Positions 1-64,000 of a DNA stretch of 64,000 bases are shown here, one piece after another. The stretch is from assembly GCA_964023275.1 (NCBI GenBank), contig OZ029922.1:1198741-1262740 (forward strand), written 5' to 3'. The position numbers and the translations under genes are program-made. The stretch comes from Norana najaformis (Eukaryota; Annelida; Clitellata; Crassiclitellata; Hormogastridae). How positions within the stretch are numbered: position 1 is the stretch's first letter; the number at the start of each line of letters is the position of its first letter. The notes under the pieces were generated by a model. That model did no database searches, was not told the origin of the DNA, and was given only the letters and a program-made list of their open reading frames with translations.

Positions 1-75
1 TATTCTGCTTGGGGCCACAGGCATGGTGTAAACAAACAACTTACCCAGAATCGTTACATGGCCCTGGGCAATTTG
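1..75 (-). mobile_element. SINE fragment at the window edge
   Basis: TTGGGGCCACAGGCATGGTG and CAAACAACTTACCCAG match the inverted second-family SINE at 9780-9830. The remaining bases to the first exon are intron with a TGATGA-rich stretch (125-175). Confidence 0.5.
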
Positions 76-200
76 TTATCTTTAAGTGGTGCCAAATAAA
101 TTAGTGATTACAACTGCATTGACGATGTAGACAATGATGATGATAGTGATGATGACGATGATGATGATGAAATGAGAAGTGGTTTTTGATATCAGTGCAG

Positions 201-3200
201 AAAATGGGAAATCTGACAGAGTCTGAATCAGATGATGATCGAAGGCGAACACATAAGAAACCAGTTGGCCGGAAGAGGCACGAACGCAGGCGCACTGTCT
301 CCACATCTGCTAGTCGAGGACAGAAACCGGGACGGGTGCCAGGGAACCAGCCTGGCCCGGCTGCTCTTCCTGCTGCTCCAATCCACAAGGTAAGGTCTAA
401 ACGTATTTTAGTCCAGTCAATGAAAATGAAGTTGTTGATAATTTCTGTCAGTCACCAATCAGCCAGTCGGTCAATTAATTGATATACTGTTCTATAGGAG
501 GAGTGTGCAATACTCTAATGGTTAGCATGCTGGACTATCAAGTGAGAGGTTGGGGGCTCAAATCCCTGCCAGGGCAGAAATTTGTTTTGAGATTTCTGCT
601 CCCCTTGCGTCCAGTAGCAAAATCAGCTGTAATGAGTACATTGATGGTGGGAAGATCTGATGGCTAAGTAGAAGGCTGGCCACCTGCTTTTGTATGCTGA
701 GGCTAAGAAAAAAGAAGTCACTGACAATTCATACCCATGGCTGCTTCTCAGGCACTTAACATACTGCTCTTCTTAGTTAGTTAAGCAAATACTTTCAGTT
801 CAGTTCTTGGTTCCTTTGAGAGCTACTATATAAATACACAGATACAGGCACACATTTGGGCCAAGGGTCTAGTTCTAAAGAAGCCCAATGTGTATTCCTA
901 CTTCAGATTCTGTTCTGCCATTCTTTTTAGAATTTTTATCCCAACCGACGTAACTCGACAAGGATGTCAAAAGCTGCGGAGACAGTCGCCAGGCAACCAA
1001 GTCCGACTGCTAACAGCTCTTCGATGATGCGCCCCACCTTGGCTCTTGTAGCTCCGAGCAATCTGTACAGTCAGGAGTTGCTGGAGTATCTTTCAGAGCG
1101 TCAGAAGATGAACGGCCTTGAAAGGCCGTCAACCGTGACAGGATGGCATGGTCCACCGACTGGAGAAGCCTGCACCGTCTTCCAAGTGACTCCACAGATA
1201 AAAGTTAGAAGGCTTTTTGCTCTGATTTTCAGCTGTTTTAAAATGAAGGCTAAGTATGAGACCGTGTCAGCTCGCTTGCCCACTGTAGTTTGTCTTCTGG
1301 TTTCCTTGGCAGAACAGATTTCAGAATAATGTTGGGCTCTTGAGTGTTCTTGATGGCAGTTCTTTATTTTTATTCAGATCTAAACTTGCTTACCAACCTT
1401 AGGCTGACTGCTGGTGACCCTGACCCACTGAATTTTGACTGGACTTCTGCCATGGATTAAGCTTGCTGGCTGTGGTTGCCCTTGAAGCAACCGTCAACTG
1501 ATGCCTTGTGCATTATGATAATGGTGCTAGAAAAGTCATTAGATTAGATTAGATTCAAGTCTTGGCATGTCTTATGCAGCTGTTGTCTAGTTGTTAGGTT
1601 GTCTTGTGACAGCAACATTTGCATTTCAGCCAAAACTTCATTCTATTGTTACTCCACTGTAGATATAAGTTTTAGATCAATTGGTCAGATGTGTTGGTGT
1701 TTTGGATCCATTGACAGGTTCTCAAAAAATGTGCTGTCAATATTATATCCTGATGTGACCAATGATGCTACATGTGGGCCTCCCTTTTATGAACCCTTGA
1801 AAGGTGTTTTGTTTCTCTAGTGCTGGGCTGGTTGAGCATCTGTATAGATATCTTATTAGCTCACATATTAATTAATTAGTTAATTAATATATGTAGATTT
1901 CCAGAATACGTGGACTTGTCTTGATAAAATTTGATTGTTTTTTTTAAAATGTAATCTGAATTCATTTTTAGCAGCAATTCTATTTCTGCATCTTCTCATG
2001 GATAGGGGTCTAAATTTTAAGAAATGTTGACCATGTTGTTTGCTTAGGGTATTAAGGCGAGCAGGGTAATTGAAGCAAATGAGGCAATTGTGGAATATAC
2101 TGGAAATGTGATGCTACGCCACCAGTTCCAGCCAAACAGGTAAGCTGAATATGATGACTGATTGCACAGGTAAGTTAAGTCTGTGGATTGATTGAACAGG
2201 TAAGCTAACTATATATCAATCAAATACTTGACTGGCTGATTGATTGAATGAAATTAGTCATTAAGCACTCTTCACTAACTAATCTTGAAGGAGCCAGTTA
2301 CTGTAGTCAGAGGCTGATATTATATACTACACCAGAAAGTTGTTATAACATTGCCTTTGAGAGCCATATCAAAAACCGCCTCATGATGGGGTTGTGTTAT
2401 GCCCCAACTGTGTAATATCTAATCTAATCTATGTGACTTCTATAGCATCATTTTCAGAAATGCCCAAGGCATCAATCGATGGTCACTTCAGGTGAAACGG
2501 TAATGAAAAATCATAATCTGTTAAATAATCCAGGTTGAAATTCAGTAGGTTAGAGAAACTAGAAGTTAGGCTACGTTGGGAAGCAATTTGAAAGAGCATA
2601 TCAGAATTCAAGTTGTAATGAAGTGTGTTTTAAAGAATCTCTGAATTTTTTCATTATGAACCATTTTACTGGTTAGTCTCTCTCGTCTGTTGTCCTTAAG
2701 TCTCCTGTGTTACCTTAGTTAGTGTTATGCTATCCTAAGTTTCACTTTATGGCATTACACTAATTGGTATTATATTACTCGGTGTTACATAATGTGGTCG
2801 TGCATTATTTTCTGTTATATTATTTTACATTATGCTGTCTAAGTGCAGCCTGTATTTGACTCTAGGTCGGAATCATTCGTCCTGTTTTATTCAAAACTTG
2901 ACTCCGGACTTGACGTCTGTGTTGACGCCACCGTTCATGATGGAACTGCACGATTTGTCAGAAGATCTTGCACACCAAATGCAGTGGTGTGTAGAAAATG
3001 TTTTTAAATTCTGAGCTGTGGGCCTGTTAAACATGCTCACTTGGTTGATAGGTCATTCACTTACAATCATCCGTGCTGCATTTTGCTCATGGTCACTTCA
3101 CTTGCTCTTGATTGCTGAGACTTGCTGTTGCTCGCTTGCTGTCTCAGTTACTCTTTAATTCACTCACTAACTCACTCAGCACCTTTGCATTTAAAAGATC

Positions 3201-6200
3201 CTTAAATGGTTGCATATAAATGTTGAAACATATGCTCACTCTAACTCATACTTGTTCACTCGTCCACACACTCACACACTTACTCTGACTGACCAACTCA
3301 CTCTTGGTCTAACTCACTGACTTGTGTACTCAATTCATGGCTAGCTGTACTCGTTTAGTTTTCCTATGCTCTGGCAAACCTTGTCATTGGAATCTTCTTC
3401 TTCAGGTGAAACACATCTTTGATGGAACTGGAGGAGTTCATTTCTGCCTCTGGAGTTCCGTTACGATCTTGTTCGGATCAGAAATCACAATTCCATTCGA
3501 CAGCGACGTGAAAGCAGGGTACCAGTCTGTGATCTATATCTGCTGTTGATTTTTCATTCATAGGCTGCTGGAAATGGCTCAAGGAACATTCTCAGCTCAT
3601 CTAAAGTCACATCTGTTTAGATCTGTGAGAAAGGAATGGCTCACCGCACTTAATTATTTTATTAAGCACCACCATCTAGTGACTAAGCATCAGTGAGTAA
3701 AGTGGCAGAGCTAAGCAGTTGTGAGTAAAGGACTTGCTCAAGGTCCCTATGCGGTAACTGTCCCAGGGCCTGCTCAAACCCATTCTGTCGACATTACAAG
3801 CCGAGTACTCTACCCAATCAGCTGCTGTGCAGCACATTGGCTACTGTGCTCCACAAAGAACCCTTCAGAGGGTCTTCAAAGGCACTACATAAATTTATGT
3901 ATGTGTCAAGACACTTAATATAGCACCTTTAAAGAACCTCACAAAAGCTGTGCAGAAAAAATAATGCACAAGATATCTTTCAATGGTCGCTTCAACGTGA
4001 AATTGGTGTCCATGATCGTAATCTGTTGGACAGTGCTAACTGAGATCCAAAGGCCAGAAAATCGATGACTCTGCTTTCTCCTGTTATAACAGTCTTCCAC
4101 TGCATACACATGCTGTTTCATTTGAGTCTACTCAGCATGCAATTTTGCCTGTAAAGATCAGTTAGACAGTGATATATGAAAAATGTTTGAGAGGCCCTTA
4201 AAAGGCATGCTGGTGCATGCATACATACATACTGCTTACTTATGGGATCTTTGTTGCCCCGTTTCAAGTTCAAGTATGGCAGCAGAAATCTTCGTTCTAC
4301 GACCTGTGGTGAACTTGTATCTTTTGCATGCGCATCGACAATGTGATGTTATGCCGTTTCAGTGGTTCAGCCTTCCACCTGGAATGTACTGGCCTTTTTA
4401 ACCGGGTTTGCTGCGTGCTCCTTCCGCAGACACTTGAAAACTGTTCTTCGCAGACACTTGAAAACTGTTCTGTTTTGCCAGGGCTGTGCTAGGAGTGCCT
4501 CACTGGGTGTCCTAGAGGGGTGCTATATAAATACTCTGAATGAGTGAATGAATAAATGCATCCATGTACGAATATATCAACACTGGTGATTTTCCTAGAT
4601 ATCTAAACACTGTTTGCTTACTGATGACTTTAACACCATTCAGACGACATTTTTTGACTTACATAAACGGTGGAATTTTAAGTGGCTACTTTCATGAATG
4701 TGCATACGTGCAAACCATTTTGATCATATTCTACATAAATTTTTAAATTTTCTTCTTGCAGAGGCGCAGATGTGTCGTGTGCCTGTGGTCTAACGTCCTG
4801 CTTCCTGCTTCCGAATAACTCAACACAAAGAAGATCACGGTGAGCCATCTGTACAGATGCCAACGGAGGAGTGTTTTCTCCAAGTCTTCAGTTCCTTTTG
4901 CTGCTTAATTTCAAGTGTTCTTTTATTATTATAATCAATAAAGAAATGCACCAGAATTATTACAGAAATTCTGGAACATGAATCCCTGATTTAATTCAGC
5001 ATTAAGTGCTGACTCGTTATGGACATGACTTCATTATGATGAGGTGGCATTGTAATGTAATACTGAATATGATGCCATTAAAAATAATTGCAGAAAAATA
5101 ATTGAATAATAAAACAGGAAATTTAGAACAATTATATATTATTTTAGTCAGTAATAAGTATTACTGACATTATTTTTGAATTCCTTAGGATCATTTCTAA
5201 CTCAGGTAAACTATAACATTCATAATAATGTTATCGTCACCAGACTTCTGGAAACCGATGGTATTTGAAGTTTATATTTCAAGTCAATAAGTTTGCTAGA
5301 ATAATAGTTATAATAATAATAGAAATAATAATGAACTGGATTGTCCAAAACCTTGCCAGACAGCTTCTTGCTTCAGTACCAAGACTGTCAAAGTGTTGTG
5401 TATTTAATTACTGGGCCGACTGAAGAACTGTTGAACTTCACTGACTTGATTAATCTTTTTTGACCCATAGTCTTGGAAAGAAGACTTCACCAGAGTCAAA
5501 CAAAGTTGTATCAACGTCGGCCAAAAATCTTCCATCACCTGGGGTCAGAGGTCGTCGTCGGCGCACAACTTCCTTTCACTCATCCGAGGTTTGTCTTATG
5601 TCAGATCGAAACCGAGATCAGTTTCTTGACCTTTTCTTTTGGTCAACAGGTATTTTAAGATTTAGTTTTTGTTAGGGCATTTTGTCAGTCAGTTGGCAAT
5701 GCTGAGGCTAAGAGAAATGAAGTCACTGAGATTCTATGTGCATGGCTGCCTCTTGGAATTAGCCTAAGGAACTGCTGTTCTTCATTATGGCTTCCCAATG
5801 GATTATGATTTTGATTATGATTTCACTTGAAGTGACCATCGATTGATGCCTTGGTCATTAAGATAATGGTGCTGTAGAAGTCATTAGATTAGATTAGGTC
5901 TGGCTGAACTATATCCAGAGATAAGAAATTAGTAATGGATCAAACTAGAAACTTAATAATTACTAATCAAACTATTTGGGTTATTTTATCATATAGAAGA
6001 AAACCTTCCATTGTTGTTATGTGGACTTTCTAACAGTTAACGGTTGTTTGACACGTTAAATGGTTAAAAGTCTATGTGTTAAATTTTTTGACGATTTTGT
6101 TTACATAGTTTTGTTTATGTAGCTCATTTGTGATGTAAGAAAACATTGTTCACTTAGTACCCTTCAAGACATCTGCTCAGAGGCACTCCCTTCCTGTCCT

Positions 6201-9200
6201 TGCCATCACTGATGCTAGCCTTATTCAGAAGCGCACTATGCACTGGTCACGATTTTACATTAAATAGTTCCATATAAACATCTGGATAAATTAAATTTTA
6301 TTGCCTAATTAGATTGCATTAAATTATCTGACTGCCTGGTTAAGTTGAATTGCATAATTTAATTAACTGATTAAATTGCTTCACAGTACTTAATTAACTG
6401 ATTACATTGCACTACATTAATTAATTGCTTTGATAATTTGATAAAATTTGTCAATTTTATGCTTGCAGTTGAATGTAAAGACCAGTTCAGAGCTGGGTCT
6501 GTTGTCACCGGCAAAAGTAGATCAAGTCCAGCGATCGGATCACTGTGGATCGGATCGAACAGGACGCGGTCGGTGGAACAGGACACGTTCCATGAATCAG
6601 TCTAGTCAGGAACTGCAGCCATGTTCCAGCAGTGGAGGCTTAATGGAAAACAAAGATGAGAACAGGAAACTGGTGAGAACTCCAATCTCATCTAATCTAG
6701 GGACTTCTGTAGTGCCATTTTCTTAAGGGATTCCTGTCTAAGCTAATCTGTTCTAACCTAATACATTTTAATCTAAGGACTTATTTATCATAAAGCACAA
6801 GGCATTGAAATTAGTGAGAAAAGTAAATAATGCGTATGTGTTTACATAAGTTGATCTAATCTAATGACTGTTGCCATTACATTATCATAGCGCACAAGAC
6901 TTACTATCCAAGATTACTGAGCTTTTCACACTCTGTAAAAGTAGTTAATATTTTCTTGTAGTCAGGAAAAATTTCTAAAATAGAATAAAATTGATAAAAT
7001 TAAGTTGTCGTTTTTTCAGACAAGGGAAGAAAAGAAATTAGAAGCAATAATGAAAGCATTCGAGCAGATTCAGAAGGAAGGTCCAAAACGGACGAGGGAG
7101 TCTCATCCGGAGAAGCGAAGTCGCAAGAGATCGGCCAAGTCGGAGTCGACTGAGTCAAAGGCAGTAACATCAGAGTCAACAGAGTCAAAGACAGTAACGT
7201 CAGAGTCAACCAAGTCTAAGGCAGAAACATCAGAGTCAACAGAGTCAAAGGCAGAAGAAGACCAAATCAAAGATCTGAATCATGAGATCTGTTTGGCTAT
7301 GAAGAAGGACTTACCAGCTGGATCTGTGGTAGATGGAGAGGACATGGAAAAATTAGCAGAAAATTCCAAGGAAGCAGAGAATTGTGACGAGTTTGTTAGC
7401 GTGATTGGCGAGAGTGTAAAGTCAGGAGTCATGGATCAAAATGATGGAGAGGAGTCTGAAGCTAAATGCAAGGAGGAGGATGGAGAGAAGACAGACCATG
7501 TAGAAGACAGTGCTTTTGGAGGAGAGATCGGAAAATCCTTTCTAGCAGTGGAGAATATTAAGGAAGAAGAAGGGGAACAGAAAGTGGAATTTCAGGGTGT
7601 GCAGCTTGATCAAGGAGAGCTTAGTGATTTAAAGGGAGAATGTGAAATGGGAGTGAAGAAGGAAGAGGAAGAAACAGCACCAAAGGAAGATGGAAAATTG
7701 GAGTTAGGACATCCACCAGTGGAAGCAGAGGAGAGTCCTTCCACGGTCACACCAGCAGATCCAAACGAATGTTTAAAATGCTCGGATGTGGTAGTCATGA
7801 GTGGAAAGCTTTCCATTAAGACAGAAACAGAGGATCACATTACCATGACAAGGGATATTTCACCAGTGAAGTCAGAAGTTCAAGGTGAGACTTTGAACCT
7901 GGAGAAAGCAGAGGAACCCAAGGATGAAACGACGTTCGCTCTTCGCCGGTCGAAGAGGAGACAACCATCTGGATCTTCTTTACTGGAGCTACCATCTCAG
8001 ACAAAGGAGTCAGAGACAATCGTTAAGGAACCATCTCTAGATGTGATCCCCGACTGTGGAATTCCCCCTGCGGAAAAACCCGTGGAGCCACCTAAGGAGG
8101 CAGATGTCACAGCAAAACCGCTTATCCGATCTAAAGGCAGGCCAAAGAAAGTCAGGGGTCAGCAGGTCACTTCAAAGGGTCATAGAATCGTTAAGAATGC
8201 AGGGAAAGAGCTGGAGGAAAATAAGCCTGTGGAGAGCAAATCTGAAGACCGCATTCGGACGAGAAGTTGCACGAAACAAGCCAATTCCAAGGTTATTACC
8301 AGCAAGGCAAAGCCCCTTGGAAGGAAAGTGAGCAGTCAAAACTTTGTAACTCATTTCAGTATTGTATTAATCTAGACCCATAATTGTAAAAAGCTAGGCC
8401 CACAGTAACTAAACCCGTAATTGTGATAAACTAGACCCACTTTGGTAATAAAACATTTTGGTAATTGGAATAAAATAGACCAAAGCATGTGAATGTGTGG
8501 GTCTCAGTCTTGGGTCCAGTAATCTCTGTACTGGTGATGGTCTGTATGTTAGGTAACGGCCATAACGGCACTACATGAATGTTTGCTTAGGAAAATTAAG
8601 ACTTTTCCCCAGAGAACCAATACAGTGGCTGTACAGCACCACAATGTTGGCCAAATGGCGATAAAGGTAACAGAGTAAAGGTAAGATAGTTGTCTACATG
8701 CCTTGATTCGAACCTTTCTTGGAACTGAATGAATTCACAGGAGCTCAGTACAATCAACTGGTGGATTGGGCATTAGACAATGGTGCTGTATGTAAAGATA
8801 ATTAAATAAACTGCTTACTTTCCTGGTTAGTGTTTGGAAATGCAATCTTGCTGAAGATGGTCTAGTCGATTATGCATTATTTTCATATAATTATTTATTG
8901 TGCTTAGTACAAGTGCAAGGTCAATAAATCTGAATCTGAGGCATGAGACAAATGTCTGTAAACAACCTATCCAGGGTCTTTGCACAGAGTCTGCATGTGG
9001 CTGACTCGAACTGGCAGTTGTTGGACTACAGATCCAGCAAGCTATGGAATAAACCACCATTCCAGACAAGATCATCATCATCGTCTTTGTTTATTATTGA
9101 TCCCCTAAAACAAGAAATTGACACAGATACAAGTTAACCTTGAAGTATACAGGTTGTTGGGGTACAAAGATGATGACATAAAAATTCAATTAACTGCACG

Positions 9201-12200
9201 TTGATTTGTTTCTGGAAGAAGTGCAATCCAAAATTGCCCATGCTAAAGAAAAAAGGGCAGCCAGAACAGTGGCAACCGGCAACCGCCCGTCTTGCGTTTT
9301 CAAAGACGCTTAAGAAGAAATTGCCATGCAGGAAATCAGCGCGAATTCGTCCGACTGTGGTACGTGTCGCTCCACCTCCGTCTACGATTGGTACGCCCCC
9401 TGAAGCATCGGTGACAAGCGAGCCAACAACGAAGAGCATCTATCCAATCGCGTCTCCGGACAGGAAGACTAGCTTACTCAGAACTCACAAGGTTTTTGCA
9501 GTTTTACTGATTTTACTGTTATGAATCTCTTTATCAAATTGTATGTATATTACTGCCTTATTAGCTGTAACCTCCTAAATTATAATTTTTTATAGCCAGT
9601 TTATTGAACACCAATTAGCATAAAGTAAAGTATCCCATATCCCACAAGTGAGGTGTAGGGGAGGTGCAGATCTCCTTTGCTTGGCCCTTGAGCTGGCAAT
9701 GGACGAATGCCAAGGTCCCAGACATGGGGCCAGCGCATTGCAGGACTTGCCATTTACTTCCAAAGTTATGCTGGTGCCAAATTATACTGCTTGGTGACAG
9801 GCATGGTGTGCGCAAACAACTTTCCCAGGGTGGATACGCGGAGTTGAACCCGCAACCACGTAATTAGCTTAATGAGGTGATAATAATTACAGGGTCAGTA
9901 CATTGGGCGTCAAAGGGTGAATCTAAAGGAACCATTCGTTCTGCTGTTCCAGTTTCTAGAAGCTTTTAAGCGACGTTAACTTGTAACACGCTGTTCTCAT
10001 ATAGAGTGAACATGGGTATAGATTGAGGGTATGATCCACAAAGATACAGGTCAAATATATGTGTGTGGTCACTCTGGTTACATTGGTGTCTGATTTTCCG
10101 GCCATAGCTTTTAAGAGGTTAGGCCACAGTCGCTGTGCTTTGTTACCAGGCAGTTGATGTGCATGAGCACTGTGGGTTTAGTGGTGTCTGCTGTTCCAGA
10201 CTTTTAGGATGATTCAAGGTGCTCCACGGAAACAGGGTTTCTTAAGACTTTTCCTGTGGTTTTCAGCTGCTCCTGTCCGAGGCTCGTGCAAAGCTGTCGA
10301 CTGACAATCCGGAATGCACGAGCTCAGAGTCTGACCTTGAGTGGACGCGTGGAATGCTGAGTCCCTCGGCCGAGGCTCTGGCCACTCCCATTGGCTCTGG
10401 GGTCTCTCTGAACAGTTCCTCCATCAGTGTCACTTCACCCTGGTCCCAACTGGACTCTTCCCTCAATCATGGCTCTGCTAAGAAAGTAAATCAAGCCAAC
10501 AATTCATGTTTGACTGTATAATTATAAATAATTAAACATTAATAGGAATCATTTTTTATGAATCTGGAGAATGCTTAAACTTATTAGTGATTAAAATTAA
10601 TAATAATTAATTATGACTTTAATTTTTAACTTATAAATAAAATATTCATGTTATAATCACACAGTGAATCAAGAATTCTTTATTAATAAGAATCAAAGAG
10701 GAAAGTTAAACTTATGATTTTAATTGATAACTGACAGATAAATATGTTATAATAATAATTTAATAACCTTTTGTGACTCTGCTACAGAGATAAACAACAT
10801 TACAGTCAATATCAAAACAATTAAATAATTAACAATAAAATTATTGATCAAATTTTAAAAGACCAGTCAATGTTTTTTTAAAATTTCTTAATTTTAAAAC
10901 TTAGTTTTTTGCTTATAAACATTGATTGGACACTATATTAAAGTAATTTATGAATTTATCACAAAAGTGAACTCACCTGACTGGAAAGAAGTTTTTAGTC
11001 GTTTCTGAGTGGAGACAAGAGAAAGAGAAAACTTGCAAGAAGAATTGCATAAAGAAAGTAATTTCCACTGAGTCAGATCTGTGTATGAAAAGAAATAGTT
11101 ACCCCGGTCTGGAAGGTCACAGATCTGATCTAATGACTTCTACTGTTATCATAATGTGCAATACATCAATCAATGATTGCTTCAAGTGAAACCATAGTCG
11201 ACAGTCGTAATCCGTTGGAGAAGCACAGTTGAAATCCGATGGGTCGGAGAAACCAGAAGGCAGGCTACAGTGGGTAAGCAAGTTGAAATGATGAGTCTTA
11301 AGTTTAGACCTGAATGACATTAAAGAGTTGACATAACACACAGATTGGGCAGTGAATTCCAAAGCTTCATCCCAACCACTGGGAACTCATAAGAGCCCAA
11401 CAGTGTCTGGTGCAAGGCACATTCAGCAATAAGGTGTTTGTTGCTGCCATCCAACAACTCACAACTCAGTGAGCTGATTGTCTGTTAACTCAGTTTTTCT
11501 GCTGACAGCGATGGCTACGACAGGCTATTAATGAAAGCGTGGAACCAGTCCAGTCATCGCCAGTGGAACCAGCTGCAAGTTCAAGTAACAACGTAGAGAC
11601 AGCACTGTCTCCTTCAACAGGCTAGTGAAATTTCTGCTGTACAAATTTCTTATCTTTTAAAGACTTGATTTTCTCACCTTTGCCAAATGGAGTTTCTTGC
11701 CTTTTCCAGCTTGATTTTCTAACCTTTTCCAGCTTGTTTTTGAGGCCATTTCCAGCCGTCGCTGTTTTTCAGGCTTTTCCCAACTTGGTTATCCTTAATT
11801 CCAGATAAATAAACATCAGTTACTACAAAACTACACAAGGCTTTGCTGCCCACTGTAGGTTTCACTACACCACTGAAGAAGCGACGGCTGACGATTGAGT
11901 CTGAAGGAACCACCAGCTTCAATGCGGCCACAAAACTCACCTGGTCAGACGAAGGCAGAGCGGACTTCTGTGTGCAAAGTCCACCGGAGCCGAGAAGAGA
12001 AATTGCTGAACTACATTTCAATGTACAATCAATACTCAGCACAGAGCAGAATTTTGCTAATCAGAACCATGTAGGAACTGAACTCAGTTTTTAAAGTCTT
12101 GTTTTTATAATGTAATCTTAATCACATATTTTTATAGCACCTCTTCAAGGTATTTACCAGAAGCATAGAACAGTCATGAGCTCAAGAGCTGTAATTTCAC

Positions 12201-15200
12201 GTATATGTAAGCTAGTTCAAGCTCAGTAAATCTTGAATTGGTTTGTAGCATGGAGGTAGGTGAGATAGTTACTGTGCAGGGACATTGAGCAAGTCCTTCG
12301 CTTACAACTGCTCAACACTTGGTTGATGCTTAGTCATTAGATAACTGTGCTTAGTAAATGCAGAAATGGTAAAAAATAATCTATAAACCGCTGCTTTGCG
12401 AATCCTGACCAGAACTACAGCAGTACTGTCTCAGCTCCTACATTTTATGTTTAATTAATTTTTAGTGTATTCATTGTTAAGAAAAGGGTTTTTTTCTTTG
12501 CAGTAATATTATTTATGGCAAAGAACTGATAGTTTATGTATGTATTTATTTAAAGCACTTATTATGTTAAGTAAATCTTTGTATGGGGTGCAGATAAATG
12601 TTCATTGGGATCAAGATGATGTTTGCAAAGGGCCAAAACGGAGTCATGCAAAGGCCAGGGTAAAACAACGAGTCTTGACAATTGGTTTAAAAGTGAGTTG
12701 ACAAGTCAGGCCTTTTTTGTGGTAGACGATTCCAAATACAGGGGGCACAGCAGATAACAGCATTCGTCCAGTGCCAATATTTATTCGTGTTGTACAAGTA
12801 GTAACCAGTACTGATGTTAACCGAGCCATTTTCTTGTCTTTAGCCATCTTCGATCTGAAGGTTGGCAGGAACCGTCTGTTTCCAGCCGTTTCTATCTTCT
12901 GTTGTCCTCAGTAGTTGACTCATAGTTAATCCTGTCCAAGACCTCAAGTTCTTAATCGAGGCTGTTCGTGCACTCTCAGTATCAGTAACTCATAGTGTAC
13001 CAACGGACTGAACTGAAAATGTCACTATTGCATGGTTGTATGTGTTGTGTTAGATGGAGGATTCTGCCACCTGCAAAGTCCACAAGGGTTTTGATCCAGC
13101 GTCCAGAATCATGGACTCTTTGTTGACCATCAGCTGTCCTGCAATTCAGATCCAGCCCATAGGTAGTGGACTGAGTTTGAAAATCGCAGACCAGGTTGGA
13201 AACTCATCGTCAGAGTTGCAAACAAGTTGTCTGAAACCAGTTGATGAAATGGGTGGTGGGGAATTCCGCAAACAGCGTGCAGAAGCTTCTAGTAGCAGTT
13301 CTTATCGTTGCACTAGTCGCAGTCAAGATGATAATGAGAACTTGAAAGATACAAGTGACTTACACGATGTGAATTATACCAACGAGGGCAGTCGTGGTCT
13401 CTGCATAAACACTTTTCCCCGTAACGTTAAAACTAGATGGTTGGCAATGACAAACAGGTCAGCTGAGATAGATCCCTTCAGAAATTCTTCGTCTACATCT
13501 GTGAATAACCTTGGCTGCAATAGGTCCATGTCATCTGACACAGTTAATGATAATTGTGCCCTTAATTCTGATGAGTTCGTTGCCAAAGGCAACCATCTGT
13601 TGAGAAGCGAATCAGCTTACAAGAAGCAGGCATCGAGCGATTACGAAGTGTCTACTACAGATCCGTGGATGGTGGATTTGCATGTCAACCACAAGAAGAG
13701 TGCGGCCCCTACGAGGATCAACTCAAAATGCCCACAGCGGGCAGATCAGATTGTGACATGCAGCTCAGCGTACGATGACGGAGAACCTGTTTCGGAAATG
13801 CCGCGCATCGAAAAAGAGGATGGAGAAATAACAGACGATGAACCTGACAACTCAGCGTCACGCTACGTTGACAGGCCACCCTCTGGTGTTGCAAGTTCAG
13901 AGATATCATCAACAAACTATCGCTGGAACCATCCATACCCCCCTAATTTTCGAGGCAGCAGGGGCTGGAGCTGGCGGGGCAACTCTCGAGGCTCGTATCG
14001 TCCATTCAAGTTCCGAGGGCACAGCCAGCGGGGTTCCTACTGGCAGAGAGATCCACCTTTGCGGCAGCCCGGCCTCTCTGAGTTCCAGGGTTGCAGGAAG
14101 TCGTGCTCACCAGATTGTGAGGAGTCACATGTCGATTCTTCGTCTGGAGTCTCTTCCGTTTCAAGGTGGAAAGTGAAAGAGCTTGTCGTAGGAAGTCCAA
14201 TAACGTCTGATGAAGATGACTATGTTGGTCGCAACGACTCAAACCACAGCTCTCCATTATCCAAGGAGTCGGGAGTCGAAAGATTCTCTACGAGATCAAA
14301 GTCGCCCACCTGCCAAAAGGACGAGAAAACAGAAAATGAGCGCAAGGAGAAAGAACCGAGAAAACGGTCGTCTTCAACGTCCTCATTCTCCTCTTCTTCT
14401 TCTGACTCAGAACAGCGTTGCTCCCATCAGTCCAGCCAACAAGGCACAAAGAAGAAGGTGATGTATTTGAGAGCTGTATTTTTAGGATGAGATAAACAGC
14501 TGTGCTGTTAAGTTTGCTTTTTGAGAAGGGATAGACAGCTGCACAAATTTAGTACCAACTGCTTATCCCTTACTGAAAATACATTCTTGATTTGTTCATT
14601 GACTTGCTAAAAATACATACTTAATTTATGCAGCAGTGTATTCCTTGCTAAAAGTTTCAAAGTCGTGAACAGTTACGTAGATCTCTTACGCATGCTTAGT
14701 CTCAGACGTAGACATTCTGCTTTGCAATGAATTGTGAGGTAAGGTAACCGGTAACTTAGCCAGGGCAAAGCCGTAGAATTTGCTGCCCAGTTCAGTTTGT
14801 GCTGTCAGTTCTTTGATGTCAGTGAGGCCTAAACTAAAGACTCATCTTCTTCAACTTGCCTATCCACCGTTGTCTGGCATCTTGTTTCTCTGACATATCG
14901 GAATACAGCCTGGCTTTTCCAATAGATTATGATTTTTTATTGCAATTTCACATGATTGATGCCTTGGGAATTGTTGTAGCAGTGCTGTAGAAGTCTTTAG
15001 ATTGGATTAGATCAGATTAAGGTAAGTTTTTTGACGTTAATGGCCATGATTCACAGATTTGGTATGTCATTGAACACTGGATGCTATGTATATTTAGAGG
15101 AAGTGTACAGCTATATGGATTTATAATTTGCCTTTAGTATGAAATGAACAACTGTACCAGTGAGTTTGTATGCAGAGATTAAGAGCTGCACGAATCAAGT

Positions 15201-18200
15201 ATGTAGTTTAAATAAGGGATGAACAGATGTACAGATGTGTGTTAATTTCATGCTTATTTTCCTGTCACCAGATGTCACTCATGGAATATAGAAAACGCAT
15301 GAAACGCAGGCGTAAGAGCATAGTCCAGGGTGAGCCTCTAGCAAAAGCCTCCTTTCCTCGGGAAAATCCAACAATTGGAGTTTATGCTTCCACTGAGGAT
15401 CGGTTTGAGGTGGAGAGAAGAGAAATTGCTGACGCAATACAGAAACTCAGTTCAGGTGCGTAGTGTGGTCACGCAGTAAAGCAATTTGAATTCTAGTCAG
15501 TGCTTTAAATATTTTTCTGTATGATTTTTATTTCCATCAACATTTAAAGAGATTAGATGGGGAGTCAGAAAAAGTCTGAGAATCAGGAAATCATTATTAT
15601 TATTAACATTAATAATGACAACTTAGTAGCATTATAATATTATTTTGCTTTTTATAAGAAATGATATTATAGAGATCCTTGATTGGGAATATAATTGTTA
15701 GTTGTGATAATTTTCTGAGCAGGTTTTGTGTGCTATAGGACTTTCTTCTTAATGAACACTGTTTTGGCTAATGTAGGCAGCGCTTTTGTAAGTTACTTTA
15801 CAGATGGTGTATTAAGTGTCTAGATAACTAAATAGTATTAGTAGCAGTGCAATAATTGACTGTATTCTCAGCCTAGCCTTTAATTTTGATGCATCATTCT
15901 AAGCTTCTTTAGCCAGGTGCCTAGTTGAGAGCTGAGGTAAAGAACTAGGTTATGATAAAGAGGCATGGTAGCTGATTGGACAGAGCGCTTGGCTTGTAAT
16001 GCAGAGAGTATGGGTTCGAGCAGGGGGTAGCAGTAGATTGTGCAGGTTGTGCAAAGCACAAGGGCCCACGAGGCCAGGGGCCGCCTGGGCCCCCAAAGGG
16101 CCAAGGTCCGGTTGCTCAATTACGTAAAGCAAAATAGCCAAAGTTCAGTTTGCACAAGGACCCTCGGAAGGCTAGCTACGCCACTGGGTTCGAGCCTCCC
16201 CTTACACAGTTACTTCACCCACAATTGCTTCGTGACTTGAATTCAGATTTACTGACCTTGCATATGTAACAAGTGTAAAATAATACTAATAACGATAACG
16301 GATTTGTCTCTGGTTAAGAAAAGTTCAAACGCAGCACCCAAAAGGAAATTTACTGTTTCTACTTAATTTCAGTGACTCCAGTTACCACTGTTAGCAACTG
16401 CACAACCCAAGTTCCGGTTAAGTTGCTGAGTCTGACTGAACGTCTACGCTACGAGTTTGGAGTCGACGCATCAGATGAAACAGATGCCCAGCCAGATGGC
16501 GAGGATGATGGTAAGACTTGCCTTGATTTCTGGTAAGATTTGCCTTGATTTCTGGTAAGATTTGCCTTGATTTCTGGTAAGACTTGTTTTGATTTCTGGT
16601 AAGACTTGCTTTGATTTCTGGTAAGATTTGCCTTGATTTCTGGTAAGAGCTACCCCAACATTTTGTAAGATTTAGCTGACGGTTTTTTGTAACTCTTGTT
16701 TTTGACATTTTGTAAGACAGCATCTTCAAATATTTAAATTCTGGTATAGATTTTTAAGTCTTGCATTGACAGTAAGCTTGCCACAACATCCTATAAGACT
16801 TGCGTGGACATTTTTCTGTGACTTGCCTGATGATGTTTTCTGATGTCTAGCTCACAAGCTCCACTCTTGATGAGGCACTACACAAGAAATGTTGGACACG
16901 CTTGCACCCATTTTATGTGCCGAAACCTAAGTAAGTAAGTAAGCTTCATTTGCGTGAGTGCCGCAAAGCGTTGTGTTGTGACCTGGCCTTATGAAAGAAT
17001 TTAGTTAGCATGAGTTTTGTGTGGTATGAGCCAGTCTTGAGCTTGTGTGTATTTGTGGTCAGTGCAGTCAATGCACGCAGTTTGCAAACAACAAAACATA
17101 CTAAGCTGGAAGGAATGAAAGCACAATGGCAGCAAATGCAATATTATTTACAGCAGTTTAAAAATCTAACTTTTTATGAAGTTTGGTTGAAAGCGAATTG
17201 AAAATTGTTTTTCAGATGAACCACCTCCACCGCCACCCCCGCCGCCTCCTGTTTCTCTCCCCATCTTCAGATTACCTGACACAACCCAACGGCCCCCACT
17301 TCCACTCTCACCGGAGCCACCCCCTCCACCACCTCCAGCTGATACGCCTCCTCCCCCACCACCTCCCCCTTTTCCACCATCAAGTCGGCTGTGGCCAAAG
17401 CTGGATAGGCTAGTGCAAGGTCTTGGCACCATATTGTCTTCGCAGACTGGTCAGTCACCAAATCTCTCCACAACAGTTCGGATTGTACCGGAAAACGCAA
17501 AACTTGACACATTTCGCTGTGGTGCCACTCCTCAACCTGTGGGGATGCAGTCACCAAAGACAGTCTTGGTGCTGGAGCAGGCACTGCCAGGGGCGCAGTA
17601 TGGCAGCCTGTCAGGAAGAACACCAAGTAAGGGCACAACACCATTCAACGGACCAACGTCACGTCCCAAGGGCGTCAAAGTGGAACATTTTGCATCGGTC
17701 AAAAGACAGACCCCACGACCTATTGTACCTGGTTCACTTAGGTACTCAAAGAACATCACAGTCCCAGGAAAACAACACGACATTTCGGTTGCCCCGACCT
17801 TTAGAAGCGAGTCGGGAGCCGGAATGCACGTGCCCCAAGCGGGGAATTCCCCTAGGATTTATCCAGGCGAGGGGGGTAGCTCAGTGCCAATGCAAGCACA
17901 TGTTCCAGATTTTACTTGCAACAGTGTAACTAGACTGGGAGCACCCACTCATCCAAACTGTGGGCAGAAATCCCCCTTCTTACCGCAAGGATTACGCTCT
18001 CCATTACTCCAGCACCCTCGGCAACCGAACGTAAAGTTACCGAAAGCAGGGCCTGACTGTTCTCTGCCGCCTCCTCGAGTCATTTTGCCCCACGTCCGAC
18101 CGCCTGGCTCGCCAATGGGCGAAAACATTTCCGGTGGTTTGTACGACTGCATGGGACCTGGAAACGTAAGGCCTAATATCCATAGACACCAGCGCCCCAC

Positions 18201-19865
18201 ATTTACCGAAACCAGAGAGGGTTTTCCTCGGCCAAAAGTGGCACCGACACCTGGCGACTATGACCACGAACAGATCCACATGGAAGAATATCACCTGGAG
18301 CAGCAGGAAGATCACCGGCACTACCGAGGTCGCAACAGCTTCAGGTCGTTGCCATCGACAACGGAGGAGGTGGAGTTTGAAGTGGGTGTCGAACGACAGA
18401 ACTGGTTGCCAAGGAGGTCGTGGAGCACGGGTCGAGCGCAGAGTTCCCGGGCAGAGGCGGACTTTGATGGTCGCCTTGGTGACGAAATGGAAAGCCAGAC
18501 GTCGGCTCGTAAAGTTCTGCCGCTGATGTCCATCAAAAGCTTTCCGACAAAGCAGTTTTCAGGTAGAAAATTATATTCTTATTATTTTTCAGACAATTTA
18601 TTTGGTTCCATATAGCAAAAACTCAAGACAATGGCACCTTACAAACAAAGTTCTGCATTCTGTTGAACTACTCTTATGTAGTACTTATTACTATTAGTTA
18701 CATTGGTATTGTATACTGTTATTTAGTACTTATTACTTTTAATGACGTTAGTATCTGTGTTAGTATGCATATTACATATAGTATAGCTCTTTAATCAATA
18801 TTAATATTAGTGTTTTAGTAGTAGTTCAGTATTGGTGCTATTAGCAGTATTATTATCAGTTTAATTATTCATAGTAACCTGGTAGTTAAAGTATTGGTAC
18901 AAAACTTCTGTAATGCTGTTTTTGTAAGGCATTGGGCATCATTTGATTTTTGCCCAAAATGAAACCACAATAAAAATGCATTTATTGAGCATCACTGTCT
19001 AATGACTAAGCGTCAATTGATGGTGCTGAGCAATTGTGAATGAAGGACATATTCAAGGTCCCTACACTGTAACCGTCTCACTGGAGGAGGCTCCAACCAA
19101 TACTCACTGCATTACAAGCTCCACAGTTCACAATTCAATTGGTCAAGTCCAGTTGAAATGAAGTAGGTCAGACAATGCAGAAGTCGGGTTATGCTGGGCA
19201 AGTCTCTTGCACCAGAGGAACCTTATATGTAGGTATGTACTGTATCTGAACACTTACAGTGGCACTATAATCATGGCTGTTTGAGTAGTTCTAGAAAGAT
19301 AAAGTGAGAACGTTTTGCGTGAATTCTGACTTGAACAGTGTCAAAGCACCAGAAGGACTGACATTTTTACAATATGGAGGCTCTCTAAGGGTGCTGATGA
19401 GTTTCTCTTGAAGCGGTGCTATATAAATTTGCAATAACTAATTGCAGATTCTTTTGCTTTGTATTTCATAATGCATTCCCTGTTTACTTGTATTCTTCAG
19501 ATGAGACTTTGACCAGCATATCGTCGCCGCAAGGTCCTTCGTCACAGTCGAAACGATCTCTGAATTGGTCGGAGTCATGGCACGACGTAAGCCAGTCTGA
19601 CAGGGTGTCCGATGCTAATCTGACGCCTTCCTCTGCCAACAGCGAATCAACCAACCATGACTCACTCCCGATGTCGGCTCATGACAGAACGATGGACTTT
19701 GCCGAGAACAGTCTTGATAGCTTGATCGAACTTGCCCCAGGCGATCGAAATGCTCCGAGGACCAACAGTCGATCGTCCTCTCGAAGCGAGTTCATTCGAT
19801 CGAGTCTCGAGCGAAATCGAGCGTGTCAGGCGATCCTCCGGAAGCAGATGTCAGATTCGCTGTGA
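201..19865 (+). CDS. SETD5/KMT2E: KMT2E/SETD5-like SET-domain chromatin protein (5' partial, 18 exons)
   Basis: The family consists of nuclear SET-domain regulators that associate with co-repressor complexes. Inferred coding exons: 201-389, 931-1203, 2048-2139, 2866-2986, 3406-3518, 4762-4839, 5471-5588, 6469-6672, 7020-8327, 9219-9491, 10267-10485, 11509-11584, 11859-12070, 13054-14457, 15272-15455, 16373-16510, 17216-18562 and 19501-19865 (TGA). Phases agree at every junction and the total is 6714 nt, a multiple of three. Family hallmarks, in order: a basic linker; the SET domain with [15 protein letters not shown] and [22 protein letters not shown] after the SET; RWLRQAI; TPLKKRR; and SLMEYRKR. 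The N-terminal PHD finger expected for the family would lie upstream of the window. The 3' part has long proline runs (17218-17395). Uncertain borders: the first acceptor (196 or 201), the donor at 1186 or 1204, the donor at 11585, and the end at 12070. I cannot separate KMT2E from SETD5; an invertebrate may carry a single pro-orthologue. Confidence 0.9.
490..725 (+). mobile_element. tRNA-like SINE in the first visible intron of the SETD5-like gene
   Basis: The head TCTAATGGTTAGCATGCTGG with GGGGCTCAAATCCCTGCC has tRNA A- and B-box form. The remainder is degenerate. It is not a functional tRNA: no acceptor-stem pairing was found by eye. Confidence 0.5.
1390..1557 (+). mobile_element. TTAGA-tailed interspersed repeat
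   Basis: CTGATGCCTTGTGCATTATG, ATAATGGTGCTAGAAAAGTC and ATTAGATTAGATTAGATT: one of at least ten copies of a repeat ending in a TTAGA microsatellite. Others listed are at 2405, 5690, 11125, 14820, 27165, 49107 and 54228. Confidence 0.6.
2131..2210 (+). repeat. 30-bp repeat carrying three 5' splice sites
   Basis: ACAGGTAAGC, ACAGGTAAGT and ACAGGTAAGC occur with GT at exactly 2140, 2170 and 2200. The first is the donor of the first SET exon. Confidence 0.8.
2405..2600 (-). mobile_element. TTAGA-tailed repeat, inverted
   Basis: TCTAATCTAATCTATGTGAC, CAAGGCATCAATCGATGGTC and CACTTCAGGTGAAACGG; the reverse complement of the family at 5690. Confidence 0.6.
3635..3850 (-). mobile_element. tRNA-derived SINE, inverted
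   Basis: Reverse complement of the family at 22795: GGACTTGCTCAAGGTCCCTA with GTTACTG-type words, and an inverted tRNA-like head with ACAAGCCGAGTACTCTACC at the right side. Confidence 0.6.
4424..4475 (+). repeat. 24-bp tandem duplication
   Basis: CGCAGACACTTGAAAACTGT occurs twice in direct succession. Confidence 0.8.
5690..5900 (+). mobile_element. TTAGA-tailed repeat
   Basis: GACCATCGATTGATGCCTTG, ATAATGGTGCTGTAGAAGTC and ATTAGATTAGATTAGG. It sits in an intron of the SETD5-like gene. Confidence 0.6.
9600..9885 (-). mobile_element. Second-family SINE, inverted
   Basis: The reverse complement of GGCAAGTCCTGC...GGCCCCATGTC is present, with an inverted B box at GGAGTTGAACCCGCAACCAC (about 9840-9860). 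Confidence 0.65.
11125..11300 (-). mobile_element. TTAGA-tailed repeat, inverted
   Basis: GATCTAATGACTTCTACTGT, ATACATCAATCAATGATTGC, CCGTTGGAGAAGCACAGTTG and CAGGCTACAGTGGGTAAGC match the inverted family. Confidence 0.6.
11690..11765 (+). repeat. Degenerate ~24-bp repeat with 3' splice-site-like units
   Basis: CCTTTTCCAGCTTG occurs twice, followed by CCATTTCCAGCC, each preceded by a pyrimidine-rich stretch, in the intron before the exon at 11859. Confidence 0.6.
12240..12400 (+). mobile_element. SINE body and tail fragment
   Basis: Contains GATAGTTACTGTGCAGGGAC, TTGAGCAAGTCCTTCGC and a TTAGTAAATGCAG tail, matching the 3' half of the tRNA-SINE at 22795; the tRNA head is mostly missing. Confidence 0.6.
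12830..12935 (+). repeat. Dispersed repeat shared with 44985-45085
   Basis: TTCTTGTCTTTAGCCATCTT, CGATCTGAAGGTTGG and GTTGTCCTCAGTAGTTGACT also occur in the same order and orientation near 44990-45075. Confidence 0.75.
13054..14457 (+). other. Large exon: acidic, RG-rich and Ser/Arg-rich disordered region
   Basis: This 1404-nt exon runs from a TAG acceptor at 13051-13053 to a GT donor at 14458 and encodes 468 residues of the SETD5-like protein. Near its middle is [13 protein letters not shown]. An aromatic and Arg-Gly rich stretch follows ([19 protein letters not shown], then [15 protein letters not shown]), then a Lys/Glu-rich segment and a Ser run with basic residues ([17 protein letters not shown]). 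Such compositions are typical of RNA-binding or condensate-forming proteins. The exon is joined in phase 0 to the conserved SLMEYRKR exon, which supports its place in this gene. It begins with an ATG that could also act as an internal start. Confidence 0.75.
14820..15022 (+). mobile_element. TTAGA-tailed repeat
   Basis: TTCTTCAACTTGCCTATCCA, TGATTGATGCCTTGGGAATT and GTGCTGTAGAAGTCTTTAGA followed by TTAGAT-type words. Confidence 0.6.
15955..16290 (+). mobile_element. tRNA-derived SINE, interrupted by the hAT MITE
   Basis: The head resembles a tRNA (GGTAGCTGATTGGACAGAGC as A box, GGTTCGAGC as B box). It is split at 16020/16187 by the MITE. The tail (TTACTGACCTTGCATATG, then an AAT-rich run) matches the intact copy at 53100. 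Confidence 0.75.
16021..16186 (+). mobile_element. hAT-type MITE, copy 1, nested in a SINE
   Basis: A 166-bp element beginning CAGGGGG and ending GCTACGCCACTG, flanked by an exact 8-bp duplication GGTTCGAG (16013-16020 and 16187-16194). The termini match the inverted ends of the other two copies. An 8-bp duplication with CAG..CTG ends is the hAT superfamily signature. It carries no transposase. Confidence 0.88.
16511..16650 (+). repeat. 22-bp tandem repeat of a 5' splice site
   Basis: Units of the form GTAAGAyTTGCCTTGATTTCTG are repeated six to seven times, starting at the exon donor (16511). More degenerate units (TTTGTAAGA, CTATAAGACTTG) continue to about 16850. Confidence 0.9.
18960..19125 (-). 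mobile_element. SINE fragment, inverted, in the last SETD5-like intron
   Basis: Inverted version of the 22795 family, with TGCATTTATTGAGCATCACT, TAATGACTAAGCGTCAATTG and TTCAAGGTCCCTACACTGTA. Confidence 0.6.
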
Positions 19866-22134
19866 CAGTTGAAAGCAGATCTCTCAGATGAACTAATGTC
19901 TGATGCTCTGAGGGGATCATCTTTCTAAAGTGAGAAGGCAATTCATCTGCGATTTAGGATTGATTTCTAAACAGTTCACCTGCAGTTCATCGATGATTCA
20001 GTAAAGATTCATCGCAGATTATGCAGGGTTGTTTGAGTGACTTACCAATTTACGAACAAATCGCCAGCGATTGAAAGAACTGAGCAGTGAATTTCCAATG
20101 ACTAATTAGTGGTTCGAGAGTGATTCACGTTTGAGAACGTGACTCGCTTGGTAGAAAACTGTTAACTGTTTCTCTATTGACCTTTTCTTCTCAAATTTTT
20201 GCCAGTTAGTTTGTTTTTGAAGTTGTCGTGCATGAGATGTTCGCTTTTGAAGTTGTTCTGTCGTGAATATCCTTAGAGCAGTTTAAGGTTTACCCACGTT
20301 GCTTGTTTAGCTGACACTTATTTTTTATGTCAGTGATTACTGTCCTGGAAGTGATGAGGATTTCTGAATGACTGAATCCAGAAGATTAGAAATGAAGAGG
20401 CATATGAGAAGGCCATAGTTCTTGATGACGTTGACTTTAGCTCACAGTTTTTGTATTATGGCCGCCTTTTAGTTTCCAGGTTTTTCGTGACCTGTTTTAA
20501 TTTTCCAGGTTTATTGAGCAACCTTTGCCCTTTTCGGTTTTTGGGCCAGCTCGTTGTCTAGCCCCCCAATCTCAAATAGGGGCTGTTGCAGGATTGGCCC
20601 CTCTGTATCCATCCTTGGATTTCTGTGAAAATACAGTGAGTTTAGTGATTGAATTGTAAGCATATTTTGCTTCTGTTGAACCTCGACAGATATACCTCAG
20701 AAGTTTGGCATGTCTTGCAGTTTTACTGGGTATTGGACCAGCAGTTGGTAGCTCGTTTACAAATGTAGTGGTGCTATAGAAGTTATTAGATTTGATTATA
20801 TTAGATTAGGTTAAAGCAGGGTGAAATTTGGGTTGGAAGAAGTGGTGCAGGAAAGACTTAGGGCCAGAGTGAAATTGTGGAAAATGAATCAATAAGTAGT
20901 TTGAATCAGTAAGGGGGAAGTTTCCTCTTGTCTCTGTAATTGTAAATGTAATTGAGAATTGGTGTAGCTCCTCTAGTAGAGGTATGTAACCTAAATGACG
21001 TTTAAGTCATTAAGAACGGAGACTTCATCAGTAAGCAACCTGGGTTTGAGGTAATGAGAGAAGTCGCCAGGAAGCTACATATGTGCAGGGCCCAACCAAA
21101 GGATTTGACCCCATGAAACAATCTGTTTGTAAATTGCACTGTGGGTGAAAGGGTTGGATATGATTGAAGGGATGACTCAGGAAAGGGATAGAACTCTGTT
21201 GCTTGTACCAAGTATGGATCTGAATTCCGGAACTTTACAATTAAATACAGCTGTCTTCACCACTTTGCCAATCTGCTTCAAAAATCATAAGATTTACATT
21301 GTAATACTAGCAGTTGTAACTTTTTAAATTGTTTTATTTTAAATCCTGAGGAATCATTTCTACCTCTGGTAGAAAATAGAGCAATGTTGCTATTTGATTT
21401 TATTATGCAGTAAATTTAAATATAACACCAAGTGAAGTAGTATCAGACAGTTGATTTATGTGAGAATTCTAGCTGTGTTACTATCTGCTGTTTTCAGACA
21501 CTGCTTTGAACTGTGTACATATAACAAGTACACGAATGCAGATATATATATATATGTGTATATTTGTGTATATAGTCTGTATAATACATGTATATCCATG
21601 TGTCATAAGTATATCCTTACATACATTGGTCTCTAAAGCTCCAGATATGTTTTAAAGGCAGTGGTGTGACTGCAAATATATTTCATGGGAAATTTCTTCT
21701 GCATAATTCGTTGTTGAGATCTCTGGTAGACGCTATATAAATTTTGTATTACATTACATTTCCCATCCATCAAAGCTGAGGAGATAGATAACTGGAACTG
21801 GGCACTATATCAATGTTTGATCATTAAACTGCATTACAAAATTATTGTAAATTGTGTAATGTACCTATACCTGTTCATTGACACTGTAGCATTGACGTGT
21901 ACAGATTTTTGTTGAGAATTGGATGCACTTTTACATACTGTAATTGTAACTGTAACAACACTTATATAGCGCCTCTGAGTATCTCGCAGCAGTGCTCTAT
22001 ACATGGCAATCAATTCAACGAAAAAAGGTTTGTTTTTAAAATTCCATAATACCATGGCATAAAATGTATTGCAGATACAACTAGGTGAAGACACTGGTCG
22101 CCTTCTACATACGTATGCACGTATATGGCCACAT

Positions 22135-22450
22135 GTTTATATAGCACCTTTGTTAACATCAAACAGTGAAAAGGTAAACTGCCATTTCCCTGACGGAATG
22201 TAGGGGTGGCACTCTTTTCCCCCTCTTTGCTCCTTGAGCCAGCAATGGATGAATCCCGAGGTCCTGGACACTGGGCCAGCACATCGCAGAACATGCCATG
22301 CACTTCTCAGCTTATGCCTCTGACAAATTCTGCTGCTTGAGACAAACAACTTGTCCAGGGTCTTTGCACAGAGTCCTTCCTCTCAGTAGGTGCAAATCCT
22401 CACCCTTTCGATCATAGACCCAGTCTGCTAACCAAAGAGGCTGCCATGTT
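22135..22450 (-). mobile_element. Second-family SINE, inverted
   Basis: Shares CAATGGATGAATCCCGAGG, TGGACACTGGGCCAGCACAT and CTTGTCCAGGGTCTTTGC with the copies at 9600 and 8970; the tRNA-like end is at the right (AGTCTGCTAACCAAAGAGGC). Confidence 0.65.
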
Positions 22451-22489
22451 GCACATCACAAAATTGCTTGCCTCGGTTTTAGCGTCTCT

Positions 22490-22665
22490 CTTGTTAGTGG
22501 TGGATTATGGAGCACAATGGGCCTATGACTCTTGAATCTTGTCCTGGAACCGAACCATTTCTGCCTGTCGATTTTGTTTTGACTGAGCGCCTGTGAATAA
22601 GCTGGTTCCTGCAACTTGGCTTTCGTTGGGCACTGCAGAAATCTCAAGATTACGATTACAATAGG
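22490..22665 (+). mobile_element. LINE 3'-end fragment with ATTACG tail
   Basis: TCCTGGAACCGAACCATTTC, GTTTTGACTGAGCGCCTGTG, AATAAGCTGGTTCC and GATTACGATTACAATAG match the 3' end of the LINE at 50885. Confidence 0.65.
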
Positions 22666-22794
22666 CCCCCCAGTTAGATTAACATTTCACCTGATTTAGC
22701 ATTTTGTAACATTACTATATCCCTGCCCTGCCAGCCTTCTTGTTTAATCACCATACCTCAGACCCCAGTGTTATTTTATCCACCCTTGTTTAAG

Positions 22795-22990
22795 TGGGGT
22801 ACAGTATCCGATTGGTTAGAGAGTGCTTGGCTTCTGCTGCGGAGAGTACAGGTTCGAGCCTCCTCTTCTGAGACGGTAACTGTGTAGGGACCTTGAGCAA
22901 GTCCTTCAATCACAATTGCTCAGCACCATTGATTGATGCTTAGTCATTAGATAGTGGCGCTTAATAAATGCAGTAAAAATTACTAAAATA
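22795..22990 (+). mobile_element. tRNA-derived SINE
   Basis: tRNA-like head (GATTGGTTAGAGAGTGC and GGTTCGAGCC), then GGGACCTTGAGCAAGTCCTT and a tail with GGCGCTTAATAAATGCAG. It is the same family as 53098 with a different tail. Confidence 0.7.
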
Positions 22991-24154
22991 ATTTCAGTGC
23001 TGCTTGTATCATATTTTTCAGACGCATCTAATGTTATAGTTGTCAGATGCTTGTGAATTCCCCAAGACGTACTGCCTAGATGTAAAATATTCGTCTGTCA
23101 AAGCTATGATGTACAGTAAAAGCTTTTTACCTCATCTGCGTTTCCTGTCTGTTTGAAGTTGTTTGTTTAAATGATGAACTGGTGGGCCGCACCTTGGCAA
23201 CCATCAGTTAGATAGCTATGTGGGGTTGGAAGAAAGCGTATCTGTTCAAAAGTACTGGGTTCATATTCAGGCCATTTTTTTAATTAAATGATTGTAGTGA
23301 TATTTTATTACTATAACAATACAAAAATACTTAATTTGATAGTATTATTACTGTCACCATACACAAATACTTACTGTGATAACAGTATTATTACTATCAG
23401 CATAATTTCAAAATAAATATTATTGTGATAATAAGATGTTATGACATATAATGTAATAGTAATGATTTAATGATAATGACAATAATAATAATAATTTTCT
23501 CTGGAGCCTTTATCAGTCTCAGGGGACCACAGGTACCTCAGTCAAAAATAAGAATAGAGATTTTCCAAGTCTTCATCTGCTAGTAATGAAGCGAAATGGG
23601 TCATGTATAGTTCCTGGTGTGGTTGATGGCTTCCAGATGTCCAGCCCTCACAGAATGGGCAAAGTCCATGGAATCAAAGTTTATCCTTTGCATGCAGAAA
23701 ACTATGCATGAAGGCCACGATAGATGCTATGTGGCCTGTGAGCGTGTGTGTGTGTGTGCATGCAAACATGTAGGCAACATCAGTATATGCTGCTAATAGA
23801 CACTATTTTTGAGAATAATCATGGATCCACAACAGTTGTCTATGCCAACTACGCCCATGTCTGTCTGTATGACTGTCTGTCTCTGACTGTCCCTTATTCT
23901 CTTTTGCTTTCTCTGTCACCCTTGCTATCTCTTTATCTGTCTCTCTGCCTGGCTGCCAGTTAAGACACTTCAATGGTATCTCAGGCAGAAAACAACCTGG
24001 CTGTACCATAGGTTAGCAGGTGCAAGCCTTCTTCTGAGGCTACAGTACCATTGACAGGCACTCAGTGTCATCGACCGCTGCCTTGTTGAGTATTGGCGCT
24101 ATATAAATAAGTATAGACATAAGTATATAAATTGTATAAAGGCGGCAGTACAGA

Positions 24155-25048
24155 ATGAGGTCGGATTCTCAGAGATTTGGGCTATGTGTCTATCTGACCC
24201 TGTTTGTTATTTGTGTTGAGGCCTCATTCCCACCAGATAAACAAGGTAAATGTATGCGTCATTATCGTAGTTGTGGATGTCATCATTGTAAATGTTGCAT
24301 CATCATATATTAGTTGTTGCATCATCATATTTGTGAGCATCGTAGTTGTCACCTTGATAGTTGTTGTCATCATTATCTAGTCGTTATCATTGTTGTCATC
24401 ATCTTAGTTGTCATCGTAGTTACCGTTACCATCGTATACTACACTATATTAGATTGCATTTGTGGTAACCATTCGACAGAGCATCCCGATGGTTTCTGGT
24501 TCGGAACGCAGTCGCTGTTCTGCATGACGTCCAAGGCTACCGGTCCACTTGCCCGTCTGATCAGCAAGAGATCCACGTCCTATGAGGCCACTCCCCAGCG
24601 CAATGGCCTTCGCTACATCCACCGCCTCATCTTCTATAGAGACACCGTCTTTGAGTGGGGTACGGGGGTCCGTGGCTACTACTGGGGCCTGGCCGCTTCC
24701 GTCATCGACTGTCCCGTGACCTGGGAGCCGTCGCCTGCTGGCCAGAGTCACTGCCCCTTCGAAGCCCTGGCCAACTTCACCCGCCTGTACCGAAACAGGT
24801 TTGGCCCTTACCACCTGGTGACGAACAACTGCCACCATTTTGCCAACCGTGTCTCTGCGTTGCTGTCCGATCCAGACTGTGGAGCGACTGGAGGGAATCG
24901 AGGAGTGGCCGATGGAATCGTCTCGAAGGTTGAGAGGTCCATCTGGAAGGCGATCAGCTTCGTTCTGTCCTACGTGGCACCAGTGCCCAGAACCGAAAAG
25001 GAAACACAAGATGTGCCATCGCAGGAAACTGAATTTATTATTCATTAG
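24155..25048 (+). CDS. Secreted PPPDE/DeSI-like (peptidase C97) thiol hydrolase candidate
   Basis: Two exons are inferred: 24155-24245 and 24480-25048 (TAG). The donor AAG|GTAAAT and acceptor GACAG|AG share phase 1. Exon 1 encodes a short N-terminus followed by the hydrophobic stretch LCVYLTLFVICVEA, a convincing signal peptide. The mature part contains YIHRLIFYRDTVFEWGTGV and, about 60 residues later, YHLVTNNCHHFANRVSALL. These match the two halves of the PPPDE/DeSI fold (Pfam Peptidase_C97): the His in the H-x-x-(I/V) strand and the Cys in the NCxxF motif. Family members act as deSUMOylating or deubiquitinating isopeptidases or as acyl-thioesterase-like enzymes in the cytosol. Secretion would be unusual for them. 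LRAT/NlpC-type proteins share the NCxxF motif and are the main alternative. Several extra Cys residues suit a disulphide-bonded extracellular protein. The protein is about 219 residues long. Confidence 0.68.
24255..24435 (+). repeat. Degenerate TTGTCATCAT minisatellite in the C97-like intron
   Basis: Words such as TTGTTGTCATCAT, GTTGCATCATCATA and GTAGTTGTCA recur throughout this short intron. Confidence 0.65.
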
Positions 25049-25066
25049 AAGATTAAGTCTGGGAAC

Positions 25067-25072
25067 AATAAA
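25067..25072 (+). promoter_or_regulatory. Poly(A) signal AATAAA of the C97-like gene
   Basis: A canonical AATAAA hexamer lies 19 nt after the stop codon at 25048, implying a very short 3' UTR. Confidence 0.5.
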
Positions 25073-25239
25073 ATAGATGGTCATGATGACTATGTAGTTA
25101 TTACCATTGTTGTTTAGTATAATAAATGCAGTGATTATTGTGATTACTACTACTGTTAATACTGCTGCTGCTACTTCTTGGGACTCAAACCATGTACTAC
25201 TTCTATTACTCCCACTGCTGCTGATACTACTAATGCTAC

Positions 25240-25241
<2 letters not shown>

Positions 25242-25285
<44 letters not shown>
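25242..25285 (+). repeat. (CT)n microsatellite
   Basis: An uninterrupted run of about 22 CT units. Confidence 0.95.
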
Positions 25286-25287
<2 letters not shown>

Positions 25288-25844
25288 TTTGGTGGTATAC
25301 TAAGCAAGCTGTTTTGTCCTGGGTTCCCTTCTTCCATGGTGTATGAAAGCCTACACCACGATTACAAGGTGGGGACTCCACCAATCGTGCCCACACGGGC
25401 TTTAAGGCCCACTCCTTGTGTTAAACAAAATTTCTTACACGTGAAATTCTACTGTTAAACAGGCCTAACTATGCTCTGCTTCCTTACAGTCCCCTAGCCC
25501 TTATCACCATCAGCACCAGCAGCAGCAGCTCAGGCCCTTCACCGACCTGATAAGCCAACACAACTAGGTGTACACAACAAATATTCCTGGACTTAGAACG
25601 CCTTTCTGTAGACCTTACATAAGAGACATTCCAAAATAAGATAGTAACTTAGCAAAACTTTGAATCTCTGCGCTACCTATTTTGGTAATGTAAGGTAATA
25701 ATGGAGCACAGTGACAGTCAGAGGTCTGGTACATACTGTCTTACTTTTATCTTCCTTTGTTATACGTTACACTCTCGCTTTCTGGTACCTTATTTCTACG
25801 TTATTCTGGATTGCTGTTCTGTTACTGTGTCAATTTATGTGTCT

Positions 25845-26000
25845 CAGTAATTGTAATCGTAAACTAGAGAGATTCTACAGCACCCAACGAAAGCTAAGTC
25901 ATGGAAACTAGCTTATTCACAGGTGCTCAGTCAAAACAGAATCGATAGGCAAGAAGGGTTTGGTTCCAGGTCGAGAGACAAGAGTCAGACAGGCAGGCAG
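25845..26000 (-). mobile_element. LINE 3'-end fragment, inverted
   Basis: TAATCGTAAACTAGAGAG, CAACGAAAGCTAAGTCATGG, TAGCTTATTCACAGGTGCTC and GTTCCAGGTCGAGAG are the reverse complement of the 22490 repeat. Confidence 0.65.
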
Positions 26001-27164
26001 TAAGACGGCTACGGTGGGTGGTGTTTGGAATTGGATCTGTGAGATAGATAAGGGGAAGAAGAGGAAGAAGTACTCTAGCCACAAGTGTCCACTGGCATTA
26101 GACATGACCAAAAGACTTACTGTATACTTTTTACATTTAAAAGCGTAATGACTAATATTCAACAAGAAAAAAGTTTCAAAGGATTTTTATTCCTACAGTA
26201 TGCTGCAGGGAAACTAAACTACCAGGTAACAATGAAAGCAAATATGGCAGAAACTGAAACTTCACAGATACTTAAACTTAAAACTGGCTTAGAAAAAGCT
26301 TAACAATTATATCAGTGTCTAAAGATTGGTCCAATATACAACCACATCACTAGAAAAATATCTCTGAATGTTTAGGCGTCTGATAGTTTAAATCTTTTAA
26401 AATGCTAACAACACATGCATTAGACATGTTGTCTCAAAAGTAGTAAAGATGGCCCACTTAGCCAATAAACTGTTCATCTCAATTAACAGGAAAATTATTT
26501 CAAAAGTCAAAAGCCAGCTTTTATAACTATAAATGCCTTAAATACTTAAAAACAGTTGCAAAAATGAATCTATGTTCAGAAACAGTACTGATGAAAATCT
26601 TAGTTCATTACAGAAACAGCTTTTCAGCCTGTCTTATACATCACACCGTTTAAGATTTTAAAACTGTAGTAACTGACATCAAAACCACTTCAAAGGCCAT
26701 CATAATTATTTCTTTCTTTTAACTATTTAGCAATCCACATTCCTTCATACAACAATTTTTTACAAACATGGAATATTGTCAATCCAAGAATCGGAAATAA
26801 CCCATTGTGAGCATTTCTTTTGATATACTCAAACTTTACAATAGTCAACAATGATATGTATCTCAGATCCATTCTTAGTATTTACAACTGAACTTAATTC
26901 TCAAATAATCACCCTGACAACTAACAGCTGTTTATAAATGTTCAGCAAATAACATACATGGACTTAAACAGAGATATTTACACCCAGCTGTGCACATTTC
27001 TCCGGAAACACAGGTACATCCTTAAACACTACATCTGAGAACTAAATCAGGTATTATAACAACCTTTGGTTACAATGAGATAATGTACTCAGTTGCCTCC
27101 TTACATTTTGGAGCTCTGTCTCTGCATCCAAATTATATCGGAAGTTATATTACATCACAGTATC

Positions 27165-27303
27165 CTACCATAGCCTGGCTTCTGGTTTCTCTGACCAATC
27201 AGAATTCGACCAACAGATTACGATTTTTGCTTGAAGTTATCTTCAACTGATGCCTTGGGCAGTTTGACAACGGTGCTATAGAAGTCTTTAGATTAGATTA
27301 GAG
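27165..27303 (+). mobile_element. TTAGA-tailed repeat
   Basis: CATAGCCTGGCTTCTGGTTT, CAACTGATGCCTTGGGCAGT, ACGGTGCTATAGAAGTCTTT and AGATTAGATTAGAG form a well-kept 3' end. Confidence 0.62.
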
Positions 27304-28019
27304 CCCCATAAGGAGGTAACTGAGTAACTACACAACTTCATCTACAACAACAAGAGTAGCTGCTTTCGAGGCAAGATCTTCATAATTTCTGTAGAGTATA
27401 TAAGTCAGAACTTGTATAACATCTGAGCATCTCATAAAGAGGTTACTCTGAATGTATAATGATGTCAGCAACAAACTGAGGTGCTACCCTTGAGGCAACT
27501 CCTCACTTTATATATAATCTCCTCACTTTTAATATCGATAAGAATGGTTAAGAACTGGAAAGTCAACAAATTCATAATGCCTGGAAATGTCATGGCTAGC
27601 AGATGTAATCACAATGTAAAGTAATGGTCAAATAATGGTGCATGTTATAAACACTTCTGTTTAAGTCTTCAATGACACATATCCTGCCTCAAGCAAACAC
27701 ACATAACCAGCAAATCAAGTCTTCCTTTTGGTGTGCACAGCTCAAAAATGTATTCAGCTGCATTGGGAAGCAAACCCTGTACTCAACGGCAACAGGTCAA
27801 TGCTTTTCCACTCAGCAGTACTATTGTACATCACAGACTGCGAAGTTATTCAACTAACAACACATTGTGATTACAGGCCTTTTAAAAAAGAAACAGACAT
27901 CAGAATTCAATAATGACATTAAAATAATAATAAGTTGTTTTAATACAATTGTACAAAGCAAACACGTGATCACAGTTCACTTACTACCACTGGCAAAAGA
28001 GCTGATCGATGAACCAGTA

Positions 28020-28430
28020 TGTTAAATCCCTTGACTAACAAGGGGTACCAAGGCACAATTACCACAAAGTACCAGGTAGCTATCAACACAAATCATGTAA
28101 AGGGTCTGGCACCATCACCAAAACGTATCAAATTACCAGAGAACATCAGGCAGCAGTTACCAAAAATTATCAATGTAATCACTAAAAAGTATCAAGCACA
28201 GTTATCAAACAGCACCAAGATAAAGTTATAAAAAATATCAACATGCAGTACATCCAGTTACCAAATTGCATTCAGATACAGTATCAGGTTACAGCTACTA
28301 AAATTAATAAGGTACAATTACCAAAATCATTCAGGTAACTAAAAGTATCAAGGTAAAATTATTACAAAGTACCAAGGTACTGCAAATAAACAGTACCAAT
28401 GAAAGTACCACAGTACAATAAGCAAAAAAC
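28020..28430 (+). repeat. Degenerate ~20-25-bp repeat (ATTACCAAA / GTACCAAGGT)
   Basis: About 15 diverged units built of GGTACAATTACCAAAA and AGTATCAAG words fill this stretch; it lies downstream of ORAI. Confidence 0.65.
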
Positions 28431-29063
28431 CAAATTCCTAGACAGATTGCAGACAATTGGATACAGTCCATAAGCAAGTACTACATAAAAAAGATTTACA
28501 TCAAAAACTTCCAACGGTCAGCGTGGAATAAAATAAGTTTAGGCTTATACAAGAATTATATTGCTTATAACATGTTGTATCATATAACGTGTATAAAACC
28601 CATAGCTTTGTATAACACCTTTGCATGCAAACTTTTCCTACATGCTTCACGAGTATCACATAACATTGCCTGCTTCAAGTTGTTTGCAGGTGGGCATACT
28701 TATTTCTAATAAAAATCCTCATAATTTTTTTAAATTCGTGATAAAAATGCATTTGCCAATTATAAGTAATTCCTCCTAAATTTTTCAAGTTTTAGAACTT
28801 AACCCTTTCAAAAAATTTATACATTTATTTTTATTCATATAAATTAAAAAATTTAATATTAATCAATTCTGGGCAACATTTCAGCAATATTTGGTTATAT
28901 TTTACATGATTTTTAATTGTTAGAAGGGATTTACCAACTTATATATACTCGAAGTTTATTAAGATGGCACCATACTATTGCATAGCAAAATCTGTGTTAC
29001 TGATACTCATTTTAAAAAATTTTTTCTTTCAAATAATTTCTTAAAATTTATTCGTAACTTTCT

Positions 29064-32000
29064 TCAAACATCGATCACAGATGATCTTGATCTCCGATCT
29101 TCCAAGTGCGTCAGATCGTTTTCCAGTTCGGAAAGCTCAGTTGCCTTCTGCTGGTACTTGAACGAGACAAGTCTCTGGTAGAAAATCACGGAGAACACGA
29201 TAAAAAGAACAAGAACTGGAATGAGAATCACGGTAACAACTATGGCCGCTGTTGTGCTGATGGCTATGAATCGAACCCATGCGAGCAGCGCCATCTGTCC
29301 AAGGAAAAGCAAGATTCCGAAACCCGTCGAAAAGATCCAGGCAAGTTCAATGAAGCCACGAAGCCGTGAGTGCGGTGAGTTACGAATTTCCAATGCGTCA
29401 TTAGACTCAGCGACTGCGTCAATGTGTGGAAGAATGCAAGTGCTGACTAAAAGTGCAATGAGATGGACTGCGACCACAAGCGAAGTGCAAACGGCAAATG
29501 TGACGATGAGACCCTGTGGAACTGAGTTGTCAAGGTTCAGCTCAACCATAGAAACCTGTGAATGAACAAGAAAAAGTTTTATAAATAAATAGCATATTAT
29601 TCCAAAATAAGACAACTGCAAAATAATTGTAGATGTAATGTAGTGTAATGGTCACAGGATAGTAAATGTAATGGTAATGTAATAAACATAAACATAATGT
29701 TAATGTAACTGTAAATGCAGTAGTAATGTAATTATACCTCCACTATTGAAATTTACAAACCAACCCAAGTTTATCATCAAACCCATTGCCCCAATTAATA
29801 TTCACAATTATTGCAAATTTAAAGTAAGCGTAAAAGCAATGGCAATGTAACTGTAAAAGCAATGGCTAAGTAACTGTAAAAGCAATGGCAATGTAATTGT
29901 GTGGAACATAATTGTAATGGTAAAACTGACATAGCACACTACCGGTGGCATAACTAGCCTTCCGAGGGCCCTTGTGCAAACTGAACTTTGTCTATTTAAC
30001 TTTACATAATTGAGCAACCGGGCCTTGGCCCCTTGGGAGCCCCGGCGGCCCCTGGCCTTGTGGCCCCTTGTGCTTTGCACAACCTGCACAATCTATTGCA
30101 ACGCCCCTGCACATTACTCTGGTGTCCTTCATACGGGACAATGGTGAGAAGACTCAGGTCTTTTAAATGATTACAAGTGGCATTACACTGATCGTCTAGG
30201 AGAAGAATGCAAAGTTTATGGAAATCTCATAATAGGCTCAACCAAGATTTTTCAAGATATGCATAATTATTAGTTTATTTGGGATGATCAACTAAAGGAG
30301 TTGATCATCGAAGAACTCAGTATTGGCACTCTAATAATTTAACACAACAAACTGGCTCTAGGTATATCTCGTTAACAGCACATCGCACCAATTACTGGCG
30401 CTATAAAATTTAAATACTGACAGCATAGGAACTCTTACCATAGCAAAGCCTGCCAGAAGAGCCGATGTTTTACTGGAAGTTTGCAATTTGGCACGAGCAA
30501 GGTGGAAACTGTGCCAGTTCTGGTCGAAATACAACGAAGGTCGTCTAGCGGAGATCGCCATCTCTCGTTCTGAACCAGAATTAGAAAAAGCGCCCAAACC
30601 CAACAAATTAACGCTCACTGGCAAAATCTCAGACAGCCGTACCGCATCCCAGTCATCTCCGAAGCCCGATCGCCTCCTGAAAGTACACAAACCCGTGGAA
30701 TTAGGGCGCCGAGGAACTTGAACGCGTTATCACATGGGCACAAGCCGTAAATCACAAAAACCATTGGCCTTATCAAACCCACCGAACTATTAAGAAACAA
30801 TATGGTCTCTCTCCTCAGCCTGCTTCCGATAACAGAATAACATCCGGCTATGGAGGACCCGCATGAAATAATATAGCAATAATAATTTATATTGTAAATA
30901 TTATTAGCCTACATATTTTGGCTCAGTGACTAAATTATTAAAAGCAGTAACTAGGATTAAAATAAAACATACAATTTTAGACAAAATTGTCTGTGATTTC
31001 GCAAGCATTATAAAATTCAACACGTCTGTTTGCTCAGTGGTTTAATAAGGCAATCGCCAGAACTCGAACAGTTGCTATATTAAAAAACCATGTTGGCGAA
31101 AAAATAGCAAATTAAACGATGTTATTTTTGCTAAAAAATTTAAAATGTATGTTAATTCAAATATTTAGAAGACATTTAAATAAAATAGCCAATTAGCACT
31201 AAATTGTGGGCCCTCAGGCGAATAAACCAATTGCAAAGAAATTGAGTTTTCTTACGCGGGTTAAGTCTTGAGTAGTCGTAATCGTAATCCCGAGATTTCT
31301 ACAGAGCCCAACGAAATCCATGTCACGAGGACCAGCTTATTCACAGGCGCTCAGTCAAAACAAAATCGTTAGACACAAATGGTTCGGTTCCGGGTCAAGA
31401 TCCAAAAGTCAGTTGGAATTCCTTTCATTTGATGTAATGTTTATAAAAGGTATGAGCGAGCATATCTAATAGTACTTTCTGATAGAACTCCTGAAAACTT
31501 CAATAACCATACAATATTTATCCCGTAATTATTATATTAAAAATCATGATATTTAGGCATTTGCTTCATAGTTGGAAGCCGTGAAAGACCGTATATATGT
31601 ATGCATCAATAGGCCTACACTTAATACAGCGCCTTTAAAGTAGGCTACTTCACAAAACGCTTTAAATGCACCTGTCTTCTGGACTATCTGAATTATGGAT
31701 CAAGACGTTAGTTATCCCTACGCCCCATATAAATCGCACCCTGCCAAGCCGAGGCCAGCGAGGGTTTAAAGTGAAAGAAAAAACAGTTTGATAGTAGGCG
31801 GTCACGAGCGTGATCAACACTAAAATGCCTCATCTAAGTCACGCGCTGCCTTCACAAAAACTACTTTTGAATCATACACTAAAAAATAAGTGTGGCACAA
31901 CGAAAATCTAGCGAATTTTACACCCAGGCCACGACCCTTTAACGCCAATCAGTGTAAAAACGTTGGAATGTTACTTTAACTGACCTTTTCCAGTCACCTT

Positions 32001-32214
32001 GTACAGTTACCATGTCTCCTGTTGCACAGCTTCAATGTGTAGGCCTACTTATAAACTTTGTAATGTAATTATCAGCTTTCAGTGTACTGTACTGTATTTT
32101 ACATAACGCGTAACTTTACTAATAGGCCTACAAATTATATTTATCACTACATTAAATTACACGCAGCGTGAGAACTAACACTCACCTGCATGCAAGCGCC
32201 GAGGCCCTGTTCAT
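29064..32214 (-). CDS. ORAI: ORAI calcium release-activated calcium channel
   Basis: Plasma-membrane pore subunit of store-operated calcium entry, gated by STIM. Three exons on the minus strand: 32214-32186 (ATG, 29 nt, phase 2), 30676-30439 and 29555-29064 (TGA); the predicted protein is about 251 residues. Seen directly: LARAKLQTSSKTSALLAGFAM, matching the N-terminal helix and start of TM1; then MVELNLD, with the Glu of the selectivity filter; CTSLVVAVHLIALLVSTCIL (TM2); IELAWIFSTGFGILLFLGQM (TM3); a long hydrophobic TM4; and ELSELENDLTHLEDRRSR, the C-terminal helix that binds STIM. The second intron splits TM1 between FAM and VSMVEL. The residue aligned with human ORAI1 Arg91 is Lys. The short first exon is inferred from a strong donor and matching phase and is the least certain part. 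The gene is divergent from the GAREM-like gene. Confidence 0.93.
29635..29905 (+). repeat. Degenerate and 24-bp tandem repeats in the ORAI intron
   Basis: GTAACTGTAAAAGCAATGGC-type units are repeated three times (29825-29900), preceded by looser GTAATGTAATGG words. Confidence 0.7.
29943..30109 (-). mobile_element. hAT-type MITE, copy 2, in the ORAI intron
   Basis: A 167-bp element related to copies at 16021 and 48932, inverted. It is flanked by CACACTAC (29935-29942) and CACATTAC (30110-30117), an 8-bp duplication with one mismatch, so it is older than the other two. Termini: CAGGGGCGTTGC at the right end and its inverted partner CGGTGGCATAAC at the left. Confidence 0.85.
31270..31425 (-). 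mobile_element. LINE 3'-end fragment, inverted, in the ORAI first intron
   Basis: GTAGTCGTAATCGTAATCCC, CAGCTTATTCACAGGCGCTC and GGTTCGGTTCCGGGTCAAGA match the reverse complement of the 22490 repeat. Confidence 0.65.
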
Positions 32215-32439
32215 AAATAGGCCGATTTCGGATTACACACAAGCCTACGTGTGTACATTTACATGTTTACATTACTCTATTGAAATTATAGTATGATAAC
32301 AGTAATTATTAGTGTGGCCACGAAGCACTAAGCAGACATTAATTTCTTGAACATGATGCCTATTTAAGATCGTTTTCATTTTGTTTGTTTACTTGCAAAC
32401 ATCTTTGTCTTCCTCACTCAATATATCTACCTCTACCCC

Positions 32440-32520
32440 TTCTTTGTCTTCCTCCATCTTTCTATCTCTCTCTATCTCTCTATCTGTCTATCTCTCTGTC
32501 TATCTCACTCTGCATTCCTA
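32440..32520 (+). repeat. (TCTA/TCTC)n microsatellite
   Basis: Imperfect TCTATCTCTC and CTGTCTATCT runs. Confidence 0.8.
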
Positions 32521-32809
32521 TCTGCTTGCCTACGTATTTGTCTTCTTCCGTTCCTTTCTGTATCAATCTCTCCTTGCATCCATACCTGCATGTCCATCTG
32601 TCTTAATTCCTCTGTCAATCTCTCCCTGTATCTCTCTCCTTTTGCATGTCCATCAGCATTCCTCCTCCCTCCGTCTTCTCCCTGTCATCCTCTGAGGTTG
32701 CCTACCTCCTTCTCTATTTGCCTCTGCCTCTCTTTCCTTCCTTACCTCCCTCCTCCTTTTCAAACTTACATACATACAAATAAGGTGATACAGCTATATA
32801 CCCATTTCT

Positions 32810-32842
32810 TTCATTCATTCATTCATTCATTCATTCATTCAA
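32810..32842 (+). repeat. (ATTC)n microsatellite
   Basis: About eight ATTC units. Confidence 0.9.
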
Positions 32843-33065
32843 AGCATTTATACAGCGCCCCTTTAATTTGAATACCCAGAGGCGCTCCCAGCCAAGCACA
32901 GCCCCCCAGCGTAAGTGGCAGGTCCTGCGATGCACTGGCCCCAATATCCAGGACTTTGGGATTCGTCCATTGCCGGCCGAAGGGTCAAAGAGCAGAAAAC
33001 AAGCGCCTCGTGTACATGCCACCACGAGCACATGATCTTCCCCCCACGAATCACCTGAGTCTGAC
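32840..33065 (+). mobile_element. Second-family SINE body, 5' truncated or rearranged
   Basis: Contains GTGGCAGGTCCTGCGATGCA, CCAGGACTTTGGGATTCGTC and GGGTCAAAGAGCAGAAAAC, as at 52490-52580. It follows an (ATTC)n run. Confidence 0.6.
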
Positions 33066-34243
33066 TAATCAAAGTAGTACTTTATCTTAACGATAAAAGA
33101 CGAATGCCTTGAAGTCATTCACGCGTGACGCACCGCTCCGCTCCACAGTAGTCACAGCAGATCCACGCATCTTCTAATCATCAACTACAGCTGCATAACA
33201 GTCGCATAATACTGCTTATATAACCTGAGGGCATAAATATGTGTATATGTATATAACTTACCAACTCATAACATCAACTTTTGAAAATATTTATGTAGGC
33301 CTATGTCTATAATTAGGTGTAGACCTATATAGATATATATAACGTTAATATTTGAACGAGACTATGCATGTAGGCCTATTGTGGATCCTATAATGTAGGC
33401 CCCAGTTTATTATACACTGATAAATATGACAAAGGCAAAGCGATCTATAGATGCAGTTTCTGTCGGCTCCTACCGCGTGTAAGGCAGCCTGCTATTGTAC
33501 GTAGCGAGCTTAAAACGCTGTTTGCAGACTGTTCTTTGCAAGATAAAAGAGCACAAGAGTTATTGCGGGTAGCCGCCAAGCCTGTATATTCGCTGCCGTT
33601 AGTCAACCCACGTATGGTTTATTTGGGGCGGATTTATTTGGAGACTCTCTGTACACACGTTGAGTGAACCACAGCGAATCAGTTGTTCTTTTAGTTCCTT
33701 GTTTTGAACATTCGCCTAAACTCTGGCGCTATACAACTCACGTCAGATCTTCAGCCATCTGGAAGGATTTGTACCTTTGGAATTGTCGATCGTAGGATAG
33801 AAGAGGTAACACGAGTGGATAGCGCGCAAGAAGCTTGAGGCCAATATGTCTGTAGAGTATGTTAGTGTAGGGTAAGGAAGACAGGGTAAGTCGGGGAAAA
33901 GAAAATACGGTAGTGTGTGGTGGGGTAGGTCACATTGGTGGAAACTTCTATTCTATTCTATTGCGCCGCTATCGTAATGTGCATTGTGATAACGGCGCTA
34001 GAGAAGTTTCTGGGTTGGATTAGATTAGAACAGAGAAGAGTACAATAGGGTAGGGTATAGTAGGATGGGGAAGGCTGGGTAGCTTAGATATGACAACCAG
34101 ACACTAGCTAGGCACTGCTTCTATCTTTTACCTGACATGTTAAACGCGAATAAGCAGGTGCTCGTGCATTTAGCTTCTGATTACCGCCTTAGACTCTTCA
34201 AGTGTAAGATTGCAACTGTATCTTACTTTCGTTTATAGTGTCC

Positions 34244-34380
34244 ATGACAGAGGTCGCTGCTGTCCCTACGGTGACGTCATCACTGGAGTATGGATACCAG
34301 CTTAGAGTCGCCGGCTGCGCAGTTCAAGTGGTCCAGCAAGAAATACACTCTGAAGGATTTGATTGCTCTAAGCAAGGATA
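34244..34380 (+). promoter_or_regulatory. Upstream ORF overlapping the GAREM-like start, with a CRE palindrome
   Basis: An ATG at 34244 opens a short frame that overlaps the main start at 34290 in another frame and stops at TAA 34378-34380. It lies just after a possible acceptor (TTTATAG). A perfect TGACGTCA (CRE/ATF palindrome) sits at 34272-34279. If this is transcribed leader, the uORF would reduce translation of the main frame; if it is promoter DNA, the CRE is a candidate CREB/ATF site. Neither role is shown by the sequence. Confidence 0.3.
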
Positions 34381-35163
34381 AACTGCCTGTGATTGTTTAC
34401 GTGGCGGAAGGATACAGCGGATCGGACGGTGATGACGCCCACGACATTGTAACTGGATCGGTACTTAATTAGTACTTGATTAGGATTTTGTCGAGTACTC
34501 GAGATATAAGTACAGAATAAGTAGAAACTAAAGCACAATTAGCGTTACACAGATTTTACCTGAAGTAAAATTTAGATGAACTAAGTTGCTACATATTAAA
34601 AGCAGTGAAATCTGTATTAGGATATTGGTATAGTATAGTGTGGTGTGGTATGGTGTGGTATGGTAGTGTAGCCTGTGTAGGGTAGGGTACGGTAGTGTAA
34701 AGTAGGATAATGTAGGTAATATTGATTAAGGTAAGTAGGTGGAGTTTAGGGTTGTGTAGGTTGTTTTATTAGGAGTCATTTCAATTCGTTAGTTTGCTCA
34801 TTCATTCGTCCATTGGTTCATTCATTCATTCATTCGTTCATTCATTCATTCATTCATTCATTAGTTTGCTTGTTTGTTCGTTCATTCATTCATTCATTCA
34901 TTCATTTCTGACTGATTTATGTTGCGCCAGGTCTTCTTCATCTACGCCGTCGAAGTTCAGTCGCGGATCGTGGCTCGAACGGAGGACGAGAGGTACTTGA
35001 GCATGGCAAGGTCATGCCCCGTCAACTTCCACGTCATCCTCAACGACGGGTCACGTGAGCATTACAACTAGGGTTTTACTAAACGGATTATATTTCAGGT
35101 GGTCTCCTTATCTTACTACCACTCTGTTACTTCCTCTGTCTATTTTGTCTATTTCTACCTATT

Positions 35164-35214
<51 letters not shown>

Positions 35215-38200
35215 TTATCTATCTTTCTTACTTTCTTTCTCTCCTTCATTTCTATAGCTGCTCCTTCTAATTTCTAATTTGATCAATCGATTGAGCAAAC
35301 TCATCTGTCAGTCGACCTACATAACCATCCAGTAAATCAAAAGCATCCATCAATTCACCCATCCACTCGGCCATACATCCGTCCATCCCAACCCACACCC
35401 ACCCACCCATCTATCCATCAAGTCATCCGTCTTCTTTTTATGCATGTGTAGTCAGTGAACCGTGTCCGTTGAGCGACATCGTTCATCGCGAGCACAACAG
35501 CCTCGGCGACCTGCAGATCCGGATTGCTGCACCGGAGGCTGGTGGTCTCGGTCCACTGGACGCCGGTTGCAGCGACATCCAAGGGTCTCTGAGAGTCCTT
35601 GATCTGTACGACGAACGGTATCTCCTCGGCCACTCCTTCATCGAAGGTCAGGATCAATCTATCGTTTTATTCGCAATCGAATGGCATATATATATATATA
35701 TACATATATACATGTATATATATATATACATATACATATATATATATATAGTGCAGAGGACAGTGCAATGCAGTGCAATGCTAACTGATGTAATACGATT
35801 CCATCTTCTGTACTTTGATACCATTTAATGCTACGAGATGCGCAGAGGATGTGTGAGAAAGACGGACGAATGCATTGAAAAACGCAATGTCCCCGAGTCG
35901 TAACGCACATGTATTAAACATTTGAAACAGTTATTACTAAACCTTGTTAATAAATCTAGTGATGCAAAGTGTAAATTTCTGTTTCCTGTGCTACCAGGTG
36001 GGTTTAGTGCGACTGAGGTCGTGTCAATTCCTTCCTATCTTCCCCTGATGGTTGTCCTCGCTACAGGAAGTAAGCATGGAGCTAGAACTGACTTCAAACA
36101 ATTTCTTAATCAGATCAACGCATCAGCGCTGAAGTTCCAACAAGAATACGCTAAACAACCAAGAAATACTGAAGGTATGTAGCCATATGTGCTTTTGAGA
36201 GGTTAATAAAAGGCGCAATATTAAGTGTCCTCCATCCCTCTGTCATTTTGAGGCATGTAATAAAAACCGTAATGTGAAAGATCAGATTAGGTTATAAATA
36301 CAATACACTACGTTTGATTAAATTTCCGCAACGTTAGGTTTCATAGTATATCAGTATATCATTATGCTGCGTTGAATCGTTTGGCATAGAGTGAATTAAT
36401 ATGGTATTGAGTTAAACTGGGTTGAATAAAATTGCATTGAATTGAATTGCATGGAATTAAACTTCATCGAATAAATTGTACCGAGTTAAGTTGTATTCAT
36501 TACTTCATTAAATTAAATTGCGTTGAGCTAAATAGATATGTATTTAATGAAATTGTACTTTAAATAAATTGCGTTGAATTAAGTTTCCTTATTGTATTGC
36601 TTTCTTTTCATGCAGAAATCGTTGTCTTTAGCGATCCTCCAAACGGCGATTATGAATATATCGAACCATCGATTCACTTGTCACCGATTCCGTCCTTCAA
36701 GATTGTCGACAGAACCCGAAACACCGAAGTGTTCCAGTCAAAAACCCCCACAGAAACACCCGAAACACAACAGAGAGAGTTTGCCACGATCCCCCGACTA
36801 CCACCGCGAAACGTTCCACGAAGTTCTCCTACCCTGGAGCGTTCTAAATTGGAAGAGAAAGTCCCGGAATCGAGGGTGACTTGGACTAACACCGGTCGGC
36901 GACCGCTTCCGCCTGTGCCGGATCAAACCGGAAGAGGAAGTTCTTTGACGCAAGAATGCTTAGGTGAGGAGCGAACGATTATCAAGAGCGCCCTGGAAGA
37001 GCGGAAGTTCGGTCATTCAAAGAAGTCAATTCTACCGTTTAAGAAAGAGTCTCGTTCCCTGAAGAAGGAGCCCCTTCGATCACCTCCCCGTTCTCCAATA
37101 CTTCCGTTGAAATTCGGGAACGTTCGGCCAGAAACGGAAGAAGTTTCATCGGATTCGGAAACTCTACAGCGTGGGCGGTCAACCGGAAACGCGTGGAAAA
37201 CCAAAGCGCCCTGCAGTGACCAAGCAACTTCCTGTCAGAAACTGGAAGTTCATAAGGACAACCCTCCGGTCACGTGGTCGTCTTGGACTTTCTCGCCGGT
37301 GATGAAAATCAGCGAAAAGTTGACAACGACGTCGCAGAAGTCGCGACCGCCAGTGCCAAAGAAGTCATGGATGCAGCCAACCGTGACAAAAAAGACGCCG
37401 CTGAGCAACAGGCGTTCCACTGGAACGTTGAAGGAGCCGGACGAATCGTTCCTCGACATCTCCAAGAACTGTGTTCAGCGACCCGGAACACTGACATTGG
37501 GGCAGCTCAACTCTTTGGGTTCCGAGGGCGAATATGAACCCTATTACGACGAAATCAACTCACCGCTGAGCCAAGTAGATCAATCAAGCGGAACGGCGGA
37601 AGAAACATCTCAACAGGATAACTATTTCGGTTTCATGTCGTCCAAGAAATCAGTCGCAGACAACAGCGAGACTCTGTCACTACGGTCCATTGACACTGGG
37701 CATCAGTCAGACGGAAAGTCCGACTCGGAAAACGAAGATCCGGATAGCTCTTACGAAGAAATCACTCCTCCACCGCCTCCCACATCATCCACAACAAAGA
37801 TCACATCAGACGAAGGGGTATCAGCTTCATCAGCTGCTCCGACTAACATTTCAATCTCGACCCTAAACAGCAGCGTTCACAACTTCATAAACACCAACAA
37901 CAATTTAGACTCTTCGCGCAAGAACTTTCCCGATACGTGGCTTCCGCTCAAGGAAAGCGTGAACCAGGTTCGAGCACCGCCGCCACAGTCGACAAAGCAG
38001 TCGTGGCAATCTGTTGACGATGTTCCCATCGATATCGTCTCCCTCTCGGTAGAACAGGTGTCCACGTGTCTCACGATCCTGAACTTGGGTCAGTACGTAC
38101 ATACTTTTCGCGAGCATCAGATCGATGGCGCTCTGATGTCCTGCCTCGACAAGGACGTACTCGTCAGCGACTTCGGGTTTCGGAAGTTCGACGCCATTAA

Positions 38201-38264
38201 GCTGGCGAAGTTCGCACGCGATGGATGGAGACCAAAGGTCAACAAAGAAGACACGGCTTGTTGA
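34290..38264 (+). CDS. GAREM: GAREM-like CABIT-SAM adaptor protein
   Basis: GAREM proteins couple receptor tyrosine kinases to Grb2 and ERK. Five exons: 34290-34460, 34931-35054, 35452-35646, 35998-36174 and 36616-38264; all phases agree and give 771 residues, slightly under the ~875 of human GAREM1. The N-terminus has QFKWSSKKYTLKDLI and KLPVIVYVAEG, aligning with the GAREM start, followed by a divergent CABIT region. The large last exon is disordered, with SH3-type motifs (RRPLPPVP, RPPVPKK) and candidate phosphotyrosine sites (GDYEYIEP, EPYYDEI, SSYEEITPPPP). Residues about 696-765 form a SAM domain (LSVEQVSTCL, QIDGALMSCL, DGWRPK), closely matching the GAREM SAM up to the terminal GWRPK. 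An upstream out-of-frame ATG lies at 34244. Confidence 0.88.
34794..34912 (+). repeat. (ATTC)n microsatellite in GAREM-like intron 1
   Basis: CATTCATTCATT runs broken by TAGTTTGCT-type interruptions. Confidence 0.85.
35166..35210 (+). repeat. (CT)n microsatellite in GAREM-like intron 2
   Basis: An uninterrupted run of about 22 CT units. Confidence 0.95.
35685..35752 (+). repeat. (AT)n microsatellite with ATACAT interruptions
   Basis: ATATATATAT blocks separated by ACATATAC; self-complementary and able to form cruciforms. Confidence 0.9.
36405..36590 (+). repeat. Degenerate ATTGCATTGAATTAA repeat
   Basis: A ~15-bp word (ATTGCRTTGAATTAA and variants) repeats about ten times immediately before the large GAREM-like exon. 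Confidence 0.65.
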
Positions 38265-39544
38265 TGAAAAACAGTAAGCGCTTGTCAGTCACAATCATAC
38301 GAGGAAAACAAAGGTTGAGCGTCCATCTCCTGCTTGACTAAATGCAGCTCCAGAGTTGATGAAAGGCAGCAAGCATGAAATGGTCAGTGGCATCGTCAGA
38401 AGGTGATTACAGAGGACAGGAGTAAAGTGTTCATCCCATACTCGACTAAAAGCCGCTGCCGTATTCCAGCGAAAAGTACGTACATCGCAGATGGATATGG
38501 ATGATACACCCTACTGATGATGAATAACTAGTATACGTCAGAGGCGTTGGTATACTGCCCCTATTGACTTCGAATTCATTCTGGGAAAGCGTAGGAGCTT
38601 AAAGGATTGATATATCTTGTGTTCAAAATGTTCCGAGTTTATATAAAATCTCGAATACCAAATATCTAATAATAATATTATTATTAGGAATGATTACTAC
38701 TAATAACAGGGCCTACCGAGTTGTGCAAGTAAACAAGAAAAGAATGCAATACATTACAAAATTTATACATCGCCATTTCAAAATTCAAATGCGACAAGAG
38801 TCTGACATATGCACAGAAAAGCAACCCTAGAATTCTAAACGAAACAAATTCTGTAGAAAACGCAAATCAAACTGAAAATTGCGGTAAAACAAGAATAGTC
38901 AGAGAAAGCCAATGTTTAAAATCACCAAAGTAATGCTCTTGATGAAAAACCTGGAGAAAGCAGAAGTGCAACTACAATGTATTTCTAAACTGAAGAAAAC
39001 CTTGCGAATATTGCAACTACTCTTAATCTATAGAAGCCAGTGTTTTGAATATCTTGGAACTATAGAAACCATGCAGTTTTGCAGTTATTTTTAACTCTAC
39101 AAAACATGAGAACATAGTAACTTTTAAACTATAGAAAAGCAGTGTTGCAACTAGCATTCCAGTTTTTAGGAAACGTGCAAGTAAGGCTTATTTTTGGTTT
39201 TTCAACTGAAGAAATTAGTGTTGCAATGATGCTTAAACTGCATGAACTAGCGTTGTAACTATCTTTAACTGTTAAAACCAGTGTTATAATAATTTCTCAG
39301 TAGACAGTTGATTAGTAAATATAGTTTAAATGCTTCATATAAGACAAATAGCAATAACGTTGATTAAGAGAAACCATAGTTATTTAAAAACTAACGATGA
39401 CAAATGAAAATTTCACGCTTGCTTAACCTGCGAGGAAAAAGTTTAAATAAACATATCATGAAAATACATAAAAATTATTGCATATAAATATCTTTCTACA
39501 TTGCTTCTGCGACCTTGCTTCCTAGTTGGTGAACTTTGTTGGTT
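38265..39544. other. Convergent spacer between the GAREM-like and CABIT-like genes
   Basis: AT-rich 3' sequence with the degenerate repeat at 38940 and an AATAAA near 39446 on the plus strand. No coding support. Confidence 0.45.
38940..39300 (+). repeat. Degenerate ~40-bp repeat (CAGTGTTGCAACTA)
   Basis: CCAGTGTTTTGAATATCT, GCAGTGTTGCAACTAGC, TAGTGTTGCAATGATG and CTAGCGTTGTAACTATC recur between ACTATAGAAA-type words. Confidence 0.6.
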
Positions 39545-41182
39545 CTAGATAGTTCTTCTACTCCGATAATATCTGAACCTGCATCTTCGCTCCTCTTCTG
39601 TCTCTTCTGCCCCTTCAAGTCGAGTTGATGAACTTCGGAAACTGGTTGTCGAATGTTCTCTTCTTGTAATTTTACCTGGACTTACGCTTCCAATCTTTTT
39701 CTGCCATCTTCTTTCATTTCTAGCTGATCTTCTGTCGTAATTTTTTCTACAGTCTTTTGCTTTCAATCCCATATCCGGGCTCCAACTCTTCTTCTTATTG
39801 TCCAATCTTCTGCCGTGGAAACGAGCCAGCGAGATTTCGCTAAAATTGGTTCCAAAATATTCTTCCTTCGGGGTAACATCACGAATCCTTGAGTGGTCTT
39901 CTTTAAAGCCAGGGGATCTCTGTTCGCAATTTATCCTGGACTGTTTTGCTCTCAAACCCATAACCGGGTTTCTCTTCCTTCCAACTGCAACTGAACTGAC
40001 ACAACTGGTTCCAGAATGTTCTCCTATCGTTGCAAAATCGGAATTTCTGCCCTGGCTCTGCGCATTGTTTGCTTCAGTCGCTAAGATTTCGTTTCCGATC
40101 ATATAATTTTCGATTGGGAAGCTATATCCAGAGGCTACGCTTCCCTGGAAGCTGGGTCCAAGTGCTACGCTTCCAAAGATGCTAAATCCCAGTGTTATTC
40201 TTCCCTGGAAGCTGGATCTAGACGCCGAACTTCTCTGAAAGCTTGATTCAGGTGCTAAGCTGCCTTGGATGCTGGGTCCAGATGTTACGCTTTTCTGGAT
40301 ATTGGGTCTCAATGTTATGCTTCGCTGGATGCTTTCCTTTCCGATCGCATAACTGTCGATTGAGAAGCTGAGTCCAGATGCTATGCTACCGTGGATGCTG
40401 TATCCAGAGGAAACCCTTACCTGGAAGCTGGAACCGGATGATACCCTTCCCTGAAGTCTAGATCTGTAATTGTTGCATCCAAATGATAAGCTTCTCTGGA
40501 TTCTAGACCGGGATGCTACGTTTTCATGCAAGTTGGATTCAGATGCTAACCTTTCCCTTTTTATCATAAATTTTTTTATTTGGAAACTTGGTTCAGATGC
40601 TGGCGCAGTTGACCTGAAATTTTCAGTAAAATGCGTTCTGTTCATTCTCACAATGAATTTCAGTCCGATGTTTTGCTCGTATCTCACGGGTGGCATGATA
40701 AGTGGAACGGTAGCTCCTAAGGCGCCCTCTCCGAGCCTTAGAAAATTCTTCGGAAACTTCACCGACCACTGCTCCACCGCTGATCTTTCCTGCGGCTTTC
40801 CATCCGGTGTGACAAGCATCAATGCCGGAACCTCTCCTGCAGTTCGCAGTTGGAAATCCACGATTGCACCGAAGCTAGAACATTTAACGTTCTTCAAGAT
40901 TTCCTTTGGTAGCATCGAAGCGGGAATAAGTATCAGTCTCTCAAATGAATTCCTACTTATCGTGTCTACATTATAGTACCTTTGAAGTACCCGTGACTCT
41001 ATCTGGAAGGTACGCATTATACTGTCATAATCACCGGCGTGGACGATTGATACACTGGCCACGAGACAGGCGCCCGGCTGAAATGTCTGTTCCACGTAAG
41101 AAGCGCAGAACTCGTTGTAAACACATCTGATGAAGTCGTGGTAATCGTTCGGAACAAGCAAGCAATACTGTCGCAGCGACAT
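39545..41182 (-). CDS. CABIT-like (THEMIS-related?) protein with decapeptide-repeat tail
   Basis: A single open frame of 545 residues. The first ~200 residues are clearly homologous to the neighbouring 42722-44032 protein: QYCLLVPN, FCASYVE, GACLVASVS, SFERLILIP, VPALMLV, FPKNF and LIMPPVRY are shared. The order of motifs, a (L/F)LxPxxY strand then P-x-LML and an FPxxF strand, resembles CABIT modules of THEMIS and GAREM. Family assignment is inference from short motifs. The C-terminal half is basic and Ser-rich. It contains an imperfect 10-residue repeat of type SFQGSVALGP (about 40110-40560 on the plus strand). The homologous leader upstream of the ATG is interrupted by a TGA (see findings), so I chose the ATG at 41182. 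No intron is evident. The gene is tail-to-tail with the GAREM-like gene. Confidence 0.6.
   Translation of the reverse strand: MSLRQYCLLVPNDYHDFIRCVYNEFCASYVEQTFQPGACLVASVSIVHAGDYDSIMRTFQIESRVLQRYYNVDTISRNSFERLILIPASMLPKEILKNVKCSSFGAIVDFQLRTAGEVPALMLVTPDGKPQERSAVEQWSVKFPKNFLRLGEGALGATVPLIMPPVRYEQNIGLKFIVRMNRTHFTENFRSTAPASEPSFQIKKFMIKRERLASESNLHENVASRSRIQRSLSFGCNNYRSRLQGRVSSGSSFQVRVSSGYSIHGSIASGLSFSIDSYAIGKESIQRSITLRPNIQKSVTSGPSIQGSLAPESSFQRSSASRSSFQGRITLGFSIFGSVALGPSFQGSVASGYSFPIENYMIGNEILATEANNAQSQGRNSDFATIGEHSGTSCVSSVAVGRKRNPVMGLRAKQSRINCEQRSPGFKEDHSRIRDVTPKEEYFGTNFSEISLARFHGRRLDNKKKSWSPDMGLKAKDCRKNYDRRSARNERRWQKKIGSVSPGKITRREHSTTSFRSSSTRLEGAEETEEERRCRFRYYRSRRTI
40110..40560 (-). repeat. 30-bp (10-residue) coding tandem repeat
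   Basis: Within the CABIT-like frame the peptide repeats a ten-residue unit of the kind SSFQGRITLG / FSIFGSVALG / PSFQGSVASG. In DNA this is a ~30-bp unit with drift, and the period keeps the frame. Two SF-x-I-(D/E)-x-Y blocks interrupt the series. Confidence 0.75.
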
Positions 41183-42721
41183 TGAATCTCAAGTGGCAAC
41201 GCCAGGGGAGCGAACGAGGTCTTGAAAGACAATTAATTTACCCGAAAGGGGAATTGAAAATAACTGTCAGCCTTTTGCTTGCTCATCCACGAGCTTCAAC
41301 CGCCTAAAACTTGCCAACTTTCTGGTACAAATGGTCGCGCTGTGTCGCATGCCAACGTGTCGTATACTACCACTGATGTACTGTCTCCAAAAGGACTACC
41401 ATACAATTAGAAGACCTGTATTCTGGTCTGTCGAGTAGTTTTGCATCATCGAATAGGCCAGTATTCTTTTTACAATATGAGGGAGTGGTAAGTAGATTAA
41501 AATTCAACTATGTGTAATATAAATAATTAGTGGAAAATCGTTGCATATATGAAGTATGGTTTTATCCCTTTCTCTCTGCCTTCTGTCTCTCTGTGTCTCT
41601 GTGTCTATGTGTCTGTTTGTTTGCTTCTTCAGTCTCTTGCGCTTTCGTTCATTCGCTGGGCTTCTAATTCCCTAAAGGGAGCCGTATAAATGCGTTGTTG
41701 CAGTTACATTTTTAATTGCGTGCAATTTCTCGAAGTAAAGGAATGCTCGCAGGCTCCAGAGCTTGATGATGACTGCAAACGATGGCAGGTGCGTTCTCAT
41801 TTTTGTGCCACATAAATCGATATAAGGTCAAGTCTTGTAGAGAGAAATTATGCTTCATTAAATATAATTGAATAGAGATTTCAAGATATCATTAAAATCT
41901 ATCTGTGCTGTATTTCCAATAGGCTTTTAAATGTATGGTAGAGTAGGATAGTACGGTATGATAAGGCAAGGATGAGCATGACATGGACATGGCAGACCAG
42001 AGTAGGAGAGGGTAGTACGGTATGGCAAAGCAGGGCTAGACAGGGCAGGAGGAGTAGAGTAGATTAGAGTCAGTTGGCGACACCGTCGGGATAACCTAAA
42101 CGTAGAAATTTTTACCTTTTCCAAAGTGGTCAGTCTGATGGTATGAAATAATTCCAGCAATCAAATATTCATTATTACTGCAGGGTAGATTATTATAATT
42201 TCCATGCATAAAATTACAAAGTAGGCATTAGTAACACAATGTAGTGCAAGACAAGATTTATATAACGCCTTTCTAAAATCAAAATACAACAGGAATTTGA
42301 AAAGTGATTTTAAATACAATAACAGCTAGACAAAAAAACTGCAATTAGGCCTAGTGTAAAACGGAAGCAGCAGAAAAATATCAATTGTTAAAATCGCAGA
42401 AGAATTGCAGGGTCAGAGTTCAAAGTTCCTCGTGGAAATCCGTGTTGCACATATACTTTTAAACAACTATTCATTAAATACGGACAAAAGGTTTTGCATT
42501 TTAATATAAACTAGAATAAATATATTAATGTAAATGAAAATGAAGCTGAGAAATCAAAGTAAACCTTTCAAAGACATCAATGGTATCTACGATATGACAT
42601 ACATACACACATACATACATACATACATACATACATACATACATACATACATACATGCACACACATACACACATACATACGTGCATACAGAGTGCTTTGT
42701 ATAAGCAACCAGGAAGAGAAC
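41183..42721. other. Spacer between the two CABIT-like paralogues
   Basis: Holds the stop-interrupted leader homologous to the other paralogue (41183-41250), a LINE-like tail fragment (41660-41710), a G-rich GGTA/GGCA repeat (41935-42070) and the ACAT microsatellite. Confidence 0.5.
42600..42685 (+). repeat. (ACAT)n microsatellite
   Basis: About 18 ACATAC/ACAT units just 3' of the minus-strand CABIT-like gene. Confidence 0.95.
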
Positions 42722-44032
42722 TTATGGATTCACTCCAGATTTTGGTTTAGCTCGGTGCTTCTTTCTATGAACATCTTTTGTGCCCTTCGTTTCTGGTGGC
42801 TTGGATGGTTTTTGTGCATGCTCTTGAGTTTTCTCGTCGGGTAGTGATGCTTTCATCTTTGGCATCTTCTTCTTGACTTTTAACCCATGCTGAGGACCTT
42901 TTAGAAGAGGTTCTGTGCTGTCGTCTTCTGCGGATTTATCGAGATTTGTGAACTTCTTCTGGGCATTCGTTCTTCGAACTTCGTGACCGCTTGCCAAAGT
43001 TTTGTAACTGGCTCTAGAATGTTCTTCCATCTTGGAAAAGTCTGAATTCGTGTTTTCACGCTGGATATTCATGCCACAGCCTTCGCTTCTATTCCCTAAG
43101 GTTTCCATACCAGTTCTAGAATCCTTTCCTGCCTTGGCATACTCAGTACTCGCGCACTGTTTTTCTGTACTCTCTTCTCCAATTTTAGAAGTAGCGACTG
43201 AGCTTTCGTGACTGGTTTTTGCATGCTTTCCAATCCTAGCGTTATCAGAACTCGTTGCCGGTTCTTGTAAGCTTACGACTCTTGCTAGGTCTATTGAAGT
43301 AGCCGCTAAATCTTTCCTTCTGATTGTACGCCTTCCCAATCTGCTGCTGACTCCAGACGATCGTGTAGGCGACCGCGAACCGCCAGTAATCGATGACCTT
43401 TCCGCACAAAACACATATTTCGGTCCAAGATTATCGCCAAACCTCACTGGCGGCATGATCAAAGAAACCTCCATGTTGACAGAGTTCTCTCCAAGCTTTC
43501 GAAAATTCGGCGGAAAATTCAACTGTCTCGATTGGACACTTTCTCCGGACTTCAGATTTGGAGGTATGAGCATAAGGGCAGGAGCCTCTCCATCGTTTAG
43601 CCGTTCTGGAACTCTTACGAACTCCACGTTTGCAGCATAACTGATTAGAGTCCCGCGGTATGAACTCCAAATCTCTTGTGGCAGCGTCACGTACGGCGTT
43701 AGGACGAGTTTCTCGAATGAATGGCGCCTGCGAGTGTCAACTTTGAAGTACTTCTGCAGTAAAGTGGGGTTTAACTTTAACACGATTACTTGGCTGTTGT
43801 ACGATCGACGCCGGAAGAAGACGAGAGACACGAGAGCAACGAGACATGCACCCGCTGGCCAGGAGATCTCGACGTACGAGGCACAGTAGTCGTTATCGTT
43901 GCGTTTTATAAACTCGTTGTAACTGTTGGGTACAAGTAAGCAATACTGCTGCAAGGATGTTTCTTGTGTGACAGCCCCAGATGGCACGAGCGAGGTCCTG
44001 AAAGAAACGTACTTGCCTGAAATAGACTCCAT
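42722..44032 (-). CDS. CABIT-like (THEMIS-related?) protein, tandem paralogue
   Basis: A single open frame of 436 residues, paralogous to 39545-41182 over the N-terminal ~200 residues and weakly in the tail (NSDF-x(4)-EHS in both). The start GKYVSFRTS followed by QYCLLVPNSYNEFIKR resembles the CABIT strand pattern of THEMIS (a GKxxxxxK strand, then FLIPTSYxGKFKRR). Later come EAPALMLIPP, NFPPNFRKLG and VSLIMPPVRFG. The tail is Lys-rich and ends KKKMPKMK, then a basic C-terminus. The ATG at 44032 gives MESISGK, but TCTATTTCAG at 44017-44026 is also a good splice acceptor, so the true N-terminus could come from an upstream exon. A role as a cytoplasmic signalling adaptor is inferred from the CABIT family. 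Confidence 0.6.
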   Translation of the reverse strand: MESISGKYVSFRTSLVPSGAVTQETSLQQYCLLVPNSYNEFIKRNDNDYCASYVEISWPAGACLVALVSLVFFRRRSYNSQVIVLKLNPTLLQKYFKVDTRRRHSFEKLVLTPYVTLPQEIWSSYRGTLISYAANVEFVRVPERLNDGEAPALMLIPPNLKSGESVQSRQLNFPPNFRKLGENSVNMEVSLIMPPVRFGDNLGPKYVFCAERSSITGGSRSPTRSSGVSSRLGRRTIRRKDLAATSIDLARVVSLQEPATSSDNARIGKHAKTSHESSVATSKIGEESTEKQCASTEYAKAGKDSRTGMETLGNRSEGCGMNIQRENTNSDFSKMEEHSRASYKTLASGHEVRRTNAQKKFTNLDKSAEDDSTEPLLKGPQHGLKVKKKMPKMKASLPDEKTQEHAQKPSKPPETKGTKDVHRKKHRAKPKSGVNP

Positions 44033-44624
44033 AAGGATGAGACTATTTTTTCTGACTTTACTCGTATTTGCTTACTCCCAGATTTACAGCCGTCTGATGT
44101 CGTCAAACGCAGACTCTGTGAACTTTCGGGTTCATGCTATCACAGTTACTGGCATTTATGTCACATATAGGTGTCGCGCTGTACATAACGCTATGGCATT
44201 AACTGTTGCTTGTCGAAATACGATATCCTAAACACATAGTAGCCAAAAGCTAATGAGATGCCCTACCAATCCCAGCATTTCAAATCTCGCGATTCCATCG
44301 ATAGGCTATTCAGGCTTGTCGCACAGAACACAGTGGGTATGTCATTAGGGTATGCAATACTTCTGTGCTTCTAACTACTATATGGAATGTATTATAGTTG
44401 TACAACGTGCATGGGAACGTCCTCGCTGTCGGTCTTGTTTGTCTGTTTGTCTGTCTGTCTGTCTTGTCTATCTACCGCATAATAGGCCTATATAGGCTAT
44501 TAAAATGCTAGGCCATATATAGTACAGAAAAGAGGAATTCTCCACCATGGTTGGGACGTTTACAACAGTTTCAGCCTATATTTCTGTCATCAAGCTATCT
44601 GTCTGTCTATCAGCCTGCCTGATT

Positions 44625-44665
44625 GTACATATGTATGTATGCATGTATGTATGTATGTATGTGTG
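44625..44665 (+). repeat. (TATG)n microsatellite
   Basis: ATGTATGTATGCATG run; a TGTC run precedes it at 44437-44465. Confidence 0.85.
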
Positions 44666-44949
44666 TCTGTCAATCTGCCTGATTATCCTTCAGTCACAGT
44701 ATATCCATGTGTCTGTCTTTCTTTCTGCCTGCCTGTCTGAACATAATACACGATGTATCATATATACATATAACACAAGATAAGCATATAGCCTATACAT
44801 TGGCATCATGTCTCTTTCCTCCCATATATAACAGGTCAAAAGTATGTCTCAAACCAGTTGGCACCCAAATTACTATCGATATTTAGAGTCAGACATCGCA
44901 GTCATATTTAAAAATATGTTAACGAGTGTTCGAGACACATTGTTGTTTT

Positions 44950-44992
44950 TTCTTATCTTGTCTTGTCTTGTCTTGTCTTTTCTTGTCTTTAG
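44950..44992 (+). repeat. (TCTTG)n microsatellite
   Basis: About seven TCTTG units leading into the repeat shared with 12830. Confidence 0.9.
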
Positions 44993-45085
44993 CCATCTTC
45001 GATCTGAAGGTTGGTCGCATCATGAATTGTCCGTCTGTAGATGTTTCGATCATCGGTTGTCCTCAGTAATTGACTCATAGTAAAT
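44985..45085 (+). repeat. Dispersed repeat shared with 12830-12935
   Basis: Same word series as at 12830 with small differences (GTTGTCCTCAGTAATTGACT), so a second copy of an unnamed element. Confidence 0.75.
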
Positions 45086-45754
45086 ACTATTAATAATTAA
45101 ACTCATTGATGTCTAATATTTCAAGGCATTGCTCTTAAAAGTGTAGCTGGATAGAATCACATCGTAAACATGAATACACCGATTAAATGCAGTTTCAGTA
45201 TGTCAAACATTTGCATTTTAAATTAAATAGCTCACTTGTTTACACAGAATAGTTCGTAACTCCTCAGAAGCGTGTTCAAGAGGTCGAAGGATCAGTTACA
45301 TTACTGTACATTTCCATTACATTATTTATCTAAGGCGCAAATTCGACCACATCAATCTAACGCAGACACTCGTGTCTAACTCTCATTTATTGTTGTTCGT
45401 CGATGTTATTGTTCCGAAAGGCGCAGTGTATATACACCGTGACGGTTCCAGTCGAGTGAACAGAGTGTCAAAAGCAACTGCAGTTTCAAGTAATACGCAA
45501 GTGAAATTGTAAAAATTAATTAATGCCTTGCTCAGCCAATTAATAAGGCGAAGAAATCGATCTATGAAGCAAGTCTTAGTTGACTGTCGGAGAGTCAGAA
45601 GACTGTCTACTTTCATGGCTCAACGAGTCACAAGACCTTTATCGCCAATCGTATCGGAGTAAGTTGATAGTGCCTCGACGTTGAAACTGGAATAAAAATA
45701 ACATCTATCGATTTGTCATAGAGGAATCTATATATGTTCTCTAATTATAATCTC

Positions 45755-45895
45755 GTGATTTCGTAATCGTTATCATAATCTCGAGATTTCTACAGAGCCC
45801 AAAGAAAGCTAAGTCGTGGAAACTAGCTTATTCACAGGCGCTCAGTCAAAACAAAATTTATAGGAAAGTAGGATCAGCTTCGGTTAAGGTCAGAT
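45755..45895 (-). mobile_element. LINE 3'-end fragment, inverted
   Basis: CGTAATCGTTATCATAATCT, GAGATTTCTACAGAGCCC and TTATTCACAGGCGCTCAGTC match the same family. Confidence 0.65.
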
Positions 45896-46307
45896 TCGGT
45901 TACTTTGTCACAGAGGAACATATAACAAACAGCCCTTGAAGACTTGATTTGATATAGCGCCGGTAAATAAGTTGGTCTCTCTGACGCGGCTTTTCCGTGG
46001 CGCAGAGAAATTTTGGAGATTTACTTCTGCAGCATATTACATAGGTCCCTATAGCCTAATCTACTATTGCACAAAGGAATATGTAGTCTATCCTAATCCA
46101 ATAAAATCTGGCCTAACCTTATGTGATCTAATCTAGCCTAGCCTAATCTAATCTAATGTTACGTAAGAACTTTATATTGCGCCGATGTAAATATACCCAG
46201 GGCATCAATCAAAGGCGCGCCTATCCTCGAGGGAATGAGAGAGAGAGACACACACATAGAGAAAAGGAGCCAGGCAGACAGAGAGGCAGAAAGAGAGGCG
46301 TGCATAC

Positions 46308-48596
46308 CTAATTTGCTTTTTGTGAAGCTGTCTTCTCTTGACTGTTGACATCATTGAAGATATTGCCACTGCGATTGCCATCAATATCTCTGTCGCTATC
46401 ATTGCTGCTCGTTTCTTCCGTGTTACGTCTGGTGCTGTTTGTCGCAACCTCTCGTCTGGTGTTCCCAGGTGAATGTGGGATGCTGATTCTTCTCTTGGAT
46501 ACATCGCCGTCCGATGTTTTACCTTCATCGCTTCCGTCACCTGCATCAGCAGCATTGGAACTTAAAGAAACTGATGATTGTCCTTTGTCTTCTTTTGTCC
46601 TCTGATCTTCGCTGCTCTGGGAGAGGCGTTTGTTTTTTGTCTTCTGGATGCTTTCCTTTTCTTCTTCGTTCTGTGAAGATTCGCTTTCTTCAAAAGTCTT
46701 TTCTTTTCGCCCTCTGTTGATTTCTTCTTCTTCTTCGTCGTCGTCATCTCTAGAAACGTCTCTCTGATTCTTAGCCTCACGCTGGCCTCCCTTTGAACTT
46801 ACCGGCCTCGGCTTTGAACTGTCCGGCCTTCGCTTTGAACTGACCGCGGAGGACTTGCGATCGCCGCACAATCCCTTTTGATCTTTCTCTCTGTTAGCCG
46901 CCCCAGTCCTTCTGTTATCATCCGCTGCTGAAGAGGTTCTAGACTTTCTATCTGATTCTTCTTGTCTTCTTGCATCTGTTGACTTCGTTCTTTGTTGACC
47001 CGAGTATGCTGTGCTGTATTCAGCGGTGCGTGGTCGGCTGAGATACCGTGTGTATGCTTCGCACTCCTTGGGCGAATGAAAGCCTAGCAGAGCAATAGTG
47101 ATATTAGTAAGATTATTATGCTAATTAAGCAGTTAGAACCGAATCTGACCATACCTCCCGAACCTTCACAGCGCAGCCTAAGAGCTTCGCTGTGATCCGC
47201 ACATCTTTCTGGAATAAGTTGCCTAGCAACCTGCGACATAAGCTACTTGCTCTTTCATTGCCTCTTTTCCTTAAGCACTTGACAAGTATTCATTTCGATC
47301 GTGGTTTCGTTATGTCACGTCGGAAACTCCTCTGACGGGTTTCTGCTGCAGCGGTGCTAGATAAATTGTCAGTTGCAATTAAAATATGTGTACATTTCTG
47401 AATACCTGTTGCAACCCTGCCATTGTAATAGCACAATGCCATGACCAGTTAGCCGCACCGTTTCCGTGAGCAATCCCTGGCGGTATAGAAATTTGCAATT
47501 ACAATTACGATACGTGCATCACAGATACTGGTTTTTATTAAGCGCCTATGACTAGCTGGTTCCCACGACGTACCTTTTTTGGCTGCCAAAGAAATCCGGA
47601 GATTACGATTACGGTTACGGTAATGTAAAGGAGAACTTACCCAACTGTCGCTGCCTGGCCAGTAGGTTCCTGTACTGCATTTCCTTTTGTAGTTTCATAT
47701 CCGTTATGTCGTAGATCTTCGCCAAGCAGTACAGGTAATAGTTGTTTCCTTTGCGAAGGTCCAACTGATGGGCATGTGGCTGCCGGTTCGAATCCGTGTA
47801 GGGACTTACGTAGCCCTTACGCCGGCCCTGTCCCTGGGCTGAGGAGTGGAATGACTTTGGCCTGGCTGCTGAGGACGACGTCTTGCTCTTGTTCTTGCGC
47901 GGTGGTCTGGGTGATGCGGACTTTAAATCGGTCTCTTCGTCATCGGAGTGCATCGATGCGTGACTTGATTTTCGGAACTGTTCCTCTTCACTGGTTTTCT
48001 CGTCGATTAGTGTCCTTTGATGATGGCCTTCGTTCGACGATTTGACGCGTCGACTCTGTGTAGGACTTGGCGGCTTTTGTCCTGCGCCGTCCCTACGCTG
48101 TGGCTTCGACGATTTTGGCCTTGACTTATCGGGTCCTTCAGGTTGTGTTTCTCCATCACTCGAGGTCAAAGGTGGCTCGTATTTGATCCTCAGGGAGTTT
48201 GAGTGACGACTCCCTACTGAACTCGGAGGGCCTTGTGAGGATAAATGAACTGTCGAATCGCTTCCACCCTTTCTGCTTTTCTCTATGACACAGAATAGCA
48301 TTCGTTACTTAAGGCAATGCGATTAACGCAGTCAAATGTATGCATGTAAGTACAGTATGCAAGTAAATATGTATGTATGTATCTGTGTGTGTATGTATGC
48401 ATGATGTATGTATGTATGTATGTATTGTAATGCATTACATTGCCCTGTATTGTGTTGCTTGGGCTTGTATTGTATGGTAGCCTATAGACCTACATGTATA
48501 AATAACTAACCGCTTGACAAATTCAAGTTTAAGTTATACTGTTTAAAATGAGTTTGACACCGACCTGATTGATGTTTCCTTGTAGAACGATTGGAG
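46308..48596 (-). CDS. Uncharacterised charged, Ser-rich protein (5' incomplete)
   Basis: I do not recognise this gene. Three exons are inferred on the minus strand: 48596-48565 (32 nt), 48282-47641 and 47083-46308 (TAG); the phases agree (1, then 1). The second exon ends in a well-formed, probably folded segment (LRKGNNYYLYCLAKIYDITD, then MKLQKEMQYRNLLARQRQLG). It continues across the splice into FHSPKECEAYTRYLSRPR. This ~65-residue block is the only region likely to be conserved. The rest is disordered: RKGGSDSTVHLSSQ, SPRPPRKNKSKTS, an acidic run DDDDEEEEE, and many Ser/Lys. The stop TAG abuts a strong donor-like GTATGC, so an alternative 3' structure is possible. The start codon lies upstream of 48596 and was not found. 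Confidence 0.6.
47185..47395 (+). mobile_element. LINE C-terminal remnant inside the unknown gene's intron
   Basis: Contains TTTCTGGAATAAGTTGCCTA, CGACATAAG and GATCGTGGTTTCGTTATGTC, close to the remnant at 58605, and ends GCGGTGCTAGATAAATTGTC. It is opposite in sense to the host gene. Confidence 0.6.
47520..47625 (+). mobile_element. LINE 3'-end fragment
   Basis: TTTATTAAGCGCCTATGACT, GCTGGTTCCCACGACG and GGAGATTACGATTACGGTTA are a diverged copy of the ATTACG-tailed family. Confidence 0.5.
48365..48428 (+). repeat. (TATG)n microsatellite
   Basis: TATGTATGTATG runs with a GTGTGTG interruption. Confidence 0.85.
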
Positions 48597-48931
48597 CTGA
48601 AACAGATAAAGAGGCAGCTGAAGGAGTGAATTTTCAACTTAGGTAAGCGGTTAGCTTAATACCTTGCGTAAATGCATGAATCTGAGTTTTAAGACATGTT
48701 TACTAGAAAAAGAAGACCTGATCGAGAAATCCAACACTAACCTCATATTCAGAGAAAGTTGGACTGCGCTTCTGAAACAGCAAAAGCAAACGTTAATTGG
48801 CAGACACCATGCACTCTTTCCCTTGAAAGTAGTCTGGAAACGCCAGACACTAATATATACTCGAAACGCGTATAGACATCATCTGTCTGGCATTAAAGGA
48901 CAGTCTAATCTAATCTGATGATTTCTGTAAC

Positions 48932-49098
48932 CAGGGGCGTAGCAATAGGTTGTGCAGGTTGTGCAAAGCACAAGGGCCCAAGAGGCCAGGGGCCAACTGG
49001 GCCCCCAAGGAGCCAAGGCCCAGTTGCTCAATTACTTAAAGCAAAATACCCAAAGTTCAGTTTGCACAAGAGCCCTCGGAAGGCTAGCTACGCCACTG
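48932..49098 (+). mobile_element. hAT-type MITE, copy 3
   Basis: A 167-bp element with terminal inverted repeats CAGGGGCGTAGC and GCTACGCCACTG and an exact 8-bp duplication TCTGTAAC (48924-48931 and 49099-49106). It appears to have inserted into or beside an older TTAGA-tailed repeat that continues at 49107. Confidence 0.9.
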
Positions 49099-49106
49099 TC
49101 TGTAAC

Positions 49107-49290
49107 GTTTTAATAATAATGCACAAGGTTATCAATCGACGGTCGCTTCAAGTGAACCCGTAGCCAGAAGAAATCGTAATCCGTTGCAGAAGCCCCGTCG
49201 AAATCCAACAGGTTGCGGACACCAGAAGTCAAGCTACAATGGGTAAGCGAGTTGGAGCAGATGAGCCATAAGCTTTACTGTAGTCTTACG
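49107..49290 (-). mobile_element. TTAGA-family repeat, inverted, beside the hAT MITE
   Basis: CAAGGTTATCAATCGACGG, TCGCTTCAAGTGAACCCG, ATCCGTTGCAGAAGCCCCGT and GCTACAATGGGTAAGCGAGT. Its TCTAATC end lies at 48903-48917, so the MITE copy at 48932 splits it. Confidence 0.6.
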
Positions 49291-50157
49291 GCAGTTAAGA
49301 ATAATAAATCGTAGGCCTATACAAAATAGTCCGGCAATATGAGACATTGATTCCTTTGATACGAGCTGATGTTAATAAATGTCTTAGCAGCACAAGTGTC
49401 TACACTGAAAGCTTTCTGGCTTCAGAGGATTAGTATCTGCTCTTACCTGCGATTTCTCGCTCAGCTGATGGATATATTGCGTGCTAACAAATGCATTACT
49501 TTCTCAAATGCATTGTTATTCCAGTCAATTGCTCTCAGACTGCATAGATGCTATCTGAGTTTGGATAATGTTCACTGATTTGCGCTCCAAGAAGAATACT
49601 TGAGTTGCGGGATTTATTAGCGGAAAAATCTGCTAAAATCTTCAATACCCTGCATCGGGCTTTAGCACGAGTTCGCTTAAACAGAGCTACCTAAATCCAC
49701 TGTACGCATAAATTAACCACCTGTTACATAATACAGATGCCTGGTTGCTATTGGTTACGTCTCTCTGCGGATGAGGAGAGTACGCCGTCTGATCAATTTG
49801 CATACACGTATATAAGATGGCATATAGTAGCAAATGCATGTATATATATGCATATATGCATATATAGGTAGGCCTATATATGTGTGTGTGTGTGTGTGTT
49901 TATACTGAGTACGTGGAATTCAAAACAAACCTGTAAATTAGTAATATTATCTCGCATGCTACCAGAATTAGATGGGGTCGCATTTCAAGCCGGCGTTTCT
50001 AATTAGTAATTGAATGTGGATTATTTCGTGCTTGAGGACAGAGTCCTTTGCAGGCCTTTGAGACTGGTTTAATTAGATTGGTTTCATTATAGACCAGTTC
50101 AATTCTGGACCATGCTAAAATCGTGAAAGGCTGTCTAGTAGTTTTCAATGAGGATGA

Positions 50158-50216
50158 GGAACAGACAGACAACGGCAGACAACAAGACAGACAGACAGTC
50201 AGACGGACAGACAGAC
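50158..50216 (+). repeat. (ACAG)n microsatellite
   Basis: GACAGACAGACA runs, imperfect. Confidence 0.8.
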
Positions 50217-50544
50217 AATCCGAATAGGCTATTAGTCATTTGTAATTAGATTAGTTCTCGCACTGACAGACAATCAGAAAGAAAGATAAACATGCAGGCA
50301 GGCAGACAGATAAACACAAACACGGACACATATAGAGAGAAAAATTAGGAACAGCGAACACATGAAAACACATGAATTTCCACTGATTGAATATGCAGTA
50401 AACTGGGTTTTCGCTGTTTATAACAGCCAACCGTAATTCTTGGCAGAACTCCAAACAGTTTGAAGGCCAAGTCATTCCTATATGTATGTATTTGTAAGTA
50501 TAACATTCTGAGCAGGGCTTATGGGCTTATGGGCAGGAATTGAT

Positions 50545-50872
50545 CCAATTACCATGATTGCAATTGTATTGCCGCATCGATTCACTTCACCCAACACTTC
50601 ACCCCTTGCAATCTCTGCACAGGTCTTTCACTCAAAACTGAAAACATTCCACTTCCACAAATCCTACCCTGATTTATCACTCTCGCTGCCGAAAATTCTA
50701 AACACCGTCCACCATAGCCGTCTGACTGTCTGACTGCCTTACTCTTGGATCTGACCCTTACTGCCTAGCGGATTTGTTTTTTGCCTTAGCGCTCCAGAAT
50801 AAGCTGATTCCCGCGACTAAGCTTTAGTTGGGCGCTATAGAAATCTCGAGATTACGATTATTGTAAGCCTAC
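50545..50872 (+). mobile_element. Second 5'-truncated LINE 3' end, in tandem
   Basis: Repeats the last ~300 bp of the element at 50885: CTTGCAATCTCTGCACAGG, TCAAAACTGAAAACATTCC, then GGCGCTATAGAAATCTCGAG and ATTACGATTA. Same orientation, immediately upstream. Confidence 0.68.
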
Positions 50873-50884
50873 TGTATTGCAATT

Positions 50885-51562
50885 CACTATTCCTGAACAT
50901 AGGCTTCACCCAAATAAGCCGCCTTCAAGCCATCCAGAATGCTCTTGCTCGTGCTGTCATCAAAACCCCCAAACACCATCACATCACTCCTGTTCTTAAA
51001 TCACTACACTGGCTTAAAATACCAGAACGGAGTACAAAGTCCGATCACTTACCTACAACACACTTCAATCTTCCCAACCCTCCTACCTTCGTCAGTTATT
51101 TACAATACAACCGCTTCGCTCAACCCTAACACTTCTCCGCCCTCCCGTCACCTCATCCTGAAAATTTGGTAATCGCTCCATAGCCATAGCTGCCCCACCA
51201 CTCTGGAATAAACTCCCCCCAGAACTGCGACAGTTTTCTGACACATACAAACTCATTGATGCTCCACCGCTTGCAATTTCTGCGTCGGCCCTGCACTCAA
51301 AACTGAAAACATTCCTCTTTCACAGATCCTATCCTGACACCCCTTCTTACTCTTATCTCTCTCTGCTCTCCAGCCCCAAACATCATCCCCGTAGCTGCCA
51401 CGCTGTCTCTCCGTCTGACTTTTAGATCTTGACCTGGAAAAGAACCCTTTTGCCTAACGATTTTGTTTTGACTGAGCGCCTGTGAATAAGCAGGTCCCCG
51501 CGGCGCGGCATTCGTTGGGCGCTGTAGAAATCTCGGAATTACGATTACGATCGTGTCATAAT
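50885..51562 (+). mobile_element. 5'-truncated LINE (L2/CR1-like) with ATTACG tail
   Basis: Broken frames read ARAVIKTPKHHHITPVLKSL then HW, and later PLWNKLPPEL-like words (CCACTCTGGAATAAACTCC). These are the C-terminal signature of non-LTR reverse transcriptases of the L2/CR1 group. Frameshifts and stops show it is dead. The 3' end has TTTTGACTGAGCGCCTGTGA and finishes in ATTACGATTACGA. Confidence 0.72.
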
Positions 51563-52324
51563 CGTAAGTGAACACATAGGCCTATTTAACACTTCTTCGA
51601 GAAGACTCCCTAGAAGTCCGAAGTTGTTTATGCAGTTCTCAAAGTCCCTACACAGTACTATACTTTTGTAGGCCTACTGTACTGATATCCCCGCTTCAAG
51701 TACATAAAAACTAGAAACACGTACAGTGAAATGGAGTATTGGCGATAACTACTTAACAACTGAACGCCTAGTTCTCCGCAATTTGCCTAATTTTACTAGG
51801 AAAACTATAACTAGCTTGCACGTAAATGAAAATTGTAACAAACGGTGTCTGACTGCACTGTTAGCTTAACACTTACATAAATTTATGTCCAATTTGAAAG
51901 TACAGTCGTGGCAAAGAGCTCCAAACCGCAATCCTACAGCTCTAATGGCAACATGGTAGTCAACCAACAACACGTCCGACCATGCAGAGGTCCTCTGCAG
52001 TAGTCCCGTACTTTGCGCTGTACTGTATGTATCTATATGTATGTATCTCCGGCGCACATACATATACACGTGAGAGAAGCTTTTGATACAGTAGGCCGAG
52101 GCCTAGGTACGATGTATCACGCTGTTGCCTAGCACCTTCAAATCGAGTCGCAACAAGTGCGCGTTGTCGAATGTCACACTCAAACTTAGGCTCAGGACTG
52201 TATGTGCGCCTATAGTGATACACGTCTACTACGTATTAAAACCTATGCCAGAACTTAACGTGCAGCCCTACCATAGGCCATTTGATTAAGCGTTAAGCCT
52301 ACCCACAATATATATACCATAGCC

Positions 52325-52620
52325 TGTCGCAATGTGTGTGCGACACGGCGGTCTATCGGTAGCGCGCTTAATCTGCGATCTAACGGTTGCGGGTTCGAAT
52401 CGGCCGAGCGGACTCCGTGTAACGACCATAGACATGTTGTTTGCGCAGTCTGTCATCAAAGTAGTAAAATGCGGAAGGGGCCTAAGCTGATTAGTAAACG
52501 GCAAGTCCTGCGACGCACCAGCCCCATGTCCAGGACCTGGACACAGCCGGCTGAAGGGCGGAAAATGGGCGCCTCCCATACGTCGCACTTGGGACAAGGC
52601 GGGAGCTTCAAATAAATTTA
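52325..52620 (+). mobile_element. Second tRNA-derived SINE family
   Basis: Head GCGGTCTATCGGTAGCGCGC and GGTTGCGGGTTCGAATCGG give clear A and B boxes. The body has GGCAAGTCCTGCGACGCACC and CATGTCCAGGACCTGG. Related bodies are at 9600, 22135 and 32840 and at the window start. Confidence 0.7.
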
Positions 52621-53097
52621 GACCTGAATGACATGAAAAAAACGGACAGAAAGCACAGAACTGGGCAGTGAACTGCACAGCATTGTACCAGCCGCCGAGA
52701 AAGCCCGACAGCCCTTCACGTCAGGCACAATAGTCATTGATTTTTTGTTAATTAAATAAATAATTAATTTATATAGTGGACTTAGTTTCACCACATAATA
52801 ATCTTTAGGAAACAGAATGACTCGATATTTGTAACATTATTTAAAAAGAAACAGCATAAATCAAACTGTGGAAATGTATTATACGTGACGTTTGTACACG
52901 TGACAACAGAGACATCCTAAACCAGTCAGCGAGTCCCCTGTACTGAACAAATTCAGACTAAGAAGATTAACAACCACGAAGCTACTCACAGTTAATGCCA
53001 CTACCCGTCTCGAATCCGACACTTCTAATACACAGGCCTTAGACATACCTACACATATGCATACATACATACACACACTGTGCAAACATGTTTAAAC

Positions 53098-53312
53098 AGA
53101 AACATGGTAGCTGAATGGTTAGTGCACTGGCTTGTAACGTGGAGAGTACAGGTTCGAGCTTCCCCCGAGTCAGTTGCTACGTAAGGACCTTGAGCAAGTT
53201 CTTAACCCACAATTACTTTGTGCATCAGTTTCACATTTACTGACCTTGCATGCACAATAAAGCAAAATAATAATTATAATAATAATAATAAATAATAATA
53301 ATAATAATAGTA
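53098..53312 (+). mobile_element. tRNA-derived SINE with (AAT)n tail
   Basis: The best-preserved copy. It has an A-box-like GTAGCTGAATGGTTAGTGC, a B-box GGTTCGAGC, a body with GGACCTTGAGCAAGTTCTT, and a tail AATAAAGC followed by (AAT)n. Copies with the same body word occur near 12270, 16200, 22890 and 60645. Confidence 0.78.
53270..53312 (+). repeat. (AAT)n run forming the SINE tail
   Basis: ATAATAATAATA run attached to the SINE at 53098. Confidence 0.85.
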
Positions 53313-53844
53313 ATTTAAAAACAACAAAGACAACACAGAATGCAACACAGAATGACGTTAATCATAAAGAAGTTTTAGATGGTAAAACTTTTTAACCTTT
53401 AAATTTACACTTTTTAACCTTTAAATTTACTTTATTTAAGTACAGAAAAATACTTTTAAATTAACAAGCTAATCAACATTTTAATTAGGGCAAACATACT
53501 GAGCTCATTACCCTCTTGAGACTGCCCAAACTATTTGCTTCTAAATCTCAGAGTTTTATTTATAACTGCATTTTACAAAGCCACATTTTCCTATCAGTCC
53601 TAGGCATATCAATACAATTTTCTAAATTCGTGTAAATTATAATACTAAAATCAAACAAATCTGAGATACTGCCAAAAACTGAAACGTATTTTAAAAACTA
53701 TAAGAAGTTTTTAACCATCACAATCATAAGGAAAAATTAGACACACACCTACGCAAGTACAGCTAGCTTTTCAGATGCTTTCCATAAACATCCCAAGCAA
53801 AGTAAAGCTTGGGCAAGAACAGGAAGAAGACCTATCACTCAATC

Positions 53845-53940
53845 TATTGTAATCTCAAGATTTCTACAGTGCTCAACAAAAGCAAAGTTATAGGAACCAG
53901 CTTATTCACAGGCGCTCAGTCAAAACAAAATCTAACCACT
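53845..53940 (-). mobile_element. LINE 3'-end fragment, inverted
   Basis: GTAATCTCAAGATTTCTACA and CAGCTTATTCACAGGCGCTC match the same family, truncated after CAAAACAAAATC. Confidence 0.6.
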
Positions 53941-54227
53941 GAGAGGCAGCCAAGTGACTTCATGTTTCTTGGCCTCGGGGTATGAGGGTCAGTAACCAGT
54001 CCTTTCCCTCCCTGCCTGATCTTCCCACAGTTTACTCCTCATTTTGTAGCTGACTTTGGTAGGGAATGCAAATCAAGCAGAAATCTTAAAACACTTTTTT
54101 GCCGAGAGGATCGGCACACGCAGGCTAATCACTGGACTACCGTGCATCCATACCTTACCTTAACGTAACCACTTATTTATTATACATCTCTACCACCAAT
54201 TTATCTAATTTAAAAATCTATCTAATT

Positions 54228-54410
54228 AAACAGACCTAATGACTTCTATTGGCTGTTATCATAATGCAAAAGGGACCAGGCTGCTTCGAGATCATAGTCA
54301 AAAATCATAAACCATCTGGAGAAGCCCTGTCAAAATCCAACAGGTTGTGGAAACCAGAAGACAGGAGTTGAACTAGACTAATATGGTGGATAAGCAAGTT
54401 GCTATGTTTC
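54228..54410 (-). mobile_element. TTAGA-family repeat, inverted
   Basis: CCTAATGACTTCTATTGGCT, CATCTGGAGAAGCCCTGTCA, AAATCCAACAGGTTGTGG and GTGGATAAGCAAGTTGC match the family. Confidence 0.6.
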
Positions 54411-54838
54411 TATGTATATACATACACAAATGGGCCCCAGAGTTTGTTCCAAATCCTAAAGTAACACTGAAACTCATAAGCTAACACATCATAACGGGAA
54501 AGGTGCACCGGACAATTAACAAAATGTTGATTCCAGATTCTTCTTGTTCTTCTAGTTCTGCTTCTTTCATCATACGTGGTAAATACGAATCAAGATTGAG
54601 AAGCAGAGCGCAATTTACTGGAATCATCAACTGAATCATAGCTCCACTGAACAAAGAAGAAAACGATTCAGTTGCAACTGAACTCATGAAGCGATTCACA
54701 ATGCGTAAGTCATACACAATTTACACTGAATACAACTGAACAAAACAATTTGATTGCAACTGAACCCAAGATGTGGATTCACTGTAACTATAGCGCATAG
54801 ATAAACACAAAATTTGCAACCGGTACTCTCTAAGTCAT

Positions 54839-57438
54839 TCAGTCTTTTTTCTGAACACTCTTCGACCTCAGTATTGACCCCTTTGTTGACAAGCCATCCT
54901 TGGCTGAAGACTGAGCCGCATCAGAATTCAGAATGAAAGTCACTCGTTTCTTCCTATCTGAGCTTTCGTGGCCGTTGGGACAATCTGCCAGCGAACTAGC
55001 ATGGTCATCGTCCTCAGTCAGTCGTAATGGCTGCATGTCCTCGTCCTGGTTCGCAAGTTTACTGTAGCGTTCTCCTGCACTACAAGCCAGATTCACCATG
55101 ATGATGTAGACTATGATGCTTGCAAACGAAGCCGCCAACAACACGTACATCATCGTCATCGGGCCATTCTTATTGAATAGGAACGCGGTCAGTGCTGGCA
55201 AAACCATCTCTCCGAGTGCCGAGCCCACAACGAAGACCACCGTTGCCTTTCCAGTGACCTTCATGTACCGCTCAACCCATGATATGCCCGTTGGAAAAAT
55301 TGACGCTAAGCCAAAACCGAGAGTTGATGTTAGAACCCAGAAGAGTGACTCCGGCGACACGTAACTTGCGATCATAGTCTTCTCCATGTTTTCTACTACT
55401 GCCAATCCAGCCAATGATGTTGTCGACACAACGAGGTCAACAATGAGCATCGGTGTCGGATTGAGACATCGCGCAAGGAAGACTGCCAAAAGACGCCCGG
55501 CGGCAAATGAACCCCAGAACACAGATGCTATCAGTGCTGCTTTCTGTTTGTCCCAATTGTACTGTGCCACGGCGAACTTCGATACGAGGCTGCCGTAAGT
55601 CACTTCGGCACCGACGTAAAAAAAGTAGAAGACGAACAGTAGCATCAGCATCTGTATTCGAAAACTGACCCTCTCCTGTCGAACAGTGTACTCGGATTTC
55701 AGTGTCTCAATGCCTCTTGAGAAACCACTAGACTTTCTGTTGCAGAAGAACAGCATCATCAAGCCAAGTGACATCAAGCTGATGAAGACTGCTATCATCA
55801 GGTATGCATATTTCACAGGCGAACTACTACTGGTGTCAATGACGGCCGAAGCATTCGGATAAGCTGTTTTGTTACTCTCAGACTGGCTAACCAGGTGAGT
55901 GTTGTTATGGAGGAATGGAGTCGCTAGGAGTGGCGCAAGGAATGCACCGATGCCAAACGAGAAGTGTAACGACTGCAAGTGTGGCCCGTTATCACGGCCC
56001 CACGTCTCCAGACACATCACGTTCCCTCCTTCAACAGAAAATCAATCACAAACAAACAATTAACCACATACAAATTAATCAAAAAATACAAAAATACACA
56101 TACAAAAAAAATATACACAAAAAAAGCTGAACGACATAAAAACAACGAGCCACACAGAAAAGAATTACATAGTGAAACAAATACAATTTTAATCTATACA
56201 ATATCAACAGATATAGAGGATTTCCTCTACACGAAGGGTGAAAACCACAAAAAGTTCTTCAAACCTGTATCCAAAAATCCCATAGAAATGCCTTGAAACA
56301 TGATCATTGCCGCCAACCACACAAGCTTCCGGCACCAAGGTGCTACTGCAGTAGCCAAGCCAGTCACAACCATCGATATGCTGAGAAGGCATGCCTGGTT
56401 GAAATGGTCAGACAGCAACCCTCCAACAATGGAACCAATCAGGTATCCGACAGAACGACTCGTAAAGATCAGCGATACCTGGCCACCGTGGGCGCCAGTG
56501 TTCTCCTCCAAATCCAAAAGTGTTGGCCCAGGAATAGCAAAACAAAGGCCCTGAAAATTATACAAGATGATTACTGAACCACTCTTCGTCAGAATTTATT
56601 TAACAGTTTCTCATTCAAATCCAAAAGCAATGTGTCATGACCAGCAATACAGGCAAGGCATTGAAACTTAAGCGCCACATTTACCGAACAACACTTTATT
56701 TAATACTTCATGTAGCACTTCATTCAACACACCATTTAATGCCTCACTGAACACTTCATTTAACAGTTTATTGAACACTTCATGGAAAACTTTAGTTAAC
56801 ATTTATTTTACACTGACTTTCAGACTTAGCCTAGTCGGAAGCTACACATATAACTAAGCAAGTATTTTGGTGCTGAGCAAGAGTATCAAGTTTACCGTAA
56901 GCAGCACATTGAAAGCATTGCATTAGAGTGGTTTTATCACTTTTTAGTCGTCTAATCCAATCTAATCTAATCCAATCATATGGCATCAAACAATGGCATA
57001 CCAATGCCTATCTGCAAATAAGGGAAATACCACAGGTTCAACCCATCAAGAATGAGAGGCATCCTAAAACACTGAAGTAATTGCATTTAAATATGTTGAA
57101 ATAAATCAGTAAGTCATCTAAAAAGCTCAAAAAATAAGGAAAGAGAGATTCTGTTAGGGCAGAGAGAATCAGGAAGTGCAATCCAGAAATTGGCCCAACT
57201 CCATCTGTTTGAACAGAACAATTAAATCCAATCGCGATCTGAGTAAGGCAATCGGAAGGCATGATGGCGCTAAAGCAATGCCACGTTTACGATTACATAC
57301 CAGCCCGAAAAACGTTCCAGACAGTATCACAGTTACCAACAGCTTGTTGCAAGTCAGTTTCGATTCCTTTGGACCGCCCCTGGCGATGGTGACCATATCG
57401 TCGCGGTCAAAAATTACGTCGTCCTCTCCGTCCGCCAT
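54839..57438 (-). CDS. MFSD4B: MFSD4B/NaGLT1-type major facilitator sugar transporter
   Basis: Sodium-dependent glucose transporter family of the major facilitator superfamily, in a plasma or organelle membrane. Three exons: 57438-57301 (ATG, 46 codons), 56550-56265 and 56028-54839 (TGA); phases 0 and 1 agree and give 537 residues against ~518 for human MFSD4B. Exon 1 has an acidic N-terminus and TM1 (LLVTVILSGTFFGL). Exon 2 has AIPGPTLLDLEENTGA, the MFS loop with SVGYLIGSIVGGLLSD, and GISMGFLDTG. Exon 3 starts GGNVMCLETWG, then GPHLQSLHFSFGIGAFLAPL, typical of the NaGLT1 branch. It continues with an Asn-glycosylation-rich loop and the remaining helices (SVFWGSFAAGRLLAVFLARC). The C-terminal tail is cytosolic and basic. 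No break was seen. Confidence 0.9.
56690..56815 (+). repeat. Degenerate CACTTCATTTAACA repeat
   Basis: GCACTTCATTCAACAC, AACACTTCATTTAACAG and AACACTTCATGGAAAAC recur at ~20-bp spacing in the first transporter intron. Confidence 0.65.
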
Positions 57439-59317
57439 TTTATCTGCCAACACACAACCAGCAAATAAAATCGATCACGAGTATATTCAAAATGAAAAAT
57501 TCCCGATTTAAATTTAATGACCTATTATCGTGCGACAGACCTGCGCTGAATCTTGATAAATTTCGCCTCGCTAAAAATCTCAGAAGAAATAAGCGTCATG
57601 TTCTAACCGAAACAACAGTCTACTGCTGTATTTTATTACCTATTTTTGTCTAAATTGTTAGATTTACGATATTCTGCGAAAGCTAATAGTTCAATAAACA
57701 AAACAAATCGTGGTTTTCTGCATAGATAGTTGTTAGGAATCACACGCAGTTACCGTATATGTAAGAACAGATGCCCAGAAACCGCCCCTCAACGGAACAC
57801 TCACTAGTTCAATTAGATAAAAAAATTATTGTCAATTAACATGCAATTTTCATTAAAATTTTTATCTATTTCATTAAAGAGACAACACTGAAATATTTTC
57901 TAAGTGCAAACATTCATAAAAATAACGGCTGTTAAAGCCTGTGAACCATGGACCATGGTTAAAATGCGGCTCAGGAGCAAAGCTTGATTATCAAGCTTGT
58001 ACGGAAACCTTAAATCCATACCTTTCCGTAGCTGTCTAATCCTCAAATCGAAGACCTTATTTCACTGACTGAGGTTTAGCCGGCCGGGAAACTCATTTTA
58101 TGGCAAAGATTTTGCAAACTAATTTATGGCTGTTGTTAGGTCCTACTACCAAATAGTAATTATTTGTGGACGGCTCTTGCATAGGTTTAGAGAACTGTGA
58201 TCTAAATGTCAAGGACAGCTGTGTCTTAAAATGTTGTAGGACGAGTTAAATTAACATTTTTGAATCGTGAGTTTATTTTAAAGGTTATTTTTATAATCCT
58301 ACAGATATATAAAAAAACATAGGCAGAACATTTCTTGACCTGGCCTTAAAAGATGTAGGTGTAATCGTGGTGTGAATGCATTATGAGCGATAATATGTGG
58401 TTTCGTGACACCTTGCGTTTAGGTGATACTTTACCACTACAGATCGACGCTGAATTACGTTCTTAAGAGAGGATTATTATTGATATTGATGTTGGTACAC
58501 TGCAACCAGCTAGAGATAAGCGGGAGATAATTTATGCAGCTGCATTGGTTGCCCATACGAAGACGTTGATTGTAAGCTAATGCGTAACATCCCGGCCGGT
58601 TGTGCTCTTATCTTATGGAGCTGTGTATTTCAGTAACATCCGTGCCTGACCGCAGATCTCTTCGCTCTGCAATACAGAGTGATCTAGTTGTTCCCATCCC
58701 GTATTTGAACAACGCAAAATGGAAGCCTCGCCATAGTCGGCCCCTCATTCTGGAATAGGCTGCCGTGCAACCTATGACATGAGGTTCTTGTAGTTGCTCT
58801 GTCTCTGACCATTCTGTTTGATCGTGGTCTGGTGCTGGCATGTCGGGAACACCTCTGAGGAGTTTCATGAATTAGGGCAATATAAATGTACAATTACAAT
58901 ATAGAATTTAGTAAAACAGTCATAGCAAGAGTTAAGTAGAATGATGTTTTGTTTGACAAGCTCAGTTAGTAAGCATTTAACTCTGACCTGACAAGAATTA
59001 AGTTTGGTGAATGTGTTAATTTGAACTGTGGCAGTGTTAGTGCCTGCTATTGGCAGTATTACTTTACAAAATGTAGAATGCAAGAATTTTTATCCTGACC
59101 TCAGAGTTTAAGCAGCAAATGCTAAACTTTTGAAACTCTGCTTTCTTCTGGTTTATATGGTGAAGTACTTGTTTTACTCTACATTTCAGTTTGTTACTAT
59201 ACTTGTTATTTTGTTACAGTACTTGTTGGTTTCTTACTTTACTTATTAGTATGTTATGGTTATTTGTTTACTTGTTTTGTTCTTGTTTTTTTTTACTTAT
59301 TTGTTAGAGGTACCAAG
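57439..59317. other. Upstream region shared by the transporter (minus) and hydrolase (plus) genes
   Basis: Divergent starts 1.9 kb apart. It includes the palindrome AACCATGGACCATGGTT (about 57944-57961), AAGCTTGATTATCAAGCTT (about 57981-57999), the LINE remnant at 58605, and TTACTTGTT-rich sequence before the hydrolase start. Confidence 0.45.
58605..58900 (+). mobile_element. LINE C-terminal remnant
   Basis: Reads RRSLRSAIQSDLVVPIPYLN then a broken FWNRLP-like word (TTCTGGAATAGGCTGCC), as in the end of L2/CR1 reverse transcriptases. It ends GGGCAATATAAATGTACAAT. It lies between the transporter and hydrolase genes. Confidence 0.6.
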
Positions 59318-62300
59318 ATGTTTAGAAACTGGAAACAAGTTTGTCTGCTATCTAGCCTTCGGAAATTTGGAAATTTCTACCTCACTGCAAGATGTAAAGA
59401 AATCAGAAAACATCGGCAAATGTTACAAAAACGAACCTTTGTCTCTTTATGTGACGGTTGCAGTCTACAATTTGAAAAGTTTCGTATCCCTTCAACCAAA
59501 ACAGATTTGACTTTGAAATGCAAAACTCGCAGATGTTTGCACCTGTCAGAGTCTGTGAAGTCAGACTACAGCACAGACTTTAAGTCAAACTCAAGCGCAG
59601 ATGTGAAGCCAAACTACAGCGCAGACATGAAGCTGGATTGGACAGTTCATGAGCGGCTAATCACTACATGCTCTGACCTTTGGGAAGACTATCCCGATGG
59701 ATCCAACTTCGTCGTGAGTTACATCGACACTGCCTCGCATCTTACAAAGCTTGAGAAGAATCAAATGCCGACTGTGCTTGCAGTTGCCAGAGACGTCGGA
59801 CATTTTGATTCCTTAAAGCCTTTGCTTGAGTCTCTTGCTCACGGTGGCTTTCGGGTCATAATGCCCTATCTTGTAGGTTGGTATGCAATCCCAATCAATC
59901 TATTTTATGCATACCCACAATTATAATTATTATCAATTAAACTCTAACAGTAATTAACCTTAAATAATTTGCATAATTAACCTTAAATAGTTTGCATAAA
60001 TTGTTAGATTTGGTTTAAAAAATATATAAAACCCTTAGGAACATGGATTGAGATTTGTAAGGGGGAAAAGGAAACCTCTCTTCAACTGGTCTAGATTATC
60101 CCTAAAAAAGACATTTCCTTCATGTATTACATTTCATCGTATTTTACATTTTCTTCATTCATTTCATTCAGACTCCGTGGCATTGAAGCTATTGAAACTC
60201 CTGATGAGCCAGACACCCAGTGCTCTTCAGCATCTGCTTATAGCAGCAAAGCTTCCAGTTTTTCACTTGCCTTTCTCAGTTGAAGTGTTTGAATACTTGG
60301 CTGGGATTTGTTTTTGTTTACTCTTAGGTTCTGAACTGACTCGAGGTTTGACTCACTTGGACGAAGAGCGATTCTCGAACATGCTTGGTGAGCGTTCTGC
60401 GTTTCTGTTGGATTTCATAAGCAGTGTTGGTATTCAAAGGTATAATGATCGTCTCATCTTGACTATCTGTTTGTTATGGTTTGTTGTTCTGTATTTGGTA
60501 TTGTTGTTTTTTGCCCATAGAAAAGACTGGGAACTCAGCGCCTCGTGTGAAACAGTAGCTGATTGGAAGTGGCTCAGTAGCTGACTGGTGTGAGTGATAG
60601 CCTTGTAATGCTGAATGTGAAGGTTCTTCCCTGAGCTGGTTATTATGTAAGGACCTTGAGCCAGTTCCTTGTTAGACCTGTCAGCAGGCATCCGGAGGCC
60701 CAGGCATCACCCTAGGGTTGGCAGGTGGGCTGTGAAACCTGGGAAAAGAAGCACAATTGATGTTTTTCATTAGATAGCAGTTCTTAATCCATGCAGAAAG
60801 TAATAATAATAATAGTAATAATAATAATAGTAATAATAATAATAATACATTCTCAGTCACCAGTCCAAGGCTTTGGAAATTCACATGTTTTTCAGTCCAC
60901 TTTGCAAGTTCTGTGATGTCTTTAGGTCAGGACTGAACATAGTCTTATTGGATTGTTTATCCTTCATAGCCTGTCATTCGGTCTTTGTTAGGCCTTACAG
61001 ATCTCAACTGGTTCTGTTCAATGGATTGTGGGTTTGCTTCAAAGCGACCAATGATTGATGCTTTATGCTTTAAAAATAATGGAGCTACAGAATGAAATTC
61101 CCAATCTAGATAAAATTAGCAGCAGTCCACTCACCTGTTAAAAAACTAACTCTAATTCTTTCTAAGTCTAAAAATCTAAAAATCCTGCCATGTCAAACTT
61201 TCAGCTGTTTGTCTGATCCTCCCAAAATAAATGTAAATGTACATGGTTTTCTATAGGGACCATATGGCCTTGACCCTGCTCATTTTTCGATGAATTTATC
61301 AGGTGAGATCTTTCACCACCACTGCCCATATGAATGGTGCCATGCCATCTAAAATCCCCTGTGTACAAACTGTGCTAGCCGGAGATGAAATCTCTGAAAA
61401 ATCTCCATGCATTATTATATGCTGTTCTGTCAAACTTTTAACCCATATGATTTAGATTTCTAAAAATAGCCTTAAGGAAAAGAGAATTCATTTGGTTAAA
61501 TGTAACTTACTTAGTCTCTGTAAAACTCTGAGCTCTTAATTTAATTTAATAATTAATGTTAAATTTGTTATTTATCTATTTTATTTGTTCTCTGTTTAGG
61601 TTTCACAAAATTTGTTGGTTGTTTTAGGTTTGACGTAGCCATTGGCCACTGCCTAGAATGTTTTCCTATTCTAACTCTGGCCTCGAATTTTCATATTTTC
61701 AACAACATTGTCTTCATTTGTCCGATTCCAGGCCACGTTCCACCCAGGTATGTGCGCGTAGTTACATCATATTGATTTTATTTATTAAATGAATAATAAT
61801 ATTAATAATGAATTAGAAACTTCTATAGCACTGGTGTCTCATGCACAATGCATCAAGCGATGGCATCAAATGAATGTCACGTGTAGTTTGTATGTGTGTA
61901 TTTTTGCCTGAGCAGAAACTTTTATGCAGCTGATATTTATATAGCGCTTTTAAGACCTCACAAGGGCTCTTAAACAATGCTGTTGAACAGATCTGTAAAG
62001 AGGTGCGATTTAATGTGGATTAAAATTGTTTCTTGAGCTGCCTCTGTTGGAAACGTATGTATTTTCAGCGGAAAATTGTTCCAGAAGGACGGTCCACTAT
62101 GCAAGTTTCCAGCAGACTTGCAGAAAACTTCCTTGTGCCTGATTTAATCTGTGTGGCCTACTTGATGTTGTATGTTTAAGTATCTCAGTATGTATCAGAA
62201 TGTTTGTGTGGCTCCTTTAGTATCGCAGAATACGTCTGATATTTGTGTGGCACCTTTTATAATAATCTAATAATTATATTAATATTAATAGTAGTAGTAT

Positions 62301-63003
62301 TATTATAATGATGTTAATGTTATACACTTGCAATGAACTCTCACTTTGTTCCATTGGCTTTTGAGATTCTTGGCCCATCTGTTCATCGCAGAGTTGTGTT
62401 CGTTGCAAAGTTGTCTTGTAAAACCACTGACATGAAAGTAACTAGTTACCTTTGCCAGCCATCTTCAGTCCAATACTTTAACTTCATTGCCTTCTGCGGA
62501 CTTTTTCTGTGCGAGATATTAATAAGTTCTAGCCATTCCAGAACTTCCTTTTATTCTCTGAAGAATCTTTTAATCATTTCTACGTTGGATAAAAATAATA
62601 GTAATATTAAAATTTGTTTATGGGATGATCTTATGTTAAGAAATGCCTCACCGCAGCACATATATATGTGTTCGGTGTTTGTATGGATCTGTAACTTAGG
62701 TACCTTACAAAGTGTTTTTCATGCTTGTATGAAAGAAGTGTAAACAGTAATTAAACCTAAATCCAGTCCTTTTTGTTTTTAGGTGGATCCATCCATTGAG
62801 GATAAGTCTGAAGATGATAGACTGGTTTAGGAGTTCAATTTTTTGGCCGTTTGCCAAGCTTTATTTTCATACCTACGTACGGCCAAAAGTTTCAACCCAT
62901 CATCTTGCAACAGCAAAAGAACTTCACTTGCTTGTAGAAATATCTCACGGCATAAACTACGACACAGTCAGTAAACTGTTTTGTGACTTAGAGCAGATCA
63001 TTT
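59318..63003 (+). CDS. Alpha/beta-hydrolase resembling DUF1057, with Cys nucleophile elbow
   Basis: Five exons were placed: 59318-59876, 60328-60439, 61628-61747 and 62783-63003, preceded by a short leader ending in the acceptor at 59308; phases 1, 2 and 2 agree. The start MFRNWKQ is the first ATG after that acceptor. The core has MPTVLAVARDVGHFDSLKPLL, HGGFRVIMPYLVG, LTRGLTHLDEERFSNML, DFISSVGIQRFDVAIGHCLE and NIVFICPIPGHVPPR. This order fits the alpha/beta-hydrolase fold, and the xThxxEER segment recalls the DUF1057 family. At the elbow, GxSxG is replaced by Gly-His-Cys-Leu-Glu. The last exon either reads to TAG at 63012-63014 or splices at GTGAGT (63004) to exons beyond the window. Residues 80-110 carry repeats of SxxYSxDxK. 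Function is unknown. Confidence 0.65.
60560..60690 (+). mobile_element. Degenerate tRNA-SINE in an intron of the hydrolase gene
   Basis: GTAGCTGACTGGTGTGAGTG, CTTGTAATGCTGAATGTG and GTAAGGACCTTGAGCCAGTT follow the word order of the SINE at 53098; the tail is lost. Confidence 0.55.
60800..60847 (+). repeat. (AAT)n microsatellite
   Basis: AATAATAATAGTAATAAT run in an intron of the hydrolase gene. Confidence 0.9.
61258..61335 (+). repeat. Single dispersed copy of the element that seeds the 40-bp array
   Basis: GACCATATGGCCTTGACCCT, GCTCATTTTTC and GTGAGATCTTTCACCACC match 63411-63480 just after the array. Confidence 0.8.
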
Positions 63004-63030
63004 GTGAGTTGTAGACAAGTGTCTAACTAG

Positions 63031-63432
63031 GTCCTGTGGGACTGAGTCTTGACCATATGGCCTTGACCCTGCCCTGTGGGACTGATTCTTGACCATATGG
63101 CCTTGACCCTGCCCTGTGGGACTGATTCTTGACCATATGGCCTTGACCCTGCCCTGTGGGACTGATTCTTGACCATATGGCCTTGACCCTGCCCTGTGGG
63201 ACTGATTCTTGACCATATGGCCTTGACCCTGCCCTGTGGGACTGATTCTTGACCATATGGCCTTGACCCTGCCCTGTGGGACTGATTCTTGACCATATGG
63301 CCTTGACCCTGCCCTGTGGGACTGATTCTTGACCATATGGCCTTGACCCTGCCCTGTGGGACTGATTCTTGACCATATGGCCTTGACCCTGCCCTGTGGG
63401 ACTGATTCTTGACCATATGGCCTTGACCCTGC
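63031..63432 (+). repeat. 40-bp satellite array, about ten near-perfect copies
   Basis: Unit: CCTTGACCCTGCCCTGTGGG followed by ACTGATTCTTGACCATATGG. Nine full units run from 63061 to 63420 with partial units at both ends; the only difference seen is GAGTC for GATTC in the first. Because 40 is not a multiple of three, all minus frames stay open by chance; these are not genes. Confidence 0.97.
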
Positions 63433-63554
63433 TCATTTTTCAGTGAATTTATTGAGTGAGATCCTTTATCACTGCTGCCCGTTTGGATGTGGTGACTCTT
63501 CTAGTATTCTAAACACTACTGTACTGGGGTGTGGCTATTTGTTTGACTACTTGT

Positions 63555-63775
63555 CTCTACAGGATTCCACCCTTTGACACCTTGAATGTAAAATCTTGAA
63601 TTCCATCTTTTGACACTCTTAACTGTAAAATTTTGGGTTCCACCATTCCACACCTTGATTGTAAATTCTGAGATTTCACCCTTGACACCATATGACTGTG
63701 AATTTTTGGGTTCCACCATTTGACTGTAAACTCTTTGGTGCCACCTTTGATGCCTTGAATGTGAAGTCTTGAACA
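63555..63775 (+). repeat. Degenerate ~50-bp repeat (CCACCxTTTGACACCTTGAATGTAAA)
   Basis: Four to five diverged units containing TTCCACC, GACACCTTGA and TGTAAA(A/T)T words. Confidence 0.7.
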
Positions 63776-64000
63776 AAATTGTCATGAATGAGGAATGGTG
63801 GTGAAAATTTTGATTGTCTTGTCCAATGATTTTTGACCTTTTGTTCAACAATTTGTTAGACTGTTTTGACTTTCTGTTCTTGCAAAAGGATGTTAGCTTA
63901 CTATCAGCATGTGTTACTATGTATGCAGGCAGTCTAGGCTGTTAACACAGTGTCAACTTTGAACTTTGATGGGAATGCCAGTGGTGACTCTTCTAGTATT

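Follow-up and report, generated by a model that had tools for sequence, protein, structure and literature searches.

A probable divergent GAREM-like gene beside a tandem pair of constrained orphan genes in the annelid Norana najaformis

Three neighbouring genes in the window (the whole stretch of 64,000 nucleotides that was analysed, C10:1198741-1262740 of a 608 Mb genome in 17 contigs) raise the question of whether they form a single cluster of CABIT-type signalling genes or two unrelated things side by side. The closest known proteins, GAREM1 and GAREM2, are adaptors of GRB2 consisting of a CABIT domain, a proline-rich region and a SAM domain. The original prediction described one gene of this type (here W) tail-to-tail with two tandem paralogues (PA and PB), and took the latter to be short CABIT proteins. 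The comparisons presented below suggest that one of the three genes, W, is CABIT-type and belongs to a known kind of protein, and the locus as a whole is best read, with good though not complete assurance, as a divergent member of the GAREM-like family beside a constrained orphan pair, two things not shown to be related.

Inspection of the locus confirms the described arrangement, in which W and PB lie tail-to-tail and PA and PB stand in tandem. W is a five-exon gene of 771 residues with GT-AG borders, running on the plus strand from the ATG at 34290 to the end of the stop codon at 38264. PA and PB are both intronless and on the minus strand: PA is a single open frame from its ATG, and PB occupies most of a stop-to-stop open reading frame at 39545-41188. 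Other animal genes lie nearby, namely Orai (29064-29651) and major-facilitator pieces (54839-56041 and 56227-56595), and Rfam and tRNA searches across the window were empty. The features are as follows.

34290..34460, plus strand: W exon 1, gene start and first part of the putative CABIT region (gene model; top of the 769 window segments with both the CABIT and the W-family profile)
34931..35054, plus strand: W exon 2, putative CABIT region (VFFIYAVEVQSRIVARTEDERYLSMARSCPVNF) (gene model; rank 2 of 769 with both profiles; junction matches that of the relative L049)
35452..35646, plus strand: W exon 3, putative CABIT region (gene model; third of 769 segments with the W-family profile, E 1.1e-4)
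35998..36174, plus strand: W exon 4, end of the putative CABIT region (IPSYLPLMVVL) (gene model; fourth of 769 segments with the W-family profile, E 0.0063)
36616..38264, plus strand: W exon 5, long region of SH3-ligand and acidic-tyrosine motifs, then the SAM domain and the stop at 38264 (gene model and motif count; a weak fifth of 769 segments with the W-family profile)
38022..38219, plus strand: SAM domain of W, residues 692-757 (best PDB match 2dkz; Pfam SAM_1)
39545..41182, minus strand: PB, single-exon orphan gene, 545 aa, start MSLRQYC (open reading frame, PA alignment, genome search)
40622..41182, minus strand: conserved N-terminal domain of PB, residues 1-187 (PA alignment; rough dN/dS)
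41183..41248, minus strand: DNA resembling the first codons of PA (GKYVSF part), interrupted by a stop codon and by shifts of frame (comparison with PA)
42722..44032, minus strand: PA, single-exon orphan gene, 436 aa (open reading frame, PB alignment, genome search)
43397..43957, minus strand: conserved domain of PA, residues 26-212 (PB alignment; codon comparison)

The C-terminal end of W offers the clearest pointer to its affinities. Searched alone, its SAM region has as best PDB match 2dkz (LOC64762), which we take to be the SAM domain of GAREM1, with E 3.4e-4; a seven-member SAM profile of W and six relatives from the same genome strengthens this to E 1.2e-11, the runner-up family reaching 2.3e-6. 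The Pfam SAM_1 model scores the domain at 25.5 bits when it is scanned by itself, above the cut-off of 23, and at 20.5 bits, under that cut-off, when the whole protein is scanned. On these matches W has a C-terminal SAM domain of the GAREM type.

The N-terminal end is more divergent. The Pfam CABIT model (PF12736) has no match in W at E<=10, whether all of W or its first 222 residues are searched; as controls, GAREM1 and THEMIS sequences score 234 and 430 bits with Pfam. In view of this missing match, and because single-sequence hhalign proved too insensitive (the two THEMIS domains, CABIT1 and CABIT2, align at P 0.032), CABIT profiles were assembled from this genome's own genes, several of them passing Pfam, together with the human GAREM1 and THEMIS sequences, both of which had been checked by Pfam and THEMIS also by PDB. 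Against the first pooled profile W gave P 1.6e-4, and after the addition of two domains P 4.9e-6 (probability 86, score 44.3, as against 20.2 for the best of 100 column shuffles), the local match ending at residue 110 of the 253-residue query. The separate group profiles were less telling for W alone, with P 0.15 for the GAREM-type group and P 0.043 and 0.0046 for the first and second THEMIS domains. Eight leave-one-out controls with single CABIT sequences, for several of which close paralogues remained in the profile, spanned P 2.2e-6 to 2.2e-22, the hardest being THEMIS CABIT1 at 2.2e-6. A simpler HMM of three CABIT sequences separated none of W, PA and PB from shuffles.

The signal increases when W is joined by exon pieces from three more loci: this W family, of four rows, one of which is a chimaera of two paralogues, matches the CABIT pool at P 1e-9 in local and 8.8e-11 in global mode. 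Against the GAREM-type group the local value is P 1.8e-5, and the global alignment falls in another register. Further, with W left out of both profiles, the CABIT profile finds exon 1 at E 4.3e-7 and exon 2 at E 1.3e-4 among 769 window segments, and a W-family profile finds them at E 4.4e-10 and 8.4e-7; all five exons occupy ranks 1 to 5 with the latter profile, the fifth at a weak E of 0.44. Since the rows of that profile were gathered by searches with W, the ranking backs the exon model but is not fully independent of W. The profile comparison thus supports the view that the N-terminus is probably a divergent CABIT domain missed by Pfam. Taken with the SAM domain, this upholds the reading of W as a GAREM-like CABIT-SAM gene, by way of the purpose-built profiles and not of Pfam's own CABIT model.

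A search of the genome with the SAM region indicates that W has company. The 24 matches comprise the five exons of W, four weak matches and 15 further loci at E<=1.4e-8; six of these 15 matches contain a stop codon, which could be a natural end or a sign of decay. CABIT exons were sought beside five of the 15 loci and are clear at two (L049, best E 5e-7; L051, best E 1.3e-6), with weak pieces at two loci on C3 (L050, E 0.04 to 3) and at one on C9 (L043, E 0.06 and 0.28). Additionally, seven of eight genome matches to the Pfam CABIT model are other loci above its cut-off, and all six predicted proteins from this genome that were scanned are positive. Genes here labelled THEMIS-like, a designation of this analysis, form seven tandem places at C10:28.03-28.08 Mb, with one on C6 and a ninth, weak one on C13; Pfam recognises two CABIT stretches in one of the three such proteins scanned and one in the other two. 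Single-frame CABIT genes with no SAM match are present at three places, on C13, C11 and C7. The premise that known CABIT proteins are few therefore fails for this genome, where seven other loci pass Pfam and 15 match the SAM region of W, and W appears from these searches to belong to a GAREM-like family that is enlarged in this animal. Literature searches found no report of a lineage-specific GAREM expansion, and no relevant title on Serrano and CABIT among the matches listed (best 20 of 41).

The long region between the two domains of W is consistent with an adaptor role. W has three class I and three class II SH3 ligands, counts matched by one and six of 300 shuffles respectively, and 14 acidic-tyrosine sites, matched by one of 300. 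A motif scan found no YxN site of the kind that the SH2 domain of GRB2 binds, and an ITIM-like site is not above chance. GAREM is described as tyrosine-phosphorylated upon EGF stimulation and as binding GRB2 through its proline-rich region (PMC8086153), and THEMIS as binding the C-terminal SH3 domain of GRB2, which links it to SHP1 (PMC4339124). Given the motifs above shuffles and this behaviour of GAREM and THEMIS, W is taken as a GRB2-type adaptor: by analogy it would most likely act as GAREM does, being tyrosine-phosphorylated after receptor activation, its tail would dock GRB2-type proteins, and its CABIT and SAM domains would serve partner binding.

The two minus-strand genes present a different picture. 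Their alignment has 92 identities in 223 columns (41%, E 2e-48), which together with the Pfam scan bears out that they are paralogues with no SAM domain. At the stop frequency of the window, 436 codons would stay open with a probability of about 2.5e-11 per start, and over 179 aligned codons the differences at positions 1, 2 and 3 number 67, 54 and 108, giving a rough dN/dS of 0.19 with a dS of 2.4 that is near saturation. The improbable length, the alignment and the preponderance of third-position differences together argue that neither frame is due to chance. Past PA residue 212 the similarity weakens, with 10 of 34 residues identical, and gives way to fast-diverging tails rich in serine and basic residues; these lack SH3 ligands of class I or II, for which the chance expectation is about 0.1-0.2 each.

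The strand motifs given for both paralogues in the original prediction (GKYVSF, LLVPNSYNEFIKR, PALML and FPxNF) are all present in PA, and the GKYVSF part is absent from the frame of PB: the corresponding DNA carries an in-frame TGA, one inserted base and one missing base, so that the first ATG of the PB frame is that of MSLRQYC at 41182. A tblastx comparison of 43900-47500 with 41050-42720 found no convincing common upstream exon outside the start region, the other matches being mostly simple repeats with a few short weak ones.

Outside the locus the pair stands alone. A PA query finds just PA and PB in the 608 Mb genome (all four candidates scored), and a PB query finds PB, PA and five weak tail-only matches, the best at E 0.005 (seven matches, with the best 12 candidates scored). 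No relative of either protein was found in Pfam at E<=10, NCBIfam at E<=1 or PDB sequences at E<=10. They are best seen as a tandem-duplicated pair in which an N-terminal domain, about 187 residues long, is under constraint and a basic tail rich in serine changes fast. As a tentative suggestion, small binding proteins would be the most likely role, in which the conserved domain might recognise a partner and the tail serve as a loose tether.

The principal alternative follows the original prediction in making PA and PB short CABIT proteins that lack a SAM domain and descend from a GAREM- or THEMIS-like ancestor; they would have diverged beyond recognition. They adjoin a CABIT gene, and single-exon CABIT genes do occur in the same genome. 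When compared with THEMIS CABIT2 as the sole partner, hhalign pairs LLVPNSYNEFIKR with THEMIS LIPTSYKGKFKR (P 0.12, residues 28-57), and QYCLLVPNSYNEFIKR resembles the THEMIS strand HFLIPTSYKGKFKR. In four of eight other local comparisons the best alignment instead ends on the signature strand of CABIT, covering PA 93-109 or part of it and stopping at PA 108 or 109, with chance scores. These amount to two incompatible registers of PA, both at chance level. Neither protein matches any Pfam family including PF12736 at E<=10, a threshold to be read with the HMMER filters in mind, which discard most matches above about 0.1. Against CABIT profiles the pair gives P 0.6 with the enlarged pool and later P 0.21, no match above shuffles, since 15 of 100 column shuffles reach its score in local and 43 of 100 in global mode, as against the control range of P 2.2e-6 to 2.2e-22; the PA/PB profile consists of two sequences, and one true CABIT pair, the THEMIS-like first and second domains, is also missed by the same test at P 0.12. 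In a scan with the CABIT profile, which lists 492 of the 769 window segments, PA stands at rank 169 and PB is missing from the list. Comparison with the W family likewise shows no similarity (50 and 22 of 100 shuffles reach the scores), the two proteins ranking 52 and 85 among 469 listed with its profile. The CABIT domain is defined in PMC3931654 as all-beta, with at least 12 strands and a conserved cysteine-containing core motif; no reliable alignment places that core in PA or PB, and a structure model of PA residues 1-226 built from the two sequences has a mean pLDDT of 29.8, too low for a fold to be read from it. Neither the CABIT identity of the pair nor its descent from a GAREM- or THEMIS-like ancestor finds a profile signal, and this reading is unlikely. 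A narrower form of it, in which PA and PB are pared-down CABIT modules colinear with the short CABIT of W, acting as SAM-less decoys derived from a GAREM-like adaptor and devoid of SH3 ligands, is quite unlikely.

Other origins fare less well. That the pair represents captured genes of a mobile element or virus, retained by the host, would suit two intronless genes of an isolated family with no Pfam match and no further genomic copies; against it, the genome shows just two copies, adjacent to each other, PA has no relative in phage records, scans with two short patterns found none in viral contigs or in prokaryote genomes, and the best PHROGs match is E 0.33, to the PB tail, with none for PA. 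Animal viruses are covered in these searches as far as the viral contig set holds them, and a captured origin is very unlikely. Decay into pseudogenes would explain why N-terminal sequence still read in frame in PA has been lost from PB, but frames that stay open for 436 and 545 codons, with mostly third-position change and a rough dN/dS of 0.19, make this very unlikely too. The preferred reading remains that of an orphan pair under constraint; beyond neighbourhood, nothing found links PA and PB to CABIT or to W, and the proposal that they work together with W has no support beyond that neighbourhood either.

If W is as it seems, this animal would be a natural place to probe CABIT adaptors outside vertebrate T-cell signalling; PA and PB are of lesser weight, as a constrained orphan domain for which no relative was found. 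Set against known families, nothing matched the pair, which is a two-copy orphan pair as far as this genome shows and differs from THEMIS in that no CABIT match was detected in it. W also differs from THEMIS, having one CABIT region, a tail and a SAM domain instead of two consecutive CABIT domains. It resembles GAREM1 and GAREM2 in the order of CABIT, motif-rich tail and C-terminal SAM and in having 2dkz as the nearest SAM structure, and its SH3-ligand counts would accord with the proline-rich GRB2 ligands of GAREM; it differs from them in a CABIT region that is short and under Pfam detection. At the genome level, the single-exon THEMIS-like tandem array on C10 and the gene on C6 recall THEMIS, of which mammals have three genes beside two of GAREM as given in PMC4082722. 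Counting W and the 15 further loci, 16 loci share its SAM region here, compared with the two GAREM subtypes that PMC8086153 gives for mammals.

Matches to the SAM region of the GAREM-like five-exon gene W are carried by 15 further loci in the genome, with identities of 30-49%, and these are dispersed over contigs C2, C3, C4, C6, C9, C11, C13, C16 and C17. Ten of the 15 carry the labels L038 and L040-L048. These additional SAM-region loci make up an enlarged GAREM-like family in Norana najaformis.

Three CABIT genes (L011, L012 and L013) each consist of one open frame with a long tail, and their proteins show no SAM match. SH3-ligand motifs exceed shuffles in the proteins of L012 and L013; in that of L011 they are not above shuffles.

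A genome search with one copy as query recovered the loci that we label THEMIS-like (L018-L025):

C10:28029845-28076587, seven single-frame places in tandem, two of them matching the query copy at 94% and 97% identity
C6:20006159-20007589, one further place outside the C10 array

Within the window, the open frame at 24314-25048 has weak matches to PPPDE and LRAT, both under Pfam cut-offs. Another open frame, at 50821-51129, resembles by eye the last part of a reverse transcriptase from a retrotransposon; it had no match in a Pfam search. The tail of PB, an intronless orphan gene, contains a decayed 30-base (10-residue) repeat (40117-40330). A separate repeat lies elsewhere in the window:

63033-63432, 40-base tandem repeat, ten copies, 99% alike

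Several reading frames are open across it, and its protein-like ORFs are probably artefacts of the repeat.
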